IMG/VR virus record: IMGVR_UViG_3300009182_000065
Location: 1-61,174 of that record
Strand: one strand, 5' to 3'
Source: a virus
Length of the DNA stretch: 61,174 bases
Shown piece by piece: positions 1 through 61,174 of the stretch; position 1 is the stretch's first letter; every line of letters starts with the position of its first letter. Made by a program: the position numbers and the translations under genes. The notes under the pieces are model-generated. The model saw nothing but the letters and a program-made list of their open reading frames with translations. It did not search any database and was not told the DNA's origin.

Positions 1-276
1 CTTCTTGTATGAATTTGTTTTTGCATCATTTACAATATTTAAATGAGATGATCTACAACCTAATGCACCAAGAACATACTTTGTGTCTTGCTTGTTAAAA
101 TTTCTAAACAAACTAAAACTTGGTGGTAATTGATTATAAGATGTTGCTGATATCCTTTGAAAATTTTTTATATTAAAGGTTTTAAATTGATTTAAAATAT
201 TTTCGTTGCGTTGTTTATCATTATCTAAATTAATGTAATAAATTTTATCGAAATATGTATCTATTAAAGATTTCAT
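1..276 (-). CDS. Glycosyltransferase family 25-like, C-terminus beyond window
   Basis: The open frame starts with ATG at 276 and reads leftward off the window edge, giving 92 visible residues. The N-terminus has the family-25 (LPS glycosyltransferase) pattern: a beta strand IYYINLD at residues 12-18, then a GCRSSH segment near residue 76. Family 25 enzymes transfer sugars, often galactose, to LPS-type glycans using a GT-A fold; the acidic metal motif would lie beyond the edge. Two further GT25-like genes occur at 31851 and 39295. It is divergent from the sulfotransferase gene at 353. The family call is fairly secure; donor and acceptor are unknown. Confidence 0.6.
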   Translation of the reverse strand, partial: MKSLIDTYFDKIYYINLDNDKQRNENILNQFKTFNIKNFQRISATSYNQLPPSFSLFRNFNKQDTKYVLGALGCRSSHLNIVNDAKTNSYKK

Positions 277-317
277 ACTTTTATCATAACGTATTATGGA
301 TACATGTCAAATAGAAC

Positions 318-345
318 TTGATTTACTTGGTTTACATGTTAAATT
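318..345 (+). promoter_or_regulatory. Sigma70-like promoter for sulfotransferase gene
   Basis: TTGATT (318-323), 16-base spacer, TAAATT (340-345), then 7 bases to the ATG at 353. Spacing matches the other promoters of this window. It supports 353 rather than the upstream ATG at 296 as the start codon, because an mRNA from here would begin at about 352. Confidence 0.5.
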
Positions 346-352
346 TATAATA

Positions 353-1177
353 ATGAAAAACATATTTTTTAATTCTTCCATGCCTCGTAGCATGAGTACA
401 TTGTTTCAATGTATATTGAATCAAAATCCAGAGATAAATGCAACCCAAACCGATCCAGTTTTAGAGTATCTATACGGCGCAAGAATGAATTATACTTCAA
501 CGCTTGAAGTTAAAGCAATGAATGATGATTTAGCAAAAAAGACATGGAGAGGTTTTTGTTGGGGTGGATTAGAAGGATATGCTAATTCTTATACAGACAA
601 ACCAAATATTTGTATCAAGACTCGTGGAGGAACAATTCATTATCGTTGGTTTGAATCCTTTATGCCATACAAACCCAAAATGATTTGTATGGTAAGAAAT
701 TTAAAAAGTATTTTTTCTTCTATGGAAAAAATCTACAGAAATAGTCAAGAATATCATCAGGCTATACAGAATCATTCGGAAATGAAAGGAACTTCTACTG
801 CCAAGAGAATTGATGCTTGGATTGCTTCGCCACCTGTTGGATTAGCATTGGAGAGACTTCAACAAACTTTCTTAGAGGGAATCAACAAAGAAGTTTTATA
901 TATTAGAGCAGAAGACTTAACCAGTTATCCTGATAGAGAGATGGATAAAGTTTATCAGTATCTTAATTTAGAAACTTTTAAACACGACTTCGATAATGTT
1001 GAACAGACTATTAAGGAAGATGATTCAGTTTATGGTTTAACTTCTGATCTTCATACTATTAAACGTAAAGTTCAACCTTTATCTGCTGATTATAATAATA
1101 TTTTAGGAAAGCAAGTTTGTGATTGGATTGATAACAATTTTGCTTGGTATCAGCAAGGATTTGGCTATACTAAATAA
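353..1177 (+). CDS. Sulfotransferase family protein
   Basis: A 274-residue protein with the PAPS-binding signature of cytosolic-type sulfotransferases. The 5'-phosphosulfate loop is SSMPRSMST at residues 8-16. The 3'-phosphate site is VRNLKSIFSS, with Arg115 and Ser123 spaced eight apart as in the family. An ATG at 296 would add 19 residues, but 353 puts the loop at the N-terminus as usual and lies 7 bases after a promoter-like -10 box. Known family role: transfer of sulfate from PAPS to a hydroxyl or amine. The substrate is unknown; a sugar or the product of the adjacent radical SAM enzyme is possible. The next gene begins 5 bases downstream, implying one operon. Confidence 0.65.
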   Translation: MKNIFFNSSMPRSMSTLFQCILNQNPEINATQTDPVLEYLYGARMNYTSTLEVKAMNDDLAKKTWRGFCWGGLEGYANSYTDKPNICIKTRGGTIHYRWFESFMPYKPKMICMVRNLKSIFSSMEKIYRNSQEYHQAIQNHSEMKGTSTAKRIDAWIASPPVGLALERLQQTFLEGINKEVLYIRAEDLTSYPDREMDKVYQYLNLETFKHDFDNVEQTIKEDDSVYGLTSDLHTIKRKVQPLSADYNNILGKQVCDWIDNNFAWYQQGFGYTK

Positions 1178-1181
1178 TTAT

Positions 1182-2177
1182 ATGTACAATGTAACAGACA
1201 TAAGGGACATACACATTGAATTAACTAGTAAATGTAATGCTAGATGTCCAATGTGTTCTCGCACACGTTTAATTCAGTCTGGTAAAGAAGATTTATTACG
1301 AGATGAAATAACATTAGAATTATTTAAAAAATGGTTTTCTGTGGATTTTGTTAAGCAATTAACAGGATTAAGAATGTGTGGTAATTTAGGAGATGCTGTT
1401 ATGGCAAAGGATACAGTTGAAGTTTTTCAATATTTGAGAGAAAACAATTCGAATATGAATCTTAAATTGTTTACAAACGGAGGAGCAAGAGATGATAATT
1501 GGTGGAAAAAACTTGCAGAAACTAACGTCGAAGTTATTTTTGCTATTGATGGTTTAGAAGATACAAACAAACTTTATAGAGTTAATACTGTTTGGGAAAA
1601 AATTATGCACAATGCAAAAGTTTTTATTGATGCTGGTGGAACTGCTTCTTGGTATATGCTTGTTTTTAAACACAACGAACATCAAGTAGATGAATGTAGA
1701 GCATTAGCTTATAGTATGGGTTTTAAAAAATTTGATCCAAAACATTCCAATCGTTTTGGATCTGGATCTGGTTTAGCTGTATATGATAGTGATGGTGTTT
1801 ATACGCATACAATAGAGCCTACAACATATAGTTTAAATATAAAGGATAAAGAAAAAAAGATTAATACTGGCAACAATATTGATTGTAAATCTTTAAGGAA
1901 AAAAAGTATATATGTAGCAGCAAGTGGAATTATAACTCCATGTTGTTGGACTGAATTATCTAAAAAAGCAATGCATGATAAACGTAAAGAATATGAAAAC
2001 AAAATTGGTTCTTATTACAGTTTACATGATTACACTTTAGAAGAAATTCTCAACAAAGATTCATTCAATAATATTGCAAAATTATGGACAAACGAACCTT
2101 TATCTATTTGCAGTAGTCAGTGTGGTAATTTTAAAAAATGTGAATCACAATTTATTGAAAGAGTCTCAAACTCTTAA
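1182..2177 (+). CDS. Radical SAM protein with SPASM-like C-terminus
   Basis: A 331-residue protein starting at the ATG five bases after the sulfotransferase stop; a longer frame opening at 1119 overlaps that gene and is unlikely. CNARCPMC at residues 18-25 is the CxxxCxxC site for the radical SAM [4Fe-4S] cluster. The C-terminal third has further cysteines (a CC pair near residue 256, then CSSQCGNFKKC near the end), typical of SPASM/Twitch domains carrying auxiliary clusters. Such enzymes modify peptides or small molecules by radical chemistry. Pairing with a sulfotransferase suggests a joint modification pathway, which is inference. It ends convergently, overlapping the next gene by four bases. 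Confidence 0.75.
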   Translation: MYNVTDIRDIHIELTSKCNARCPMCSRTRLIQSGKEDLLRDEITLELFKKWFSVDFVKQLTGLRMCGNLGDAVMAKDTVEVFQYLRENNSNMNLKLFTNGGARDDNWWKKLAETNVEVIFAIDGLEDTNKLYRVNTVWEKIMHNAKVFIDAGGTASWYMLVFKHNEHQVDECRALAYSMGFKKFDPKHSNRFGSGSGLAVYDSDGVYTHTIEPTTYSLNIKDKEKKINTGNNIDCKSLRKKSIYVAASGIITPCCWTELSKKAMHDKRKEYENKIGSYYSLHDYTLEEILNKDSFNNIAKLWTNEPLSICSSQCGNFKKCESQFIERVSNS

Positions 2178-2425
2178 TATATCCACTGAATACTATCTGC
2201 ACTAAGAGTAAGCAATTCAGTAGCACGAGCAAGTATACTTTCATTTGTCCAAGCACTTGCTGCTGCATATTCTGTGGAACCATCCCAAACAACAAAAGAA
2301 AGAGGTACTTTTTTAATATGTGCAATAATTCTTTGCTTAGATGGTAAATCTCTTATTGATGTTAAAGCTAATTCGGATTCTTCTATAGTAATAGTATTAC
2401 TGGGTAAATTGATTGTTAAACTCAT
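2174..2425 (-). CDS. Small hypothetical protein
   Basis: 83 residues with no family I recognise. The first half is beta-like (TINLPSNTITI), followed by a helical stretch rich in Ala and Ser. The ATG at 2425 is preceded by TATAAATA (2432-2439, minus strand), the T4 late-promoter consensus, six bases upstream. The position beside tail-fibre and sulfotransferase genes and the possible late promoter suggest a virion-related role, but nothing in the sequence proves it. Confidence 0.5.
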   Translation of the reverse strand: MSLTINLPSNTITIEESELALTSIRDLPSKQRIIAHIKKVPLSFVVWDGSTEYAAASAWTNESILARATELLTLSADSIQWIY

Positions 2426-2431
2426 ATATAC

Positions 2432-2439
2432 TATTTATA
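2432..2439 (-). promoter_or_regulatory. Candidate T4-type late promoter TATAAATA
   Basis: On the minus strand this reads TATAAATA, identical to the T4 late consensus recognised by gp55 (a gp55-like gene is at 26985). It ends six bases before the ATG at 2425, so transcription would begin at or next to the start codon. In this AT-rich genome an eight-base match can arise by chance. A weak TTTAAC lies 16 bases upstream, so a sigma70 reading is also possible. Confidence 0.35.
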
Positions 2440-2456
2440 CAATTTTTGTTTAATTG

Positions 2457-3176
2457 TTAAATATTTTTTTCTTTAATTGTTGTTTGAAACCAAAAATCAT
2501 CTTTCAAGGCAAGTTTTACTTCATTATAATTTAAAAGTTGTTCTTCTAAAGTATATATATTTTGTTTTAATATGGTGGGAGTTACGTTTTTATACCTTTC
2601 TTTAAATTCTGTTATAAATTCATATTCTTTTTGAATATTAAATTTATTTTCAATTAAATCTTCGTAGTATACTTGTAAAAAACTAATATTATTTTGTTCA
2701 AAATATGTACTATATTTTTTGTGTATTGCTTCCCGTTTATCCGTTTCGTAATAATATTTTTCAACATCAAAATTAAATTTAATATTGGTACTATTCAGTA
2801 ATTGTTTGTTTGTTTCTGTAATACAAAAATGCTTTGTTATACGTGCTTTTTGTAGAGAGAGATTTTTTAAAAATTTATTTTTTCTTTCCAGAAAAATAAC
2901 TTTTAGGTTTTTATCTTTTATATACTCCTCTATACTAAAATTATATTTCTTTTCGAGAGCTAACGCTTGGGAAAAAGTTAGTTTGAATCCTGTAAATAAC
3001 TTTTTAGTATGTAAGTTACTAATTATTTTTTGAGGAGTATTATCTACTGTAATAATATCATTTAAATTTCTAATTAAAAAAATTTCAGGATGACACCAAA
3101 CATTGTTTTGTTGGTTTAATAAATTTTTAATTAAATTACTTCCACACCTTGTATCACTAAATATTATAAATTTCAT
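2457..3176 (-). CDS. Stf0-like sulfotransferase
   Basis: 239 residues. The N-terminus FSDTRCGSN (residues 6-14) followed by a HPEIF segment near residue 34 matches the Stf0 sulfotransferase pattern of a PAPS loop (TxRxGS) and a conserved His/Glu patch. The rest is very Lys/Asn/Tyr rich. The gene begins three bases after the stop of the similar gene at 3180-4022. The two share the same beginning and a related C-terminal layout (a YEDL/YEEF segment, then a late LEEQ/LQEQ motif), so they look like diverged paralogues. Known Stf0 enzymes sulfate trehalose; the target here is unknown. Confidence 0.55.
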   Translation of the reverse strand: MKFIIFSDTRCGSNLIKNLLNQQNNVWCHPEIFLIRNLNDIITVDNTPQKIISNLHTKKLFTGFKLTFSQALALEKKYNFSIEEYIKDKNLKVIFLERKNKFLKNLSLQKARITKHFCITETNKQLLNSTNIKFNFDVEKYYYETDKREAIHKKYSTYFEQNNISFLQVYYEDLIENKFNIQKEYEFITEFKERYKNVTPTILKQNIYTLEEQLLNYNEVKLALKDDFWFQTTIKEKNI

Positions 3177-3179
3177 TTA

Positions 3180-4022
3180 TTATATATTTATTGCTTTTAA
3201 AAAAAATATATCTTCTTTTAATAAAGAATAGATTTCATCAAAATTTTCTATTTGTTCCTGTAAAGAAAAAATATTTATTTTTTTAAACAAAAGCCTATTA
3301 TCAGGAATTTCTATAAAACTCAATTGTTTGTTGATAAACGTAACTATATCTTTAATTTTTTTTGATTTCTGTTTATTAGAAAATTCTTCATATGAAACAT
3401 TTAATACATTTATATTATTTTCTTTAAAAAGTTGATCATATTTTTTATATAAAAAATCATATAATTTTGATCTTTCTAAATATAGATTAACATCAAATAT
3501 AATTTTTTGTTTGATTTGTTGTTCGTTTTGTCCTAATGTAACAATATTTGTTTGTTTTCTTCTTTGATATGAAAACTCTTGCAAAAATTTATTTTGTCTA
3601 TTTAAATGAATTATTTTTATATTGTTTTCTTTAATGTACTCAATTACATTAAAATTCTGCAAACTTTCAATTTGATTGTAAAAAATTTTACATCCTAAAT
3701 ATTTTTTTGTATTATATTTTTTAAGAATATCAATCAAATGAATAGGATTTGTTAATCTATTTAAGTTTAATTTATTTTGTACTATTTCAGATGCAATTTT
3801 AAAATCCTCAATAGTAATTTTTTTTTGTTTGTACTGTTTATTAAAAAAATTAATTTTACTAATATGAGGATTAACAGAAAACTTTTTACTATCTTCACTA
3901 GATAATTTTATACCTGTATCTAAAAATATCTCATAGTGACATTTAATATCTGTTTGTTTATTCAGATAATCGCAAAGCATTGTTGAACCTGTTCTAGGTG
4001 TACCAATAATAATAAAATTCAT
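3180..4022 (-). CDS. Stf0-like sulfotransferase
   Basis: 280 residues from the ATG at 4022, which overlaps the TGA of the upstream glycosyltransferase by one base (TGATG). A start 12 bases earlier is possible but would overlap more. GTPRTGSTM at residues 7-15 is a clear PAPS-binding loop, followed by HYEIF near residue 34 as in Stf0 proteins. A later lysine- and asparagine-rich helical region is low complexity. Cytoplasmic, no signal peptide. The TGATG coupling to a glycosyltransferase suggests that sugar transfer and sulfation act on the same glycan; this is inference. Confidence 0.6.
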   Translation of the reverse strand: MNFIIIGTPRTGSTMLCDYLNKQTDIKCHYEIFLDTGIKLSSEDSKKFSVNPHISKINFFNKQYKQKKITIEDFKIASEIVQNKLNLNRLTNPIHLIDILKKYNTKKYLGCKIFYNQIESLQNFNVIEYIKENNIKIIHLNRQNKFLQEFSYQRRKQTNIVTLGQNEQQIKQKIIFDVNLYLERSKLYDFLYKKYDQLFKENNINVLNVSYEEFSNKQKSKKIKDIVTFINKQLSFIEIPDNRLLFKKINIFSLQEQIENFDEIYSLLKEDIFFLKAINI

Positions 4023-4969
4023 CAATATAAACAAGGTGGTAAAGGTAAATTCTCTTTCCTTTTTATAAAATATTCCATTATATCATTTTTAAGATCTAAT
4101 GAAACATGATTAGCAAATTTAAAAGGTTTATTTGGTATATCAATTAAATCTTTGTTTGAATCAAACATATGTGATGTGAGAATGTTGTGTCTGTTTACAT
4201 AATCTCTATTATATAATTCTCCATGATACATTGAATAAACAGTAACATCTTCTAAAAAAGATATATCAGATGGTTTTATTTCATTTAATACATTATTACA
4301 ATATTCTAAATAAGATGTTATGTTAACACCTGCTATTTCCTGTCTAAATTTTAAGTCAAAAAGAGAACCAAATAAAAGTTTATCCCCACTACCAATAATG
4401 TTATAATCATATAATTTTATTTTCTTTAATACATCATATCTGAATGCCCAAGCAAGACCATATGCTGAACTTTTATTATTAAATGATTTATATATAAGAT
4501 GATTTCTAACAACCGATATACCAGAATTACAAAAGTTATATGTTAAATCATGATTTAATTTAAAAAAATTTATATTTTCTAATTCTAATAATGGATTAAA
4601 AACTAAAGTATCAGAAAAGCACTGAACAACTTTATATTGTTCTAAGTTCTTACATAAAACATCTACAAAATCTTCTTTACCAAAAATAATATCTGTATCT
4701 GCAATTATTACTATGTCAGTATTTTGAGGCAATAAATCAATTCCTATATTGAGTAATCTTTCCTTCTGCCACATTATATCTCCATCAGATATTTGAATTA
4801 AAGAATCAGCATCCCTATTATTAAGTTCAAAATTTCCATTAGGACTAAATTCAACAGTTAATAACTTAACATTATGTTTGCGAATGTTTTTTTGAAAAAT
4901 ATTATAATTTTTATATCTGAAAGCACTACCTGTATAGTTAAAATAACAACAAACTACAGCTACATTCAT
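4022..4969 (-). CDS. GT-A fold glycosyltransferase
   Basis: 315 residues. Visible features are an N-terminal strand MNVAVVCCYF, the helix QKERLLNIGIDLLP at residues 68-81 typical of phage GT-A enzymes, and the metal/nucleotide-sugar motif DTD at 91-93 within IIADTDIIF. A central FCNSGISVVR segment and a Trp-containing AWAFRYDVL segment also recall family 2-like acceptor regions. No membrane segment, so cytosolic. It is first in a three-gene minus-strand operon with two Stf0-like sulfotransferases. Its promoter lies directly upstream. Sugar donor unknown. Confidence 0.6.
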   Translation of the reverse strand: MNVAVVCCYFNYTGSAFRYKNYNIFQKNIRKHNVKLLTVEFSPNGNFELNNRDADSLIQISDGDIMWQKERLLNIGIDLLPQNTDIVIIADTDIIFGKEDFVDVLCKNLEQYKVVQCFSDTLVFNPLLELENINFFKLNHDLTYNFCNSGISVVRNHLIYKSFNNKSSAYGLAWAFRYDVLKKIKLYDYNIIGSGDKLLFGSLFDLKFRQEIAGVNITSYLEYCNNVLNEIKPSDISFLEDVTVYSMYHGELYNRDYVNRHNILTSHMFDSNKDLIDIPNKPFKFANHVSLDLKNDIMEYFIKRKENLPLPPCLY

Positions 4970-4975
4970 TATTAT

Positions 4976-5003
4976 ATTTTATAGAAGAATTTTAAAAAAT
5001 CAA
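4976..5003 (-). promoter_or_regulatory. Sigma70-like promoter for glycosyltransferase operon
   Basis: On the minus strand TTGATT (5003-4998), 16-base spacer, TAAAAT (4981-4976), then six bases to the ATG at 4969. The geometry is the same as at the other listed promoters and predicts a leaderless or near-leaderless transcript for the operon 4969-2457. Confidence 0.5.
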
Positions 5004-5009
5004 GATTTA

Positions 5010-6692
5010 TTAAGCGGCTCCCAAACCTACTGGATTACCACTTGTATCAACTCCTACTTTCCATCTTTTACCTGTGGAGTCTTTTAATACTATTATAGAT
5101 GGTGTATTTGTTACTTCAAGACTATTAATATATGTATAGTTAGCTGATAATGCTGTTATATTAGATCCTAAAACAAATGAATTATCCAAACCTAAATTAA
5201 TACAATTGTTTGAACCCGCTGCAATAAATGAGCAGTTTGATCCTATATAGTTGCCTTGACCACCAGCTATAACAGAACTACGAGTAGTTAAACCATAATC
5301 ATTACCATAAGGATAAGTGACACCATTACCTTTATTATACAAAAATGTAATTTCTGCTTCGGATAATGGTCTGTACCATATTCCAAGTTCATCCATTTTA
5401 ACACCATTTGCAGACGATGCATATGAACCATCTGGCTGCGCAAGTACACCATATATATTTGTATAATTTGTATTATCTATTTTATGTCCAATATAAACTC
5501 CATTTCGATACATACGTACTCTACCATTAACATCTCTAGTAAGAGTAGCCATAGTCCAAGCGTTTGTTGGGCTGCCTATAATAACATTTAAACGATAATA
5601 TGCATTTGGAACACCATAATACATACAATTATAATTTACATTAAAGTTTAATGATCCGTAGCCTTGTCCAGAAAATTGTTGAATATTTGAATTGTAAGTA
5701 GGAATTGTCCAATAATTAATTGTAAATTCTCCAGAAAGATTAACAGTACTGGTTGTAGATAACCATCCAGTAGTGTTACCTATAATACCATTTCCAATAC
5801 GACCTGTTGTAGATGAAATTGTATTATGTTGTATTAAATGATTAGATCCAATTGAATTATTTCTTGTTCCAGTTCCTGATTCATCAAGTTTCCAATAAGA
5901 AGTAAGATTCTGGTTTGGTATAGCTACAGTATTAGAAACACCACCCCCAATAAATGAAGAATATCCTGAATTTGTGTTACGTATACCTGAAGCAATATAT
6001 GATTCAGCTTCGTATATAACATTACCACAACCACTACCAATACCAGACCACCAACCAGCATTTAAAATACGATTTCTATCTCCACCCCCAATACTTGCAC
6101 AATTTTGTGATAATGTATTATTTTCTCCACCATTTATTGTTGAACTCCTACTATTAATACAAATTTTATTACCATAACCACCAGCTACATTAGAGTATAA
6201 ACCACCAATATCAATATTATTATTATTACCACCACCTACATTAGAGTATAAACCAGAAACTGTATTACCATAACCACCTGCAATAACAGATCTATTAGCA
6301 AATACTTTATTATAGGCACCTCCCCCTATAGCGGCACTATCTCCAGTAACACAATTACCAAGACCACCTGCAATACTAGTAAAATTATAATTAGCACAAT
6401 TACTACAACCACCTACAACATTAGATGCTACTCCTGTAGCTTGATTGTTACTACCACCACCGACAAATGAATAAACAGCAGAAGCTGTATTATTACCTCT
6501 TTTGGGTCGTATAGAGCTTGTAGAATCAATTAATGTATAAGGCTGAGACGATACAGATTGATAAGCTGTATCCCATTGATTACTATTACCACCAGTTATA
6601 GAAGTAGCAGAAACAGAATTAAATACAGCACTGCTTAAACCAGTAACAGTATTATTAAATTGAAATGGTTGTGTTTCTATCTGTAAAGACAT
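5010..6692 (-). CDS. Tail fibre protein with YadA-like repeats and inserted LamG-like domain
   Basis: 560 residues. Residues about 65-260 are tandem short repeats of the type SxxxGGxxN (for example VGGGSNNQAT, IAGGLGNCVT), the left-handed beta-roll repeat of YadA-like adhesin heads. They break at about 262. Residues about 265-455 form a concanavalin/LamG-like domain, recognised by YWKLDESG at its start and MDELGIWYRPLSEAEI near its end. The repeats then resume (VIAGGQGNYIG) and the protein ends in a short tail containing TGKRWKVGVD. YadA-like rolls are trimeric fibres; LamG domains usually bind glycans, so this is a plausible receptor-binding fibre. Confidence 0.75.
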   Translation of the reverse strand: MSLQIETQPFQFNNTVTGLSSAVFNSVSATSITGGNSNQWDTAYQSVSSQPYTLIDSTSSIRPKRGNNTASAVYSFVGGGSNNQATGVASNVVGGCSNCANYNFTSIAGGLGNCVTGDSAAIGGGAYNKVFANRSVIAGGYGNTVSGLYSNVGGGNNNNIDIGGLYSNVAGGYGNKICINSRSSTINGGENNTLSQNCASIGGGDRNRILNAGWWSGIGSGCGNVIYEAESYIASGIRNTNSGYSSFIGGGVSNTVAIPNQNLTSYWKLDESGTGTRNNSIGSNHLIQHNTISSTTGRIGNGIIGNTTGWLSTTSTVNLSGEFTINYWTIPTYNSNIQQFSGQGYGSLNFNVNYNCMYYGVPNAYYRLNVIIGSPTNAWTMATLTRDVNGRVRMYRNGVYIGHKIDNTNYTNIYGVLAQPDGSYASSANGVKMDELGIWYRPLSEAEITFLYNKGNGVTYPYGNDYGLTTRSSVIAGGQGNYIGSNCSFIAAGSNNCINLGLDNSFVLGSNITALSANYTYINSLEVTNTPSIIVLKDSTGKRWKVGVDTSGNPVGLGAA

Positions 6693-6694
6693 GA

Positions 6695-7417
6695 TTATGT
6701 ATTAGAAATTTTTTGATATAATGCAACATCATCTGCATAATAATCTTTAAGAATATTTATCTGATCTTGTGTTAATGTTGGTTTATTTGTTATATCAGTT
6801 TCATTTATAGTTGGAAGAGGAACTGGTAATCCGATTGTAGCACCCAAAGTATCCAATCCTTTATTAAAATCATAATAATTTATATTTTCAAAATTACCTA
6901 TGATTATTGTTTGTGGTCTAAAGTGCCAATTTAAAGTTCCTTTATCTTGTTTAATTAACCAAGAAATAAAATCTTCAATATTAAGATTACTTGGAACCCC
7001 CATGAGTTTTTTTGCATATGCACTAATAAAACGATCAATAGGATCTCTTACAATTGCATGTGGTGTTCCTGTTGGAACACTTGATAATGGAATCACGGTA
7101 TTAATATGTAAACCATCTTGTGCTGACAAATCAGGAAAAAATGTATTTGCTATTATTGTTGTTAGTGTTGAACTACCTACTCTTCTAATATTAGCAATTG
7201 AATGTCCATTAGGTAGATTAAAATATATACTTTGATGAGAATCTAAATTAGTTAAACCTAAATCGTTTGCTTTATTTATAACTTCAATTTCCGTTTGTGC
7301 CAAAAAGAATTGAGGTGAGATTTGATTAAATTCGCCAGAAAGACTGACTATTAATGGATTTGAATTTTTAGCTCCGTAAAAAATTCCGTAGTATGGATTT
7401 GTATATTGTGTTGTCAT
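6695..7417 (-). CDS. Sulfotransferase-2-like protein encoded between tail fibre genes
   Basis: 240 residues. IRRVGSSTLTTIIAN near residues 77-91 resembles the 5'-PAPS loop of carbohydrate sulfotransferases (K-V-x-S-T-S type). VRDPIDRFISAY near residues 123-134 is an excellent match to their 3'-phosphate site (RDPxxRxxSAY). The first 60 residues are phage-specific. It is separated from the fibre genes on either side by only 2 and 3 bases, so it is co-expressed with virion components. It may sulfate a fibre or host glycan, or be a sulfotransferase fold used structurally; the sequence does not decide. Confidence 0.6.
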   Translation of the reverse strand: MTTQYTNPYYGIFYGAKNSNPLIVSLSGEFNQISPQFFLAQTEIEVINKANDLGLTNLDSHQSIYFNLPNGHSIANIRRVGSSTLTTIIANTFFPDLSAQDGLHINTVIPLSSVPTGTPHAIVRDPIDRFISAYAKKLMGVPSNLNIEDFISWLIKQDKGTLNWHFRPQTIIIGNFENINYYDFNKGLDTLGATIGLPVPLPTINETDITNKPTLTQDQINILKDYYADDVALYQKISNT

Positions 7418-7420
7418 AAA

Positions 7421-10051
7421 TTATAATGTATAGTCCCAAAGTTGAATTGCTTTATTAGTTCCATTTACATTTATTATTAAAAATGTACCAGATGCAGTTA
7501 CTGGATTAGTAAATGTAGTAGGTGCAGATGTTATATTTAATGCACTAGCATAGATTGTGTTTGTAGCACTAATATTACCAGAAACTGTTAATTTTGCATT
7601 TGGTGTTGTTGTTCCAATACCTACATTTCCATTAGCTGATATAAATACCGTAGATGTATTACCTATACCTTTGTTATAAAAAGATAAAGATTCATTGCCA
7701 ACACTTATACGCCCTAATCCACTTGTGTAATCTACAATTAAACCTGTTGTAAATAAATTTGTATAACCACCATTTGTAAAAAAACCTTTAAAGGCAGTAA
7801 TAGAACCTCCTGCTCCTATACTATTATTATCGACAAGTCCTGCACCTAAATTTATATTATTAGCGAATAAAGTATTTGTAGCACTAATATTACCAGAAAC
7901 TGTTAATTTTGTATTTGGTGTTGTTGTTCCAATACCTAAATTACCAGATGAGTTAATTCTCATTCTTTCATTGGTGTTTAACGTACCACCAGTAAAAAAT
8001 GTTAAATTGCTTGTACTTGCTGCTGCTCCTAATACAAGATTGGCACTTGTTGAATAAACATATGAATCTCCTGCATTAACTACATTAAATGTAGGACTAT
8101 ATAAATTACCATTATATTTTGTACTTGCTATACCTAAATCCAAATAGTTAATATTATCGTCATTATAGAGAGAAATATCGGTACTTGAACTAACACTTGG
8201 TGTTATATTTTGAATCTGATTAAATACTGATCCACTAGCCGAAGAAATAATAGTAAGAGGTGCAGAGTTTAATGTTGCAATACTAGCAGTTGATCCAAAT
8301 TGAGCAACGGGAGAAGCCACTATACCTTGAGAAGAAATATTATTAACAAATGTATAATTATTTGCACTTACTGAAATATTAGAACCTAAAATAAAATTGT
8401 TTGTTCCGCTTAAAGCATTATTTTTTCCATTTAATATAGTATTATAGTTTCCGCAAATTTTATTATTACATCCATTTATAATTGAACTAAAATTACTACA
8501 CGTTGAAGAATTACCGTAACAAGATTGAATACAGTTACGAGATCCATTTAAAATTGTATTGTAACTTGAATATGTATCGGTATTGTATGTATATGAAAGA
8601 TTTTTATTTGTAATACAATTAGCAGATCCATTTATAATGGAATTATTTATAAATGCTCCACCAGCTTGATAATAACAAGAATTATTATTATAATAACCAG
8701 AACCAGTACCAAGTATACTATTACCATATCCGCTTATATTACTATAAGTAATACTACTTGTTGAATATGGTGTTGCAGCACCGCCACTTCCTACAGATGA
8801 TATAATTGATGTTGCAAGAATTGTATTAAGAGTTCCATTTATTACTGTATTATAATTTGTGCATCCTAGTGTGCCATTACCTGTATAATTTCTATTACCA
8901 TTTAAAATAGAATTATAACCTGCACTTATAGTACTATTATCACTAAGTGAATTAAGATATGGTAAAATAGATGGTTGACTAATATATCCACCAATAGAAC
9001 CACAATGTTTATAAAATTGTGTAATATTTGATATGTTACTACCTCTACAAGTAAAATTATCTGTAGTTAAATTTTTTGCACATACACTAGCACCCGAAAT
9101 ATTTCCCATACCTACACCACCAGCAGACAAATTGTTTACATATGTAGTACAATCACAAGAGGCTTTAATGCTATTACCCAATATAAAAACATTAGTTTTA
9201 TTATTTGTATTATTACTATAACCACCTAATACTACCGAATAACCTCCAGAAGCTGTATTGTCTTTTCCAGTACCAATAAAATTATAATTATTTGTAACAC
9301 AATTATTACATCCGCTACCAATAAAAGAATAATCACTTACTATACATCCAGAAAAACCACCAACAATTGATGAATAATTTCCTGCAATATTATTACGACA
9401 ACCAGTTCCTATAAAATTATTTGCTATTTTTATATAACCACTATTAGATGCATTTGGAGCACCACTATAATTTGGTGTAAGAATTTGTGGTTGTTGAGAA
9501 ATACAATTTTTATAACCATTTAAAATTGTGTTTGAACAAACTACCGAACAACCAATAATTGGGTTGGTCGTGCAATTACCGTTATCATAATAATCAGATG
9601 CAGCAGCACATGCTTTAATAAAATTACAACAACCACCAGCAATAATATTATTATTTAAAATATTTGGGGGTGTACCATAACTTATTAATGAATAACTTCC
9701 GCTATATGTGCAAGTTGCAGATATAGAACTATTGTATGAATTTAAAATAGTATTGCAACTATCATTAATAGTATTATTTATACCATTACCTATAAAATTA
9801 TAAGAACTTAGTGCTCTATTATTAGATCCGCCTAGAACAGTAGACCAATTTCCAGATGCTATGTTATTACCTATTTTTAATACTATAGATGATGTAGAGG
9901 AAATTAAAGTATAAGGCTGAGTAGATAGAGACCTATATGCAGTATTCCATTGACTACTATTACCACTTATATCATAAAACAAATTACTGGTTGAAACATT
10001 ACCAGTAACTGTTAGGTCATTTTTAGTCTTAAATGATACGTTGATAGCCAT
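7421..10051 (-). CDS. Large tail fibre protein, YadA-like, cysteine-rich
   Basis: 876 residues. Residues about 60-580 are built from short beta-roll repeats such as INGSxNxI, IGSGCNNCV and ILNGSRNCI, with many cysteines at recurring positions. The C-terminal third contains two copies of a NLGIGTTTPN / KLTVSGNISATNT-type segment, as seen in phage tail fibres and bacterial endosialidase-like stalks. No peptidase S74 chaperone domain is visible; the end is short (NKAIQLWDYTL). The opening SFKTKNDLTVTGNVST is shared in style with the neighbouring fibre proteins, which suggests a common attachment domain. Confidence 0.75.
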   Translation of the reverse strand: MAINVSFKTKNDLTVTGNVSTSNLFYDISGNSSQWNTAYRSLSTQPYTLISSTSSIVLKIGNNIASGNWSTVLGGSNNRALSSYNFIGNGINNTINDSCNTILNSYNSSISATCTYSGSYSLISYGTPPNILNNNIIAGGCCNFIKACAAASDYYDNGNCTTNPIIGCSVVCSNTILNGYKNCISQQPQILTPNYSGAPNASNSGYIKIANNFIGTGCRNNIAGNYSSIVGGFSGCIVSDYSFIGSGCNNCVTNNYNFIGTGKDNTASGGYSVVLGGYSNNTNNKTNVFILGNSIKASCDCTTYVNNLSAGGVGMGNISGASVCAKNLTTDNFTCRGSNISNITQFYKHCGSIGGYISQPSILPYLNSLSDNSTISAGYNSILNGNRNYTGNGTLGCTNYNTVINGTLNTILATSIISSVGSGGAATPYSTSSITYSNISGYGNSILGTGSGYYNNNSCYYQAGGAFINNSIINGSANCITNKNLSYTYNTDTYSSYNTILNGSRNCIQSCYGNSSTCSNFSSIINGCNNKICGNYNTILNGKNNALSGTNNFILGSNISVSANNYTFVNNISSQGIVASPVAQFGSTASIATLNSAPLTIISSASGSVFNQIQNITPSVSSSTDISLYNDDNINYLDLGIASTKYNGNLYSPTFNVVNAGDSYVYSTSANLVLGAAASTSNLTFFTGGTLNTNERMRINSSGNLGIGTTTPNTKLTVSGNISATNTLFANNINLGAGLVDNNSIGAGGSITAFKGFFTNGGYTNLFTTGLIVDYTSGLGRISVGNESLSFYNKGIGNTSTVFISANGNVGIGTTTPNAKLTVSGNISATNTIYASALNITSAPTTFTNPVTASGTFLIINVNGTNKAIQLWDYTL
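7561..7623 (-). repeat. Direct repeat in tail fibre gene, copy 1
   Basis: 63 bases repeated at 7876-7938 with a single C/T difference that I can see. It encodes the repeated fibre segment running from GIGTTTPN to SGNISATNT. Near identity at the DNA level, including third positions, indicates recent duplication or gene conversion. Confidence 0.75.
7876..7938 (-). repeat. Direct repeat in tail fibre gene, copy 2
   Basis: Second copy of the 63-base repeat at 7561-7623, offset by 315 bases, so the duplication keeps the reading frame. It could let the fibre gain or lose a 105-residue segment by recombination. Confidence 0.75.
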
Positions 10052-10102
10052 TTAATATATACTTAATCAAATTGTTAAATATTTCCATTCAGAAATAATA
10101 AT

Positions 10103-12094
10103 TTATATTAAAGCTAAACAATGTACACTTATTAAGTAAGAATATGATGCTACGAATATAAAGTTAATATCTAAAGTGGTAGATACAGCACTAATTGTTA
10201 TTCCTGATGGGGTATTTTGAATAATACCATATGGATCAATAAAGCCATATATTGTATAATTCCAATTTGCTCCATCATAGTGTGCTAATATTTCAGCAAT
10301 ACCTGATTGATTAGTTGGAGAAGCTGAACCAGTATTAACAAATTTTACCAAAAACTTTGCTGTGGTGTAACTTGCAACGGGTACGGTTGTTATTGTTGGT
10401 GCTGAAGATGTTCCAGTTGCATAATAATTTTTAGCAAGTGTTTTTGAGCTACCAGATGATCCAGTTGTTATTACACCTTGGAAAGTTGGTGAGTCTCCAG
10501 TACCTAGACCTAATGCGGTTGCACCATTTGCTACGCTTGTTGCAGTTAATACTGCAAATCCTGTTGTTGATACACCGATTGCGCTTACGTTTGCAGTAGA
10601 ACCTGTGGGATTACCAAGAACACTATTAGCTGCAACTTGTTGAATCTGGTTATATTGAACTTTATTTGTACCAATTGCAGTTGGAATTGTTATATCCGCA
10701 CTACCATCAAATGATGTTGATGTAAATGTTATATCACCACTAGATGTGATATTTCTTGCTGTTTTAAGTTTTGTTGCTGTATCAGCATTACCTGTAACTG
10801 AACCAGAGAGATTTGCAACAAGTGTATCAATTGTTTTTGTATTTGTTGATACTGAATTTGCACTTGGTTCAGTAACCATGCTACTGAATAAATACCAAGG
10901 TTTTATACCATTTACTAAATCTTTACTTCTTAATAAACCAGCGTGTGCATATGTACCTGAAGTATAATGACCTACAAGACCAATATCTAATGAATCTGTA
11001 GGATTATCTTCCCCAAGATAAATTATTGGTGCGTTAACTACCAATTCACCTTGAACTATTTGTATTGCAGAACCACCAAAATATAAACTTCCTCCAACAC
11101 TAAGATTAGATCCAACACTAAGATTAGATCCAATACTAACACTATTTGTAAAATTACCAGAAGCTGCTTGGAATGATGCAGCGGTTGAAACAATACCTGT
11201 TCCATTTGGACTTAATGTAATATTACCGTTTGATGCTGTTGAAATTGTTATACCAGCACTACCTGTAATATTACCAACACTTGAAAGATTACCTGTAACA
11301 TCTTGAGTACCATTAAAATTTTGACCCCATAATGTATGAGTAGTTGTAAGGGATGCAGCACTACCTGTTGTATTTTGGTTAAGTGTTGGAATATCTGCTG
11401 CCACTATTGCACGGAATGATGGTGCTGCGGGTATACCATTTGGTGCTGCTAAAAAGTAATTTGCAGTTTTACTACCATAAGGATTTAATGTATCACCATA
11501 AGCTGCATTAAGAGAAATTGTTGGTGTTGTACCTCCAGATGAAGCAACTGGAGATGTTGCACCAACACTAGTTAATCTATTATTTATTTGCGTTTGAATT
11601 GCACTTGTAACACCACTAACATAACCAAGTTCTGTTGATGTTGTTGCTGATGCTACTGGAATACCGTTTGTATCTGATACCAGTGCTCTGCTTGCGGTAA
11701 TGGCAGCAGCTTCAATTATAGCTCCTCCACTTGATTGCATTACCCTATTGTTATTCAGGGCGGTTGTACTGTTAGTGCCACCATGACTAATATCAATTGC
11801 AGTACCATTCCATGTTCCCGAAGTAATCGTACCAACTGTTACAATACTTGAACTACCAGCAAGAGGAGAAGCACCAATTGTATTATATGATACCGTTTTT
11901 GTTGAAGATCCATCAAAAGTTAAAGGTGAAGATCCACCAGATCCACCAGAATTAAACGTAATAGCATTGGCAACACTTGCAGCAGCATTACCAGAAAGTA
12001 AAAATATATTTGTAAGATTAGTTCCACTAGATAAAATTTTACCAAATGTGTTTTGGTCATTTCTAATTGTAAAAGCTGAATTTATATTTGACAT
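10103..12094 (-). CDS. Tail fibre protein, proximal or stalk type
   Basis: 663 residues, Ser/Thr/Gly/Asn rich, with fibre-type repeats: SIGSNLSVGSNLSVGG near residues 318-333, DGSSTKTVSYNTIG, and a segment with FDGSADITIPTAIGTN. The central part ELVVNAPIIYLGEDNPTD followed by DIGLVGHYT and HAGLLRSKD is a conserved phage fibre module that I recognise from T4-like marine phages. No GGxxN beta-roll. It starts 37 bases before the gp15-like fusion gene ends. A structural role in the fibre shaft is likely; receptor specificity cannot be read. Confidence 0.7.
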   Translation of the reverse strand: MSNINSAFTIRNDQNTFGKILSSGTNLTNIFLLSGNAAASVANAITFNSGGSGGSSPLTFDGSSTKTVSYNTIGASPLAGSSSIVTVGTITSGTWNGTAIDISHGGTNSTTALNNNRVMQSSGGAIIEAAAITASRALVSDTNGIPVASATTSTELGYVSGVTSAIQTQINNRLTSVGATSPVASSGGTTPTISLNAAYGDTLNPYGSKTANYFLAAPNGIPAAPSFRAIVAADIPTLNQNTTGSAASLTTTHTLWGQNFNGTQDVTGNLSSVGNITGSAGITISTASNGNITLSPNGTGIVSTAASFQAASGNFTNSVSIGSNLSVGSNLSVGGSLYFGGSAIQIVQGELVVNAPIIYLGEDNPTDSLDIGLVGHYTSGTYAHAGLLRSKDLVNGIKPWYLFSSMVTEPSANSVSTNTKTIDTLVANLSGSVTGNADTATKLKTARNITSSGDITFTSTSFDGSADITIPTAIGTNKVQYNQIQQVAANSVLGNPTGSTANVSAIGVSTTGFAVLTATSVANGATALGLGTGDSPTFQGVITTGSSGSSKTLAKNYYATGTSSAPTITTVPVASYTTAKFLVKFVNTGSASPTNQSGIAEILAHYDGANWNYTIYGFIDPYGIIQNTPSGITISAVSTTLDINFIFVASYSYLISVHCLALI

Positions 12095-12131
12095 AATATT
12101 TTATATACTTACAATTTATATAATTATTAAA

Positions 12132-13820
12132 TTAAAAATGGTTTGTTCTTAGACCTTTTATAAAAAAAGAATCTGTATTATTAATACTATTGGGATAATT
12201 TATCCAGAAATAAACATAATTTGAATCTATTGTTGCGTTATAATTTACTAAAATATTACCTGTTGTAATTTGACCATATTCTGAAACCACTGCTATATTG
12301 TCAATTAACGAAGCAACTAAATTTATTTCTGAATAATAAATATCGTTACTATAATTTGCCTCTACTTGAAGCGTATACTTTGCTGTTTTAAAATCAGATA
12401 AATGAAATCTATCAACCAATGATTGCGTGTTAGTTCCCGATAATGGAATTTGAACGAATATTGGTGTATGGGGATTTAAATTTATTGGTAAAAAATGATT
12501 TGGATTTGTTTGATCATTTCCTGCAAATTTATAAACTCTTCCATTTGTTAAGACTACATCATAACCTTTTTGTAATTGTTGAGTATTATATTGCGTAAAT
12601 TGTTGTATGGTTTTATATGATGATGGTGCAACTACATCAGAATATATTAATGGAGCAAGAGATGTCGTATTACTTTCACCTAAAGAAAGTTGACCCGAAG
12701 CTGCATCGTATATTAAATTTCCACCACCTGTTTTAATATTTGTTAAATGGCTACCGTCTCCATAAAGATAATTTGCTGTAATATTATCAGCATTTAAATT
12801 ATTAACATATGTTGTGTTATCCTGTGAAGTAACAATATTTGAACCTATGACGAATGAATTGTTGTTGGTTGCTGTATTATTTTCACCTCCCAATATACCA
12901 GCATAGTTACCAGATGCAGTATTGTTTTTACCGCCTAGAACATTAGAATATGTACCAGATGCAGTATTATTACCGTTTGTTGGCACTATTGAAAAATCAC
13001 CAGTACCTGACATGTAAATCTGTTCACTTATGACAGGTATTGACGGACTAACTTGACCTACCGTTAACCCTATTCCTTGTGAAAAATCAGAAAAGCTTCT
13101 TAATAATGGGGGAGCAGAAGATTGAGTAGAATCTTCTAAGGTTTTACCATCGGTTGTTAAAAATTTAGAATCAATGGTATAGATTTTTTTGTAAACCTCA
13201 TCCATGCTTTTAAACATCCAACCTTTAATGGTAAATTGTGTCGTTGCGGTTATTCTATATGGTTGAGTGGGTCCCAAATTGTCTGGGTACTGCATGTTTA
13301 TATTACCACTCCAAAGAACTTCACTTCTTATTTCATAAGGTGTGCTTGATTTGTGATTGCTTGGTAATTTCCAAGATATAATAATATATGGATCGGTATA
13401 GGGAACAAAATTCGTAAGAATTTGATCCATGTCAGCTTGATACCTTGTTATAATTGTCATGTCAATTGTTATATTGACGGGAACAGGTTGAGGTATATGT
13501 TTTAAGAAGTTTCCACTTCCATCTTTAGGATCATAATCAATGGTAAACCCATCAATTTTATTAAAAACTCTTGCTTGGTCTCTTGAAATACTTCCAATAT
13601 TAACGGCAATAACAGGAACGGTTAATCCACCCGCCGCAGGACTATTTAAATTACTAAAAACCCTTTGTTTTGGTGAATATACGAATAAAACCTTATCACC
13701 AGTAACAGGCTCGACTAAAGTTTCATTTTGATCATACCTTTTGATGATAACATCATTAAAAGCACCGATAAATTGCTCAACAAGCGTCTGGACTTCCCAA
13801 TTAAAAGTATAATTCTTCAC
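12132..13820 (-). CDS. gp15-like tail terminator domain fused to fibre-type C-terminus
   Basis: 562 residues. The first 215 or so resemble T4 gp15, the tail sheath stabiliser that caps the tail. They have an IIKRYD strand near residue 25, then ITRYQADMDQIL and VPYTDPY (residues about 124-143), aligning with T4's FTRYEDDMFQIV and LPYFQPH. A closing FTIKGWMFK matches FEVNGWMYP. After about residue 280 the protein changes to fibre-type repeats (NTASGTYSNVLGG, NTASGNYAGILGG) and a beta-rich end. T4 gp15 has 272 residues and no such tail. The gp15 match is from memory, so alternative neck or baseplate proteins remain possible. Confidence 0.55.
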   Translation of the reverse strand: MKNYTFNWEVQTLVEQFIGAFNDVIIKRYDQNETLVEPVTGDKVLFVYSPKQRVFSNLNSPAAGGLTVPVIAVNIGSISRDQARVFNKIDGFTIDYDPKDGSGNFLKHIPQPVPVNITIDMTIITRYQADMDQILTNFVPYTDPYIIISWKLPSNHKSSTPYEIRSEVLWSGNINMQYPDNLGPTQPYRITATTQFTIKGWMFKSMDEVYKKIYTIDSKFLTTDGKTLEDSTQSSAPPLLRSFSDFSQGIGLTVGQVSPSIPVISEQIYMSGTGDFSIVPTNGNNTASGTYSNVLGGKNNTASGNYAGILGGENNTATNNNSFVIGSNIVTSQDNTTYVNNLNADNITANYLYGDGSHLTNIKTGGGNLIYDAASGQLSLGESNTTSLAPLIYSDVVAPSSYKTIQQFTQYNTQQLQKGYDVVLTNGRVYKFAGNDQTNPNHFLPINLNPHTPIFVQIPLSGTNTQSLVDRFHLSDFKTAKYTLQVEANYSNDIYYSEINLVASLIDNIAVVSEYGQITTGNILVNYNATIDSNYVYFWINYPNSINNTDSFFIKGLRTNHF

Positions 13821-13843
13821 TTACACTACTTAGTGAAAAAGAT

Positions 13844-14116
13844 TTACTTTATAAGATTGCTTAACTCTAAATTATTAGTAATACTGCTTTTAATTGCTTC
13901 AAGATCAAGAGCTTTTTTAACACAGTTACAAAGATAGTAATGAAAATTTTGATTATCTCTTCCAATGTGACCTCTACCAAAGCATTTTTTACAAGATGAT
14001 GATGGTTTTTTCAATAATGGAAGCTGCCCCATGTCTAATAATGAGAAATCGGACTCTGGAATGGTGTAAAATGTTCCAGAAAATGCGCTATATATGATTT
14101 TAGTTGATTCTTGCAT
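13844..14116 (-). CDS. Small zinc-ribbon protein
   Basis: 90 residues. CKKCFGRGHIG at residues 42-52, then CNC near 68-70, makes a likely zinc site resembling the DnaJ CxxCxGxG repeat. Residues before it are beta-like, after it helical. I do not recognise a function. It overlaps the upstream gene at 14100 by 17 bases and is part of a minus-strand run of small conserved phage genes. It is separated from the gp15-like gene by 23 bases containing a small inverted repeat. Confidence 0.6.
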   Translation of the reverse strand: MQESTKIIYSAFSGTFYTIPESDFSLLDMGQLPLLKKPSSSCKKCFGRGHIGRDNQNFHYYLCNCVKKALDLEAIKSSITNNLELSNLIK

Positions 14117-14459
14117 CGATTGTTAAAATTTTATCCCAAAATTTGTTACCAGAAACTTTTGCAGGATAAACCATAAGATTATTTTCAATTTCTGGTGCAT
14201 GTTTTGCTAATGTTTTAATTCGGTAATCAAAATATATTAAATTATCTTCTTCGTGTATTTCGGTTTCAAATGGGATGGGTATTTCTATCTTTTCTTTTAA
14301 TTTCTTTGTAGTATCCATTATAAAAGTAAGATAAAAATTCTTTTGATAAAAAATAACTAATTTTCCTTGTTTGTGAATTTTTTTATCAATTTCTATTGAA
14401 ATTTGTTTTTGTAATAAAAATTTACAGGCTTTTTCTAAAATTGTTCCAGATATAGTCAT
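14100..14459 (-). CDS. Hypothetical phage protein
   Basis: 119 residues, no recognised family. It begins with an amphipathic helix (ILEKACKFLLQKQ), followed by alternating short beta strands and a C-terminal FWDKIL segment. Its start overlaps the previous gene's stop by one base, suggesting translational coupling. No signal peptide or membrane segment. Confidence 0.55.
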   Translation of the reverse strand: MTISGTILEKACKFLLQKQISIEIDKKIHKQGKLVIFYQKNFYLTFIMDTTKKLKEKIEIPIPFETEIHEEDNLIYFDYRIKTLAKHAPEIENNLMVYPAKVSGNKFWDKILTIDARIN

Positions 14460-14842
14460 TATTTGTCCATGAATCCTTTTTTCTGTGCAGGTGACATTTT
14501 TAATATTACATCCACAAAGTATTTTAAAAATTTTGCCATTGGTGTTGTTGGTATAATGGATACAATTTCACACCCTTCGCATGAAACGTTTCTCCAATCC
14601 TGCATCATGATATCCCAAACTGTTGCCAAGTTCTTTTTTATAGCATTATATGGTGGTGGATTTTTTGGTTTTTTAAAATTTAATGTTTCTTTACCAAAAA
14701 CCGAATTTAAAAGTTTTCTATCCAACGTACAAAGCATTCTTCTTGATGTTGGTTTTCTGGTTTTGTCTCTTCTAGTAAATTTTAATTCCACCAAATTAGT
14801 TTGGCAAATTTTCATTACTGTTAATGGAGATAAACCTGCCAT
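14459..14842 (-). CDS. WYL_2/Sm-like SH3-barrel phage protein
   Basis: 127 residues. The pattern LKFTRRDKTRK, then RRMLCTLDRKLL, then TVWDIMMQDWRNV, matches small phage proteins of the WYL_2 (Sm-like SH3 beta-barrel) family. That family has the same charged hairpin, a short CTL turn and a conserved D-W-R before the last strand. Their function is unknown; a nucleic-acid or protein-binding role is inferred from the fold. The C-terminal 40 residues form a helical extension. It lies six bases after the GroES-like gene. Confidence 0.45.
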   Translation of the reverse strand: MAGLSPLTVMKICQTNLVELKFTRRDKTRKPTSRRMLCTLDRKLLNSVFGKETLNFKKPKNPPPYNAIKKNLATVWDIMMQDWRNVSCEGCEIVSIIPTTPMAKFLKYFVDVILKMSPAQKKGFMDK

Positions 14843-14848
14843 AATTTA

Positions 14849-15265
14849 TTACTTAATCTTTTTGTTAATTTTTTTTAATTGAGGTTGTGGTTTTGCTTCA
14901 CATACACCAAATATTCTACTTTCGTTTAAAAATACAATGTGTTTTAAATCATTAAGGTTTGATACTTTGATACCTTTGTCATTTGGGAACACAATAATAT
15001 CATTAGCCTTAACAGTCTTGCAATCAGGTCCTGCAAGGATTACTCTTGCAAGTCTCCATGCAAAATTTACGGTGTTAATTGGAACCCATATACTACCTCT
15101 TAAAATTTCCGTACCATCATCGTTAACGTCAATATACTGACACATCAATATATCATCTAAAACTTTTGTTAATGTCCAACTATCTAATTCAAAAGCATGA
15201 CCTAGATAGTTATCTAGCTGTACTTTACCACCGATATTGTCATTTTGTTCTGGTCTTTCAATCAT
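14849..15265 (-). CDS. GroES/gp31-like co-chaperonin
   Basis: 138 residues. After a 30-residue lead, the sequence follows the GroES order. A first strand and mobile-loop region (residues about 35-62) is followed by ARVILAGPDCKTVKANDIIVFPND (74-97), which matches the GroES GxVLAVGxG...VKxGDxVxF core. A final FLNESRIFGVCE matches the MSESDILAIVE end. T4 gp31 (111 residues) replaces host GroES to fold the major capsid protein. This one is longer mainly at the basic C-terminus. It is moderately divergent, so the call rests on pattern order, not strong identity. Confidence 0.55.
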   Translation of the reverse strand: MIERPEQNDNIGGKVQLDNYLGHAFELDSWTLTKVLDDILMCQYIDVNDDGTEILRGSIWVPINTVNFAWRLARVILAGPDCKTVKANDIIVFPNDKGIKVSNLNDLKHIVFLNESRIFGVCEAKPQPQLKKINKKIK

Positions 15266-15270
15266 ATATT

Positions 15271-15636
15271 TTATTTAGGCAATAAATTTAATTCTTCAAG
15301 TGTGTTATTATACATTTCTAATTCTTTTCTTGAAATTTCCATAACCGAACACAAATTATCAAGGTTTGGATCGCTTTCTTCTACCCCTTTATTGCTTTTT
15401 TTAATGTATTGTATTTTTTTAGTATGCTTTGGGATTACTTTATAATAAAACTTCGCTAAAAATTCTTCATCTGATATATTCCACTTGTTCGTAGTCATAT
15501 TGACAATCTGTGCAATTGGTTTACTCGTCATTGACAGCCATCTATTTGTCATATAACTTATATTTTTAGGTATCTCTGGCTTTTTGGAATCAATTTTAAG
15601 AATCCAATTTAAAAATGGAAAGAATATGTTTTTCAC
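15271..15636 (-). CDS. 62: Clamp loader small subunit, gp62-like
   Basis: 121 residues. The segment YMTNRWLSM (residues 28-36), then IVNMTTNKW, then a YYKVIPKHTKKIQYIKK stretch near residues 64-80 resembles the clamp loader A subunit (gp62) of T4-like phages, where an NRxLSxxxD segment is followed by a YYxxxP region. T4 gp62 has 187 residues, so this one is short. gp62 pairs with gp44 to load the gp45 clamp; gp45 is at 55565 and gp44 is not in this window. It overlaps the upstream glycosyltransferase by four bases (ATGA). Confidence 0.45.
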   Translation of the reverse strand: MKNIFFPFLNWILKIDSKKPEIPKNISYMTNRWLSMTSKPIAQIVNMTTNKWNISDEEFLAKFYYKVIPKHTKKIQYIKKSNKGVEESDPNLDNLCSVMEISRKELEMYNNTLEELNLLPK

Positions 15637-16304
15637 TTATAGAATCTATCAAATTTAAGTGCACTAACTTGCCATTCATTACTATTCATCGAATCGCCTA
15701 GTCCAAAATGCACAACTCTAATAGGAGTAACACCCATCTTAAGCTTTTTCTGGTTAGCATTCAAGCATAATGTCATGTCGTAATGATGAAAGTCAAAATT
15801 TTCATCAAATTTTAATTGTTTTTCTAAAAATTTATCTATGTTTACGGCAAGAAATAGTCCATCAAGTATTAATGCACGAGAATCTGACTTTCCAAAAACA
15901 CTTGTCCAAACAATACCTTGGTGTGAATGACCAACTTCACCCACATGATCCTGTTTCTCGCTCATTAAATGCCATGCAGGTGGTTTTGATAGGTCGCATT
16001 TCTTTGATCCAGCTAACCCAACAATATCATATTTTTCAAATGCTATGTTTAGTTTCTCTTCCCAAAACAAATCTTCAATTAAAACATCGTCATGAACAAA
16101 AATTACTCTTTTTCCCTTGTAAGATTCATTTATAAATTTGTTGTAGATTTTAGATAATCCTTCTTTGTTTTCAAATAATATTGAACATTGATTGGTTAAT
16201 CCTGCCTTTTCTAAAAAAATTGCAATTTGAGATTTTTCCCAAAAATCGTTGTGATTATATTGAGTTGCAATTACAAAATGGTAAATACTTGATAGATTTG
16301 TCAT
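15633..16304 (-). CDS. GT-A glycosyltransferase-like protein
   Basis: 223 residues. FVHDDVLIED near residues 69-78 supplies an aspartate pair of the DxD type. LDGLFLAVN (about 145-153) and HYDMTLCLN (about 168-176) match the acceptor and catalytic segments of a family of small family-2-like glycosyltransferases common in phages. VVHFGLGDS near residues 197-205 completes the set. Cytosolic. It is in an operon with the gp62-like subunit, an unusual neighbour for a glycosyltransferase. Confidence 0.6.
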   Translation of the reverse strand: MTNLSSIYHFVIATQYNHNDFWEKSQIAIFLEKAGLTNQCSILFENKEGLSKIYNKFINESYKGKRVIFVHDDVLIEDLFWEEKLNIAFEKYDIVGLAGSKKCDLSKPPAWHLMSEKQDHVGEVGHSHQGIVWTSVFGKSDSRALILDGLFLAVNIDKFLEKQLKFDENFDFHHYDMTLCLNANQKKLKMGVTPIRVVHFGLGDSMNSNEWQVSALKFDRFYK

Positions 16305-16331
16305 ATTAAAGGATAAATAGTTGTAAATATA

Positions 16332-16973
16332 ATGATGAAGAACACTAAAAAAGTCAAGAGTAAATTAAAGCCTCGTATGAAGCTTAAGAAAACTAATTTA
16401 AAATCAACTGTTCCTGATCAGTGTAGTTGTGAGCAAAAAGAAGCAAGAAATATTCTTAAAAAGAATATGGCAGGTGATCCAAAATTAAATGAATCATCAA
16501 ATCTTTTGTTCGCAGAACAATTTTTAATTTCATTATTAACAGAAGAAGAGGAACTTCAAGGTGAGTTGCCAGCAGGACCGCCAGCCGAAACTGCACCTGA
16601 AGATTTTACACCAGAAAAAAACCAAAAGGATTTTACAGATTCATTAGAGCAGGGAACAGATGCCAACGAGTTTGATGTTGAAGGTGTTTCTTCGGATATC
16701 ACACTTGAAACAATTAAAAAGGTTAAAGATTGGGCTATCAAATTAAATGATTTTGAAAAGTTTTTAAATAACCCATCACAAGATTCACTTCACCGTATTT
16801 TAGCTGATAATGATCGTGCTGGTAGCTTACTTCGTGGTATTACCCGTAAGGCTTCTGATTCAATCACTCGTATTGCTGGCGAAATTGCAAAGCTTAAAGA
16901 AGTTCTCAATACATTCGTCAACACCGCACCAAAGAAGATGCGTGATACTGAGCAGTTAAAGTTAGGTAGTTAA
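16332..16973 (+). CDS. Hypothetical acidic/helical protein
   Basis: 213 residues of unknown function. The N-terminus is very basic (many Lys in the first 25), with CSC at about 32-34. The middle is acidic and Pro/Glu rich, and the last 90 residues are helical and positively charged. Codon use in the 3' half is less AT-rich (CGT, ATC, GCT) than in neighbours, often a sign of high expression. GATAAATAG lies about 15 bases before the ATG. It could be a prohead-core or other virion protein, but I cannot show that. It converges with the primase gene, overlapping by 12 bases. Confidence 0.6.
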   Translation: MMKNTKKVKSKLKPRMKLKKTNLKSTVPDQCSCEQKEARNILKKNMAGDPKLNESSNLLFAEQFLISLLTEEEELQGELPAGPPAETAPEDFTPEKNQKDFTDSLEQGTDANEFDVEGVSSDITLETIKKVKDWAIKLNDFEKFLNNPSQDSLHRILADNDRAGSLLRGITRKASDSITRIAGEIAKLKEVLNTFVNTAPKKMRDTEQLKLGS

Positions 16974-17939
16974 TTGTAAACAATTATCAAGGATTACTTG
17001 GTAATCAATTTCATTTAAATCTTCAAAGATACACCATTCGTTAAAATCTTTGTAACCTGTTCCTTTCTTCCAAGAAAAGATTGATTCGTTATTCATGAGA
17101 ATTTCTTTCATCTTTTCCTTTGCTGTATCATCATAATTAGGATTATCCAATACCCATATTCTTTTGTGAAATGGAAACTCTGCTAATTGATCAGACTGGG
17201 TTTTTGTTAAACTAATACCAGCAACACCCACTGCGTTTTTAACGCACATTGAATCAATAGGTCCTTCAAACAAAAAGATGTAAGGAATGTCTACGTTCAC
17301 CCTTTCAATTCCAAAAACTGTTTTCTCATATCCAGACTTGCCTAAATACCTTGGTTCACTTCTATCAAGTGCTCTGGTTTGGTAAAACGTTACCTTTCTG
17401 TTTCTATCATAGAAAGGTATACAAAGTCTGTTAGCATGAGTGCTGTCAGTAAGACTTATAAAAAGATTTGGAGATTTATTTACAAGAGTATCGAGTTTTC
17501 TATTTTTAACATATGTTAATGCTTCACTAAAATACTTGTTGTTTTTATAATACTGTTGCTGAACTTGATCAAATATATTAATTGAATCATAAGGTAGGTC
17601 AGGAATTGTTTTTCTTTTATATGTTGTTGTAATATTTTCCTTTTTAAATACATCCACTGATATATCATCGGAATTAATCTCCAGTTGAATATCTTCATAT
17701 GACATACCTGTAGTTTTCTTAATCCAATTCAAAGCTGACCAAGTTTCATTACAGTTAAAACAATGAAAAGTATTGGTATTAGGATAATACCAGAGTCTTT
17801 TTTTTCTACCCAAACTTTTTCCTTCTTTACAGATAGGACATGATGCATTATACTGACCGTTATGCTTTTTAAATTCTGGTTCTATGGAATAACTCATGAA
17901 TTTATTCATGACATAGGTAGACGGAAGCCTGTGTTTCAT
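16962..17939 (-). CDS. 61: DNA primase, gp61-like
   Basis: 325 residues (T4 gp61: 342). The N-terminal zinc ribbon uses C34, C37, C60 and C63 (CPIC and CFNC). It is followed by a helical linker and a TOPRIM domain with the metal Glu in FLFEGPIDS near residue 222 and an Asp pair in WVLDNPNYDD near 263. gp61 makes RNA primers for lagging-strand synthesis with helicase gp41 (at 51866). The ATG at 17939 lies six bases after a promoter-like -10, which supports this start. Confidence 0.8.
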   Translation of the reverse strand: MKHRLPSTYVMNKFMSYSIEPEFKKHNGQYNASCPICKEGKSLGRKKRLWYYPNTNTFHCFNCNETWSALNWIKKTTGMSYEDIQLEINSDDISVDVFKKENITTTYKRKTIPDLPYDSINIFDQVQQQYYKNNKYFSEALTYVKNRKLDTLVNKSPNLFISLTDSTHANRLCIPFYDRNRKVTFYQTRALDRSEPRYLGKSGYEKTVFGIERVNVDIPYIFLFEGPIDSMCVKNAVGVAGISLTKTQSDQLAEFPFHKRIWVLDNPNYDDTAKEKMKEILMNNESIFSWKKGTGYKDFNEWCIFEDLNEIDYQVILDNCLQLTT

Positions 17940-17945
17940 ATTCTC

Positions 17946-17973
17946 AATATAACAGAGAATATCTTGAAGTCAA
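17946..17973 (-). promoter_or_regulatory. Sigma70-like promoter for primase gene
   Basis: Minus strand TTGACT (17973-17968), 16-base spacer, TATATT (17951-17946), six bases to the ATG at 17939. It starts exactly after the stop codon of the preceding gene. One of the best examples of the window's promoter type. Confidence 0.6.
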
Positions 17974-18426
17974 TTAAATTTCAGTATGCTGAACTTTAGG
18001 TGGTGATTCGGCATTGAACCATTCTGCGGTTTCTTTAGAAGTTGGTTCTTTTGGATTTGTTACCATATCCTCTAAGTTTTGCTCTTCTGGTTGGGATTCT
18101 TCTTCTTTGTAAGGTTCAAACGGACACTCATCATGGTTTTTTAACCAATCATAAAATATAACAGCATATCCATCTGCAATTTCACTTTTTTTAAGTTGTT
18201 TAAAGATTAAAGAAATTGCATTTTTAAGAGTTTTAGGTGTATAAAAATCTTTATCTTTTAATTTTAAAGCAATTGATTTAAAATGCCCCTTGTGTTCATC
18301 TTCTGGGTCAAGTTCATTAATTAATTTTTTAACCGAATCAAGATTAAACTTAAACTTTTTTGTTTCATCTTTTTTTCTTCCTTCCTCTAAAAGATTTTCA
18401 ACTAAAATATCATAATTCTTTAACAT
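17974..18426 (-). CDS. Hypothetical protein
   Basis: 150 residues, unknown. Residues 1-100 are helical and Lys-rich. They contain SLIFKQLKKSEIADGYAVI (residues about 87-105) that could pack as a small helical domain. The last 45 residues are acidic and Pro/Glu rich, probably disordered. A short leader and a promoter-like sequence lie upstream (18441-18468). No homologue recognised. Confidence 0.55.
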   Translation of the reverse strand: MLKNYDILVENLLEEGRKKDETKKFKFNLDSVKKLINELDPEDEHKGHFKSIALKLKDKDFYTPKTLKNAISLIFKQLKKSEIADGYAVIFYDWLKNHDECPFEPYKEEESQPEEQNLEDMVTNPKEPTSKETAEWFNAESPPKVQHTEI

Positions 18427-18440
18427 ATTACTACTTATAT

Positions 18441-18468
18441 GTTATATATTACCTTTTCTTACTTTCAA
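18441..18468 (-). promoter_or_regulatory. Sigma70-like promoter, short leader
   Basis: Minus strand TTGAAA (18468-18463), 16-base spacer, TATAAC (18446-18441), then 14 bases to the ATG at 18426, so the leader would be about 7 bases. The -35 lies inside the end of the upstream gene. Confidence 0.4.
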
Positions 18469-18784
18469 TAATTTTTAAAATTTCAATAACCGCATATCTT
18501 CCTATATGTGAATCAGTGCAACCATTAGCTCTTGAGCAGTCTTTCCATCTTTTTATTAAATCTTCACTACATCTAAAATTTGCTACTGCTGTCTGTTCGC
18601 CTTTTCTTTTATTTTCTTGTGGTGGAAGTTGGAAATTTTTTTCTTCAATTAATTTTAAAATATTTTCTAATCCACGCACTAAAATATCAGATGCAGTTAA
18701 ATTTTCTAGTGTAGTTGCTGTTTGTTTGAATTTAATTAATAAGTCAAGTGGTATTCTAAAAGATGAATTTTTTTTAATAGACAT
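18449..18784 (-). CDS. Tandem ribbon-helix-helix-like protein
   Basis: 111 residues. Two copies of a strand plus two-helix pattern are visible: residues 8-45 (SFRIPLDLLIKFK ... LTASDILVRGLENIL) and 69-107 (NFRCSEDLIKRWK ... CTDSHIGRYAVIEIL). Both have the F-R-(I/C)-x-x-(D)-L core and a second helix, as in Arc/CopG-type DNA-binding domains. A 23-residue Lys/Gln linker joins them. If correct, one chain would carry the two halves of an RHH dimer, a possible transcription regulator. No target is known. Confidence 0.45.
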   Translation of the reverse strand: MSIKKNSSFRIPLDLLIKFKQTATTLENLTASDILVRGLENILKLIEEKNFQLPPQENKRKGEQTAVANFRCSEDLIKRWKDCSRANGCTDSHIGRYAVIEILKIIESKKR

Positions 18785-18792
18785 ATATATAA

Positions 18793-19476
18793 TTACCTAA
18801 TACCCATGTCTTTTTCGATTCTTTTTAAATCTGCTTCGCTTGCACCTATAACAGTACTAAGCAAACTGGTCTCCTCACCAAAAAATTTACCATTTGGTTG
18901 GATGTAAAGTTCGGTCATTTTAATTCTTTCTTCTCTATTACCAAAAATTTCAATTAATGCTGGTGAATCTTCTTTTGGAAAGACTCTGCCATCTGCTCTA
19001 TTGTATGATTCACTAAATACTTTAAAAATATTGTCAATTTCTTCTCTAAAGGTTTCATCAATCTCTCTAAATCCATCATTTTCAATTGGTACGGAGGCTA
19101 CTTTTGTTAGTGGTACAAAGAAAATAATATCAAACATCTTCAATGTTTCTCTTATCATGACTCTTTGTTCGTCAAGAAGTTTGTCACTAAGCTTTCCATT
19201 CAAGTTCAACCATGAAGAATATGCCAAAACATCAAGAACGCACCTGTCAGTAATAAAAAAATCATTACCTGCTGAGTTAATAATCTGATCGGTTAAGAAA
19301 TTTAGAATTTCCTTCTGTGTTTCTTCGGTTGATTCTTTGCTATGGGGAAGATTTTTTTCCTGTAACATCTCCCTGTAAGATTTATTCGTTGTCGTGTACA
19401 TTGACCAATTCGTAATGAAATCCTTTACGAATGTGGACTTACCCATGTTTTGTGAACCTACTACCGCTATTTTCAT
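18793..19476 (-). CDS. P-loop ATPase/kinase, AAA_28 or NadR-like
   Basis: 227 residues. The Walker A is GSQNMGKST at residues 7-15. DRCVLDVLAYSSWL near 78-91 has the Asp-Arg (DR) lid or substrate motif of nucleotide-kinase-like AAA_28/NadR proteins, followed by FDIIFFVPL as the next core strand. Known members phosphorylate nucleosides or nucleotides; the substrate is not readable here. It overlaps the upstream gene by four bases (ATGA) and is probably translationally coupled. Confidence 0.65.
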   Translation of the reverse strand: MKIAVVGSQNMGKSTFVKDFITNWSMYTTTNKSYREMLQEKNLPHSKESTEETQKEILNFLTDQIINSAGNDFFITDRCVLDVLAYSSWLNLNGKLSDKLLDEQRVMIRETLKMFDIIFFVPLTKVASVPIENDGFREIDETFREEIDNIFKVFSESYNRADGRVFPKEDSPALIEIFGNREERIKMTELYIQPNGKFFGEETSLLSTVIGASEADLKRIEKDMGIR

Positions 19477-19772
19477 TCTTTTATATCCTTTACAATTTCA
19501 GGAAAAAACTTAACAATTTCTTGTGTGTGTTCGTCATGAAAAACATCTTCATCTTTATTATTTTTAAAAGCAACAATATTTATGTCATCTAAAACAATTT
19601 CTGGAAACATTATTCTAATTTTTTTTGCAAGTTCAAACATATTTAATGTTTCTTGTTTATAAAAAGAAGCACATACATCAACACTTGATGAAAATAAAAG
19701 ACTTTCTAAAAGAGTTTTTACTTCATCTTTTGTTAAAGATGAAATACTATAAGATTCATTAATATTATTCAT
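19473..19772 (-). CDS. Hypothetical protein
   Basis: 99 residues, unknown. One long amphipathic helix (residues 10-25 and 40-55) flanks a short beta part, and the C-terminus is acidic. It is the first gene of an operon with the P-loop ATPase. A clear promoter-like element sits eight bases upstream. Confidence 0.55.
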   Translation of the reverse strand: MNNINESYSISSLTKDEVKTLLESLLFSSSVDVCASFYKQETLNMFELAKKIRIMFPEIVLDDINIVAFKNNKDEDVFHDEHTQEIVKFFPEIVKDIKE

Positions 19773-19780
19773 TACCTACT

Positions 19781-19808
19781 ATTTTAATAGTAATAATGAA
19801 AAAGTCAA
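19781..19808 (-). promoter_or_regulatory. Sigma70-like promoter
   Basis: Minus strand TTGACT (19808-19803), 16-base spacer, TAAAAT (19786-19781), eight bases to the ATG at 19772. Confidence 0.55.
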
Positions 19809-19815
19809 ACTAATA

Positions 19816-20292
19816 TTATTCATCCCCAGCCATTGGGACGCTGTCTAGTGTTTGTTTAATGTTTTTAATTTCTTGTTTCGTGTCTGTTGATTTTTTAGGA
19901 TCTAATTTAGTGGAAAGTGCTGTTAATATACTATCCAATTTAGTCATTTGACCTCTGCCTTCCATTGCTTTTAAAATTTCATTTTTATCCTCACCTTTAT
20001 AATTTTTTAAAATAAAATCATATAATGAATTTAAAAAATTCTGAATTACATTTGGTTCATCATTTATCATCTGATTGTCATTTGGTGTGGGTAATGCAGA
20101 ATCTTCGGTTGAAGATACTTGTTGGGGTGTATTCATATCTGCGCCAGCTTCATCTTCCACTTCGGGTGCTACTTCGGGTGCAGGGGCATTAGTTGGATCA
20201 AGTTCTTCTGAACCTGCGGGTTCTTCGGTTGGCATTCCTTGAGCCTCAAGAATGTGATTATATTTCCCAATCAGATTTAAAAATTTACTCAT
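19816..20292 (-). CDS. Hypothetical protein with acidic disordered middle
   Basis: 158 residues. A short N-terminal helix is followed by an acidic Pro/Glu/Ala-rich stretch (about 20-75) and a helical C-terminal domain (about 80-150). The composition resembles scaffold or virion accessory proteins, but no family is recognised. The start is preceded by two overlapping ATAAATAG sequences, reminiscent of late promoters. Upstream is the lysozyme-like gene. Confidence 0.5.
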   Translation of the reverse strand: MSKFLNLIGKYNHILEAQGMPTEEPAGSEELDPTNAPAPEVAPEVEDEAGADMNTPQQVSSTEDSALPTPNDNQMINDEPNVIQNFLNSLYDFILKNYKGEDKNEILKAMEGRGQMTKLDSILTALSTKLDPKKSTDTKQEIKNIKQTLDSVPMAGDE

Positions 20293-20310
20293 ATTAATCT
20301 ATTTATCTAT

Positions 20311-20922
20311 TTATGCACAACTTTCCACAAGTTTAGCTTCTGCTTCTCGTCTTTCTAGTAATCCATCCAACCCTTTGCCTTCCCATATACGTTTCATTTT
20401 GCGAAGTTCTTTGGCTATACCTTTATAATCTTTCTTGGGAACTAAAACTCTTATGTTTCTCATTTCTAAACGACTATCTCCTGTTAATGAAGATCCTCTG
20501 TTAAAAACTAGAGAGACAATTGCACCATAGGCATCATCACAAAGCTCTGAGAGGCTTGGGAAAGCTTTTTCTGCAAGTCTAGAAAACTTTGCCCATGTAA
20601 TCTTATCAAATATATCTATGGCTTTATCCCAAGGGATTTCTATACCACTATTTTTATGTTGTTGAGTATATTCTTTACCAGCTTGTCCTGTTTTACCAGA
20701 AGCACCTTTTATTATTTCTAATTGATCTTTAGGGAGAAAAGAAAACATTGTTTCTAATTCGTTTGGGGTATAATAACCACAATCAATTCCAATACCAAGA
20801 GTCATTCCACTAGCACCACTGGGCCATTCTGGTTTAGTCAAATACTTTTCATAGTAGGATTTTCCACCACCTACTTCATATTCTAAAATTAATGCTAGTG
20901 CTTTCGATGATGGGTTTTTCAT
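20311..20922 (-). CDS. Endolysin, pesticin/T4-lysozyme-like muramidase
   Basis: 203 residues. Conserved features are an N-terminal LILEYEVGGG with a candidate catalytic Glu at 14 or 16, then GMTLGIGIDCG at 39-49, matching the GxTxGxGxD motif of phage muramidases. A SLVFNRGSSLTG near 136-147 matches the core helix and its active-site turn. These enzymes hydrolyse peptidoglycan glycan strands. No signal peptide, so export would need a holin. It lies one base after a tiny basic ORF and next to membrane-protein genes, consistent with a lysis cassette. Confidence 0.7.
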   Translation of the reverse strand: MKNPSSKALALILEYEVGGGKSYYEKYLTKPEWPSGASGMTLGIGIDCGYYTPNELETMFSFLPKDQLEIIKGASGKTGQAGKEYTQQHKNSGIEIPWDKAIDIFDKITWAKFSRLAEKAFPSLSELCDDAYGAIVSLVFNRGSSLTGDSRLEMRNIRVLVPKKDYKGIAKELRKMKRIWEGKGLDGLLERREAEAKLVESCA

Positions 20923-20923
20923 A

Positions 20924-21043
20924 TTATTTCTTTTTTTTCTTTCCTTTATTCTTTGGCTTCTTATGATTTTTCTTCATATTAATTGCAATAGCTGCTTGCT
21001 GTGCCATATTTGCTGCTTCTAAAAAATATTGTTTAAAGTTCAT
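20924..21043 (-). CDS. Very small basic protein
   Basis: 39 residues read directly from the minus strand: ATG at 21043, TAA at 20926-20924. The start overlaps the upstream gene's TGA (ATGA) and the stop is one base before the lysozyme ATG, so it fits exactly between two genes. The first half is a short hydrophobic helix (QYFLEAANMAQQAAIAIN), the last 17 residues almost all Lys, Asn and His. Function unknown; a small lysis regulator or membrane-associated peptide is possible. Confidence 0.5.
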   Translation of the reverse strand: MNFKQYFLEAANMAQQAAIAINMKKNHKKPKNKGKKKKK

Positions 21044-21492
21044 AATTCGGTTATGTTATAATCTTCTTCCTTTGCGTTATTGGAAAGGATTTCCTCTTTT
21101 ACATCTTCATGTTTGGTTTCTTTTACTGACTGAGCTTCTCCAGAGACACTTGCACTAGAAGAACTATTATATCTAAGGTCAACAAGTCCTTGAGCACCAA
21201 GATACACAGATATAACAAGCGCAATCTGCTCCATAATCTTTGTAAAAATTGTTGCATATGTTGTAATAACAATGTCATGATCTTTTGGGATAAAAAATAA
21301 TATACCAACTGCTATAAAGAACATCGAAACTATAACAAGCAACGATGTCATGATTATAAAAAACTTTTTGGAAGCCAAATGATTGGTATCTTCCATTTGT
21401 TTTTCTAAATAAGCAGGTGTATTGGGTGGTGCTTTTCCGTTTGTAAGAAAAGCACTAACAGTTTGACCTATATTGACAAGATTTTGCCACAT
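21040..21492 (-). CDS. Membrane protein, holin candidate
   Basis: 150 residues from the ATG at 21492. A longer frame to 21591 overlaps the next gene by 79 bases and is unlikely. Two hydrophobic segments are visible: FFIIMTSLLVIVSMFFIAVG near residues 44-63 and a more polar one near 85-110. The C-terminal 40 residues are acidic and probably cytosolic. Size, two membrane segments and location directly upstream of an endolysin suggest a holin; the sequence itself shows no family match. Confidence 0.5.
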   Translation of the reverse strand: MWQNLVNIGQTVSAFLTNGKAPPNTPAYLEKQMEDTNHLASKKFFIIMTSLLVIVSMFFIAVGILFFIPKDHDIVITTYATIFTKIMEQIALVISVYLGAQGLVDLRYNSSSSASVSGEAQSVKETKHEDVKEEILSNNAKEEDYNITEL

Positions 21493-21512
21493 ATAGGTAC
21501 TTATGCTTAAAA

Positions 21513-21680
21513 CTAAAATATAGTACCAAGAATAAAACCAACCACAAAGCCAACAAGGAAAATTGCCTTTAGGGGATTTGTTTTTGCCCAAAGATATAAA
21601 TCACCAATAATAAAAATTGTTTTTTGTTTTACTATAACTGCGTCTTGTTTTATTGTTTCTTCTATTTTTTGCGTGTCCAT
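21513..21680 (-). CDS. Small single-pass membrane protein
   Basis: 55 residues from the ATG at 21680, which follows the upstream stop by one base. A start 45 bases earlier would overlap. The C-terminal 25 residues form one membrane helix ending in LGTIF; the N-terminal half is polar. Possibly part of the lysis cassette (pinholin, antiholin or spanin partner), which is inference from position only. Confidence 0.45.
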   Translation of the reverse strand: MDTQKIEETIKQDAVIVKQKTIFIIGDLYLWAKTNPLKAIFLVGFVVGFILGTIF

Positions 21681-21681
21681 A

Positions 21682-22263
21682 TTATAAAAAGAATAATCCG
21701 TTGGATTTAGCATAGAAATATACACCGATTAATACCAATAATCCAATTATGATAATGTTTCTCCATAAAAGCTGAAGATCCTTCTTGATAAGAAGCTTTT
21801 CGTCAGCGTTTAACTTATCAAGTATTTTACTTTGATTTGTTTTTTGTAATGCAAGTTCTTCATCAACAATTTTTTTATCTTTTATAAGATTTGCATTATC
21901 TTTTGTAAGTTGATTTTTGGTATCTCTATCTTTTAAAAGAGTTGAGTAATCTTCAGACCCCACCACTATTACCTTAGAATTTTTAAATTGATCTGGTACT
22001 AAAACAACTTGTGTTTTTTCTGCGTTTTTTGAATTTTTAACAACTTCACCTGCTTGATAAACAGATTGCACTTGTATCCTATGCTTTGGGATTTTTACCA
22101 ATCTTGTTGTTTGGTCTGAGTAATAGTAAGCAAGATCAATTCTACCCTTGTTTACTGAATCATTGGTAGCATAAACATTACGACTTAATGCTTCTGATTG
22201 TTTTTCTGTATAAACGGTGCAAGATACAAGAAATATTGTCAAAAAAGTTAAAATTTTCTTCAT
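21682..22263 (-). CDS. Lipoprotein-like protein with C-terminal membrane helix, spanin candidate
   Basis: 193 residues. The N-terminus MKKILTFLTIFLVSC ends in a lipobox-like LVSC with Cys15, typical of lipoproteins. Residues about 110-160 are a charged coiled coil, and residues 168-186 form a hydrophobic helix (NIIIIGLLVLIGVYFYA). An outer-membrane lipid anchor plus a periplasmic coiled coil and inner-membrane helix is the layout of unimolecular spanins that fuse the two membranes at lysis. Location near the lysozyme supports this. It would imply a Gram-negative host. Not proven. Confidence 0.5.
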   Translation of the reverse strand: MKKILTFLTIFLVSCTVYTEKQSEALSRNVYATNDSVNKGRIDLAYYYSDQTTRLVKIPKHRIQVQSVYQAGEVVKNSKNAEKTQVVLVPDQFKNSKVIVVGSEDYSTLLKDRDTKNQLTKDNANLIKDKKIVDEELALQKTNQSKILDKLNADEKLLIKKDLQLLWRNIIIIGLLVLIGVYFYAKSNGLFFL

Positions 22264-22267
22264 ACGG

Positions 22268-22295
22268 ATATTTAATGAACAAGTTTAGTTGTCAA
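22268..22295 (-). promoter_or_regulatory. Sigma70-like promoter for lysis-region genes
   Basis: Minus strand perfect TTGACA (22295-22290), 16 bases, AAATAT (22273-22268), or 15 bases to TAAATA; then 4-5 bases to the ATG at 22263. The -35 lies in the end of the upstream gene. Confidence 0.5.
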
Positions 22296-22526
22296 GTCTG
22301 AACTACTAGAAGTAGAAAGAGAATCAGAATTACACATGGGTTTATAACCACCGTTCCAAGGACTAGGAAAGGGTATTTCATGTTTAGAAACACAATCATC
22401 AATCCCGTGACCCCAATTGTTATAATGACCTAATCCCTTGAGTTTATTTTGTTCTTCTAATGCATTTGCTATTCTATTAAGAGCAAATACTATATCTTTT
22501 AAAGATCCGTCTATATTTGTAATCAT
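22272..22526 (-). CDS. Hypothetical protein
   Basis: 84 residues. An N-terminal amphipathic helix (IVFALNRIANALEEQNKL) is followed by a Trp/Gly/Pro-rich segment with two cysteines and a Ser-rich end. Function unknown. The helix with heptad hydrophobics could oligomerise. It overlaps nothing and is co-directional with the spanin-like gene. Confidence 0.5.
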   Translation of the reverse strand: MITNIDGSLKDIVFALNRIANALEEQNKLKGLGHYNNWGHGIDDCVSKHEIPFPSPWNGGYKPMCNSDSLSTSSSSDLTTKLVH

Positions 22527-22557
22527 ATTTTTATATTAAACAATTAACATAAAAAAA

Positions 22558-23328
22558 TTAATTGTCAAACCATTTTTTAATGTTTTTACCTATACATGTT
22601 GGTATTTTAAAAAATAAACTTTCTTCGTTAAGTGCATGAGCTTCTTTTGCGTTGGCAATTGTGATGAAATCAGATAACAGCTTAATATTTCTTTCAAATC
22701 CTGCACCCTTTGATTTGTGATAAGCACTTTTACTAAAATGTCCATCATTTAAAACAATGGAATCTGGACTTTCTTCCATCCACATCTCAGTTAACATTTT
22801 ATCATCTGATAAAATATAGGCAGTTTTTACTTTTTTTCTAAGATTTTTCCAATTTAAAGCATCAAAACCTCTATCTGTTCCTCTTAGATGAACCAAAGGC
22901 ATTTTTGTTAAAGTTTTTGTTTTATTTTTAATTAATTGTTTAACTTCATCGGTTAATCTTAATTTATCTGAAATTAAATCGTAATCATATCTCCTATAAC
23001 CTATACCAGAATAAACAACACATTCTTCATCTCTGTTTTCTATATTTTCCCATTCTTTTATATTATAAAGCCATTCACCACCCTTTGGATAATTTATTTC
23101 AGACCAAATAATAGGATGAACATTTTTCTTTTTTGGTTCTTTTTCAATTGTTTGGATATTTTTAATTTTAAAATATCTAAAAAAAGAATCATTCCAAATA
23201 GAATCTTTCCAATCCACATGCAAAATTCTTTTTTCATTTTCCGCTAACCACATACAATAAGTTAATCCCTGAAGCCTGTCACCAAATCCTTCCCAACCTT
23301 TCATAATAATGTATTTTGCTTTTGGCAT
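22558..23328 (-). CDS. Fucosyltransferase-like glycosyltransferase (GT-B)
   Basis: 256 residues from the ATG at 23328; a TTG four codons earlier is less likely, and GGA lies upstream of the ATG. The N-terminus has GWEGFGDRLQGL (residues about 6-17), the G-x-G-(D/N)-x-L start typical of alpha-1,2/1,6-fucosyltransferase-like enzymes. PLVHLRGTDRGF near 145-156 is the H-x-R-x-x-D donor-binding motif of that superfamily (GT11, GT23, NodZ). A second such gene lies at 36123. The donor is probably a GDP-sugar; the acceptor is unknown. Confidence 0.6.
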   Translation of the reverse strand: MPKAKYIIMKGWEGFGDRLQGLTYCMWLAENEKRILHVDWKDSIWNDSFFRYFKIKNIQTIEKEPKKKNVHPIIWSEINYPKGGEWLYNIKEWENIENRDEECVVYSGIGYRRYDYDLISDKLRLTDEVKQLIKNKTKTLTKMPLVHLRGTDRGFDALNWKNLRKKVKTAYILSDDKMLTEMWMEESPDSIVLNDGHFSKSAYHKSKGAGFERNIKLLSDFITIANAKEAHALNEESLFFKIPTCIGKNIKKWFDN

Positions 23329-23342
23329 AAAAATTTCCAAGA

Positions 23343-23393
23343 AGTATTATAAGATATTTAAGTATTATAAGATATTTAAGTATTATATTTAAG
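23343..23393. repeat. 18-base tandem repeat with TATAAT-like boxes
   Basis: Two perfect 18-base units (23343-23360 and 23361-23378) plus a partial third ending near 23393. On the minus strand each full unit contains CTTATAATACTT. The repeat lies upstream of the fucosyltransferase-like gene, so it duplicates a -10-like box 18 bases apart. No convincing -35 is visible. Confidence 0.7.
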
Positions 23394-23413
23394 TTAAAAG
23401 CACTATAAGGGTT

Positions 23414-23431
23414 AAAAAGGATGACATCCTA
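23414..23431 (-). terminator. Short rho-independent terminator
   Basis: On the minus strand, AGGAT, loop GTC, ATCCT, followed by a T run (23418-23414), directly after the stop codon of the gene at 23434. The GC stem is short (five pairs), extended by A-T pairs. Confidence 0.5.
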
Positions 23432-23433
23432 TT

Positions 23434-23943
23434 TTACTCCTGTGAGATATATTTGTCAATAGGTAGTTTTAACTTTTTTTTATGTTTGGTTAAAAATTCT
23501 TCATCTTCACCAGATGGAATAATACAAGGATAACCATCAAAAATACCTTTAATACACTGAAATAAAGGCTTTTCACTCTGTATTTCAACAAAATTTGGTA
23601 ATTTTGACTTTAAAACTTTTTTTGCAACCTTAATAAACCTATTTGGGTCATCAAAATACTCATTCCACACGTTTAAATTGATTTTTTCTCTATAAAAGCA
23701 TAAAATTTTGCAATTTGACTTGTTCAATTTATCATTAATGATAATTAACGCATCTGTAATCCACAATTGTATATATTCCTTTATCCTTATATTCTTTTCA
23801 GATATTTTACCATTCTTTAATAATTGCCACTCGTAGCAATAATCAACATAATCTGCTGCAAGTTCTTCGATGTAATCAAATACGTCAAATATAAGGATAT
23901 TATCCTTTAAATGGTAAAAAAAATAATCTTTAGAGTACCTCAT
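23434..23943 (-). CDS. Hypothetical protein
   Basis: 169 residues, unknown. Rich in aromatic residues and Asp/Lys; mixed helix and strand with no motif I recognise. Its start overlaps the end of the zinc-finger gene upstream by 14 bases. It is the last gene of the operon and followed by a terminator. Confidence 0.55.
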   Translation of the reverse strand: MRYSKDYFFYHLKDNILIFDVFDYIEELAADYVDYCYEWQLLKNGKISEKNIRIKEYIQLWITDALIIINDKLNKSNCKILCFYREKINLNVWNEYFDDPNRFIKVAKKVLKSKLPNFVEIQSEKPLFQCIKGIFDGYPCIIPSGEDEEFLTKHKKKLKLPIDKYISQE

Positions 23944-24475
23944 CCTTATTAGATATTATAACATCTAATAGGATTTGTTCAACTATTTCTTGTGGTAAAC
24001 CAGTGTTTGCATGTTTAACACTTTCGTTAATTTGTGAGAACTGGTGTTTTAATCTATCTTTCAACTCAAATGCAAAAATGGTTTGCTCCTTGGTAAGCTT
24101 TTCGTAGGTTGGTGTTTGCTGAAGCCTAAGTGCCTCTAGTAATGGTTCACCAGCATTTGCAACAATACCAGCAAGTCTTTTGTAAAAACGATTAAGAGGA
24201 GAGTTTGCAGCGAAATTAGCTACCTTTGAGATATTTTCATACAAATAACTTAAAACTAAAGATTTCTCCACTTGTTCTTTAACCGATGCAAGAAATTCAG
24301 GACCTCTCACATGAACTTTACCATAAGGATTGAATGGACATCCTGTACCAACTACCTTTGAACCACAAAAAATACATTTATTTGGTGCACCAAAATGAAC
24401 ATGTGTCTTTGTTGGACTGTAAAGACAAGGTCTTCCGTAATATTTTGAGTTACAATATATGCAATGAGAGTCCAT
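23930..24475 (-). CDS. Protein with duplicated zinc-binding knuckles
   Basis: 181 residues. Two related segments, CIYCNSKYYGRPCLYSP (residues 5-21) and CIFCGSKVVGTGCPFNP (34-50), are each followed by V-H. They look like tandem Cys3His zinc knuckles from internal duplication. The remaining 120 residues are helical with a Gln/Glu-rich region. I do not recognise the family. Nucleic-acid binding is a reasonable guess only. Confidence 0.55.
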   Translation of the reverse strand: MDSHCIYCNSKYYGRPCLYSPTKTHVHFGAPNKCIFCGSKVVGTGCPFNPYGKVHVRGPEFLASVKEQVEKSLVLSYLYENISKVANFAANSPLNRFYKRLAGIVANAGEPLLEALRLQQTPTYEKLTKEQTIFAFELKDRLKHQFSQINESVKHANTGLPQEIVEQILLDVIISNKDEVL

Positions 24476-24485
24476 GTTCTATTAT

Positions 24486-24917
24486 TTAGTCTAAAATACC
24501 AAATTTTTCTAGTTCTTGTTTGGGTGCTTTACCTATTCTTAGGTTTAAAATGCCATTATAATAGTCTTTTCTGAATAAAACATCTTTTTCCATTTGTTCT
24601 TTTGCTTCAAAATAAGCCAAAGCCCATTTGGAATCGCAAGTTTTTAATATTTTAAATATAAATTTATCCTTACCATGAATTTTAATATCTTGCATTAAAT
24701 CATTTGAAGAACTTGTATATGTTTTCCAATCGGATTCTTTCGAGTCAATCCTGTTTCTGGTTTTTCCTTTTAGAGGTTTTCTTTTAACCCTAGATTTACA
24801 TTGTTTTTTACCAATATACTTCTTATTACTAACAGTATTTGTAATTTCATATATAAACCCAAAAGTATCTTCTGTTATTTCAACAGATTCATTTAAAATC
24901 CAGTGACCAGTATCCAT
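24486..24917 (-). CDS. GIY-YIG nuclease
   Basis: 143 residues. GFIYEITN (residues about 19-26) and KKYIGKKQ (32-39) form the GIY-YIG motif pair. An SDWKTYTSSSNDL segment near 62-74 and a catalytic Glu candidate in AYFEAKEQ near 101-108 follow as in T4-like phage GIY-YIG proteins. It may be a free-standing homing endonuclease or a phage DNA-processing nuclease. It sits inside an operon and splits no gene here, so I cannot assign a homing site. Confidence 0.65.
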   Translation of the reverse strand: MDTGHWILNESVEITEDTFGFIYEITNTVSNKKYIGKKQCKSRVKRKPLKGKTRNRIDSKESDWKTYTSSSNDLMQDIKIHGKDKFIFKILKTCDSKWALAYFEAKEQMEKDVLFRKDYYNGILNLRIGKAPKQELEKFGILD

Positions 24918-25159
24918 TATTTCTTTTTACGTTTAACACGCTTGCGTGTTTTTTTACTCTTGGAATTCATCAACGGGGGGAAATTTCTTCTAATAACTCC
25001 ACCAACAGGTGCTGGTAAACGCACATCATTACCAGCATTCCAAACATTAACTCCACTAAATTGACTTGAAGTGCCAGAAGAAGCTCCTAATGTTCCACCT
25101 GCCGTACTGTTAGAATTTTCTGATATTAATTTATTAAATAATTGTTGAAAACGTTTCAT
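24917..25159 (-). CDS. Small Ser/Gly-rich protein with basic tail
   Basis: 80 residues. The N-terminal helix FQQLFNKLISENS is followed by a Ser/Thr/Gly-rich region and a highly basic C-terminal tail (residues 65-80). No family recognised. It is the first gene of the minus-strand operon and divergent from uvsY, sharing a 25-base intergenic region. Confidence 0.5.
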   Translation of the reverse strand: MKRFQQLFNKLISENSNSTAGGTLGASSGTSSQFSGVNVWNAGNDVRLPAPVGGVIRRNFPPLMNSKSKKTRKRVKRKKK

Positions 25160-25172
25160 AATGTGTTATAGT
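25145..25172 (+). promoter_or_regulatory. Sigma70-like promoter for uvsY operon
   Basis: TTGAAA (25145-25150), 16-base spacer, TATAGT (25167-25172), 12 bases to the ATG at 25185. A start codon candidate at 25161 lies inside this promoter and would not be transcribed from it, which supports 25185 as the start. Confidence 0.5.
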
Positions 25173-25184
25173 GTTAATATACTT

Positions 25185-25583
25185 ATGGAGATATTTGATA
25201 AATTTCAGGAAGAAATTAAAGAAGATGTTAAAATCGATCAATTAAATTTGTTAGATAAGCAAATGATGCTTCCTGCAATTAAACATAAATGGGTTGCAAG
25301 ACTCATGATGCAAAAAAAAACAAAAAATTCTTTAGATAAAAAGAAAAAAGAATTAAAAGAAGAAGTACTTAAAACATTAACCGAAAAAGGCATCCCAACA
25401 GGTATACCTAAAGTAGCACTCGATGCAAAAGTAGAATCTTCTGATGTTATTCAAAAAATAAATCAAGAAATTCAAGACGCACAAATTTTAATAGAATATT
25501 TAGAAAAAGTTGAAGGTGTATTTCGTAGCATGACTTTTGATATTAAAAATATCACAGAAATTACCAAGTTAGAAACCACATGA
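25185..25583 (+). CDS. uvsY: Recombination mediator UvsY
   Basis: 132 residues (T4 UvsY: 137). The order FQEEIKEDVKID, a KWVAR segment near residue 38, a basic coiled region and the ending RSMTFDIKNITEI agrees with UvsY proteins. The gene overlaps uvsW by four bases, as expected for the uvsY-uvsW pair of T4. UvsY loads UvsX recombinase onto gp32-coated ssDNA; both partners are in this window. Confidence 0.7.
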   Translation: MEIFDKFQEEIKEDVKIDQLNLLDKQMMLPAIKHKWVARLMMQKKTKNSLDKKKKELKEEVLKTLTEKGIPTGIPKVALDAKVESSDVIQKINQEIQDAQILIEYLEKVEGVFRSMTFDIKNITEITKLETT

Positions 25584-27007
25584 TTGAATTAACCTTAACC
25601 CCTAGCGGTAAACAAGCTCAGATTAACACTGATGCGTCTACGCTTGCGCTGATAAGGGATAAGTTTTCTATTGCAAATCCCGCACACCGAAGGAACGCAC
25701 GGTTTGTACCAGCAAGACTATACTGTATTACCCCATCTGGTAAATTCGAAATAGGAATGTTAAAAGACATATGTTCTTATTTGGAAAGTTGCCAAAAATC
25801 CTTTAATATAACTGATATTCTTAAAAAGAAATTTTCTGTTGGGTTTCAAAATCCAATTATTAAAAAATATTGCATGGTTTACAGGGATCACCAAGATAAA
25901 TCAATCAACATGGCAATTAAAAAAGGAAGAGGTATCATTTGTATTCCTACTGCTGGTGGAAAAACTCTTATTATGGCTGGTATAATAGAAAGCATGAGAC
26001 TTTCTATGTATAAGCCAAATGCAAAAGCTCTTGTTTTGGTTCCAAATATTCAACTAGTTGAGCAGACTGCAAAGGATTTTGAAGAATATGGCATGGAAAA
26101 AGTTACCAAATGGTCAGGTGATAACATCCCAGATCAAAATGCAACAACTATTGTTACTGGTACTCAAATACTTTTAAGTAACAAAAGTGATTTATCACTT
26201 TTAAATGATATTGATTTACTTTTAGTTGATGAAACTCATGGGTTAAGAAAGGGAAACGAGATTAATAAGGTTCTGCAACTTATAAACACTGATTATAAAT
26301 TTGGGTTTACTGGAACAATGCCCACATCACTTATCGATCAATGGAATATTATTGGAAAGATAGGACCCATCATCTACGAGGAAAAAACTCAAGACTTACA
26401 AGACAAAAATTATGTTTCAGATTTTAAGATATTTATATTAAATATCATTCATAAAAATATTCCAAGATTTAATCATAATCCAGCTAGACCAAGTGAAGCT
26501 TTTGAAAAAGAACTTGAATTTTTGACAAATAACTCAAGAAGAAACGAAATTATCACAAATCTTGCGTTAAAAGTCAAAAATAATACAATTATAATGGCTG
26601 ACAGGATTCAACATGGAGAAACTCTTGAGCAATTATTAAAAAACAAAAGTGAAGAATTTAACAAGATTGTTTATTTCATAAGGGGATCAACCGAAATGGA
26701 AGACAGGGAAGCAATAAGAAAACTTATGGACGGTAGAGATGACGTAGTTGTTGTTGCAATATCGAAAATCTTCAGTACAGGTATAAATATACCCAATCTT
26801 CATAATATTATTTTTGCATCTGCTGGTAAGGCAAAAATAAAGATCATGCAATCCATTGGTCGTGCGTTAAGATTACATCCAACAAAATCAATGGCTAATA
26901 TTTTTGATATTTCTGATAATACAAAGTATGGCAAAAGACATTTAACCGAAAGAGAAACTTTATACATTAACGAAAAATACAATTATGACAAAACCGACAT
27001 ACATTAA
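25580..27007 (+). CDS. uvsW: DNA/RNA helicase UvsW
   Basis: 475 residues, a superfamily 2 helicase. Walker A PTAGGKT at 123-129, DETH box at 217-220, FTGTMPTS (motif III) near 244-251, and motif VI QSIGRALR near 426-433. T4 UvsW (503 residues) unwinds R-loops and branched DNA and switches origin replication to recombination-dependent replication. It overlaps both uvsY (4 bases) and the gp55 gene (23 bases), so it lies within one operon. The opening segment is a phage-type N-terminal domain. Confidence 0.85.
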   Translation: MIELTLTPSGKQAQINTDASTLALIRDKFSIANPAHRRNARFVPARLYCITPSGKFEIGMLKDICSYLESCQKSFNITDILKKKFSVGFQNPIIKKYCMVYRDHQDKSINMAIKKGRGIICIPTAGGKTLIMAGIIESMRLSMYKPNAKALVLVPNIQLVEQTAKDFEEYGMEKVTKWSGDNIPDQNATTIVTGTQILLSNKSDLSLLNDIDLLLVDETHGLRKGNEINKVLQLINTDYKFGFTGTMPTSLIDQWNIIGKIGPIIYEEKTQDLQDKNYVSDFKIFILNIIHKNIPRFNHNPARPSEAFEKELEFLTNNSRRNEIITNLALKVKNNTIIMADRIQHGETLEQLLKNKSEEFNKIVYFIRGSTEMEDREAIRKLMDGRDDVVVVAISKIFSTGINIPNLHNIIFASAGKAKIKIMQSIGRALRLHPTKSMANIFDISDNTKYGKRHLTERETLYINEKYNYDKTDIH

Positions 27008-27644
27008 AAGAAAAAAACGAGTAAAAAAAGAAGACACATTTGATGATTTAATTTATCATGATATTATTGATGATAGTCATGATTTAAGAGATGATCATGA
27101 AGAAGAAATGTTAATAAATGATGAAGATGACATTGATCTCGTTGAAGATGCTTTAGATGAAAATATTTTGGTTGAGGTAATCAAAGATACTAATGATATT
27201 CCAAAGCGAAAAACAAAAGCAGTTACGGATAAAACAAAATATTACGTTGACCCGAAAGAATTTGATTCCGAAATAGTCAGCTATTATGATACTGGTAAAA
27301 TGTCTGATAATTTAGCAAATATGATTAGTAAAATTTCTAATAAATTAAGTTATGCCCCAAACTTTATTAATTATACTTATCGAGAAGAAATGGTTGGTGA
27401 TGGTGTTATCAGAATGATGAAGGCATTGATGGCAAAAAAGTACAATCGTGAGAAAGGAACAAATCCCTTTTCATATTTTACTAGAATTGCCTTTAATGCA
27501 TTCAGAAATAGAATCAAAAAAGAAAAGCACATGGCTGACACTCACGAAAAATATCAAAATGAATTAATGATGATGTCTCAAAATTATAACGTTTTGATGA
27601 AAAATAATAATATCAGAATTAACAAAGAAAGAGAAAGACATTGA
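26985..27644 (+). CDS. 55: Late-transcription sigma factor gp55
   Basis: 219 residues (T4: 185). The first 75 residues are highly acidic and probably disordered. The C-terminal part contains KMSDNLANMISKISNKLS and EEMVGDGVIRMMKALMAK, followed by NPFSYFTRIAFNAFRNR near residues 150-175, the sigma region 2-like core conserved in gp55. gp55 with gp33 and the sliding clamp directs host RNA polymerase to late promoters (TATAAATA). The start overlaps uvsW by 23 bases; an ATG further in cannot be excluded. Confidence 0.75.
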   Translation: MTKPTYIKRKKRVKKEDTFDDLIYHDIIDDSHDLRDDHEEEMLINDEDDIDLVEDALDENILVEVIKDTNDIPKRKTKAVTDKTKYYVDPKEFDSEIVSYYDTGKMSDNLANMISKISNKLSYAPNFINYTYREEMVGDGVIRMMKALMAKKYNREKGTNPFSYFTRIAFNAFRNRIKKEKHMADTHEKYQNELMMMSQNYNVLMKNNNIRINKERERH

Positions 27645-27668
27645 AATATTTTAAATTGCTGATAGAAT
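27641..27668 (+). promoter_or_regulatory. Sigma70-like promoter for gp47
   Basis: TTGAAA (27641-27646), 16-base spacer, TAGAAT (27663-27668), seven bases to the ATG at 27676. It overlaps the last codon of gp55. Confidence 0.55.
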
Positions 27669-27675
27669 AGTCTTA

Positions 27676-28734
27676 ATGAAAATTTCTAGTAAAAAAATAG
27701 GATGTTTTTCTGATATTCACATAGGTTTAGGTCAAGATGGCAAACAATGGCACGATATTGCTTTGAATTTTGCTAAATGGGCATCCGAAAAATATAAAGA
27801 ACTTGGTATTGATGAAATTATAATACCAGGCGATATATTTCACAATAGAAGCGAAATCAATGTAGCTACTTTAGCTACAGCAAAACAATTTTTTGATTAT
27901 TTTAAAGATTTTACCGTTTATATTTCTAGCGGAAATCACGATTGCTTTTACAAAAACAATAGCACGGTTAACTCTATATCAATTTTATCTGGATGGAACA
28001 ATATTTTAATTATTGATAAAGAATGCGTTGTTCTTAAAACACCTTATAAAGATATTGTTATGGTTCCTTGGGGCGTTGAATATGATCAAATACCAAAAAC
28101 AGACGGTATAATATTTGGTCATTTTGAAATCAGTTCGTTTTATATGAATTCCTACAAGGTATGCGAACATGGAATGGAATCTAAACAACTTTTTAAAAAG
28201 TCTCCTATGATTATTTCTGGTCATTTCCACAAAAAGGACGATAGAAAATATGATAAAGGTAGAATTGTTTATTTAGGTAGTCCATATCAACATAATTTTG
28301 GAGATACTGGTGATAGCAGAGGAATTTATGTATTAGATTTAGAGAAAACCGAACTACAATTTATAGAAAATAATATTTCACCTAAACATCTTAAACTTTC
28401 AACTAAAGCATTTGTGGAAAACCCCGAATCTATAAAAAGTGAATTGTTAAAGGAACAATTAAAAAACAATATTGTTAGTTTAATTATTGATACCGAAATT
28501 GATCAAGAAAAACTTGCACTTTTAACTTCAAAATTGCAAATAATAGAACCATTATCAATTAGAACTGATTTTATTACAGATAATACAGGTATTGAAACGC
28601 TCGACAATACAAAGGAAATAGATTCTGGCAACTTAATTAAAGATATGGAGGATTTTGTAAACAACTTAACCATAGAAAACAAACAAGAGGTCATTGATTA
28701 TCTGACCGAATCTTATAATTTATTATCTAAATGA
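27676..28734 (+). CDS. 47: Recombination nuclease subunit gp47 (SbcD/Mre11-like)
   Basis: 352 residues (T4 gp47: 339). Calcineurin-like phosphoesterase motifs appear in order: SDIHIG (12-17), GDIFHNRSE (53-61), SGNHDC (82-87) and GHFHKKD near 178. gp47 pairs with gp46 as the Mre11-Rad50-type complex that resects DNA ends for recombination-dependent replication. In T4 the two genes are adjacent. Here gp46 lies 15 kb downstream at 43716, with a glycan gene island between them. The end overlaps the next gene by four bases, so gp47 and the island share a transcript. Confidence 0.85.
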   Translation: MKISSKKIGCFSDIHIGLGQDGKQWHDIALNFAKWASEKYKELGIDEIIIPGDIFHNRSEINVATLATAKQFFDYFKDFTVYISSGNHDCFYKNNSTVNSISILSGWNNILIIDKECVVLKTPYKDIVMVPWGVEYDQIPKTDGIIFGHFEISSFYMNSYKVCEHGMESKQLFKKSPMIISGHFHKKDDRKYDKGRIVYLGSPYQHNFGDTGDSRGIYVLDLEKTELQFIENNISPKHLKLSTKAFVENPESIKSELLKEQLKNNIVSLIIDTEIDQEKLALLTSKLQIIEPLSIRTDFITDNTGIETLDNTKEIDSGNLIKDMEDFVNNLTIENKQEVIDYLTESYNLLSK

Positions 28735-29504
28735 ACAATTTAATAGGAATAGGCATTCTTGACCTTTATACACAAGAAGATTTACAAAATTGTTGGGATT
28801 CCATTCCTGACAAGTATAAAAATCATGATGATTTATTGACTCGTGTTTTTGTGGTAAGCAACAATGATAATAAACCAATAACTGATGCCCAGACAAAAAA
28901 ATACTCAACTGCTGTTCAAATGGCAACAATGAGAAATTATCTTGTTTCTCAAATGAGACTAAAGGGATGCAAATATTATTTTCTTTTACACTCTAATGTG
29001 ATTATTAAAGATCCAGAAATATTTGAAAAAACACTTAAATTAGCAGATACTTTCGGTACATGGGTAATCATGGGTCCTTCCACAATAGATCAAACAATTG
29101 AAGATGATAATGGGTTAAATTTAAACCTTTCAAAGAATTTAAATTCTGAATTTATGTTTTTATTTTCAGGAATTGTAAAAAACAATGGTTATTTTGATGA
29201 AAAGTTTTTTAATGGAAAAGATATTGATGTATTGGATTATGTTTTAAAATTAAGAAATAAAAAAGCATACCCTGCTACAAATTATCATCCAATAATATCA
29301 GAAGGTTTAGAAATTAAAAAAACGCAAATTAATAAATTGGGATTAAAGGATATTCCTGACATAGACAGAAGCGTTCAAATAAGTTATGCAAACTTTTTTA
29401 ATACGCACAAGTACATCCCAACCGAAACCGATCCCCCACACGTATCAGAAAAAGAACTTTTAGCATCAATGGAGGAAATTCAAAAAAATTATGCAAAACG
29501 GTAA
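28731..29504 (+). CDS. GT-A-like protein, glycosyltransferase candidate
   Basis: 257 residues. The fold order resembles the next two genes: an N-terminal IGIGILDLYT strand, a helix with AQTKKYSTAVQMATMRNYL (positions about 53-75), and KYYFLLHSNVIIKDPEIF near 85-105. In the position of the acidic motif it has HSNV rather than EDD, so a key metal ligand may be missing. It could be an inactive or divergent glycosyltransferase. First gene of the island, overlapping gp47 by four bases (ATGA). Confidence 0.5.
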   Translation: MNNLIGIGILDLYTQEDLQNCWDSIPDKYKNHDDLLTRVFVVSNNDNKPITDAQTKKYSTAVQMATMRNYLVSQMRLKGCKYYFLLHSNVIIKDPEIFEKTLKLADTFGTWVIMGPSTIDQTIEDDNGLNLNLSKNLNSEFMFLFSGIVKNNGYFDEKFFNGKDIDVLDYVLKLRNKKAYPATNYHPIISEGLEIKKTQINKLGLKDIPDIDRSVQISYANFFNTHKYIPTETDPPHVSEKELLASMEEIQKNYAKR

Positions 29505-30306
29505 AATAGGAGTTGGATTAATAACATGCGATAGACCTAATTTCTTTAATAAAAGTTTTTTATCTATTAAAGATATACCAAATATAGATATAGTCGTAGT
29601 GGATGATGGCATAACACCAGTTGTTGATGAAACTTTTGAAGTTGCATCTATTAAAACAATAGGCAAAATAGGTGTTGGTAAAGCAAAAAACAAAGCTTTA
29701 AAATATCTATTAGATAATAATTGTGAACATATTTTTTTAATGGAAGATGATATTTTTATTAAGAATGGTGAAGTTTTCCAAAAATACATCGACACTGCTC
29801 TTAACACGGGCGTTAAACATCTTAATTTTGGATTGCATGGCAACCACAATCTTGATCTTAATAAAAAACCAATCGTCAGAAAGACCATAAATTATACTGA
29901 TGGTTGTAAAATAGATTTGTACCCCAATCTTCTTGGTGCATTTAGTTATTACCATAGAGATGTTTTAGATAAATGCGGGTTAATGGACGAAGAATACTAT
30001 AATGCACTTGAACATGTTGATCATACCTATCAAATTATAAAAGAAGGATACCATCCTCCGTTTAGATGGTTTGCTGATATTCATAATTCCCAAAATTACC
30101 TTGAAGATATTGTTGAAGATCACAAAGAAAGTAAAATTAGATCGGATGAGGATTTTCACAAAAAATTTATAACAGCATTAGATATTTTTATTAAGAAAAA
30201 CAACTTTTCAGTAATTGGCAATTACGGACCCCAAGAAAAAAATTACACAATCCAAGAAGTAATACAAAATCTTATAACTATTCACGAAAAATATGCCAGA
30301 AAATGA
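29491..30306 (+). CDS. Family 2 glycosyltransferase
   Basis: 271 residues with GT2 signatures: GLITCDRPNF (9-18), VVDDG (36-40), and the metal motif MEDD (84-87). The C-terminal part has DGCKIDLYPNLLGAF and a HVDHTYQIIKEGYHPP segment near 175-190 containing the acceptor/catalytic region. Soluble, no membrane helices. It overlaps both neighbours by 14 bases. It is clearly paralogous to the next gene, sharing the opening, the ...HIF(L)(M/I)EDD segment and the FxWFxDxxNS(Q/D)xxxx motif. Confidence 0.7.
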   Translation: MQNGKIGVGLITCDRPNFFNKSFLSIKDIPNIDIVVVDDGITPVVDETFEVASIKTIGKIGVGKAKNKALKYLLDNNCEHIFLMEDDIFIKNGEVFQKYIDTALNTGVKHLNFGLHGNHNLDLNKKPIVRKTINYTDGCKIDLYPNLLGAFSYYHRDVLDKCGLMDEEYYNALEHVDHTYQIIKEGYHPPFRWFADIHNSQNYLEDIVEDHKESKIRSDEDFHKKFITALDIFIKKNNFSVIGNYGPQEKNYTIQEVIQNLITIHEKYARK

Positions 30307-31075
30307 AAAAATAGGTGTTGGTATAACCACTTATAATTCAGAAGGGTATTTTAAGACTCTTTATGATTCTCTTCCTCTTGATAAGATTGACGAATTGGTT
30401 GTAGTTAATGGTGGAGATCGTTATGAGGGAAAATATGAATGTGATTGGATACAACATAATAAAAACAGGTATCCTTCAGTGTGTAGGAATGATTGTATAA
30501 CATTTTTGTTAAATAAACAATGTCAACACATTTTTTTAATTGAAGATGACATGATTATAAAAAGTCCAAATATTTTTAATGAATATATCAATGCATCAAA
30601 GATTACGGGATTAAATTATTTTTGTTTTGCCAGTATATCAGTGGATGCGGGTGCTGCGCACGAAAGAACACCAAAATTAAAAGTAAATTATGGAAATTTA
30701 CTAGAAGTTTATTTTTATAATAATACCTGCAACGAATTTACCTATCATCATAGAAGTTGTTTTGAAAAAACAGGGTTATATGATGGAAACATGAGAGAAT
30801 TATTTGATGCAGATATGGTTTATCGTCAAACCTTAAAACATCCAAATATTTCTCCTTTTTGGTGGTTTAGTGACCTCGGTAACAGTGATGATTTAATAAA
30901 AAATAATCCAGATGCGCACAGTCGATTACAAACCGATAGACCAGACGGCTCAAGAGAACAGACTATTGTTGGAACAATGCAGTATTTTAAAAATAAACAT
31001 AGTTTAGCAGTTAATGAAATACCAATTAAAACGGAACTTGAGGTTGTTGATCATTTAAAAAAAATAAAACCATGA
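30293..31075 (+). CDS. Family 2 glycosyltransferase, paralogue of previous
   Basis: 260 residues. GVGITTYNSEGYF (8-20), LVVVNG (35-40), IEDD (83-86) and FWWFSDLGNSDD near 184-195 align with the gene at 29491. Tandem duplication followed by divergence is the simplest reading. Two additional cysteines near residues 50-68 distinguish it. Overlaps the next gene by four bases. Confidence 0.65.
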   Translation: MPENEKIGVGITTYNSEGYFKTLYDSLPLDKIDELVVVNGGDRYEGKYECDWIQHNKNRYPSVCRNDCITFLLNKQCQHIFLIEDDMIIKSPNIFNEYINASKITGLNYFCFASISVDAGAAHERTPKLKVNYGNLLEVYFYNNTCNEFTYHHRSCFEKTGLYDGNMRELFDADMVYRQTLKHPNISPFWWFSDLGNSDDLIKNNPDAHSRLQTDRPDGSREQTIVGTMQYFKNKHSLAVNEIPIKTELEVVDHLKKIKP

Positions 31076-31854
31076 AACTTGCTATAGGAATTAATATATT
31101 TGGATGTTATAAAAGACAAGATCATTGTATTGAAGTTTTAAACAAACTTGTATCCAAATATACAAATGACATAGAATTATATAATATAACATTTGAAAAT
31201 GAAAAAAATTATTTATTGGGGTTTAAGCACTTACCATTATTAAAACGAACCGCCAAAGATGTTGCGTTATATTCAATATCAAATAAACCAATAGCAAAAG
31301 ATTTTTTTGATATTCTTTCTGAGCAAGATTGTGATTACTTTCTCTTTGTTAACAGTGACATAATGGTTACTGAAAAATTAATAAAGTTAATTTTAAAAGG
31401 CGAATATGAAACGTATTGCGTCTCTAGGCATGATGTTTATGAAATAAACGATTTATCAGTTGATAAAATTATGCCTTTTAGAATTGAAATAGCTGGATTT
31501 GATGCATGGGCAGTTAAAAAAGATTGGTGGATTAAAAATAGAGATTTATTTGACGATTATATTTACGCAGAAGCATTATGGGACGTTTTCTTTTCGGTTC
31601 AAATGTACAATAATAGTAATTGCATACTTTGTAATAAAGATGTTTACTTGGCTCATGAAAAACATGAATTAAAATGGAATGAATTTTCAGCAGAGCATAC
31701 ACATAATGAAAAATTATGGAAAAGTACACCTTATCACGAAAGGTGGCATAAATTCATATACGATTATTTAACACAAAGACCAACATGGGGTCATTTTTTA
31801 TACCCATTACCAGATGAGCTTGAAAAAGAAAAAGAATATTTAAAAATTAAATGA
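31072..31854 (+). CDS. GT-A-like glycosyltransferase
   Basis: 260 residues. The motif FVNSDIMV (around residue 90) provides an NSD in place of the usual DxD, as in several phage and bacterial GT families. IAGFDAWAVKKDWW near 141-154 is a typical acceptor-site segment, followed by DDYIYAEALWDVFF and a HEKHE segment. Overlaps by four bases at both ends. Donor unknown. Confidence 0.55.
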   Translation: MKLAIGINIFGCYKRQDHCIEVLNKLVSKYTNDIELYNITFENEKNYLLGFKHLPLLKRTAKDVALYSISNKPIAKDFFDILSEQDCDYFLFVNSDIMVTEKLIKLILKGEYETYCVSRHDVYEINDLSVDKIMPFRIEIAGFDAWAVKKDWWIKNRDLFDDYIYAEALWDVFFSVQMYNNSNCILCNKDVYLAHEKHELKWNEFSAEHTHNEKLWKSTPYHERWHKFIYDYLTQRPTWGHFLYPLPDELEKEKEYLKIK

Positions 31855-32519
31855 AATATATAAATAAATTTTACGAAAAGATATACATTATTCATTGGAA
31901 ACCTTTAAAAGAAAGAAAAGAATATTTGTCTAAAAAACTTGAACAGCTTAATTTTTCACATTTAGTGGAATGGGTCGATCAATATGAAACCGAAGAAAAT
32001 TTACACGGTATTAAAAATGTTTTTAAACTAAATCTAAGACTTCTTGCTGTTAATATGTCACATATCTACTGTTACGAAGAACAAATTAAGCACCAATATA
32101 AAAACATTCTAATTTTAGAAGATGATATAGATTTTGGAGAACTAGACATCTTAACTTATTTGGATCAAGTTGCATTTGAATTTCAACAATTAGATGGAGA
32201 TATTGCATTTTTAAGCACTTGTTGTGGATTAAAGGTTAAAAAATTAAAACCACCAACTTTATTATATTATGATAAAAATTACGTAACCCGTTGCATGGGT
32301 GCTTATGTTGTAAATCTAAGATGCGCTGAAAAATTAATAGCAATGTGTACAAATTACCATGCAATAGACAGAGTTTTAAATTATTCTTTGCCTCTTATAA
32401 ATGTAAGAGTATTATGGTCGGGTTTACCTATTAGACAAGGCAGTGAAACAGGCAAGTATAAAAGCAGCTTTCCACTAGAAATAAGAGATGCTAACGGTAA
32501 TTACAAAAATATATCATGA
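31851..32519 (+). CDS. Family 25 glycosyltransferase
   Basis: 222 residues. IYIIHWKPLKERK (11-23) is the GT25 opening. MSHIYCYEEQ and NILILEDDIDF (LEDD at 89-92) are its core, followed by CMGAYVVNLRCAEKL (about 143-157) and a final SxxSxxSGKYKSSF-like end. LPS/glycan glycosyltransferase. Related to the genes at 1-276 (partial) and 39295. Overlaps by four bases at both ends. Confidence 0.7.
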   Translation: MKYINKFYEKIYIIHWKPLKERKEYLSKKLEQLNFSHLVEWVDQYETEENLHGIKNVFKLNLRLLAVNMSHIYCYEEQIKHQYKNILILEDDIDFGELDILTYLDQVAFEFQQLDGDIAFLSTCCGLKVKKLKPPTLLYYDKNYVTRCMGAYVVNLRCAEKLIAMCTNYHAIDRVLNYSLPLINVRVLWSGLPIRQGSETGKYKSSFPLEIRDANGNYKNIS

Positions 32520-33109
32520 AACTAGAATTAATTAAAAAATATTTTAACCCGCAAACCATATTAGATATAGGTGCACATCATGGCGAATTTAATCATCATT
32601 GTAGAGCTTATTTTCCTAATAGTTACATATTTTCAATTGAAGGTAATGAATTATGCGAAGAAATTTTAAAAAATAATAATTGTTTATATCTTATAGCACT
32701 TTTAGGTAAAGAAAAACAAAAAACCATTTTTTATAAAACAAAACTTGATTTACATTGCACAGGTAATTCTCTTTATAAAGAGTTGACAACTCATTATAAT
32801 GATATTAATTTAATAAAAGAAGAAAAAGAACTTCAAACTTTAGATGAAATTTTTTCAGCTAATGAAACTTTTGATTTGATTAAAATAGATACACAAGGTT
32901 CCGAGTTAGATATTTTAGAAGGAGGCAAAAAAATAGTTCAAAACGCAAAAGGCATTTTATTGGAAGTTTCCATAAAACCTTATAACGAAGGCGCACCGTT
33001 ATATAATGATGTAATAAATTATATGAATAGCATAGGATTTGAAAATAAAGAATTTTTAGATGGTTCAATGGAATCAATTCAAGCAGATATTCTTTTTATA
33101 AAAAAATGA
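32516..33109 (+). CDS. FkbM-family methyltransferase
   Basis: 197 residues. TILDIGAHHGEF (14-25) is the SAM-binding motif I, FSIEGNELCEE (41-51) motif II, and LIKIDTQGSELDILEGG (122-138) the diagnostic FkbM segment. Such enzymes O-methylate sugars or polyketides with S-adenosylmethionine. Placed among glycosyltransferases, it probably methylates a sugar of the assembled glycan, which is inference. Confidence 0.8.
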   Translation: MKLELIKKYFNPQTILDIGAHHGEFNHHCRAYFPNSYIFSIEGNELCEEILKNNNCLYLIALLGKEKQKTIFYKTKLDLHCTGNSLYKELTTHYNDINLIKEEKELQTLDEIFSANETFDLIKIDTQGSELDILEGGKKIVQNAKGILLEVSIKPYNEGAPLYNDVINYMNSIGFENKEFLDGSMESIQADILFIKK

Positions 33110-33798
33110 AACTTTATACCGTTTTTACAGAGTCACATTATGAAATGTTCAAAGACTATTTTATTAAATCTTTTCCCTTTGACACGAATTTAGAATTAGT
33201 AATTAAATTCAAACCACAGGTTTGTGTATCATCAGAGTTTCAAAGTGAAGGGTGGAGAGATACCATGAAATATAAAGTTCAATGTTTCATTGATGCTGCA
33301 TATGAAACAAAGGATGGCGAATGTTTTATGTTTTCAGACCCAGATATACAATTTTTTAAACCATTCCATGATGATGTTGTTAAAGAACTAGGTGATTTTG
33401 ATGCAGCATTCCAAAATGATTATGGTGGCGGTGTTAATACGGGATTTTTTATAATGAGATCCACCCCAAAAACTCGTGCATTTTTAAAAACCGTTCAAGG
33501 AAATCTTGAAAAATTTCCAGAAGAACAAGTTTGTTTTAATTATATAATCAATAACTTTGACAAATTGCCAAAAGTTGCATATAAATGGAAGATGCTACCA
33601 AGAGAATATTGGACTTATGGTGAAAAAGCAATACAGATGGGTGTTAATGGACAACCTTTTAGCACATGGAGTGGAGAAGGAGATTTTGATATTCCTGAGA
33701 ACATAATAATTCATCATGCTAATTGGGCAACACCATTCAAAAACAAAATAAAAATTCTTGATGTCGTAAAGGAAAAATACAATGCTAGAAACATTTAA
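33106..33798 (+). CDS. Nucleotide-diphospho-sugar transferase-like
   Basis: 230 residues. DGECFMFSDPDIQFF (64-78) carries the DPD metal motif, followed by YGGGVNTGFFIMRS (about 105-118), typical of GT-A enzymes acting in the GT77/DUF273-like group. A late HHANWATPFKNKI segment provides the C-terminal His seen in these enzymes. Overlaps the next gene by 17 bases. Confidence 0.65.
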   Translation: MKLYTVFTESHYEMFKDYFIKSFPFDTNLELVIKFKPQVCVSSEFQSEGWRDTMKYKVQCFIDAAYETKDGECFMFSDPDIQFFKPFHDDVVKELGDFDAAFQNDYGGGVNTGFFIMRSTPKTRAFLKTVQGNLEKFPEEQVCFNYIINNFDKLPKVAYKWKMLPREYWTYGEKAIQMGVNGQPFSTWSGEGDFDIPENIIIHHANWATPFKNKIKILDVVKEKYNARNI

Positions 33799-34663
33799 AA
33801 AATACTGCATCAGGGCAATATACCCACCTTACCCACCTTATCATCAAGGTGATTATTTGGAACAATATTTTTTAAAATTTTATTTAAAAAATATAGAAGA
33901 ATTTAAAAAGCTAGAAAGACAATTTATTCCAGTTTGTTGGACTGATCTTTATTTAAAAGCTTTACACATAATAAATGATTTAGCGGTTGATTTGTCAAGA
34001 TTGGATAAAGGTAAAAAATACTTTACCGTATCTCAACATGATGATGCACCAGCAGTGCAGTTATTACCACCAGATACGATTAATTTCTCCGCTGGTGGCA
34101 ATCAACCCAATACCATACCAATTCCATTAATATGTAGCGCAATACCAAACCCACCAAACCAAAAAAAAGATATATTTTGTAGTTTTGTTGGTAGCGTAAC
34201 ATCACCATCTACAACCTTTGGCGTATTAGCACATGATATAAGAATAAAAATGCTCAAAACATTAAAGGATAACCCCGAATATCTTTTAAAACCAAGAAAC
34301 TGGTCAGAAGATATTAAAAAAGAAAGACAGGATATGTTTATAGATATTACTGCTAGAAGTAAATTTACGCTTTGTCCAAGAGGATATGGTGCAACTAGCT
34401 ATAGAATGTACGAAGCAATGCAGTTGGGTTCTGTTCCAGTTTACATATACAACGATTTTCCCTTTATACCTTACGCAGACAAGATTAACTGGAACGAAAT
34501 AGCAGTTTTGATAAACCAAAATGATATGGATAATTTAGATGCTATATTAAAATCAATTTCCGATGATCAATACAATCATATGGTTAATAAAATTAAAGAG
34601 ATATATCCAAAATACTTTACACTTGAGGCAACATGTAATAATGTTTTAGAACATTTAAAATGA
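33782..34663 (+). CDS. Exostosin-like (GT47) glycosyltransferase
   Basis: 293 residues. The C-terminal half has the exostosin/GT47 pattern: FTLCPRGYGATSYRMYEAM (residues about 197-215), LGSVPVYIYNDFPFIP and a following segment DKINWNEIAVLI. N-terminal part includes DYLEQYF and YFTVSQHDDAP. GT47 enzymes in eukaryotes make heparan or xyloglucan; in bacteria and phages the products are diverse. It probably uses a nucleotide sugar in GT-B fashion. Confidence 0.7.
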   Translation: MLETFKKYCIRAIYPPYPPYHQGDYLEQYFLKFYLKNIEEFKKLERQFIPVCWTDLYLKALHIINDLAVDLSRLDKGKKYFTVSQHDDAPAVQLLPPDTINFSAGGNQPNTIPIPLICSAIPNPPNQKKDIFCSFVGSVTSPSTTFGVLAHDIRIKMLKTLKDNPEYLLKPRNWSEDIKKERQDMFIDITARSKFTLCPRGYGATSYRMYEAMQLGSVPVYIYNDFPFIPYADKINWNEIAVLINQNDMDNLDAILKSISDDQYNHMVNKIKEIYPKYFTLEATCNNVLEHLK

Positions 34664-35421
34664 AAAAAATATTATTTGTAATTGCAAGATATAATGATAA
34701 TAGGCAGCAAATATTTGATGAAATTATCTCTCCTAGAAACAAAGCTTATTGTGATAAGCACGGATTTAAATATATTGTAATTGGTAATTCCGCACCTTTG
34801 TTTTTATATAGGCACAATCCCACATGGTGGAAATTTTCTATTGTAAAAGATCTTATTGATCAAGGAAAACTAGAAAATGGTGATATCCTTGCTCATATCG
34901 ATGCTGATATGTATTTTGTTAATGATTCGGTTTCAATTGAAACACCAAAATCTTTTTCATATGCAATAGATTCTGGTAATACCCATTGCATGGGTTGGTA
35001 CAGCATAAAAGTTAATGATTGGTCAAAAAAATTAATCAATAATATTCTTTCACAAGAAAGATTTAATAAATTACACAATAATGTCACAATACATGACAGA
35101 TTTAAAACATATTCTAGTTTTTGGAATGAATTTAGAGAGCAAGCAAGTTGGTATAGTTTAGCAGGAATTAAAAGACATTCCGATAAACCGTTTTGGGAAT
35201 ATCCCAACAATGGTTTTCATAGTGAAATGAATGAAGATGTAGTCTATTCAATTGATGAATTAAATGAAAATGTTCAAATATTTGATACGGGATTTAATGT
35301 AACCGAATGGCAAGGCGAAAGTGGTTGCCAGTTTAATATTAATAAAGTTTCAGTCGATAATGTTGTAATTAGACATTTTGCTGGTGGTCAAGATTGGAAT
35401 AGTGTTAAAAATTGGTTATAA
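34660..35421 (+). CDS. GT34-like galactosyltransferase family protein
   Basis: 253 residues. RNKAYCDKHGFKYIVI (residues about 28-43), PTWWKFSIVKDLI and ILAHIDADMYF (75-85) give the layout of the GMA12/MNN10 (GT34) family. HIDAD is the metal-binding motif, and the preceding YC.KHG / W.K motif is diagnostic. The end has IRHFAGGQDWNS. Ends tail-to-tail with the minus-strand gene at 35416 with a 6-base overlap. Confidence 0.65.
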   Translation: MKKILFVIARYNDNRQQIFDEIISPRNKAYCDKHGFKYIVIGNSAPLFLYRHNPTWWKFSIVKDLIDQGKLENGDILAHIDADMYFVNDSVSIETPKSFSYAIDSGNTHCMGWYSIKVNDWSKKLINNILSQERFNKLHNNVTIHDRFKTYSSFWNEFREQASWYSLAGIKRHSDKPFWEYPNNGFHSEMNEDVVYSIDELNENVQIFDTGFNVTEWQGESGCQFNINKVSVDNVVIRHFAGGQDWNSVKNWL

Positions 35422-36114
35422 ACCTTTAGATTTTAAAAATGGTACAATATAATTGTTATATGTATTATTTGACATTGGGTAATATTCAAAGCAATGAAAT
35501 TTAAGCATTGTTACTGATGAATTAAGATTAAATGAAAAATTATATTTTTCAGAAATTCTTCTTGACCATTCGATATCTTCAGATTGCCCCCAAGTCAATT
35601 CCTCATTAAGAGGAATTTCTTTCATAATTTCTTTTTTAGCAACCCAATATGAACCATTTATATACATCCACTTAGAACATCTATTTTCAAAATAAGGTAA
35701 TAAATGCTCATGATTAGGTAAACTGTCTTTTGGTAACTCTTTTGATGAATGCCACAACCAATCTCTATATCTTTGTCCGTTATTTAATATAACATTACTA
35801 CATACTTTAAAATCATTACCAAATTTTAAATAACCTTCATACCAATTATTATCAAAAACATGATAATCATGCATATAAACAATATTATTATATTTTGCAT
35901 TTTCTGTTATTATATTTTTTTTTCTAGTAGTCCAATTTTGTTTTATAGATTCATCAAATTCAATAGTTTTAACAAAATTTTCATCTTTAAAATTAGATTT
36001 ACCAACAATTATAACTTCAAAATTTGGTATTTTTAATTTTTTAACCGAATCAATAATTGTAGGAATGTATTGATTTGTATGCTCGGTTGTAGTAATTCCA
36101 AAAGTAAAATCCAT
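35416..36114 (-). CDS. GT2-like glycosyltransferase
   Basis: 232 residues. FGITTTEHTN (3-12), YMHDYHVFDNNW (about 79-90), NGSYWVAKKEIM (about 150-161) and TWGQSEDIEWSRR (about 169-181) form a clear family-2 order: donor strand, acidic motif, product loop and the ED catalytic pair. It is on the minus strand within a mostly plus-strand island, together with the next two genes. Confidence 0.65.
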   Translation of the reverse strand: MDFTFGITTTEHTNQYIPTIIDSVKKLKIPNFEVIIVGKSNFKDENFVKTIEFDESIKQNWTTRKKNIITENAKYNNIVYMHDYHVFDNNWYEGYLKFGNDFKVCSNVILNNGQRYRDWLWHSSKELPKDSLPNHEHLLPYFENRCSKWMYINGSYWVAKKEIMKEIPLNEELTWGQSEDIEWSRRISEKYNFSFNLNSSVTMLKFHCFEYYPMSNNTYNNYIVPFLKSKGL

Positions 36115-36122
36115 AAATTAAT

Positions 36123-36866
36123 TTATATTAGAATCCAATTTTTTAAATCCAAAGGTCTTAAATCATGATCATCTGGTTTAGGATTTGGTAAATAGGGCCA
36201 TTTATTATCGCTTATTGGAAAATATATTTTATCTGCATTTGATATATATGCTGCAAACCATGAAAAAGTTGATTTTGATATACAGATTTTTTTTGCATTT
36301 TTAAGATAAATAAAATCTGACAAAGAATCTAATGATCTTATATTACATCCAAGACTACTAAAGTCTTTTAAATAATCGCTATAAGGCTCATCAGTAACAA
36401 TAGTGCATCGATTTGGCTTTTCCATTAATATAGCTTTTAAATACAAATTTTTATCAGTTATACTTCCACCACCAGCAAATACATAATCTGTTAAACGTAT
36501 ATGTATTACTAATTCATCATCTAATGGTTTTTCATATTGATTTTCGTTTTCAATTTGCAAATAATTTATTACATTCTGTCTTCCTATTTGTTTGAAACAT
36601 TCATATTTATGTATCATAAAATCAATACACCAACCATTTTTTGAATTTTTAACATTTTCAAAGAATTTTTCTCTATTATTATTGTAAATTTCACTTGCTG
36701 ATTTAATATTATCGTGTACTATACCATCTTTTATTTCATAGGTGTTTAAAAACCCTTGTATTTTTTCAGGTATAAACTTCATACCAGTTAATTTATGACA
36801 ATGCATAGCCGCTACGAAATAATGTAGTCTATTACCCATTCTACCATCGGATCTTATTGTTATCAT
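36123..36866 (-). CDS. GT11-like fucosyltransferase
   Basis: 247 residues. The N-terminus GRMGNRLHYFVAAM (residues 8-21) is the GGxGNQxFxYA-type donor loop of alpha-1,2-fucosyltransferases. LVIHIRLTDYVF (about 100-111) is the H-x-R-x-x-D-Y motif, and ICISKSTFSWFAAYI near 196-210 the conserved SxFSWWxA segment. GT11 transfers fucose from GDP-fucose. The second GT-B enzyme of this type is at 22558. Confidence 0.75.
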   Translation of the reverse strand: MITIRSDGRMGNRLHYFVAAMHCHKLTGMKFIPEKIQGFLNTYEIKDGIVHDNIKSASEIYNNNREKFFENVKNSKNGWCIDFMIHKYECFKQIGRQNVINYLQIENENQYEKPLDDELVIHIRLTDYVFAGGGSITDKNLYLKAILMEKPNRCTIVTDEPYSDYLKDFSSLGCNIRSLDSLSDFIYLKNAKKICISKSTFSWFAAYISNADKIYFPISDNKWPYLPNPKPDDHDLRPLDLKNWILI

Positions 36867-36911
36867 TTTATTAAATAGTATTAAAATTTATAATGTAACA
36901 TCAATTATATT

Positions 36912-37610
36912 TTAAACCCATACTCTAAAAGATAATCTTCTATTTCTAAAATTTAAAAAATCACTTGGTTCAATAAATTCTATATTTCCTGCGATATGAT
37001 TAAGCATATGTGCATCAAATTGCTCATTGTTTACGGAGTTTTCGCAAAAATGTTTAATTTGATCATCAGATAAATCTTTTAATTTTAAAAAATTATTATA
37101 AGAAGTAATAAAAAAATGGCTACTTGTTTCTGTTCTATTAAACTGTTTGTCTCCTATATGGAAACATGGTGATACGTTGGCATTTTCATTAAAAAATTTC
37201 TCAGCATCTTTAATTCTTACAAAATTATCATGTCTAGATCTAATGATATAATCATATTTTTTATTGTTTTCTTTTAGATATTTAGCAATATAAATCAAAT
37301 TGTATGCAAAAAAAGGAAATCCATCATCACGACATTGATGATATTGACTCATATCTTTCTGTTCCAAAAAAATTGGAATATCAACAACATCTTTTATTTG
37401 TTCATTTAAAAGGTTGATATCATAATCATAAAGATAATTTGCGCCTTCGTTTACTTTATGATTGCTATAGGTTCCTTTTTTGGGATACCAAGTTAAAAAA
37501 ATAACTTCGACATCATGAGTCGGAAAGCAATCCTTTAATGCTTGAATATTGGTTTTAATATCATCTAAACACTCTCTAATTGCGCCTACAAAAATCAATC
37601 CTAATTTCAT
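36912..37610 (-). CDS. Glycosyltransferase-like protein (WavE-like group)
   Basis: 232 residues. Opening GLIFVGAIRECLD, VIFLTWYPK (about 37-45) and YDYIIRSRHDNFV (about 121-133) show the pattern shared with the gene at 39992: a W at the second strand and R-x-R-x-D near the middle. This resembles bacterial WavE/LPS-synthesis proteins of unclear fold assignment. Function is inferred to be sugar transfer to surface glycan; support is moderate. Divergent from the nucleotidyltransferase gene. Confidence 0.5.
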   Translation of the reverse strand: MKLGLIFVGAIRECLDDIKTNIQALKDCFPTHDVEVIFLTWYPKKGTYSNHKVNEGANYLYDYDINLLNEQIKDVVDIPIFLEQKDMSQYHQCRDDGFPFFAYNLIYIAKYLKENNKKYDYIIRSRHDNFVRIKDAEKFFNENANVSPCFHIGDKQFNRTETSSHFFITSYNNFLKLKDLSDDQIKHFCENSVNNEQFDAHMLNHIAGNIEFIEPSDFLNFRNRRLSFRVWV

Positions 37611-37616
37611 TGATAA

Positions 37617-37643
37617 TATTTATCACATGTTGATTTTTTTCAA
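37617..37643 (-). promoter_or_regulatory. Sigma70-like promoter, divergent region
   Basis: Minus strand TTGAAA (37643-37638), 15-base spacer, TAAATA (37622-37617), six bases to the ATG at 37610. On the plus strand TTGATT (37630-37635) is followed about 15 bases later by TATTTA before the gene at 37662, so both divergent genes may start here. Confidence 0.4.
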
Positions 37644-37661
37644 GTATTGATATTTATTGTA

Positions 37662-38411
37662 ATGGAAAGTGATATTAACATATTGATACCAATGGCAGGA
37701 TTAGGCAGCAGATTTGCACATACCCATCCCAACCAATTAAAACCACTAATTGATGTTTGTGGGGTGGCAATGATTAAAAGAGTAATTGAAAATTTAAATC
37801 AAAGCCAAAACGCAAATTTTATATTTGTGATACCTAATATTTTGAAAAATAACAAGGATTTTTTTAATATATTAAATGAATCAAACATAAAATACAAAAT
37901 ATTAGTAACAGAAACCCTTACGGAAGGACCCGCTTGCACGGCTTTATTAGCAAAAGATTTTATAAACAACAACACGCCATTAATAATAACTAATTGTGAT
38001 CAATACATTGCAGATTTCAGTTTAAATGACCTATTAACTTTTTCAAAAATAAACAATGCACATGGAGTTGTTGGTGTATTCCATTCTAATTCGAATAAAA
38101 ATAGTTATATTAAACTAGGAAATGATTTAAGAATACAGGAAATTAGAGAAAAAATTGTCATTAGTAATATTGCAACTAATGGTTTGCATTTTTGGTCTAA
38201 AGGTGTTTATTTTGTTGAGTCGGCAGAAAAAATGATTTCTAAAAATGAAAAATATAATAATGAATATTATATAGCACCTTCTTATAATAATATGATAACA
38301 GATAACAAAAATATTTTACCATACTATTATAATTTACATTTTCCAATCGGAACGCCCGACGATTTAAACATTTTTGTAAATGAAGTATTTAAAACTATAA
38401 AACACAAATGA
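37662..38411 (+). CDS. Sugar-nucleotide nucleotidyltransferase
   Basis: 249 residues from the ATG at 37662; a TTG five codons earlier is less likely. ILIPMAGLGSRF (residues about 6-17) is the nucleotidyltransferase loop (GxGxR), followed by KPLIDVCG (33-40) with the catalytic Lys. LIITNCDQYI near 109-118 has the metal Asp. It would make a NDP-sugar from a sugar 1-phosphate for the nearby transferases. Overlaps the GT10 gene by four bases. Confidence 0.75.
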   Translation: MESDINILIPMAGLGSRFAHTHPNQLKPLIDVCGVAMIKRVIENLNQSQNANFIFVIPNILKNNKDFFNILNESNIKYKILVTETLTEGPACTALLAKDFINNNTPLIITNCDQYIADFSLNDLLTFSKINNAHGVVGVFHSNSNKNSYIKLGNDLRIQEIREKIVISNIATNGLHFWSKGVYFVESAEKMISKNEKYNNEYYIAPSYNNMITDNKNILPYYYNLHFPIGTPDDLNIFVNEVFKTIKHK

Positions 38412-39295
38412 AAAAATTAAAAATAAACTTTGTAGACTTTTGGCCCAACCTATTTAAAGATGATAATTACTTCTATAATCTTTTAAAAACAAAATATGAT
38501 GTTGAAATAGATGAAGAAAACCCTGATATATTATTTTTTTCGGTTGATTACAATAACGAAAGAAACAGGGATAGATATAAAAACTGTTTAAAAATCTTTT
38601 ATACGGGTGAAAACGTTGAACCAAATTGGAATGAATGCGATTTAGCTTATACTTTCAGACATTCAAATGATCCAAGGGAATATCGTTTGCCTTTATGGGC
38701 ATTGCATTTGAATTGGTTTAATAGACCCTATATCGCAGAAAGAGATCATGCTTATTTACACGATTTAGAGTCATTTTTAGATAAAACCAAAATTAAAAAA
38801 CTAAACAAAACTGGTTTTTGTTCATTTGTTGCATCACAACCCAAAGGAAAAAGAGTTGATTTTGTTCCAAAGCTTTTTAATTACAAACCAGTACATTGCG
38901 CAGGACGTTTATATAATAACATAGGTGATGTTTTAGTTTGTAGAGGTGACCAAATAGAAAAAATAAACTTTTTAAAAAAATTTAAATTTAATATCGCAAT
39001 GGAAAACACATCTTGTCAAGGTTATTGCACAGAAAAAATAATACATTCAATGTTTGGAATGAATATTCCCATATATTGGGGATCAACATCTGTTGAAAGC
39101 GATTTTAATCCAGAATCCTTTATTAATTGTCATAATTTTTCTTCTGATGAAGAAATTATAGAAAAAATTAAAGAATTGGACATGGATGTAGAAAAATATG
39201 TTGATATGTTAAAAAAACCTTGGTTTAAAGATGGTAAAATTCCAGATTCCGTTCAACCTGATAATGTTATATCTTTAATATCTAATAAAATATAA
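38408..39295 (+). CDS. GT10 alpha-1,3-fucosyltransferase
   Basis: 295 residues. The signature FNIAMENTSCQGYCTEKI (residues about 196-213) and IYWGS (about 224-228) match GT10 (FNxxxENSxxxGYxTEKI ... PIYWG). KIFYTGENVEPNW (64-76) is the N-terminal motif of this family. GT10 enzymes add fucose from GDP-fucose in alpha-1,3/1,4 linkage, known in Helicobacter Lewis antigens. A phage copy could modify host or phage glycan. Strong family match. Confidence 0.85.
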   Translation: MKKLKINFVDFWPNLFKDDNYFYNLLKTKYDVEIDEENPDILFFSVDYNNERNRDRYKNCLKIFYTGENVEPNWNECDLAYTFRHSNDPREYRLPLWALHLNWFNRPYIAERDHAYLHDLESFLDKTKIKKLNKTGFCSFVASQPKGKRVDFVPKLFNYKPVHCAGRLYNNIGDVLVCRGDQIEKINFLKKFKFNIAMENTSCQGYCTEKIIHSMFGMNIPIYWGSTSVESDFNPESFINCHNFSSDEEIIEKIKELDMDVEKYVDMLKKPWFKDGKIPDSVQPDNVISLISNKI

Positions 39296-39990
39296 TGAAA
39301 CCTGATAAAATTTATATAATTCATTATACTAAATTAAAAGACAGGTATTCAAATTTAATTTCAATTTTAGAAAAATCTAAAATACCTTTTGAATTTATAA
39401 CACAATATGATAAAGAAGATTTAAAAGAAGATATATTAAATAAATTTTATCTACCAAATCCCGAAAAATTTACAAACAAAATTAAACCTTTATGGGATTG
39501 TAATATAAATACATTCAGAGTTTTAAGTTCTTCAGAATTGTCTTGCGCAATTAAACAACTAACTGCTATTAAAAAATTATCTCAAGAGTGTAAAAATTTT
39601 GGCATGATCTTAGAAGATGACATTATGTTCGATACGAATTTTAATTTACTTTTTAAAAAGTATATCCAAGAAACACCAAACGATTGGGATGCTATTTTTT
39701 TAGGTGAAGGTTGCGGTTTTGAATTTCAAAAGTATAAATTATCAACAAGTATAAGAAAGAGTGAAAATTCTTATCTAGTCAATAATCCCGCTACAAACTG
39801 CGCCGAAGCATATTTATTAAAACCTGATATTGCATCTAAAATATATGAATCATCATTACCGTTTCAATTAGCTTTTGATTGGGAACTTGCATATCAGTTA
39901 TATAAATTGAAAGCTAAAACATATTGGTGGTTCCCATCAATTGCAAAACAAGGTTCCAGAACAGGACAATATCAATCATCCTTAAGATAA
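39295..39990 (+). CDS. Family 25 glycosyltransferase
   Basis: 231 residues. IYIIHYTKLKDRY (6-18), ELSCAIKQLTAIKK (about 81-94), GMILEDDIMFD (about 103-113) and CAEAYLLKPDIA (about 170-181) match the GT25 pattern. The ending SRTGQYQSSLR resembles SETGKYKSSF of the gene at 31851, showing the two are paralogues. Overlaps the GT10 stop by one base. Confidence 0.7.
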   Translation: MKPDKIYIIHYTKLKDRYSNLISILEKSKIPFEFITQYDKEDLKEDILNKFYLPNPEKFTNKIKPLWDCNINTFRVLSSSELSCAIKQLTAIKKLSQECKNFGMILEDDIMFDTNFNLLFKKYIQETPNDWDAIFLGEGCGFEFQKYKLSTSIRKSENSYLVNNPATNCAEAYLLKPDIASKIYESSLPFQLAFDWELAYQLYKLKAKTYWWFPSIAKQGSRTGQYQSSLR

Positions 39991-39991
39991 A

Positions 39992-40717
39992 ATGAGAATA
40001 GCAATTTGTTTATCAGGGTTAACTAGATCCATGTGGTATTGTTTTCCTGTATTAAAAGAATATATAATAAACGAATTAAATGCAGATGTTTTCTTACATA
40101 CTTGGGAAATAGATAACGGTGGGCAAACTCCATGCGATGATGCAGCAAAATCATGTTCCATCGAAGAAAAAAAAGAATATATTGAAAACAGAATAAAACC
40201 AAAAAGATACGTAATAGAAAATTACAACGATTTTTTACAAAAATACCCAAGCCAAACTCATCCATCAACTGCTCCCATGTATTATTCAATCATGAAGTCT
40301 AATGCCCTAAAAAAAGAATATGAATTGGAAAATAATTTTAAATATGATGTTGTTTTTAGGATAAGAATGGACGTAATGTTTGATACTACGATTGATAAAG
40401 AAGAATTAAAAAACGTCATAGAGCAAAAAAAACTATATATAGGTTACCATAGTGTAGATAAAATTGAATCTCAACCAAAAATAAGTGATTTTTTTGCTTT
40501 TTCAACTTCTGAAAACATGGATTATTATTCGGATGCATTCAAATTATGGGAAAATAATAGATATTTAAATGGAGAAGATGTATTGAATACACATATATTA
40601 AATGCAAATTTAAAATATAAATGGACTAACACGAAAATGAAATTAACCTACCGTTGGCAAACGTGTAGAGCATATTTCGCCTATGCATATAGACAAAATT
40701 TTGCATATCAGGATTGA
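39992..40717 (+). CDS. Glycosyltransferase-like protein, paralogue of 36912 gene
   Basis: 241 residues. IAICLSGLTRSM (3-14), VFLHTWEID (about 34-42) and YDVVFRIRMDVMFD (about 117-130) correspond to the motifs of the gene at 36912. NSLxxEYELEN and a late YLNGEDVLNTHIL segment follow. Sugar-transfer role inferred. No gap to the previous gene (one base). Confidence 0.5.
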   Translation: MRIAICLSGLTRSMWYCFPVLKEYIINELNADVFLHTWEIDNGGQTPCDDAAKSCSIEEKKEYIENRIKPKRYVIENYNDFLQKYPSQTHPSTAPMYYSIMKSNALKKEYELENNFKYDVVFRIRMDVMFDTTIDKEELKNVIEQKKLYIGYHSVDKIESQPKISDFFAFSTSENMDYYSDAFKLWENNRYLNGEDVLNTHILNANLKYKWTNTKMKLTYRWQTCRAYFAYAYRQNFAYQD

Positions 40718-40741
40718 TTTTTTAAAATTTTATTATATAAT
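40714..40741 (+). promoter_or_regulatory. Sigma70-like promoter for GT4-like gene
   Basis: TTGATT (40714-40719), 16-base spacer, perfect TATAAT (40736-40741), eight bases to the ATG at 40750. Confidence 0.6.
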
Positions 40742-40749
40742 TCTTTTAC

Positions 40750-41712
40750 ATGAAAAAAATTGCTTTTTATTTGCCGCATATTGATATACAAGGAACAGGG
40801 GTGTCAGTTTTAGATTATTGTAAATTTAATCAAGAAATTCTTGGTAATAAATCATTTATGATTCATGATTTAAATCATCCAGCCAATCATGAACTAGCCA
40901 TTGAAAAATTTAAAAATAATAATATAGAAATAATATCTTTGAAGGGTAACGAAGATACGAATGAATTGGAAAGAAAATTGGACGAACTCAAAGTTGATGC
41001 AGTTTACATTCAAAAAACAGGAAGAAAGGATGACGGCAGATTTGCTAAAAATAAACCTTCATTCATACATGTAATAGGAACCCAAAATGATCCTCACGGG
41101 ACAGTCTATGCTTATGCTAGTGAATGGTTAAATCAGCATTGCACAGGGGGAACTTATCCAGTTGTTCCTTATATGGTTCATCTACCTGAACACCATGACA
41201 ATTTTAGAGATAAACTAAAACTACCCGAAAATGCAATAGTTTTTGGTAGAACAGGTGGAATATATTCTTGGAACATGCCTTGGGTTAGTCAGACTATAGA
41301 AAAAGCACTCTCGTTAAGAGATGATATATACTTTTTATTCGTACAGACCCCTCAATTTATAAAACACGAAAGAGTTATATATACAAGTCCATTTTCTGAC
41401 CTTTATATAAAAAGAAAATTCATTAACACATGTGATGCAATGATTCACGCAAGAGCAGAAGGCGAATCATTTGGTATGGCTTGTGCAGAATTTTCTTATA
41501 GTAATAAACCAGTTATAACATATAGTAATTCACCAGAAAGAAATCATATTTACGTTTTAAAGGATAAAGGTTTATATTATGATTCTCCTCAAACACTGTT
41601 AGATATACTTTTAAAATTTGAAATTCAAGATAAAGATTGGAATGCCTATCGTGAATTTACGCCAGAATCAGTAATTAACCAATTCAAAAAGGTTTTTATT
41701 GATAAAATATGA
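40750..41712 (+). CDS. GT4-like glycosyltransferase (GT-B)
   Basis: 320 residues. The opening IDIQGTGVSVLDYC (residues about 11-24) matches the G-G-xx-xx loop of GT-B enzymes. VFGRTGGIYSW (about 154-164) and a DAMIHARAEGESFGMACAEF segment (about 229-248) are the conserved E-x7-E / G-F-G region of family 4. The following NKPVITYSNSPERNHI is the donor-binding end. Overlaps the cupin gene by four bases; own promoter. Confidence 0.65.
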   Translation: MKKIAFYLPHIDIQGTGVSVLDYCKFNQEILGNKSFMIHDLNHPANHELAIEKFKNNNIEIISLKGNEDTNELERKLDELKVDAVYIQKTGRKDDGRFAKNKPSFIHVIGTQNDPHGTVYAYASEWLNQHCTGGTYPVVPYMVHLPEHHDNFRDKLKLPENAIVFGRTGGIYSWNMPWVSQTIEKALSLRDDIYFLFVQTPQFIKHERVIYTSPFSDLYIKRKFINTCDAMIHARAEGESFGMACAEFSYSNKPVITYSNSPERNHIYVLKDKGLYYDSPQTLLDILLKFEIQDKDWNAYREFTPESVINQFKKVFIDKI

Positions 41713-42029
41713 AAATTCTAAATATAGAAGATTTTATAGGTGGATGGTTCATTGGAGATTTTGAACCATCGGTTTTAAAAACCAAAGATTTTGAAGTTTG
41801 TTTTAAAAAACATGTTAAGGATGAAATTTGGCCCAAACATTATCATCGAATAGCAACCGAAATTAATTATTTGATTAAAGGTGAAATGATAATACAGGGT
41901 AAACTACTAAAAACGGGTAATATTTTTATCTTAGAACCAAATGAATGGGCTAATCCAGTATTTTTACAAGATTGTGAACTTATAGTAGTAAAAACACCTT
42001 CTATAAAAGGTGATAAATATGAAAATTAA
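41709..42029 (+). CDS. Cupin-fold protein
   Basis: 106 residues. The first cupin motif is complete: HYH at 44-46, E51 and G58 match HxH-x4-E-x6-G, so a metal site is likely. The second motif (GNIFILEPNEW near 72-82) keeps the Pro but lacks the usual His. Small cupins include isomerases, dioxygenases, sugar epimerase-like and sulfur-handling enzymes. Its position one gene before the RuBisCO-like gene recalls the cupin next to the RLP in R. rubrum, which acts on methylthio-xylulose 5-phosphate. A role in sugar-nucleotide metabolism with the upstream glycosyltransferases is an alternative. Confidence 0.65.
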   Translation: MKILNIEDFIGGWFIGDFEPSVLKTKDFEVCFKKHVKDEIWPKHYHRIATEINYLIKGEMIIQGKLLKTGNIFILEPNEWANPVFLQDCELIVVKTPSIKGDKYEN

Positions 42030-42057
42030 TTGACTTTTTTACTATTTATTATATAAT
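42030..42057 (+). promoter_or_regulatory. Sigma70-like promoter for RuBisCO-like gene
   Basis: TTGACT (42030-42035), 16-base spacer, perfect TATAAT (42052-42057), nine bases to the ATG at 42067. It fills the 37-base gap after the cupin stop, giving the RuBisCO-like gene its own promoter. Confidence 0.65.
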
Positions 42058-42066
42058 ATTATTATT

Positions 42067-43281
42067 ATGCTTAAATACGACATTTTTAAACCAGAATACA
42101 AATTAGACTCTTCCTTCTTTGCTAATTATTTTATTGTAACATACTTAATTGGTTCAAAAACCGATTTAAAAGATGCCGCATGGAATCTAGCTATCGGGCA
42201 ATCAATTGGAAATCCAAGTAAGCGTTCCGAATTTGAGAGCCAAGATTTGATTGACAATCATTGTGCTATTATTTTACATGATGAAAAATCCTTAGAGAAT
42301 CTTAAAGAAGGTATTGTTAAGATTGCTTTTGCTGAAGCAAATATTAACTTTAAAACGGACGGAGTATCCCAATTGCTAGTCCAAATAATGGGAGGTCAAT
42401 GTGACATTGATATTTTTGAAAAGTGTGTTATTAAAGATATAAAATTAACTCCAAATATGGAGAACTGTTTGCAGGGACCTAAAATTGGTCTAAAAGAAAT
42501 GAGAGAATATTGTGGTGTATCACAGGAAAAGCCTTTATTTGGTGGGATTGTGAAACCAAAAGTTGGTCTTTCGCCACAAAAAAATCTTGATTTGGTAAAA
42601 AAACTCATTGATGGCGGCTGTAACTTCATAAAAGAAGATGAAATTCTTTCAGATCCCGATCATTGTAGAATTGAAGATCGTGTTCCCCCTGTAATGGATT
42701 ATATTAAAAGCACTAATGCAAAAGTTTATTACGCAGTTTCAATCCATTCCGATCCTGCACACATTTTAAATCGTGTTAAGCAAGTTTATGAATTGGGTGG
42801 AAATGCTGTTCATGTAAATTTCCATTGTGGATTAGGTGTTTATAAGTCTATTAGAGAACTTGATTTACCAATTCTAGTTCACTTCCAGAAAAGCGGTGAT
42901 AAAATTTTAAATTGTTATGATCATAAATTTGCAATTGATCAAGATGTAATCTTTAAACTTGTTGGGCAAAGTGGCTGTTCGACGCTTCATGCTGGTATGA
43001 TCGGTGGATACATGGATAATGAAACACAGGCGGTAAAGAAGACTATTTCCATGTTGAATGATATAAATTGCGTCCCAGCTTTAAGTTGTGGAATGCACCC
43101 AGGTTTAATTGATTATATTTTAGATGTGGTTGGACATAGCAACTGGATGGCAAATGTCGGCGGTGCATTAACATCACATCCAAGTGGTACTTTGGCAGGT
43201 ACAAAGGCTATGAGACAAGCAATCGATAAGAATTACGGGGATGAATATCATCAAGCCATTGAAAAATGGGGTAAGAAATGA
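42067..43281 (+). CDS. RuBisCO-like protein (form IV type, non-carboxylating)
   Basis: 404 residues, full-length RuBisCO large-subunit layout: N-terminal domain (1-130) and TIM-barrel (135-395). FGGIVKPKVGLSP at 158-170 corresponds to the KPKLGLS motif with Lys163 and Lys165. GGCNFIKEDE at 183-192 matches GGLDFxKDDE, retaining the carbamylated Lys (189) and metal ligands Asp191 and Glu192. In loop 6, HAGMIGGYMD at 308-317 has Tyr315 where RuBisCO has Lys334. The N-terminal E60 position appears to be Gly (IGQSIG at 43-48), and SxGG is ALSCG at 338-342. These losses exclude normal CO2 fixation and point to a RuBisCO-like enolase or isomerase. The four-base overlap with the next gene (ATGA) couples their expression. 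Confidence 0.9.
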   Translation: MLKYDIFKPEYKLDSSFFANYFIVTYLIGSKTDLKDAAWNLAIGQSIGNPSKRSEFESQDLIDNHCAIILHDEKSLENLKEGIVKIAFAEANINFKTDGVSQLLVQIMGGQCDIDIFEKCVIKDIKLTPNMENCLQGPKIGLKEMREYCGVSQEKPLFGGIVKPKVGLSPQKNLDLVKKLIDGGCNFIKEDEILSDPDHCRIEDRVPPVMDYIKSTNAKVYYAVSIHSDPAHILNRVKQVYELGGNAVHVNFHCGLGVYKSIRELDLPILVHFQKSGDKILNCYDHKFAIDQDVIFKLVGQSGCSTLHAGMIGGYMDNETQAVKKTISMLNDINCVPALSCGMHPGLIDYILDVVGHSNWMANVGGALTSHPSGTLAGTKAMRQAIDKNYGDEYHQAIEKWGKK

Positions 43282-43694
43282 TAGTAATTTCTCATAGAGG
43301 GAATACTACTGGCCCAGTTAAACAAACCGAAAATCGACCCCAAACAATTCAACCTTTATTGGATAAAAATATCCACGTGGAAATTGATGTTTGGTTAATA
43401 GGTGACAGTTTTTTCTTGGGTCATGATGACCCTTTATATAAAACCGATATAAAATTTTTATTACAAAAAAATCTCTGGTGTCATGCAAAAAACTTAAAAT
43501 CATTAGAAGAAATGTTAAAACACGATATTAATTGTTTTTGGCATGAAAACGATAAACACACTTTAACATCTAATGGTTATATTTGGACTTATCTTAATCA
43601 AAAAACATGTGATAAATCCATAATAGTTGATTTATCAAAAAACTGGAAAGAAAAAAATTATAATTGCTATGCCATTTGTGTTGATTACTTGTAA
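43278..43694 (+). CDS. Short glycerophosphodiester phosphodiesterase-like protein
   Basis: 138 residues. ISHRGN at 3-8, TEN near 17-19, VEIDVW at 34-39 and LGHDDPLY near 47-54 follow the GDPD order HRG, EN, E-x-D and HD, so the catalytic His pair and acidic ligands are present. It is far shorter than typical GDPDs (about 240 residues), ending after a small C-terminal HENDKHTL and YAICVDYL part. It could be a minimal GDPD or a sugar phosphodiesterase acting with the glycan genes. Coupled to the RuBisCO-like gene. Confidence 0.65.
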   Translation: MIVISHRGNTTGPVKQTENRPQTIQPLLDKNIHVEIDVWLIGDSFFLGHDDPLYKTDIKFLLQKNLWCHAKNLKSLEEMLKHDINCFWHENDKHTLTSNGYIWTYLNQKTCDKSIIVDLSKNWKEKNYNCYAICVDYL

Positions 43695-43708
43695 AAACAA
43701 TTTATAAT
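43681..43708 (+). promoter_or_regulatory. Sigma70-like promoter for gp46
   Basis: TTGATT (43681-43686), 16-base spacer, perfect TATAAT (43703-43708), seven bases to the ATG at 43716. The -35 overlaps the last codons of the GDPD-like gene, marking the boundary of the glycan island. Confidence 0.65.
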
Positions 43709-43715
43709 TAGGTAA

Positions 43716-45524
43716 ATGAAAAAAGTTCAATTTAATTCTGTAAAAATACAAAATTTTCTTTCCGTTGGTAAAGATCCATTAACAATTGATTTTCAAAACG
43801 GCATTAATCTCATCACTGGAGAGAATAAAGACAAGGGTGGCAAGAATGGAATAGGGAAAAGCTCCATTCTTGAAGCCATTTACTGGTGTTTATTTGGTAA
43901 TACCATTCGTGATATCAAAAACGATAAGATAATTCACAATCTTAGCAAGAAAGATTGCAAGGTTTCATTAAACTTTGAGGTTGTTACCGAAAAACACGTA
44001 ACTCCATACACTATAGAAAGATCTTTAGAACCAAGTAAGGTTACTATTACTGCACATAATCAACAAAGAGACATTGATATGACTCTTTCTACCATGCCAG
44101 AGACCAATTCCTTCATTAAAGAATTACTTGGGGCAACCGAAGAAGTGTTCCAGAATGCTGTTATCATGTCTGCGAACAATACAGTGCCGTTTATGGCTCA
44201 AAAGAAGACCGATAAAAGAAAATTCATCGAAGGAATTCTTAATCTTAACATCTTTAGTGACATGTTGCTAAAGGCAAGAGGAGATTATAATGATTTTAAA
44301 AAACAAAATGACTCGTTGAGTAGTAATTTTATTACGCTTCAAAGAAATTTAAGCACTTTTGAAGATCAGAAAGCAAATGCAGAAACAAAAAAACAAGAAA
44401 AAATAGATGCATTTAATTCTCGCATTAGAGATAATGAAAAAATCATAGAACAATTAAATAACACAACCCTTCCTAGTTTAAATGAAGTTAATGACGGCAT
44501 ACAAAAGCTAGAAGAAAAACGCACTGCACTAAAAAGTTGCATTAAAGCTTTTAATATAACAAGGTCAGATCTTATAAAAAAAAGTTCAGATCTTTCCGCT
44601 GAGATAAGACAATTAGAAAAAGAAAAACAAAAGATAATCGACAAAGGTGGAACATGTCCAACATGTAATAGAGACTATTGTGTTGAAGACCTTGAAGCTG
44701 TTAAGCAAAGATTAAAAGATATTGCTACCAATATATCAAATCTTGCTACCGAATCATTCACCATTAATAGTGAAAAGATTGATTGGGACGATAAGATCGA
44801 AGAAGCAGAAGATGGAGTTGAAAAAATCAATGGTAAAATCAGAATTTTGGATCAATCAAAGTCAGATATCAAAATTAACAATCAAAAAATAACTAATTGT
44901 GAAAGTAATATTAAAGATTGTTTGAAATGGATCGAAGATACTAAGATAGATGATCCATCAATTGATTTAAATGTTCAAAATACCAAAAAAGAAATTGAAA
45001 ACACTCAAATAGAACTAACAAAAGTTAAAAAAGAAATGGCGATAGTAGAAGCTGCCAAATTTATTGTCTCCGAGGAGGGTGTTAAAACGTATATTGTTAA
45101 GAAAATGCTTACGTTACTTAACAAGAAGCTTAATTACTACCTCAAAGAACTTGATACTCCATGTAAATGTGAGTTCAATGATATGTTTGAAGAAACTATT
45201 ATCAACGAAACTGGTAAAGAATGTTCATATTTCAATTTTAGTGGGGGAGAAAGAAAAAGAATTGATGTTGCTGTGTTGTTTATGTTTCAAGATCTCTTGA
45301 GAAGCCAAACTGGAACCTCATATTCGTTAAACATCTATGATGAAATGATTGATTCTGCCCTTGATCAGCAAGGAACTGATAAAATTATTGGTTTACTTAA
45401 AGAAAAGGTTACAAAATACGATGAGTCTGTTTACATAGTCAGTCATAAAGCATCAGATATGGCAAGAATTGATAATGTTTTATTGTTAGAAAAAGAAAAT
45501 GGTGTTACAAAAATAGTTAGTTGA
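43716..45524 (+). CDS. 46: Recombination nuclease subunit gp46 (SbcC/Rad50-like)
   Basis: 602 residues (T4: 560). Walker A GGKNGIGKSS at 41-50, zinc-hook CPTC near residues 312-315 between two long coiled coils, signature FSGGERKR near 508-515, and Walker B LNIYDEMID near 533-541. It pairs with gp47 (27676) in resecting DNA ends for recombination. Preceded by its own promoter. Confidence 0.9.
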   Translation: MKKVQFNSVKIQNFLSVGKDPLTIDFQNGINLITGENKDKGGKNGIGKSSILEAIYWCLFGNTIRDIKNDKIIHNLSKKDCKVSLNFEVVTEKHVTPYTIERSLEPSKVTITAHNQQRDIDMTLSTMPETNSFIKELLGATEEVFQNAVIMSANNTVPFMAQKKTDKRKFIEGILNLNIFSDMLLKARGDYNDFKKQNDSLSSNFITLQRNLSTFEDQKANAETKKQEKIDAFNSRIRDNEKIIEQLNNTTLPSLNEVNDGIQKLEEKRTALKSCIKAFNITRSDLIKKSSDLSAEIRQLEKEKQKIIDKGGTCPTCNRDYCVEDLEAVKQRLKDIATNISNLATESFTINSEKIDWDDKIEEAEDGVEKINGKIRILDQSKSDIKINNQKITNCESNIKDCLKWIEDTKIDDPSIDLNVQNTKKEIENTQIELTKVKKEMAIVEAAKFIVSEEGVKTYIVKKMLTLLNKKLNYYLKELDTPCKCEFNDMFEETIINETGKECSYFNFSGGERKRIDVAVLFMFQDLLRSQTGTSYSLNIYDEMIDSALDQQGTDKIIGLLKEKVTKYDESVYIVSHKASDMARIDNVLLLEKENGVTKIVS

Positions 45525-45553
45525 TAAACTGACACAAATTTATAAATTTACAT

Positions 45554-46882
45554 ATGGCATTAAAGTTAAAGCAACAACCTAAACCGCAGATTGCAACACA
45601 AGAATTGGCAAATGATAAGATAACATATCAATACAATCCAGTTTTTACAGGCATTCCAAATGCTCCTCATGGAATGCCGCAAGGGATGCCAGTTTATTCC
45701 CATGTGCAAATGAATCCTATCAAGTTTCCGTCACCCGCGCCGCTTGAAATGCCAGAAAGTAACTTACCGAGAGCATTAAACTATTATGCGGACTATGGTG
45801 GTTGTGGTTTTTGGAGAATGATTTGGCCCGAATTCATGTTGAACCAATACCAAAAGGCTTGTATCTCTGGATTAACCTGTATGGTAATGGATATTAGATT
45901 TTATCAGGGATTAAAAGCTGTTAGAATGCAAAGACAAGCTACCCCAATGCAAAGAGACTTCATCAAGGAGCTTAAAAAAGCAAGTGCTCAGATGAATTTT
46001 AAATTAATTTATGAAGTTGATGATATCGTGTTCAAGGATGACATTCCAGATTATAACCGATGCAAAGATGCATTCTGTGATCAAAATATTATAGACAGTA
46101 TTTTGGATATCATGAGTATGATGGATGAAATTACCGTTACATGTCCATACATGAAGCAATATTACCAAGAAAAGACGGGTAATAAGAGAATTACAGTTAT
46201 TCCCAACTATCCACCAAAATTTTGGCTTGATAGATTTTATGATAAACAAAAAATTGAAAGACTTTACGATCAAAATAAAAAAAGACCTCGTATTCTGTAT
46301 TCTGGATCTGGTACTCATGTTGATATTCTTAATAGAACAGGACTTAAGGATGACTTTAAGCATGTTACTGATGCAATTATCAAGGCTCGTAAGAAATTTA
46401 AGTTTGTGTGGAAGGGATGTTTTCCTTTAGCACTCAAACCATACATCGATAATGGCGATATGGAGTTTATTGATTGGTCACCTTTGCCAGATTACCCCCA
46501 AGGTCTTGTTGATACCAATTGTAATGCTGTTTTTGCACCATTGATTGATAATGTGTTCAATAAATCAAAAAGTAATATTAAAATGGTTGAGGCAGGAGGA
46601 TTAGGACTACCTGGCACATATCAAGACATGATTACCTATGAAGATTCAGAGTTAAAATTTAAAACTGGTGATGATTTAATCCAACAGTTAGAGTATATCA
46701 CTTCCGATTTTGATCGATACATGGATCTTTCTGGTAAAGCAAGAGCATTTACCGATAAACTTTGGTTAGATGATCATATAAATGAATACGAAGCTCTTTA
46801 TTCAACTGCATGGGGGTCTCCAGAAAGAAAGAAGCTTGCTCCTAAACTCATCGAACTCAACCCAGATCAAGATAGTGCTTGA
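45554..46882 (+). CDS. Glycosyltransferase-like protein (GT-B)
   Basis: 442 residues. After an 80-residue Pro/Gln-rich N-terminus, the protein follows a GT-B order: FKLIYEVDDIVF near 152-163, TVTCPYMKQYY near 192-202 and PNYPPKFW near 219-226. RPRILYSGSGTHVD near 248-261 and NVFNKSKSNIKMVEAGGLGLP near 335-355 complete it; the last corresponds to the C-terminal donor-binding E-A-x-x-x-G-x-P motif. It lies between gp46 and gp43 and has a slightly different base composition, with CGT, CTC and GCT codons. The target may be phage DNA bases or a glycan; the sequence does not tell. Confidence 0.65.
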   Translation: MALKLKQQPKPQIATQELANDKITYQYNPVFTGIPNAPHGMPQGMPVYSHVQMNPIKFPSPAPLEMPESNLPRALNYYADYGGCGFWRMIWPEFMLNQYQKACISGLTCMVMDIRFYQGLKAVRMQRQATPMQRDFIKELKKASAQMNFKLIYEVDDIVFKDDIPDYNRCKDAFCDQNIIDSILDIMSMMDEITVTCPYMKQYYQEKTGNKRITVIPNYPPKFWLDRFYDKQKIERLYDQNKKRPRILYSGSGTHVDILNRTGLKDDFKHVTDAIIKARKKFKFVWKGCFPLALKPYIDNGDMEFIDWSPLPDYPQGLVDTNCNAVFAPLIDNVFNKSKSNIKMVEAGGLGLPGTYQDMITYEDSELKFKTGDDLIQQLEYITSDFDRYMDLSGKARAFTDKLWLDDHINEYEALYSTAWGSPERKKLAPKLIELNPDQDSA

Positions 46883-46885
46883 TTT

Positions 46886-46904
46886 ATGCACCTACATGGT
46901 GCAT
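46886..46904 (+). promoter_or_regulatory. RNA hairpin upstream of DNA polymerase gene
   Basis: Perfect inverted repeat ATGCACC (46886-46892) and GGTGCAT (46898-46904) with loop TACAT, ending nine bases before the ATG of gp43. T4 and RB69 gp43 bind a hairpin in this position of their own mRNA to repress translation. TTGATT at 46879 and a weak CATCAT at 46902 could form a promoter across the same bases. Confidence 0.5.
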
Positions 46905-46913
46905 CATTGAATA

Positions 46914-49490
46914 ATGGCTTATAGAAATGTTTATTACGACAATAAAAATGAAGTAATACATCTTTTTACTTGGGATAAGGATGGTAAAAGGACAAAAGTG
47001 CTATGTTCATATGAACCATATCTTTATATTGAGTCTCAAAATGGTTGTGATGGCAAATCTATTTTTAATTCTGCACTAAAAAAGGTTAAATTCAATAATC
47101 AAAGAGCAAGAAACAAGTTTGTAGAGGAAACCCCGATTGAAAGACTTTTTCATAATCTTGGAACCGATCAACAGTTCCTTCTTGATAATTTTAAGAACGA
47201 TGTAGACAAAGAAGATTATGGTAAACAACCATTAAAGATCTTTTACATTGATATTGAGACATATTCTGATGGTACTGGATTCTCCAAAGCATCCGATGCT
47301 AACGATCCAATCAATTTAATTACAATTTATGATTCTCTCAGTGAAATATATTACACTTTTGGATGCAATAACTATGCAACACAAGAAGAAAATGTAAAAT
47401 ACATTAAATGTTATTCAGAAAAAGATCTTCTTACACAATTTATTAGGTTTTGGAAAAAAGATTATCCTGATATTGTCACTGGGTGGAACATTGATAACTA
47501 TGATATTCCATATATCATCAATAGAATTACAAAAATTTTTAATGATGAAGATAAAGCAAAGGAATTGTCACCAGTTGGTAAGTTACAATTCAGGGAAAAG
47601 GTTGCAGTTAACAAATTAGGTCAGGCAATTGATCGTTGGTACATTCATGGTGTTAGTATTTTAGATTACATGGAGGTATATCAGACCTTTTCAATGGGTG
47701 ATCGTGAGAGTTTCAGCTTGAATTATATTGGTGAATATGAACTAGACGAAGGAAAGGTTGCAGTTGGTAGTTATTCGCTCTCAAGACTAGCAGATGAAGA
47801 TTGGATGAAGTTTGTTGACTATAATATTCAAGACGTTCGCATTTTAATTAAGTTGGAAGAGAAGTTGAAGTATCTAAAGTTGATTCGCAACCTATCATAC
47901 AGGGGATTTGTTCCCTTTACAAAGGCACTGGCAAAGGTTTCAGTCATTACGGGTGCGGTTGCACACCAAGCATTAAGAGATGGTTATATAATTCCCACAT
48001 TTAAAGATGAAAGAATTAAAGTAAAGTTTGCAGGAGGGTATGTTTACCAACCCGTGCCAGGTTTATACGATGATCTAGTAACGTATGATGCAAACAGTCT
48101 TTATCCCAATACTATTATTACTTTAAATATCTCACCAGAGACTAAAATTGGTAAAATTACAAATTTTGAAGATGATAAATTTGAAGTAACGTTTTCAAAT
48201 CATAAAACAATGACGTTTACGGTGGAAAACTTTAAGAAATTTGTTTCTGATCAACAACTTTCTATTACCAAAGCAAATATTCTTTATACTCAGAAAGTTA
48301 AAGGTGTAGTTCCCAAGCTTATCGACAAGCTTTACAACGAAAGAATTACAGCAAAGACAAAAATGATGGATGCTGAGAAGAAATTAGCCAAAACAAAAGA
48401 TCAAAATCAAATAAAAATCTTAGAAGAAGAGGTTAATGATAACTATACATTACAGAATGTGTATAAAACTCTTCTAAATTCTATTTATGGTGTATTTTCT
48501 AACATTTATTCGCCACTTTTTGACATTGAACATGCCGAAAGTGTTACTTTAACAGGTCAAAATGTTGTTAAAACGGGTGCAAAGATAGTACACGAGTATG
48601 CAGTAAGCAAGGGGTTTGAAGGAGATCTTCATGATATCTGTGTTTATTCCGATACGGACAGCGTTTATTTTTGTTTTGCTAAATTATTTGCTAAAAATAA
48701 CATTATTTTAGCAAATAAAGACGGTGAAATAACATCAGAAGCATCAGAAATGATCAAAGATATTGGAAAACATCTTAATGAAAAGATTAATGAATGGGCA
48801 AAACAAGAATTGAAGACGATTGATCCAAGATATTTCTTTAAAAGGGAAAAAATTTGTGACGTTGCTCTTTTACAAGCAAAAAAATATTATATTCTTCATA
48901 TTTTAGATAATGAAGGTATTTCAACTAATGAATTTCTATATACTGGAATTGAAGTTGCCACTTCAAAAATCTCAAAGGAGATTAAGGTATTAATTAAATC
49001 AATTGTGGAGTCTGCTATTCTATCAAAAGACAGAAAGAAAGCCAATCAACTATTTCAAAATGGATATGAAGATTTTTGTAGTTTTCCCGTCGATGCGATT
49101 GCAATTAGAAAGAGAGTAAACAAATTAAAGGAGTATCAAGACAAAGTTAAAGATGAACAAGTTGCAAAGGGTACGCAGGGTCACACCAAAGCTGCAATTT
49201 ACTTTAATATACTACTCAAGAAATTAAATCTTACCAACAAGTATCATCCAATTCAAACTGGAACTAAATTAAAGGTATTTTATTGCAAGAAGAATAAATT
49301 TGGTTATGACGTTTTTGCATTTACCGATGAATTACCAGTTGAAATTCAAAAATATATTAAACCAGATTACAAAATGATGTTTGAAAAAACTGTCATGCCA
49401 GTTGTTACTAAGATTTTTAACATCATTGGGTGGCCCACGCCTGAGATCGGTTGCGAAGAACATACTGATTTAATTGCATTATTATCATGA
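46914..49490 (+). CDS. 43: DNA polymerase gp43 (family B)
   Basis: 858 residues (T4: 898). All family B exonuclease motifs are present: ExoI YIDIETYS with Asp113 and Glu115, ExoII TGWNIDNYDIPYI, and ExoIII YNIQDVRI. So are the polymerase motifs: DANSLYPNTI (A), NSIYGVFSN (B, LLNSIYG) and YSDTDSVYF (C). It performs replicative synthesis with gp45, gp32 and gp41/61. No intein or intron interruption is visible. Confidence 0.95.
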   Translation: MAYRNVYYDNKNEVIHLFTWDKDGKRTKVLCSYEPYLYIESQNGCDGKSIFNSALKKVKFNNQRARNKFVEETPIERLFHNLGTDQQFLLDNFKNDVDKEDYGKQPLKIFYIDIETYSDGTGFSKASDANDPINLITIYDSLSEIYYTFGCNNYATQEENVKYIKCYSEKDLLTQFIRFWKKDYPDIVTGWNIDNYDIPYIINRITKIFNDEDKAKELSPVGKLQFREKVAVNKLGQAIDRWYIHGVSILDYMEVYQTFSMGDRESFSLNYIGEYELDEGKVAVGSYSLSRLADEDWMKFVDYNIQDVRILIKLEEKLKYLKLIRNLSYRGFVPFTKALAKVSVITGAVAHQALRDGYIIPTFKDERIKVKFAGGYVYQPVPGLYDDLVTYDANSLYPNTIITLNISPETKIGKITNFEDDKFEVTFSNHKTMTFTVENFKKFVSDQQLSITKANILYTQKVKGVVPKLIDKLYNERITAKTKMMDAEKKLAKTKDQNQIKILEEEVNDNYTLQNVYKTLLNSIYGVFSNIYSPLFDIEHAESVTLTGQNVVKTGAKIVHEYAVSKGFEGDLHDICVYSDTDSVYFCFAKLFAKNNIILANKDGEITSEASEMIKDIGKHLNEKINEWAKQELKTIDPRYFFKREKICDVALLQAKKYYILHILDNEGISTNEFLYTGIEVATSKISKEIKVLIKSIVESAILSKDRKKANQLFQNGYEDFCSFPVDAIAIRKRVNKLKEYQDKVKDEQVAKGTQGHTKAAIYFNILLKKLNLTNKYHPIQTGTKLKVFYCKKNKFGYDVFAFTDELPVEIQKYIKPDYKMMFEKTVMPVVTKIFNIIGWPTPEIGCEEHTDLIALLS

Positions 49491-49516
49491 AAAAGTTTCC
49501 AAATATATCAAAAGCA

Positions 49517-49942
49517 CTAGGATGGGATATCTCTTAAACGACCTTTAATAAACTTTTTAAGTGTTTTTGGTTTATCTGGATCATACGGGGGCATTCCTAA
49601 ATCTTTTCTTAATTTAGCAAACGGATCTTCATTCATTTCTAAAGTTTTATTTCCATCATCGAAAGTTTGTAAGTGTTTATTTGCAATCTTGGGGTCTAAT
49701 TCGTTTATAAGTTTATCAAAAAAAGAAATCATTGCTATCTCGGCATCCTTTTCTGTTATAAAATCATACCCTGATACATATATTTCATCTTTGTCAGAAT
49801 ATTTTATTTTATATTCAACTCTATAGGCAATAAACGATTTTGATTCATATGTATCACCATCAAAACTAGTTATATTCTTACTGTCAAATGTCGGTGGATT
49901 ATATAAAATCAAATCTCTATAAGTTTTTTGATATTCTTTCAT
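49517..49942 (-). CDS. Hypothetical protein
   Basis: 141 residues, unknown. Mixed beta (residues 20-60, YRVEYKIKYSDKDEIYVSGY) and helix (65-95), with a charged C-terminal tail including KLRKDLGMPPYDPDKP. It is on the minus strand between two plus-strand genes. No homologue recognised. AGGGGG lies about 15 bases before its ATG, too far for a typical Shine-Dalgarno. Confidence 0.5.
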   Translation of the reverse strand: MKEYQKTYRDLILYNPPTFDSKNITSFDGDTYESKSFIAYRVEYKIKYSDKDEIYVSGYDFITEKDAEIAMISFFDKLINELDPKIANKHLQTFDDGNKTLEMNEDPFAKLRKDLGMPPYDPDKPKTLKKFIKGRLRDIPS

Positions 49943-49997
49943 TATTTTTAATATTTACCCCCTTGCATAATTAATAAGCACTTCTAAATCTTATTAT

Positions 49998-50378
49998 ATG
50001 ACAACAACAACAGACAAAACAAAACTAACCATAATCCTAGATTCAGTTGGTCGCACCATTCTTGGTGAGACTGTTGAGGCTACGGATACAACGAAAACCG
50101 TAATCAAGAACCCAGTAGTTCTTCATGTAATCCCAGCAGACAATCAAGGTAAGATGTCCGTTCAGTTACTACCAATCTTTTTTAGGGAGTTTCTCGCTGA
50201 TAAGACAGGTGATGTTAACATCACTTATGATAATTCAAGGATTAGTGTCACCGATATTGATGCTCTTGATTTCCGTCTTCAGGCTCAGTATCTTCAGATG
50301 TTTAATCAGAACAATGCTTTTGTTCCTCCAACACCGCAGCAGGATTCAAGTTCAGTAATTAATCTTTTTGATGAGTAA
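49998..50378 (+). CDS. Conserved-looking beta-rich protein, probably abundant
   Basis: 126 residues, unknown family. Alternating strands (TIILDSVGRTILG, VVLHVIPAD, DVNITYDN) form a beta barrel-like N-terminal part. A Gln-rich segment and an acidic end NLFDE follow; the end is similar in style to clamp- or RNA-polymerase-binding tails. Codon use is clearly less AT-rich than in most neighbours (CGC, CTT, GGT, ACC), as for gp32, suggesting high expression. It is monocistronic and followed by a strong terminator. TTGCAT at 49963, 16 bases, TAAATC, seven bases to ATG fits the promoter geometry weakly. Confidence 0.65.
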   Translation: MTTTTDKTKLTIILDSVGRTILGETVEATDTTKTVIKNPVVLHVIPADNQGKMSVQLLPIFFREFLADKTGDVNITYDNSRISVTDIDALDFRLQAQYLQMFNQNNAFVPPTPQQDSSSVINLFDE

Positions 50379-50408
50379 TTCGTAATCTGATCAAAGAAAC
50401 CAGTAGGA

Positions 50409-50440
50409 AACCCAGAATGTTTTTGACATTCTGGGTTTTT
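50409..50440 (+). terminator. Strong rho-independent terminator
   Basis: Stem of 12 base pairs: 50409-50420 pairs with 50426-50437, loop TTTTG, followed by T residues to 50440. It ends transcription of the 49998 gene. The uvsX -35 box TTGACA (50423-50428) lies inside the loop and 3' arm. Confidence 0.85.
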
Positions 50441-50450
50441 CTGTTAATAT
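50423..50450 (+). promoter_or_regulatory. Sigma70-like promoter for uvsX overlapping a terminator
   Basis: Perfect TTGACA (50423-50428), 16-base spacer, TAATAT (50445-50450), seven bases to the ATG at 50458. The -35 is embedded in the preceding terminator hairpin. Confidence 0.6.
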
Positions 50451-50457
50451 AGGATAT

Positions 50458-51576
50458 ATGGCTAAAAAGAAAATCGAAGAAATAGATGAAGTTAAAAACG
50501 GTAATGTAGAAGATGCATTTAAAGTGCTTTCTGACCTTAACCCAGAAGCAGCATTCTTGGATGATGGCAGTCTTTCAAGCGTGAATGAATGGATTGATAC
50601 AGGATCATACGCTTTAAATGCTATTATATCTGGTTCGCTTTATGGTGGAGTACCAATGGGAAGACTTACAGGCTTTATTGGACCTGAATCATGTGGTAAA
50701 ACACTTATGTGTAACAAAGTTATGGCTAATGCACAGAAAAAAGATATGCATATTGCATATTTTGACACAGAGGGTGCATTGGATGAGAATACAGCAAAGA
50801 GACTTGGGTGTGATACATCAAAAATTAAACATGTTCCTAGTGAAGTGACTGAAAATTGCAGAAATCAAATTGTAAAGTTCCTTGATACGGTTATTGAAAA
50901 GGGTTTACACGGTAAAGTACTTCTTGTTATCGATTCTTTGGGTAATTTAATCACCGCACAAGAGAAAAAGAAGATTGACGAGGGTTCTGACACTCCAGAC
51001 ATGGGAAATCGTGCAAAATCCCTTAAATCAATGATGAGAGCAATCACACATTCTGCCGCAAAAGCAAATTGTCCTGTGATTTTTACCAATCATATTTATG
51101 ATGATCCTTCACAACTCCATCCTAGTGCAATTAAGAAGCAAGCAGGTGGCTCTGGACCCCTTTATATGGCATCTGTAATTGTTCAAATGGCAAAAAAAGC
51201 CGAAAGATCGGAAGATAGTAAGAATAAAGATTCAAATGTAGAAACAACTTTGCTATCAAAGGGTATTAATGGTTTAACATTAAGAGCATTGACCACAAAA
51301 AATCGATTTGTTACTCCATTTTTAGAAATTGAGATGTATTTGAACTTTAGAACTGGATTAAACAAATATTCTGGTCTTGTTGAAATGGCAGAAGGTTACG
51401 GAGTTATTGAAAAAAATGGTCATAGATACGTTTTTAATGGTGAAAATCTCGGTTTCTTCAAAGAATGGAAAGATGATGAAGCAGTTTGGAATAAAATTCT
51501 TCCAAAATTAGAAGAAAAACTTCAAATTGGTCTATCATTTAAAAATGATTCTGGACAATCTTTAACATTGGAGTAA
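50458..51576 (+). CDS. uvsX: Recombinase UvsX (RecA-like)
   Basis: 372 residues (T4: 393). Walker A GPESCGKT at 75-82, Walker B VLLVIDSLGNL near 156-166, and QAGGSGPLYMASVIVQM near 226-242, the RecA/UvsX L2-type region. It catalyses strand exchange with UvsY and gp32. C-terminal acidic and helical part as usual. Confidence 0.95.
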   Translation: MAKKKIEEIDEVKNGNVEDAFKVLSDLNPEAAFLDDGSLSSVNEWIDTGSYALNAIISGSLYGGVPMGRLTGFIGPESCGKTLMCNKVMANAQKKDMHIAYFDTEGALDENTAKRLGCDTSKIKHVPSEVTENCRNQIVKFLDTVIEKGLHGKVLLVIDSLGNLITAQEKKKIDEGSDTPDMGNRAKSLKSMMRAITHSAAKANCPVIFTNHIYDDPSQLHPSAIKKQAGGSGPLYMASVIVQMAKKAERSEDSKNKDSNVETTLLSKGINGLTLRALTTKNRFVTPFLEIEMYLNFRTGLNKYSGLVEMAEGYGVIEKNGHRYVFNGENLGFFKEWKDDEAVWNKILPKLEEKLQIGLSFKNDSGQSLTLE

Positions 51577-51585
51577 ATTTATTAT

Positions 51586-51822
51586 ATGATTAATACGACA
51601 ACAAAAGAAATTATTAGTGGAACAGAAGAAGAACTACTTGAATACTTCACGAAGAAGTACGACTTAGTTAAAAATGATTCTAATACCGCTCAAACAACCG
51701 AAGTAACCGAAACAACTCCTACACAATCTACTTGTTGTGCAAATAAAGGTGTTCAGGTTGGTAATAAAGTTACTACGGGTATTGGTAATTTGTTCGCAGG
51801 GACAACTTGGGGAAACAAATGA
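51586..51822 (+). CDS. Small hypothetical protein
   Basis: 78 residues, Thr-rich (about a quarter Thr) with a CC pair near residue 51-52. N-terminal charged helix, then a Thr/Glu linker and a short Gly/Asn-rich end NLFAGTTWGNK. Lies ten bases after uvsX. Unknown. Confidence 0.5.
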   Translation: MINTTTKEIISGTEEELLEYFTKKYDLVKNDSNTAQTTEVTETTPTQSTCCANKGVQVGNKVTTGIGNLFAGTTWGNK

Positions 51823-51828
51823 TTTATG

Positions 51829-51853
51829 AGTTGCTTTTGTGTGAGAAGCAACT
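51829..51853 (+). promoter_or_regulatory. Inverted repeat before gp41
   Basis: AGTTGCTT (51829-51836) pairs with AAGCAACT (51846-51853) across a nine-base loop. No T run follows, so it is not a simple terminator. It spans the -35 and spacer of the gp41 promoter. Confidence 0.6.
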
Positions 51854-51859
51854 TATAAT
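51831..51859 (+). promoter_or_regulatory. Sigma70-like promoter for gp41
   Basis: TTGCTT (51831-51836), 17-base spacer, perfect TATAAT (51854-51859), six bases to the ATG at 51866. The -35 box lies in the 5' arm of the inverted repeat. Confidence 0.6.
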
Positions 51860-51865
51860 AGTTTA

Positions 51866-53263
51866 ATGGATAAAAAACAGCTTCCTTTAGATTTAGTTGA
51901 GTATGAAAGGATAATCATATTCAACTCAATCATGGATCAATCGTACTTGGAAACGATTTTTGATCACGCAAAACCTTCTTTTTTTAAGGATAAGGATATC
52001 AAAACAATATTTAATATTGTAAATTCTTATTACGAAGAGCATAATGCAGTACCAAATATAACAGAGATCAAAGCGCATTTGGTTTCCGAAGAAGATAAAC
52101 AATCATTGAAGAGAGTTTTGTTGTCTTTTGATAAAATTGATAAGACATATGATAAAGAAGTTTTGATAAAAAATACAGAAAGGTGGTTAAAACAGAAGGC
52201 AATTTTAAATACCTATTTTAATACTTCGGTAGATGTTCAAAGTGGCGATATCGACAGCGAAAATATTCTTAAAAAGTTTGAAGAAGCCTGTAACATTTCT
52301 TTGATAGATAATCTTGGGTTGGATTACTTGGAGAGTATTGATGAACATGTTGATGAGCTTCTAAAAACAGAAGAAAGAATCTCAACAGGGTGGAAATGGC
52401 TCGACAAAAACATTGGAGGTGGCTTTCTTAAAGATGGTAGAGCACTTTATGTTTTCTACGGATCAACAAACGTTGGTAAATCCATCTTCTTAGGTAATAT
52501 TGCAACCAATATTCTTAATCAAAACAAAACAGTTGTTCTTATAACATTGGAAATGCCAGAGCATGTTTATGCAAAAAGAATAAGTGCATCCTTATCAAGG
52601 ATTCCTTCCAATGATTTGAAACTACAAATTGAACCATTAAGGAATAAACTTAATCAGTATAAGGTTAAGAACAGTGATAGTAAATTAATCATCAAAGAAT
52701 TTCCAACCAAAGGCATTACGGTTTTGGGTATTAAAACTTATATTGAGAAACTTATTAAAAATGGTGTTAAACCCGATGCAATCATTTTGGATTATTTGAA
52801 TTTGATTGCACCCAACACTGCCAATAAGAATTCTTATGACACTATTAAGGAAATAACCGAATATGTCAGAGCATTAACTTATAAGTTTGAATGTCCAATC
52901 ATTACAGCAACACAAACCAATCGATCTGGTTACAAAAACGAGATGCCAGACTTAGAAACAACCAGTGAATCTATGGGATTAGCTCATACTGCTGATGCAC
53001 AGTTCCCAATTTGGGTTGATGAAAAGGATTTTGAGCTTGGTATTATCCATTTGGGTATTGCTAAAAATCGATTTGGTGGAAGAGGTATTCATACACAATT
53101 AAAAATTGATTATCCAACTTTATCAATTACCGAACTTGATGAAGTAGTGTTTAACTACACATTAAAGGGATCTGCACCCAAGAATTTAAATACAGATTCC
53201 AATCCAAGTATAACAGATATATTAAATAGTGCACAAAATTATTCAAACGATGATGACATTTAA
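51866..53263 (+). CDS. 41: Replicative DNA helicase gp41 (DnaB-like)
   Basis: 465 residues (T4: 475). N-terminal helical domain 1-150, then a RecA-like motor with Walker A GSTNVGKS (199-206), Walker B AIILDYLNLIAP near 305-316, and a TATQTNRSG segment near 348-356, as in DnaB helicases. It unwinds the fork 5' to 3' with gp61. C-terminal tail Asp/Asn-rich. Confidence 0.9.
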   Translation: MDKKQLPLDLVEYERIIIFNSIMDQSYLETIFDHAKPSFFKDKDIKTIFNIVNSYYEEHNAVPNITEIKAHLVSEEDKQSLKRVLLSFDKIDKTYDKEVLIKNTERWLKQKAILNTYFNTSVDVQSGDIDSENILKKFEEACNISLIDNLGLDYLESIDEHVDELLKTEERISTGWKWLDKNIGGGFLKDGRALYVFYGSTNVGKSIFLGNIATNILNQNKTVVLITLEMPEHVYAKRISASLSRIPSNDLKLQIEPLRNKLNQYKVKNSDSKLIIKEFPTKGITVLGIKTYIEKLIKNGVKPDAIILDYLNLIAPNTANKNSYDTIKEITEYVRALTYKFECPIITATQTNRSGYKNEMPDLETTSESMGLAHTADAQFPIWVDEKDFELGIIHLGIAKNRFGGRGIHTQLKIDYPTLSITELDEVVFNYTLKGSAPKNLNTDSNPSITDILNSAQNYSNDDDI

Positions 53264-53272
53264 CGGTTTATG

Positions 53273-53280
53273 TATAAATA
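53273..53280 (+). promoter_or_regulatory. Candidate late promoter TATAAATA
   Basis: Exact T4 late consensus six bases before the ATG at 53287. Transcription would begin next to the start codon. Chance occurrence is possible in an AT-rich genome. Confidence 0.35.
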
Positions 53281-53286
53281 AACTTA

Positions 53287-53589
53287 ATGATTATAACATC
53301 ATCACAACAATTTGATAATTTAAGTAACCCGTATGACGCACTAAACATAGAAGAATTTGAAAGTATTACTTTAAAATTTGGATCATTTGTTTGTATATCA
53401 AAAGGTAAAAAAATGAACTATTTAAACTTTTTAAAATATTTAGTAGACGATAAAAAAACCCAAAAAATATATTTTGCATTATTGGGAGAATATTCTTTAC
53501 AAAATATTATAAAGGCTTATCTTGGATCTACGCCAAATGTCTATAAAAAGATATTCAGATCCAAATTAAACCGAAAAAAAGATGCTTAG
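53287..53589 (+). CDS. Hypothetical protein in gp33 position
   Basis: 100 residues, unknown. The gene order gp41 - this - 53582 gene - gp32 resembles the T4 gp33-gp59-gp32 block by position and size (gp33: 112 residues). I see no gp33 sequence motif, so this is synteny only. It has an aromatic, Lys-rich C-terminal half. Overlaps the next gene by eight bases. Confidence 0.45.
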   Translation: MIITSSQQFDNLSNPYDALNIEEFESITLKFGSFVCISKGKKMNYLNFLKYLVDDKKTQKIYFALLGEYSLQNIIKAYLGSTPNVYKKIFRSKLNRKKDA

Positions 53590-54229
53590 TCTATCAGATA
53601 AAGAAAAACAAATTTACAATTGCTATTTAAAATATTCTAGAAAGGGGCAACCATACACTCCTAGAAAGAATTTTTCCGATATCGATGCCAATACTTTTAC
53701 GAATTTAAAAAAGATATCTTTAATTCTTTCTAAATTTAATCATATAAGGATTGATGATTACTTTAAAGCTCCTTATATTCTTCATCCAGAAGATGCTTAT
53801 CCTTCTTTAGTTTCTTTTACCACACTTTCTGCTACGAGAAATTATTCCTTGTTTAAAAAACAACAAGAAGACGAAGATCCAGAAAAGCAATTTGATAGTA
53901 TCAAGGAAAGCTTTAGGTTCATAACAATGTTTTGTTTGGAGAATAAAATTCCATTGGAAAAATACTTGAGTCACAAGACAGGTTACATGACATCTTGGTT
54001 AAATCATTACAGAGAGCATAGAATCAATCCTTATGGGTTAATGGAGATGGATGGTATATTTGACAGCTTATCTTCTTTTCAAAAAGATGAGATTGAGTTA
54101 TTTGCCAAAAACTTAAATGAAAAATTTGTTGCTTATAAATCAAGATATATCTCATCAACCCCAACAAGGACTCTAGTGAAAGAGGCAACAAACAAAATTA
54201 AGAATTTTATTAAAAATAACTTGCAATAA
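53582..54229 (+). CDS. Hypothetical protein in gp59 (helicase loader) position
   Basis: 215 residues (T4 gp59: 217), located directly before gp32 as gp59 is in T4. It is mainly helical and contains conserved-looking YFKAPYILHP near 59-68 and a late HYREHRINPYGLMEMDGIF (about 143-161). I do not recognise gp59 sequence motifs, so the helicase-loader role is inferred only from size and position. Confidence 0.5.
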   Translation: MLSLSDKEKQIYNCYLKYSRKGQPYTPRKNFSDIDANTFTNLKKISLILSKFNHIRIDDYFKAPYILHPEDAYPSLVSFTTLSATRNYSLFKKQQEDEDPEKQFDSIKESFRFITMFCLENKIPLEKYLSHKTGYMTSWLNHYREHRINPYGLMEMDGIFDSLSSFQKDEIELFAKNLNEKFVAYKSRYISSTPTRTLVKEATNKIKNFIKNNLQ

Positions 54230-54248
54230 ACAAAAACGCTGCTAAGAT
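54221..54248 (+). promoter_or_regulatory. Sigma70-like promoter for gp32
   Basis: TTGCAA (54221-54226), 16-base spacer, TAAGAT (54243-54248), 11 bases to the ATG at 54260. Weaker match than the others; -35 overlaps the previous gene's end. Confidence 0.4.
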
Positions 54249-54259
54249 AGATTATAGAT

Positions 54260-55111
54260 ATGACAACTAAATACAACTCAAATATATTCGACTCACTCAA
54301 GGATGCGCTTTCCACAAAGGACGTATCAGAAAACAGTTTTAGGGACTTCTTGAAGATGGAGCCAGACAAGACCTACATTGTTCGCTTGCTTCCAAATCTT
54401 GCTGATGGTAAGAGGACTCGCTTCCATTATTACCAGCACGTATTCCCATCTCTTCTTTCACAGAAGAAGGTTTCCTGCCTCTGCCCTCACACGTATGGTG
54501 AGAAATGCCCAATTGATGAGTATCGTAGCAAGGTTTATGCTGCAAAGAATGATACTCTTATTGATCAGTCTCGTCCCTTAAAAAGGTCTGAGAAGTGGCT
54601 TTACAATGCTTTGGTTATCAAAGACCCAAGCAATCCAGAGAACGAGGGTCAGGTAAAGATCATCAATGCTGGTATCCAGCTTAACAAGATCATCCAGAAT
54701 GCCATTGATGGTGATGATAAGGATGAGTTTGGTTTCAGAATCTTTGATCTCTCTCCAAATGGTTGCAATCTTCGTATCAAGGTTGAGACCAATGATGGTG
54801 GGTATCCAACGTATGTTTCTTCAAGGTTTGTTTCACCAAGTCCTGTTGAGGGTCTTGATGATGCTGATGAGATTTACAATCAGGTTAAGAGTCTTGATAC
54901 TATCTTTCAACAGAAGTCGTATGAGGAGATCAAGAACCTCCTTGATTCTCATTTCTTTGGCAAGGAAGTTTCTTCGACTCCAACCCAGATTGGTGACACC
55001 GAAGAAGATGATGACAAGACATTTGAGGATGTAAAACCAGATGTTGAAAAACCAACACCAGTTCTTTCTGAACAGGAGAAGAAGGTTCAGGATATCCTCA
55101 AAGATCTCTAA
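54260..55111 (+). CDS. 32: Single-stranded DNA-binding protein gp32
   Basis: 283 residues (T4: 301). The zinc-site pattern is H60 with C73, C75 and C83 in a YYQHVF ... CLCPHTYGEKCPI context, as in gp32 (H/C3). The OB-fold core follows, and the acidic tail (about 235-283) recruits partners. Codon use is strikingly less AT-rich than in most neighbours (CTC, ATC, CGC, AAG preference), as expected for a very abundant protein. It protects ssDNA and coordinates replication and recombination. Confidence 0.9.
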   Translation: MTTKYNSNIFDSLKDALSTKDVSENSFRDFLKMEPDKTYIVRLLPNLADGKRTRFHYYQHVFPSLLSQKKVSCLCPHTYGEKCPIDEYRSKVYAAKNDTLIDQSRPLKRSEKWLYNALVIKDPSNPENEGQVKIINAGIQLNKIIQNAIDGDDKDEFGFRIFDLSPNGCNLRIKVETNDGGYPTYVSSRFVSPSPVEGLDDADEIYNQVKSLDTIFQQKSYEEIKNLLDSHFFGKEVSSTPTQIGDTEEDDDKTFEDVKPDVEKPTPVLSEQEKKVQDILKDL

Positions 55112-55113
55112 GA

Positions 55114-55575
55114 ATGAATCGCCAACAAGAGGAAGCGTTAGAAGCAGCAAAACTTGCTGCTATGGTTGGGTCTCATCTTAGAACAATGGATCAGATGACC
55201 GTAGAAAGTTCAGATGTACCAGCTAATCGTATTGATTTAAATAAATTTATCAATAATGTTAGACAGCACGATCCAAGAAGAAACAATGCACCTAGACAAA
55301 ATTTTGGATATAGAAATGTATCTAGTCCATACCCATCCGAAGATCAAGTTAGAGCAATGATTCCAGATGCACCGTCATTTGTTCCACCTCAACCTTCATT
55401 TGAAGACATAGCGGCGCAAATGATTCCGTTACCTTCTGCTCCATTGCCGCAGAATACACCGATTTCAAACGAATCACTAACAAATATTGAAAAAAATGTA
55501 GAAAGGATTGGTAATACTTTGGAAACTCTGTTAGAATTAGTTAATAAAATAACAATTCAACAAAGTGAGCAATAA
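55114..55575 (+). CDS. Pro-rich hypothetical protein
   Basis: 153 residues, unknown. The N-terminal helix is Ala/Glu-rich, the middle Arg/Asn/Pro-rich and probably disordered (residues 45-110). The C-terminal 35 residues form a coiled-coil helix (NIEKNVERIGNTLETLLEL). It lies two bases after gp32 and overlaps gp45 by 11 bases, so it is in the clamp operon. Confidence 0.5.
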   Translation: MNRQQEEALEAAKLAAMVGSHLRTMDQMTVESSDVPANRIDLNKFINNVRQHDPRRNNAPRQNFGYRNVSSPYPSEDQVRAMIPDAPSFVPPQPSFEDIAAQMIPLPSAPLPQNTPISNESLTNIEKNVERIGNTLETLLELVNKITIQQSEQ

Positions 55576-56320
55576 CAATCTTCTTCCAATTCCGAAAACA
55601 TCTATTGAAAAGCTTTTAAAGCCTATCAATAGGGTTACAGAAAGCTGCGTACTGCGAACCAGTAGCGATAGTTTGTATTCTCTTTGTACTTCCGCTGATA
55701 ATAGTGTAATTCTTTATGCTGTTTGTAATCTTCCGATGCAAATTGAAGATTCAAAACTCAATATTATTAATATCAAGAAGTTCTTAACTGGTCTTGATTG
55801 TTTGGGTGATGATGGTGAATTTACCATGATCATTGAGAAAAATAACATTAAGTGTCAGTCTAAGAACGATGAGACAGCCGAAAATGCTCATTTTAAATAT
55901 CATTTGGTTGATGATGGTATTATTAAGGAATCAACTGTTAAAATTGAAAACATAATCAAATTAAACTTTGATACTGTTTTTGATATCGAGTTATCAAAAC
56001 TCAGACAAATTATGTCAGGATATTCCTTTGTATCAGATGTTACAAAGATTTATTTTTACACAAAAGATGGTAGAGTCTATGCAGAGATTGATGATAAAAC
56101 TATGCAGAATGTGGATAATATTTCTTTGATGTTATCATCAAATTACCAAGGAAAAGACATTGAACCAATCTCCATCAAAATTGAGGTTTTCAAGAGTTTG
56201 ATTAGTAGCAAGTACCCTGTAAAGGTTAAGATTAATGATGAAATGAAAATCTTTGTTTTTACTACAAAAGAAGATGAAAATGTTGAACTAAAATATATTG
56301 TTTCTGCACTTGTTAAATAA
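55565..56320 (+). CDS. 45: Sliding clamp gp45
   Basis: 251 residues (T4: 228), starting at GTG (55565); no earlier ATG fits and the first internal ATG is too late. The sequence shows the repeating beta-strand and helix arrangement of processivity clamps: LKPINRVTESCVLRT near 17-31, FTMIIEKNNIKCQSK near 79-93, and KLRQIMSGYSF near 146-156. The C-terminal VELKYIVSALVK end is typical. gp45 tethers gp43 and is required for late transcription with gp55 and gp33. Overlaps the preceding gene by 11 bases. Confidence 0.8.
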   Translation: MSNNNLLPIPKTSIEKLLKPINRVTESCVLRTSSDSLYSLCTSADNSVILYAVCNLPMQIEDSKLNIINIKKFLTGLDCLGDDGEFTMIIEKNNIKCQSKNDETAENAHFKYHLVDDGIIKESTVKIENIIKLNFDTVFDIELSKLRQIMSGYSFVSDVTKIYFYTKDGRVYAEIDDKTMQNVDNISLMLSSNYQGKDIEPISIKIEVFKSLISSKYPVKVKINDEMKIFVFTTKEDENVELKYIVSALVK

Positions 56321-56328
56321 AATAAACC

Positions 56329-56336
56329 TATAAATA
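56329..56336 (+). promoter_or_regulatory. Candidate late promoter TATAAATA
   Basis: TATAAATA ends five bases before the ATG at 56342. Same geometry as at 53273 and 2432. Low specificity in this AT-rich sequence. Confidence 0.3.
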
Positions 56337-56341
56337 TAATT

Positions 56342-56680
56342 ATGTCAAAGAACAAGCTCACAACATGTAGTTATTTCATAAAACGTTTGCGTGATAGTGG
56401 ATACGTTACCGATAAGGTATTTACGGATTATGCAGAATCTGATCCTCGTTCATGGACGGTCATCGTTGACCCAAAAGGTTCATCTGTTATGATTACTTGT
56501 TTTAATAATCATAATTATTTGGGTGAGGAGTATTTTGAAATGCACGATGGTGGTCAATTTATACCCGAACATTTTAAAATTAAAACCAGTTCAATTGAGG
56601 TTTTAATTGAATATCTTGTAAAGTTTGGCATTAATAATAAAGCACAAGGTTATGGCTCCAAGAAAGAAGAAACCAAATAA
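56342..56680 (+). CDS. Hypothetical protein
   Basis: 112 residues, unknown; mixed alpha/beta with TWVIVDPKGSSVMITCF-like strands (SWTVIVDPKGSSVMITCF region, residues 37-54) and a YLGEEYFEMHDGGQF segment near 60-74. Overlaps the next gene's start by 29 bases. No family recognised. Confidence 0.5.
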   Translation: MSKNKLTTCSYFIKRLRDSGYVTDKVFTDYAESDPRSWTVIVDPKGSSVMITCFNNHNYLGEEYFEMHDGGQFIPEHFKIKTSSIEVLIEYLVKFGINNKAQGYGSKKEETK

Positions 56681-57056
56681 CACTGGTACACCTTCCTTAT
56701 CTTCGGTTGACTCTATCTTGCACAAAATAGAAACAAATCCAAAAGATTTATCCGATGAAATAGCAAAGAAAGTTTTTACTGTCGTTTCCAATCTTGAACT
56801 TCAAAAAAGTATTGATAAGTTCATGAAAGAAAGTAAACGAGCAAATCAAATTTCAATGCGAGATCTAAGTATTCTTAAAGGAATAATGAGCGAATACTTG
56901 GATGCGTTTTTAGTTTTTGGTTATAATATTGAAGGCGATAGAATCATTCTTCAAAATTTTAAAAATGCACGAGACCGAGATGCTATTATGGAATTTTTAA
57001 AAACAATTTTTCTTAAACAGCAACATGAGAATTTTTTAGATCAAGACGATGAATAA
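56652..57056 (+). CDS. Hypothetical helical protein
   Basis: 134 residues from the ATG at 56652; the start at 56625 would add nine residues in overlap with the previous gene. AAGG lies four bases upstream of the 56652 ATG. Basic N-terminus (PRKKKPNNTG), then helices; a central RDLSILKGIMSEYLDAFLVFGYN near 80-102. Overlaps the next gene by eight bases. Unknown. Confidence 0.5.
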   Translation: MAPRKKKPNNTGTPSLSSVDSILHKIETNPKDLSDEIAKKVFTVVSNLELQKSIDKFMKESKRANQISMRDLSILKGIMSEYLDAFLVFGYNIEGDRIILQNFKNARDRDAIMEFLKTIFLKQQHENFLDQDDE

Positions 57057-58050
57057 TATACCAACAGCAGATCCAATATGTGATGTAACAAAATTAAATC
57101 CTGCATTTTTTCCAATGGGGAGTGCAGTTACCGATCCAAATTTCAACATACTTCCGTTTTTATGTAACCTTTTGCAACATGCTACTGACGAATCGATAGA
57201 TCCAGTTTTAATCCCCCCAACACCTTATGATATCAGTCCTCATATAAATTTTACGGCTCTTACTGCCATAGGTGATCACCGATTTTCAGATGGAGATTTA
57301 TTACATATAGCATTTGCTAATTTTTTACCAAAGTTAGTAACTCAAGTTGAAGTCAAACAGGCAGGGGGTACACAGATAATAAACAATTATATTTGTGATT
57401 CAGATGGAAACCCAATAAAGCAATCACAGATTGCTCCTATTTTAACCACGGTTGGCAATGGTAACATTAATTTGTTTGGTTATAACATTCCACCAATAGC
57501 TGATCCAAATGAATTACTAAAGCCATTTAAAGCAGAAGACGTATTAGCAGTAGTTAATAATGCAATCATAAGTGGATCTAACAAGGATGCTGATGCATTT
57601 TGCGAATATTTGCAACTTTATTATCCAAAAGCTCAGTGGAATGCAAAATTGTTTGCATTCCCAAGACCACAATTTTTTTACGTTGAATTAGACTACGCAC
57701 AAGATTCATCAATAGCAATATATCTTAAGTATCATCCTGAAATGCAATCATATGTTGCTAAAAAATTAGCAAGTGCTGGTTATATTGCTTCTGATGCAGA
57801 AGTAATAATTAAAAACAATACTTTGTTTGCAAATAATGCATTAGCTAGAATTTTCTTAGAACCTATCGCAAATTATGTTACTTTGATTAATAATTCCACA
57901 TTGGCAGTGCAGCATCAAATGAGTGCAGTTGATATATTTTCTGCAAAACCCAATGAGCAATATGTTAACATGGTTAATAGTTCCATAAGTGGTCTTAGTG
58001 GTATAACAACACAGAGTTTAAACACTGTTACAACTTATTTTAATAGTTAA
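57049..58050 (+). CDS. Hypothetical protein, possible virion protein
   Basis: 333 residues, unknown. Long beta-rich, Asn- and Pro-containing, low-charge sequence with a FPRPQFFYVELDYAQ region near 201-215, and a C-terminal helix rich in Ser/Asn. The composition resembles phage structural proteins. It converges with the spike gene, the two stop codons overlapping in TTAA at 58047-58050. Confidence 0.55.
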   Translation: MNNIPTADPICDVTKLNPAFFPMGSAVTDPNFNILPFLCNLLQHATDESIDPVLIPPTPYDISPHINFTALTAIGDHRFSDGDLLHIAFANFLPKLVTQVEVKQAGGTQIINNYICDSDGNPIKQSQIAPILTTVGNGNINLFGYNIPPIADPNELLKPFKAEDVLAVVNNAIISGSNKDADAFCEYLQLYYPKAQWNAKLFAFPRPQFFYVELDYAQDSSIAIYLKYHPEMQSYVAKKLASAGYIASDAEVIIKNNTLFANNALARIFLEPIANYVTLINNSTLAVQHQMSAVDIFSAKPNEQYVNMVNSSISGLSGITTQSLNTVTTYFNS

Positions 58051-60140
58051 CAGACATATTTTAAACTGGATTCAGCTGGTGGAACCAGATTACCATCTGG
58101 TGTAAAAGTTGTTTTAGCATCAACATAATTGCTTTGTTTAAATTCATCACCTTCAATATTGTAAGCTTGATTTCTGTATTTTGTTGGAGGGAATGAAAAC
58201 GCACCACCACCACCACAAGAGCTTGGCAAATCCTTTGCACTAGGTGTAGATGCCATAGGTGCGGAAGCAGGTGATGGTATATGACTTGGTGCAGGAGTTG
58301 CAGAATTTATACCACCAATATTACCATGCCAAGAACCAGCAGCAGTTGCATAAGCATGAGTATGGAAATCATCATAATGAGAGTGAACGTGTGGTTGCGT
58401 CCACACAGGAATACATGCGGGTTGAACCATAGCAAATCCCGTAATTGTAGCTGCACCAGCACCAACAACCGTAACCTGAGTTCCATAAACTGGTGCGGGT
58501 GCGGGAGGACCGTTAATAATATACGCCATTAGTGGATTATAAGTCGTACAATCATAAACCATAGCATATCCAGTTGGTATACCTGTATTCGTAACAGGTA
58601 AATTCATTTTAGCACCTTGTATTGCAGTTTGAACTGTATCAAACAACCAAGATAAAGTTAAAAGAGAGTTTAATGCATCAATTCCATCTTGTATTTTTTC
58701 TAAAGTTTTACCAATTGTATTATAAACAGTTGCCTGAACACCATTTGGTATTGGGAAAGTACTGTTATGAATTGCATCCCCTCCGTTATAGTGTGGAGAT
58801 GAGGCAGGATCTGTAATAAGAGTCATTCCTCTTGTTATTGTGTTTGGAGTTGAGACATTACCATTACATGTTATTGTCCCAGTAACAACTAAATCACCTG
58901 TTACACTCAATTGACCTTTAACCATTGCCTTTTTTGCATCAATTTCCAATCCATGATCACCACTTCCATCATTTGCATCAATTTTAATATTTGCACCCTT
59001 TAAAACGGTTTTACCCTTTGATGCCAAATTCAATGTACCATCACTTGCAATGATATTCATACTACCAGCAAGATAATCAGAATGTCCATTAGTACCTAAA
59101 ACTATTCCATGAGCACCAGCATTTATAGAAACTTTATTATCTGCAACGATATGATACTCACCGCCTGGCGTCATATCAGGTGGTACACTATCATACTGGA
59201 TACAAGAGCCTGGCGACGATGGAACAGGAATAGATGTTGCATCTTTACCCTTTTCCAGTGCTACCATTTGAGGCGCAGCAACACCTTTTGCATATGCTGG
59301 TAAATCATTAATTTGTCCAGAACCAACAATTATTGAAAAACTACCTTTATGGTGTTCACAAACACTACTAACAGATAATTGTTGTTCAAGTTTGTTAATG
59401 TCATCAGTTTTTATCTTCCATAATTCATCAGCAGCAGCATTAGCAGCTTCGGTTTTACCAGAAGAAGTTTCAATCATTCCGTTTTCGCATGATGGATTAC
59501 TACAATTTTTACCACCTTTTGCGGCAATTGCAGACCCGCTACTCATAAATGGAACAATTAAACATGAAAGAATAAACTGAACTGCATTCATTGGAAATTT
59601 AATTTTTGGGGGCCAAAAATACTTTCCTATTGTTCTTGCTATTGCTGTAGCTTTTTCACTTGCTCTATCTTGTGCAATTTTAGTTGAACAAACAGGACAT
59701 TCTACTTTATCACCTTTAGTTTGTTCATAAGCATTAATTTTTGCAGTTTGTATTTCAGCTAAATGACTTTTTAATTGTGCATGTAAATCGGTTGCAGCTT
59801 GTCCATGATCACCACCCAATTCAACTTTATCACCAATGGTGTAATGATTTCTATCACCCTGAACTGTATCTTGAACAGCACCCCTTACGGATGTAACTTT
59901 ATTACCACCAACTTCCAACGAGTAATCACCATAAGTTTTAAATAAACCACCACCAGCCATAAACTTTAAAAAGCTTTTTGAGGTTCCATCTTGGAAAGTA
60001 GCACTTGAATAGTTATTCCAAACTACCGATGATCCATCTTTATTATAAATAGTATTAAAACTTAATGAACCTGCTTCTGCATTAATACCGTCGAGTTTTA
60101 TTACGTTGTTTGGTGTTGAAATGTCTCCTGTTGTTGCCAT
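58047..60140 (-). CDS. Baseplate spike (gp5 C-terminal/VgrG-like) with His tip
   Basis: 697 residues. The first 110 residues are beta-rich, residues about 327-428 form a repetitive DGxxxLxS-type beta-helix (IVADNKVSINAGAHGI ... GTLNLASKGKTVLKGANI), and a His cluster (H584, H586, H588, H593, H595, H605) resembles the metal-binding tip of spike proteins. Unusually, CPVC (148-151), a hydrophobic stretch of 24 residues (184-207) and C213/C218 interrupt the protein between residues 145 and 220. It follows the hub-like gene with five bases between. It likely punctures the host outer membrane. Confidence 0.65.
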   Translation of the reverse strand: MATTGDISTPNNVIKLDGINAEAGSLSFNTIYNKDGSSVVWNNYSSATFQDGTSKSFLKFMAGGGLFKTYGDYSLEVGGNKVTSVRGAVQDTVQGDRNHYTIGDKVELGGDHGQAATDLHAQLKSHLAEIQTAKINAYEQTKGDKVECPVCSTKIAQDRASEKATAIARTIGKYFWPPKIKFPMNAVQFILSCLIVPFMSSGSAIAAKGGKNCSNPSCENGMIETSSGKTEAANAAADELWKIKTDDINKLEQQLSVSSVCEHHKGSFSIIVGSGQINDLPAYAKGVAAPQMVALEKGKDATSIPVPSSPGSCIQYDSVPPDMTPGGEYHIVADNKVSINAGAHGIVLGTNGHSDYLAGSMNIIASDGTLNLASKGKTVLKGANIKIDANDGSGDHGLEIDAKKAMVKGQLSVTGDLVVTGTITCNGNVSTPNTITRGMTLITDPASSPHYNGGDAIHNSTFPIPNGVQATVYNTIGKTLEKIQDGIDALNSLLTLSWLFDTVQTAIQGAKMNLPVTNTGIPTGYAMVYDCTTYNPLMAYIINGPPAPAPVYGTQVTVVGAGAATITGFAMVQPACIPVWTQPHVHSHYDDFHTHAYATAAGSWHGNIGGINSATPAPSHIPSPASAPMASTPSAKDLPSSCGGGGAFSFPPTKYRNQAYNIEGDEFKQSNYVDAKTTFTPDGNLVPPAESSLKYVC

Positions 60141-60144
60141 ATTT

Positions 60145-61174
60145 TTATACTCTTGTTAAATTTTGATTTCCTACTTGATAATTAGTTGCTTCTTGTACAC
60201 TTGCAAAGTATACAGGTCTTTGAACGTCTCCATCATAGAAAAACACCCAAACTTTTGCACCAACTGCGGGTCTTGAAAAGAAACCAGCAGCACCACCAAC
60301 TGAACTTGGCATAGGAACACCTGCTTCTGCTGCTAGTGTATCTTGTATTTTAATGGGTTGAGCAGTACCCGTTGGGGTTGGAGAAGGTGTTGTTTGTGGA
60401 CGTTTAACACCTGCTAATTTATCTGATATAACATTTGGTGATAATCCAGCAAAACGATTTACTGTACCATATTCACTAGCTACACCTTTATGTTTAATTA
60501 GTTTTCCATTAGAATTATAAACTGGAGACCCAAAAATGGCATTTTCAGAATTACTCAATTTATCTACAATTTTTCGTGCAGTTGCAGCACTTTGTGCTGC
60601 TGGATCATATATGTTTGCAGCGGTTACCCCTAAATCGCCTATACTATTACTAAATAAACCTTCTGATATTGCATATGTTTTTCCATCATTTGAGAAATTT
60701 TCTGCATATTGATTATTAATTGCTATATATTGTCCATATGTTACAGATTCATGTAAAGCTAGGGAATCTAGAAAATTAGCCCATTGATCAGCTGTTGGTT
60801 GAGAACCAGCAGGACCTAATGCGTAACTTTCACCATCAGATGGGGATGGTACATTAGCCAAATATTGTTGTGCTGTTTGTAAATTAATTTTATGCATATC
60901 ATCTAAAGTAATATAATCTAGATTTGAATAATCAGTCCTTAAATCAACCGTTGGATATCTACCATCATTTTGAACATTTCCTGTTTGACCATTAGCACCA
61001 ATATCAGTTCCATGATATGCGGTAACACTTATTGCTGGTTGATTATTTAAATTTTGAGATTTTGCATTAATAAGCATTAATGCTGGTGTCACTGCCAAAG
61101 GGTTAGCAGTATAAGATGGCATTGCTGATGCATTACCAGTAAATTTAATTGGTCCTGCCGTACCACCACCAAAA
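60145..61174 (-). CDS. Baseplate hub with lysozyme-like and OB-fold domains, N-terminus beyond window
   Basis: The frame is open to the right edge: no stop appears before 61174, so the true start lies beyond it; an ATG at 61122 is internal. Visible part is 342 residues. Residues numbered from 61122: a segment with LALHESVTYGQY near 112-123, then EGLFSNSIGDLGV and a DPAAQSAATARKIVD helix (about 177-191), follow the order of SLT/lysozyme-type domains. The end VGAKVWVFFYDGDVQRPVY (residues about 290-308) is the gp5-type OB-fold. It is followed five bases later by the spike gene. T4 gp5 combines OB-fold, lysozyme and beta-helix in one chain; here they are in two genes. Confidence 0.65.
   Translation of the reverse strand, partial: FGGGTAGPIKFTGNASAMPSYTANPLAVTPALMLINAKSQNLNNQPAISVTAYHGTDIGANGQTGNVQNDGRYPTVDLRTDYSNLDYITLDDMHKINLQTAQQYLANVPSPSDGESYALGPAGSQPTADQWANFLDSLALHESVTYGQYIAINNQYAENFSNDGKTYAISEGLFSNSIGDLGVTAANIYDPAAQSAATARKIVDKLSNSENAIFGSPVYNSNGKLIKHKGVASEYGTVNRFAGLSPNVISDKLAGVKRPQTTPSPTPTGTAQPIKIQDTLAAEAGVPMPSSVGGAAGFFSRPAVGAKVWVFFYDGDVQRPVYFASVQEATNYQVGNQNLTRV

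Follow-up and report, generated by a model that had tools for sequence, protein, structure and literature searches.

A strongly conserved gene in a T4-like phage encodes a RuBisCO-like protein (RLP) that keeps the metal-binding centre of the superfamily, has lost the residues needed for carboxylation, and lies in a conserved cassette with a cupin, a nucleotidyltransferase and a shortened glycerophosphodiesterase-like protein (mini-GDPD). On balance, we consider this RLP to be a superfamily member that does not carboxylate and now serves the biosynthesis of nucleotide sugars, as a Mg2+/carbamyl-lysine enolising isomerase that would work with the cupin to feed the nucleotidyltransferase. On a wider view, for which we see the case as evenly poised, it would represent an undescribed branch of the superfamily whose chemistry is biosynthetic rather than catabolic or carbon-fixing, which with the cupin makes the precursor of a nucleotide-activated sugar, which has spread among aquatic phages and the surface-glycan islands of SAR11, and which accounts for most or all of the RuBisCO-family genes in IMG/VR.

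The gene, its glycan island and its fold

The window (the whole stretch of DNA analysed, 61,174 nucleotides) belongs to a T4-like phage, as seen from its gp47-, gp46-, gp43-, UvsX- and gp41-like PHROGs; the proteins recognised in this way include the SbcD/SbcC pair, a gp43-type polymerase, a UvsX-like recombinase, a DnaB-like helicase and an ssDNA-binding protein. An earlier note on this DNA had placed the RLP gene between gp47 and gp46. This is correct, but the gene does not adjoin both; it sits near the gp46 end of a glycan island of about 15 kb (28731-43694) that separates the two. The features are as follows.

27676..28734, + strand: gp47 (SbcD-like), left border of the island (PHROGs)
28731..37610, no strand assigned: remainder of the island, starting at gp47, with GT25, FkbM methyltransferase, exostosin GT47 and other glycosyltransferase-like genes
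37662..38411, + strand: nucleotidyltransferase of the sugar-phosphate type (PF00483; Pfam and PDB profile)
38408..41712, + strand: glycosyltransferase genes between the nucleotidyltransferase and the cupin, namely GT10 fucosyltransferase-like, GT25-like, weakly DUF7796-like and weakly group-1 glycosyltransferase-like (Pfam), presumed to use activated sugars
41709..42029, + strand: cupin, single-domain metal type, 106 aa, HxH(x)4E(x)6G (H44, H46, E51, G58)
42067..43281, + strand: RLP gene, 404 aa (ORF, Pfam, PDB profile, fold and residue alignment)
43278..43694, + strand: mini-GDPD, a shortened glycerophosphodiesterase-like domain of 138 aa, overlapping the RLP stop codon
43716..45524, + strand: gp46 (SbcC-like), right border of the island (PHROGs)

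A chimera or mis-assembly at 41700-43700, which the earlier note had named as a finding that would refute its reading, is ruled out, because two contigs from other metagenomes repeat the locus on the RLP/gp46 side (L001 over 14,371 bp at 99.98% identity, L020 over 7,057 bp at 99.97%); in addition, the family is encoded in no fewer than 345 stretches of IMG/VR. Host contamination is likewise ruled out by the T4-like replication genes that flank the locus on both sides. Elsewhere in the window, large proteins with many GGxxN/trimeric-head-like repeats (5010-13820) are probably tail-fibre or adhesin components of the phage, and at the left edge (296-2177) a sulfotransferase-like protein is followed by a CxxxCxxC radical-SAM-like protein, as judged by eye.

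The RLP reading frame is intact, running from an ATG start through 404 codons to a stop at 43281. Its product matches PF00016 (RuBisCO_large) with E=1.6e-34 and 120 bits against a cut-off of 30.1, and a profile search of the PDB returns 99 distinct sequences at E<=1e-3. The AlphaFold2 (AF2) model has a pLDDT of 92.2, and in Foldseek the closest fold is that of the type III RuBisCO 8dht (TMq 0.85, E 5e-29), with about 23% identity to form III RuBisCO in the fold alignment; the family motif HFQKSGD is present at residues 272-278. Pfam score, PDB matches and predicted fold thus agree in placing the protein inside the RuBisCO superfamily, as had been claimed. Between phage copies that are 92-98% identical, dN/dS is 0.01-0.06, which indicates strong purifying selection on the gene.

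Active-site residues and the position of the clade

With spinach numbering, and with RLP positions mapped on form III structures, K163/K165 of the RLP correspond to K175/K177, K189/D191/E192 to K201/D203/E204, Y315 to K334 and G44 to E60. The alignment thus bears out the KPK lysines, the carbamyl-Lys/metal set, the Tyr at 334 and the Gly at 60 that the earlier note had read from the sequence; the RLP also keeps H308, S340, G342 and G365-G366. Among the 104 members examined, K175, K177, K201, D203, E204, S379, G381, G403 and G404 are identical throughout, so that the lysines and metal ligands expected of a carboxylase are all in place, with K201 as the putative site of carbamylation. Just as uniformly (104/104 each), the loop-6 Lys K334 is replaced by Tyr, E60 by Gly, N123 by Gly, H294 by Gln, T65 by Asn and G380 by Cys. 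R295 is Lys in 95 of the 104 and H327 is kept in 93; since the positions of R295, H298 and H327 vary in 9-11 of the 104 sequences, members of the clade may bind phosphate in different ways. The combination of a retained K177 and a lost K334 is unlike that of all other RLP groups sampled. From what is known of RuBisCO chemistry, such residues allow Mg2+ binding and enolisation and do not allow the addition of CO2 or O2. Carboxylation by the clade is therefore very unlikely on sequence grounds, and the protein was rightly described as RuBisCO-like and non-carboxylating; it also falls outside every carboxylase clade in our tree.

In this maximum-likelihood tree of 58 sequences (which holds neither the R. 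rubrum shunt RLP nor IV-GOS sequences), all 24 phage and cellular members form one group with support of 100/100 and a stem of 0.93, separate from forms I, II/III and III, from the MtnW/4nas lineage, from the OiaX type and from the Chlorobium/R. palustris RLP2 type. Azospirillum is the first branch within the clade, and most phage sequences fall in one subclade, which includes a Patescibacteria MAG. The form IV assignment made earlier is apt in a loose sense, as a RuBisCO homologue outside forms I-III that is devoid of the carboxylation residues, but the clade joins no form IV group sampled, so that the term serves here merely as a bucket. A group called IV-GOS is reportedly defined by Tabita et al. 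2007, and the present clade may take in, or coincide with, a part of it, the two being set side by side by description only. The ocean data of the GOS survey do contain RuBisCO homologues that were left unplaced (PMC1821046); like the present proteins, these are ocean-derived RLPs outside known clades, and the SAR11 members of our clade would be expected in data of that type.

Several other readings of the protein have to be weighed against the residues, the tree and the neighbourhood. The nearest solved structures, by profile as well as by fold, are form III RuBisCOs (8dht; 1geh and 3a12 of Thermococcus kodakarensis), and KPK, K201, D203, E204, H327, S379, G381, G403 and G404 are common to both. 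This fold, together with the retained KPK motif and carbamyl-Lys/metal triad, might suggest a genuine RuBisCO, carried by the virus as an auxiliary gene for CO2 fixation, and virome papers do describe viral rbcL, one of them with a claimed activity (PMC12615777). However, none of the 104 members has E60, N123, H294 or K334 (the full set of changes from form III being E60G, T65N, N123G, H294Q, R295K, H298D, K334Y and G380C), the clade and the gene neighbourhood differ, no Calvin-cycle gene is seen nearby, and all NCBIfam RuBisCO equivalogs score far under their cut-offs (form III at 141.6 against 497 bits), leaving this reading with hardly any probability at all. The replacement of several residues that bind substrate in known family members could instead suggest a catalytically dead protein with a scaffolding, binding or regulatory role in a biosynthetic complex. 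A scaffold does not require the metal and carbamyl-Lys residues, yet these are invariant in 104/104, and the dN/dS of the gene speaks against it as well, making such a role improbable.

A role in methionine salvage or the MTA-isoprenoid shunt, as envisaged when the earlier note put forward methylthio-sugar phosphates as substrates, would have the RLP isomerise 5-methylthioribulose-1-P and the cupin release methanethiol, so that sulfur is salvaged during infection. The enolase MtnW (acting on 2,3-diketo-5-methylthiopentyl-1-P; 2oej and 2zvi) resembles the RLP in being non-carboxylating, in having Gly at 60 and in keeping the metal triad. It differs in having H294, Ser at 334 and no K177, and in having at position 123 a Lys, presumably the catalytic K98 of the Geobacillus enzyme, which is present in 2oej and 2zvi and is Gly in all clade members. 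The RLP scores 98.7 bits with TIGR03332, for which the cut-off is 513.6, and it stands apart from MtnW in the tree. Nor does the clade group with 4nas-type RLPs; we take 4nas to belong to the MTA-isoprenoid-shunt (DeepYkr) group, of which it is the sole representative in the tree, the R. rubrum protein being absent, and it too has lost the K177 that is kept here. What speaks for the shunt is the sequential action on 5-methylthioribulose-1-P, in Rhodospirillum and Rhodopseudomonas, of an RLP (RPA2169) and the product of the adjacent cupin gene (RPA2170; PMC5893883), and a cupin adjoins the RLP in loci of our clade as well. The shunt, however, serves sulfur salvage and not a glycan setting, no nucleotidyltransferase is described for it, and no special similarity of the cassette cupin to the cupin methylsulfurylase was found. 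The neighbours of the RLP are glycan genes, and no methionine-salvage family was found among the nearby genes scanned. With the separate lineage, the Gly at 123 and the retained K177, methionine salvage is unsupported, and we regard it as quite improbable.

A catabolic RLP like OiaX (the 3-oxo-isoapionate-4-P decarboxylase) or a hamamelose-type oxygenase, which would scavenge carbon by cleaving or decarboxylating a sugar phosphate that is branched or oxidised, has in its favour that OiaX-type proteins, including related RLPs on plasmids, are among the full-length matches at about 25-30% identity, align over most of the RLP and act on phosphorylated sugar acids. In the OiaX-type loci inspected, however, the RLP mostly adjoins a four-carbon acid-sugar kinase or another sugar kinase, and no such kinase is seen here; R295 and K334 are kept and K177 is lost in the OiaX type, the reverse of the present clade; the score is 117 against a cut-off of 700 bits; and the two are separate in the tree. 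A nucleotidyltransferase partner does not fit a catabolic role either, and we think this an unlikely account, on a par with the scaffold.

A conserved cassette and a proposed pathway

The earlier note had tied the RLP to nearby glycan genes, and this link proved stronger than claimed. Clustering of the genes that neighbour the RLP yielded three partner families, the nucleotidyltransferase, the cupin and the mini-GDPD, which were counted in the best 80 of at least 345 viral RLP loci, with flanks of up to 5 kb. Within 5 kb of the RLP, the nucleotidyltransferase is present in 79/80 of these loci, the mini-GDPD in 69/80 and the cupin in 64/80; after dereplication at 85% identity to 49 RLP clusters, the corresponding counts are 48/49, 43/49 and 42/49. 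Where the flanks are complete, every partner but one lies on the strand of the RLP. Among the 80 best cupin loci, the RLP occurs in 72 and the nucleotidyltransferase in all 80. The cupin gene usually lies within a few nucleotides of the RLP gene (the median gap is 1 nt), but since about a fifth of the RLP loci have no cupin within 5 kb, this partner may be dispensable. A family of O-methyltransferases is confined to loci with the RLP (14/49, as against 0/61 loci without it; p=4e-6). In one locus (L004:2017-3480) the cupin is fused to an extra C-terminal region of about 380 aa that looks, by eye, like a SAM methyltransferase.

The nucleotidyltransferase matches PF00483 at 2e-9 in Pfam, and its nearest solved relative in the PDB profile search is 4evw (4e-33), which is labelled merely as a sugar pyrophosphorylase, so that this search gives no specificity. 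It has the NTP_transferase domain and a loop of the G-x-G-x-R type, with A11, G12, R16, K26 and D112 invariant. In the mini-GDPD the motifs HRGN, ENxP, E-x-D and GHD are all conserved, and H6, R7, E18, N19, E35, D37, H49 and D50, which correspond to the catalytic and metal residues of GDPDs, are invariant in 18 sequences. At 138 aa it falls short of a full-length (beta/alpha)8 barrel, and AF2 predicts a compact fold (pLDDT 97). It has no Pfam match, and Foldseek finds nothing in the PDB at E<=1e-3; the best GDPD is 2o55, with TMq 0.57, large gaps and E 0.12.

The RLPs whose function is known catalyse the enolisation or isomerisation of sugar phosphates; one of them acts together with a neighbouring cupin (PMC5893883). 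In the pathway that we favour, which leads to a nucleotide sugar, Lys189 would be carbamylated and, with Asp191 and Glu192, would hold Mg2+. A ketose phosphate or keto-acid phosphate would be bound with His308 and Ser340 on one side and Gly342, Gly365 and Gly366 on the opposite one. Lys163 would act with the metal to promote enolisation of this substrate, and reprotonation would give an isomer or epimer. Neither CO2 nor O2 would be added, since Lys334, Glu60 and Asn123 are gone (being Tyr, Gly and Gly, respectively). The neighbouring metal cupin might then carry out a second isomerisation, a tautomerisation or a similar step. The resulting sugar phosphate would be converted to an NDP-sugar, presumably an unusual one, by the nucleotidyltransferase, with the mini-GDPD as a possible phosphodiesterase-type helper of this branch, and the glycosyltransferases of the island would place the sugar on a host envelope glycan or on the virion. 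Gene association does not order these steps, and the sequence given here is the one that we infer. As to purpose, the glycosyltransferases of pelagimyophages have been proposed to alter the O-chain of the host, thereby blocking competing phages (PMC7029224); by analogy, this would be a reasonable purpose for the cassette. The small size and strong conservation of the cassette make the pathway directly testable with three or four proteins.

Viral rbcL, cellular relatives and an HAD route

An initial scan of IMG/VR found 20 contigs (identity about 42-100%). With a broader alignment the number rose to at least 345 stretches that encode the family, of which the best 80 are at 47% identity or more; RLP-bearing contigs reach 294 kb. 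No match was obtained with tblastn among INPHARED phages. PHROGs holds no family for the RLP and matches its cassette partners to families of unknown function only, and the viral structure library BFVD contains nothing RuBisCO-like (best TM about 0.4).

Published work counts rbcL among the carbon-fixation genes of viruses from the Great Salt Lake (PMC8506154), an estuary (PMC13390420), landfills (PMC12607003), where it grouped with 'RbcL-like' proteins, and mine soils (PMC12615777), where an activity was claimed for it on co-expression with rbcS. The genes of the lake, landfill and mine-soil papers are, like the present one, RuBisCO-family genes in viral contigs, the comparison being by description only, and the accessible portions mention neither the cassette nor a link to glycans. 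The remark in the earlier note that its author knew of no RLP described in a phage therefore holds for the cassette, within the literature found, but not for viral rbcL or 'RbcL-like' genes as such (PMC12607003, PMC8506154). When 2.9 million IMG/VR contigs were scanned with form I, II/III and III motifs, only four relatives turned up, and each belongs to the present clade; because two motifs were used, the scan could have missed genuine but rare RuBisCOs of viruses. Since the clade, present in hundreds of aquatic phages, has lost the carboxylation residues, a viral 'RuBisCO' gene should not be taken to stand for carbon fixation by default, and K334, E60, N123 and H294 should be checked before such a claim is made for a RuBisCO-family match in a virus. 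This bears on the current claim that viruses boost carbon fixation, for which viral rbcL genes have served as evidence (PMC8506154, PMC12615777).

Eleven of 85k species genomes carry a member of the RLP clade: SAR11 single cells and MAGs, a Crocinitomicaceae MAG, a Patescibacteria MAG, an alphaproteobacterial MAG and Azospirillum oleiclasticum. In one SAR11 family the RLP is found in 2 of 197 genomes, a rarity that is expected of an accessory island gene. SAR11 are among the most abundant cells of the sea, and the shared cassette points to an unknown sugar chemistry common to them and to phages. To our knowledge, all RLPs of known function are catabolic or act in salvage, so that a biosynthetic RLP, if the reading is true, would widen the known roles of the fold. 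The basal member in A. oleiclasticum (L032:4396-5643) lies on a 12.7-kb contig on which none of the three partner families was detected, and this genome encodes a further RLP as well as a form I RuBisCO.

Families of the cassette also occur together on contigs of SAR11, Crocinitomicaceae, alphaproteobacteria and Patescibacteria, in several cases beside surface-glycan genes; in several SAR11 RLP loci no cupin was detected. The mini-GDPD usually occurs apart from the RLP, which is found in 13 of 80 mini-GDPD loci. Its companion differs accordingly: a fusion of a HAD part, which is a phosphatase-like domain, to the nucleotidyltransferase is present in 34 of 61 viral mini-GDPD loci that have neither RLP nor cupin, as against 12 of 80 RLP loci, whereas a stand-alone nucleotidyltransferase is present in 76 of the best 80 viral RLP loci. 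The same pairing of mini-GDPD and HAD::nucleotidyltransferase, again apart from the RLP, is found in SAR11 loci L095-L099. From this contrast it follows that the mini-GDPD and the nucleotidyltransferase form a core unit, which would be fed either by the HAD enzyme or by the RLP and cupin. No literature was found on a capsule pathway that combines a nucleotidyltransferase, a GDPD and an HAD enzyme.

Three further observations concern these loci. Four SAR11 loci (L028, L029, L030 and L031) carry beside the RLP a second, divergent nucleotidyltransferase-like gene (IPVAGPN...) in which the G-x-G-x-R loop is lost. In the Crocinitomicaceae MAG, a different glycan cluster that contains no RLP holds a second mini-GDPD (L082, contig C232 of genome G005). 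The arrangement of a mini-GDPD beside the HAD::nucleotidyltransferase fusion (L095-L099 and L181-L260) is widespread in phages and occurs in about 3% of the sampled genomes of the SAR11 family.
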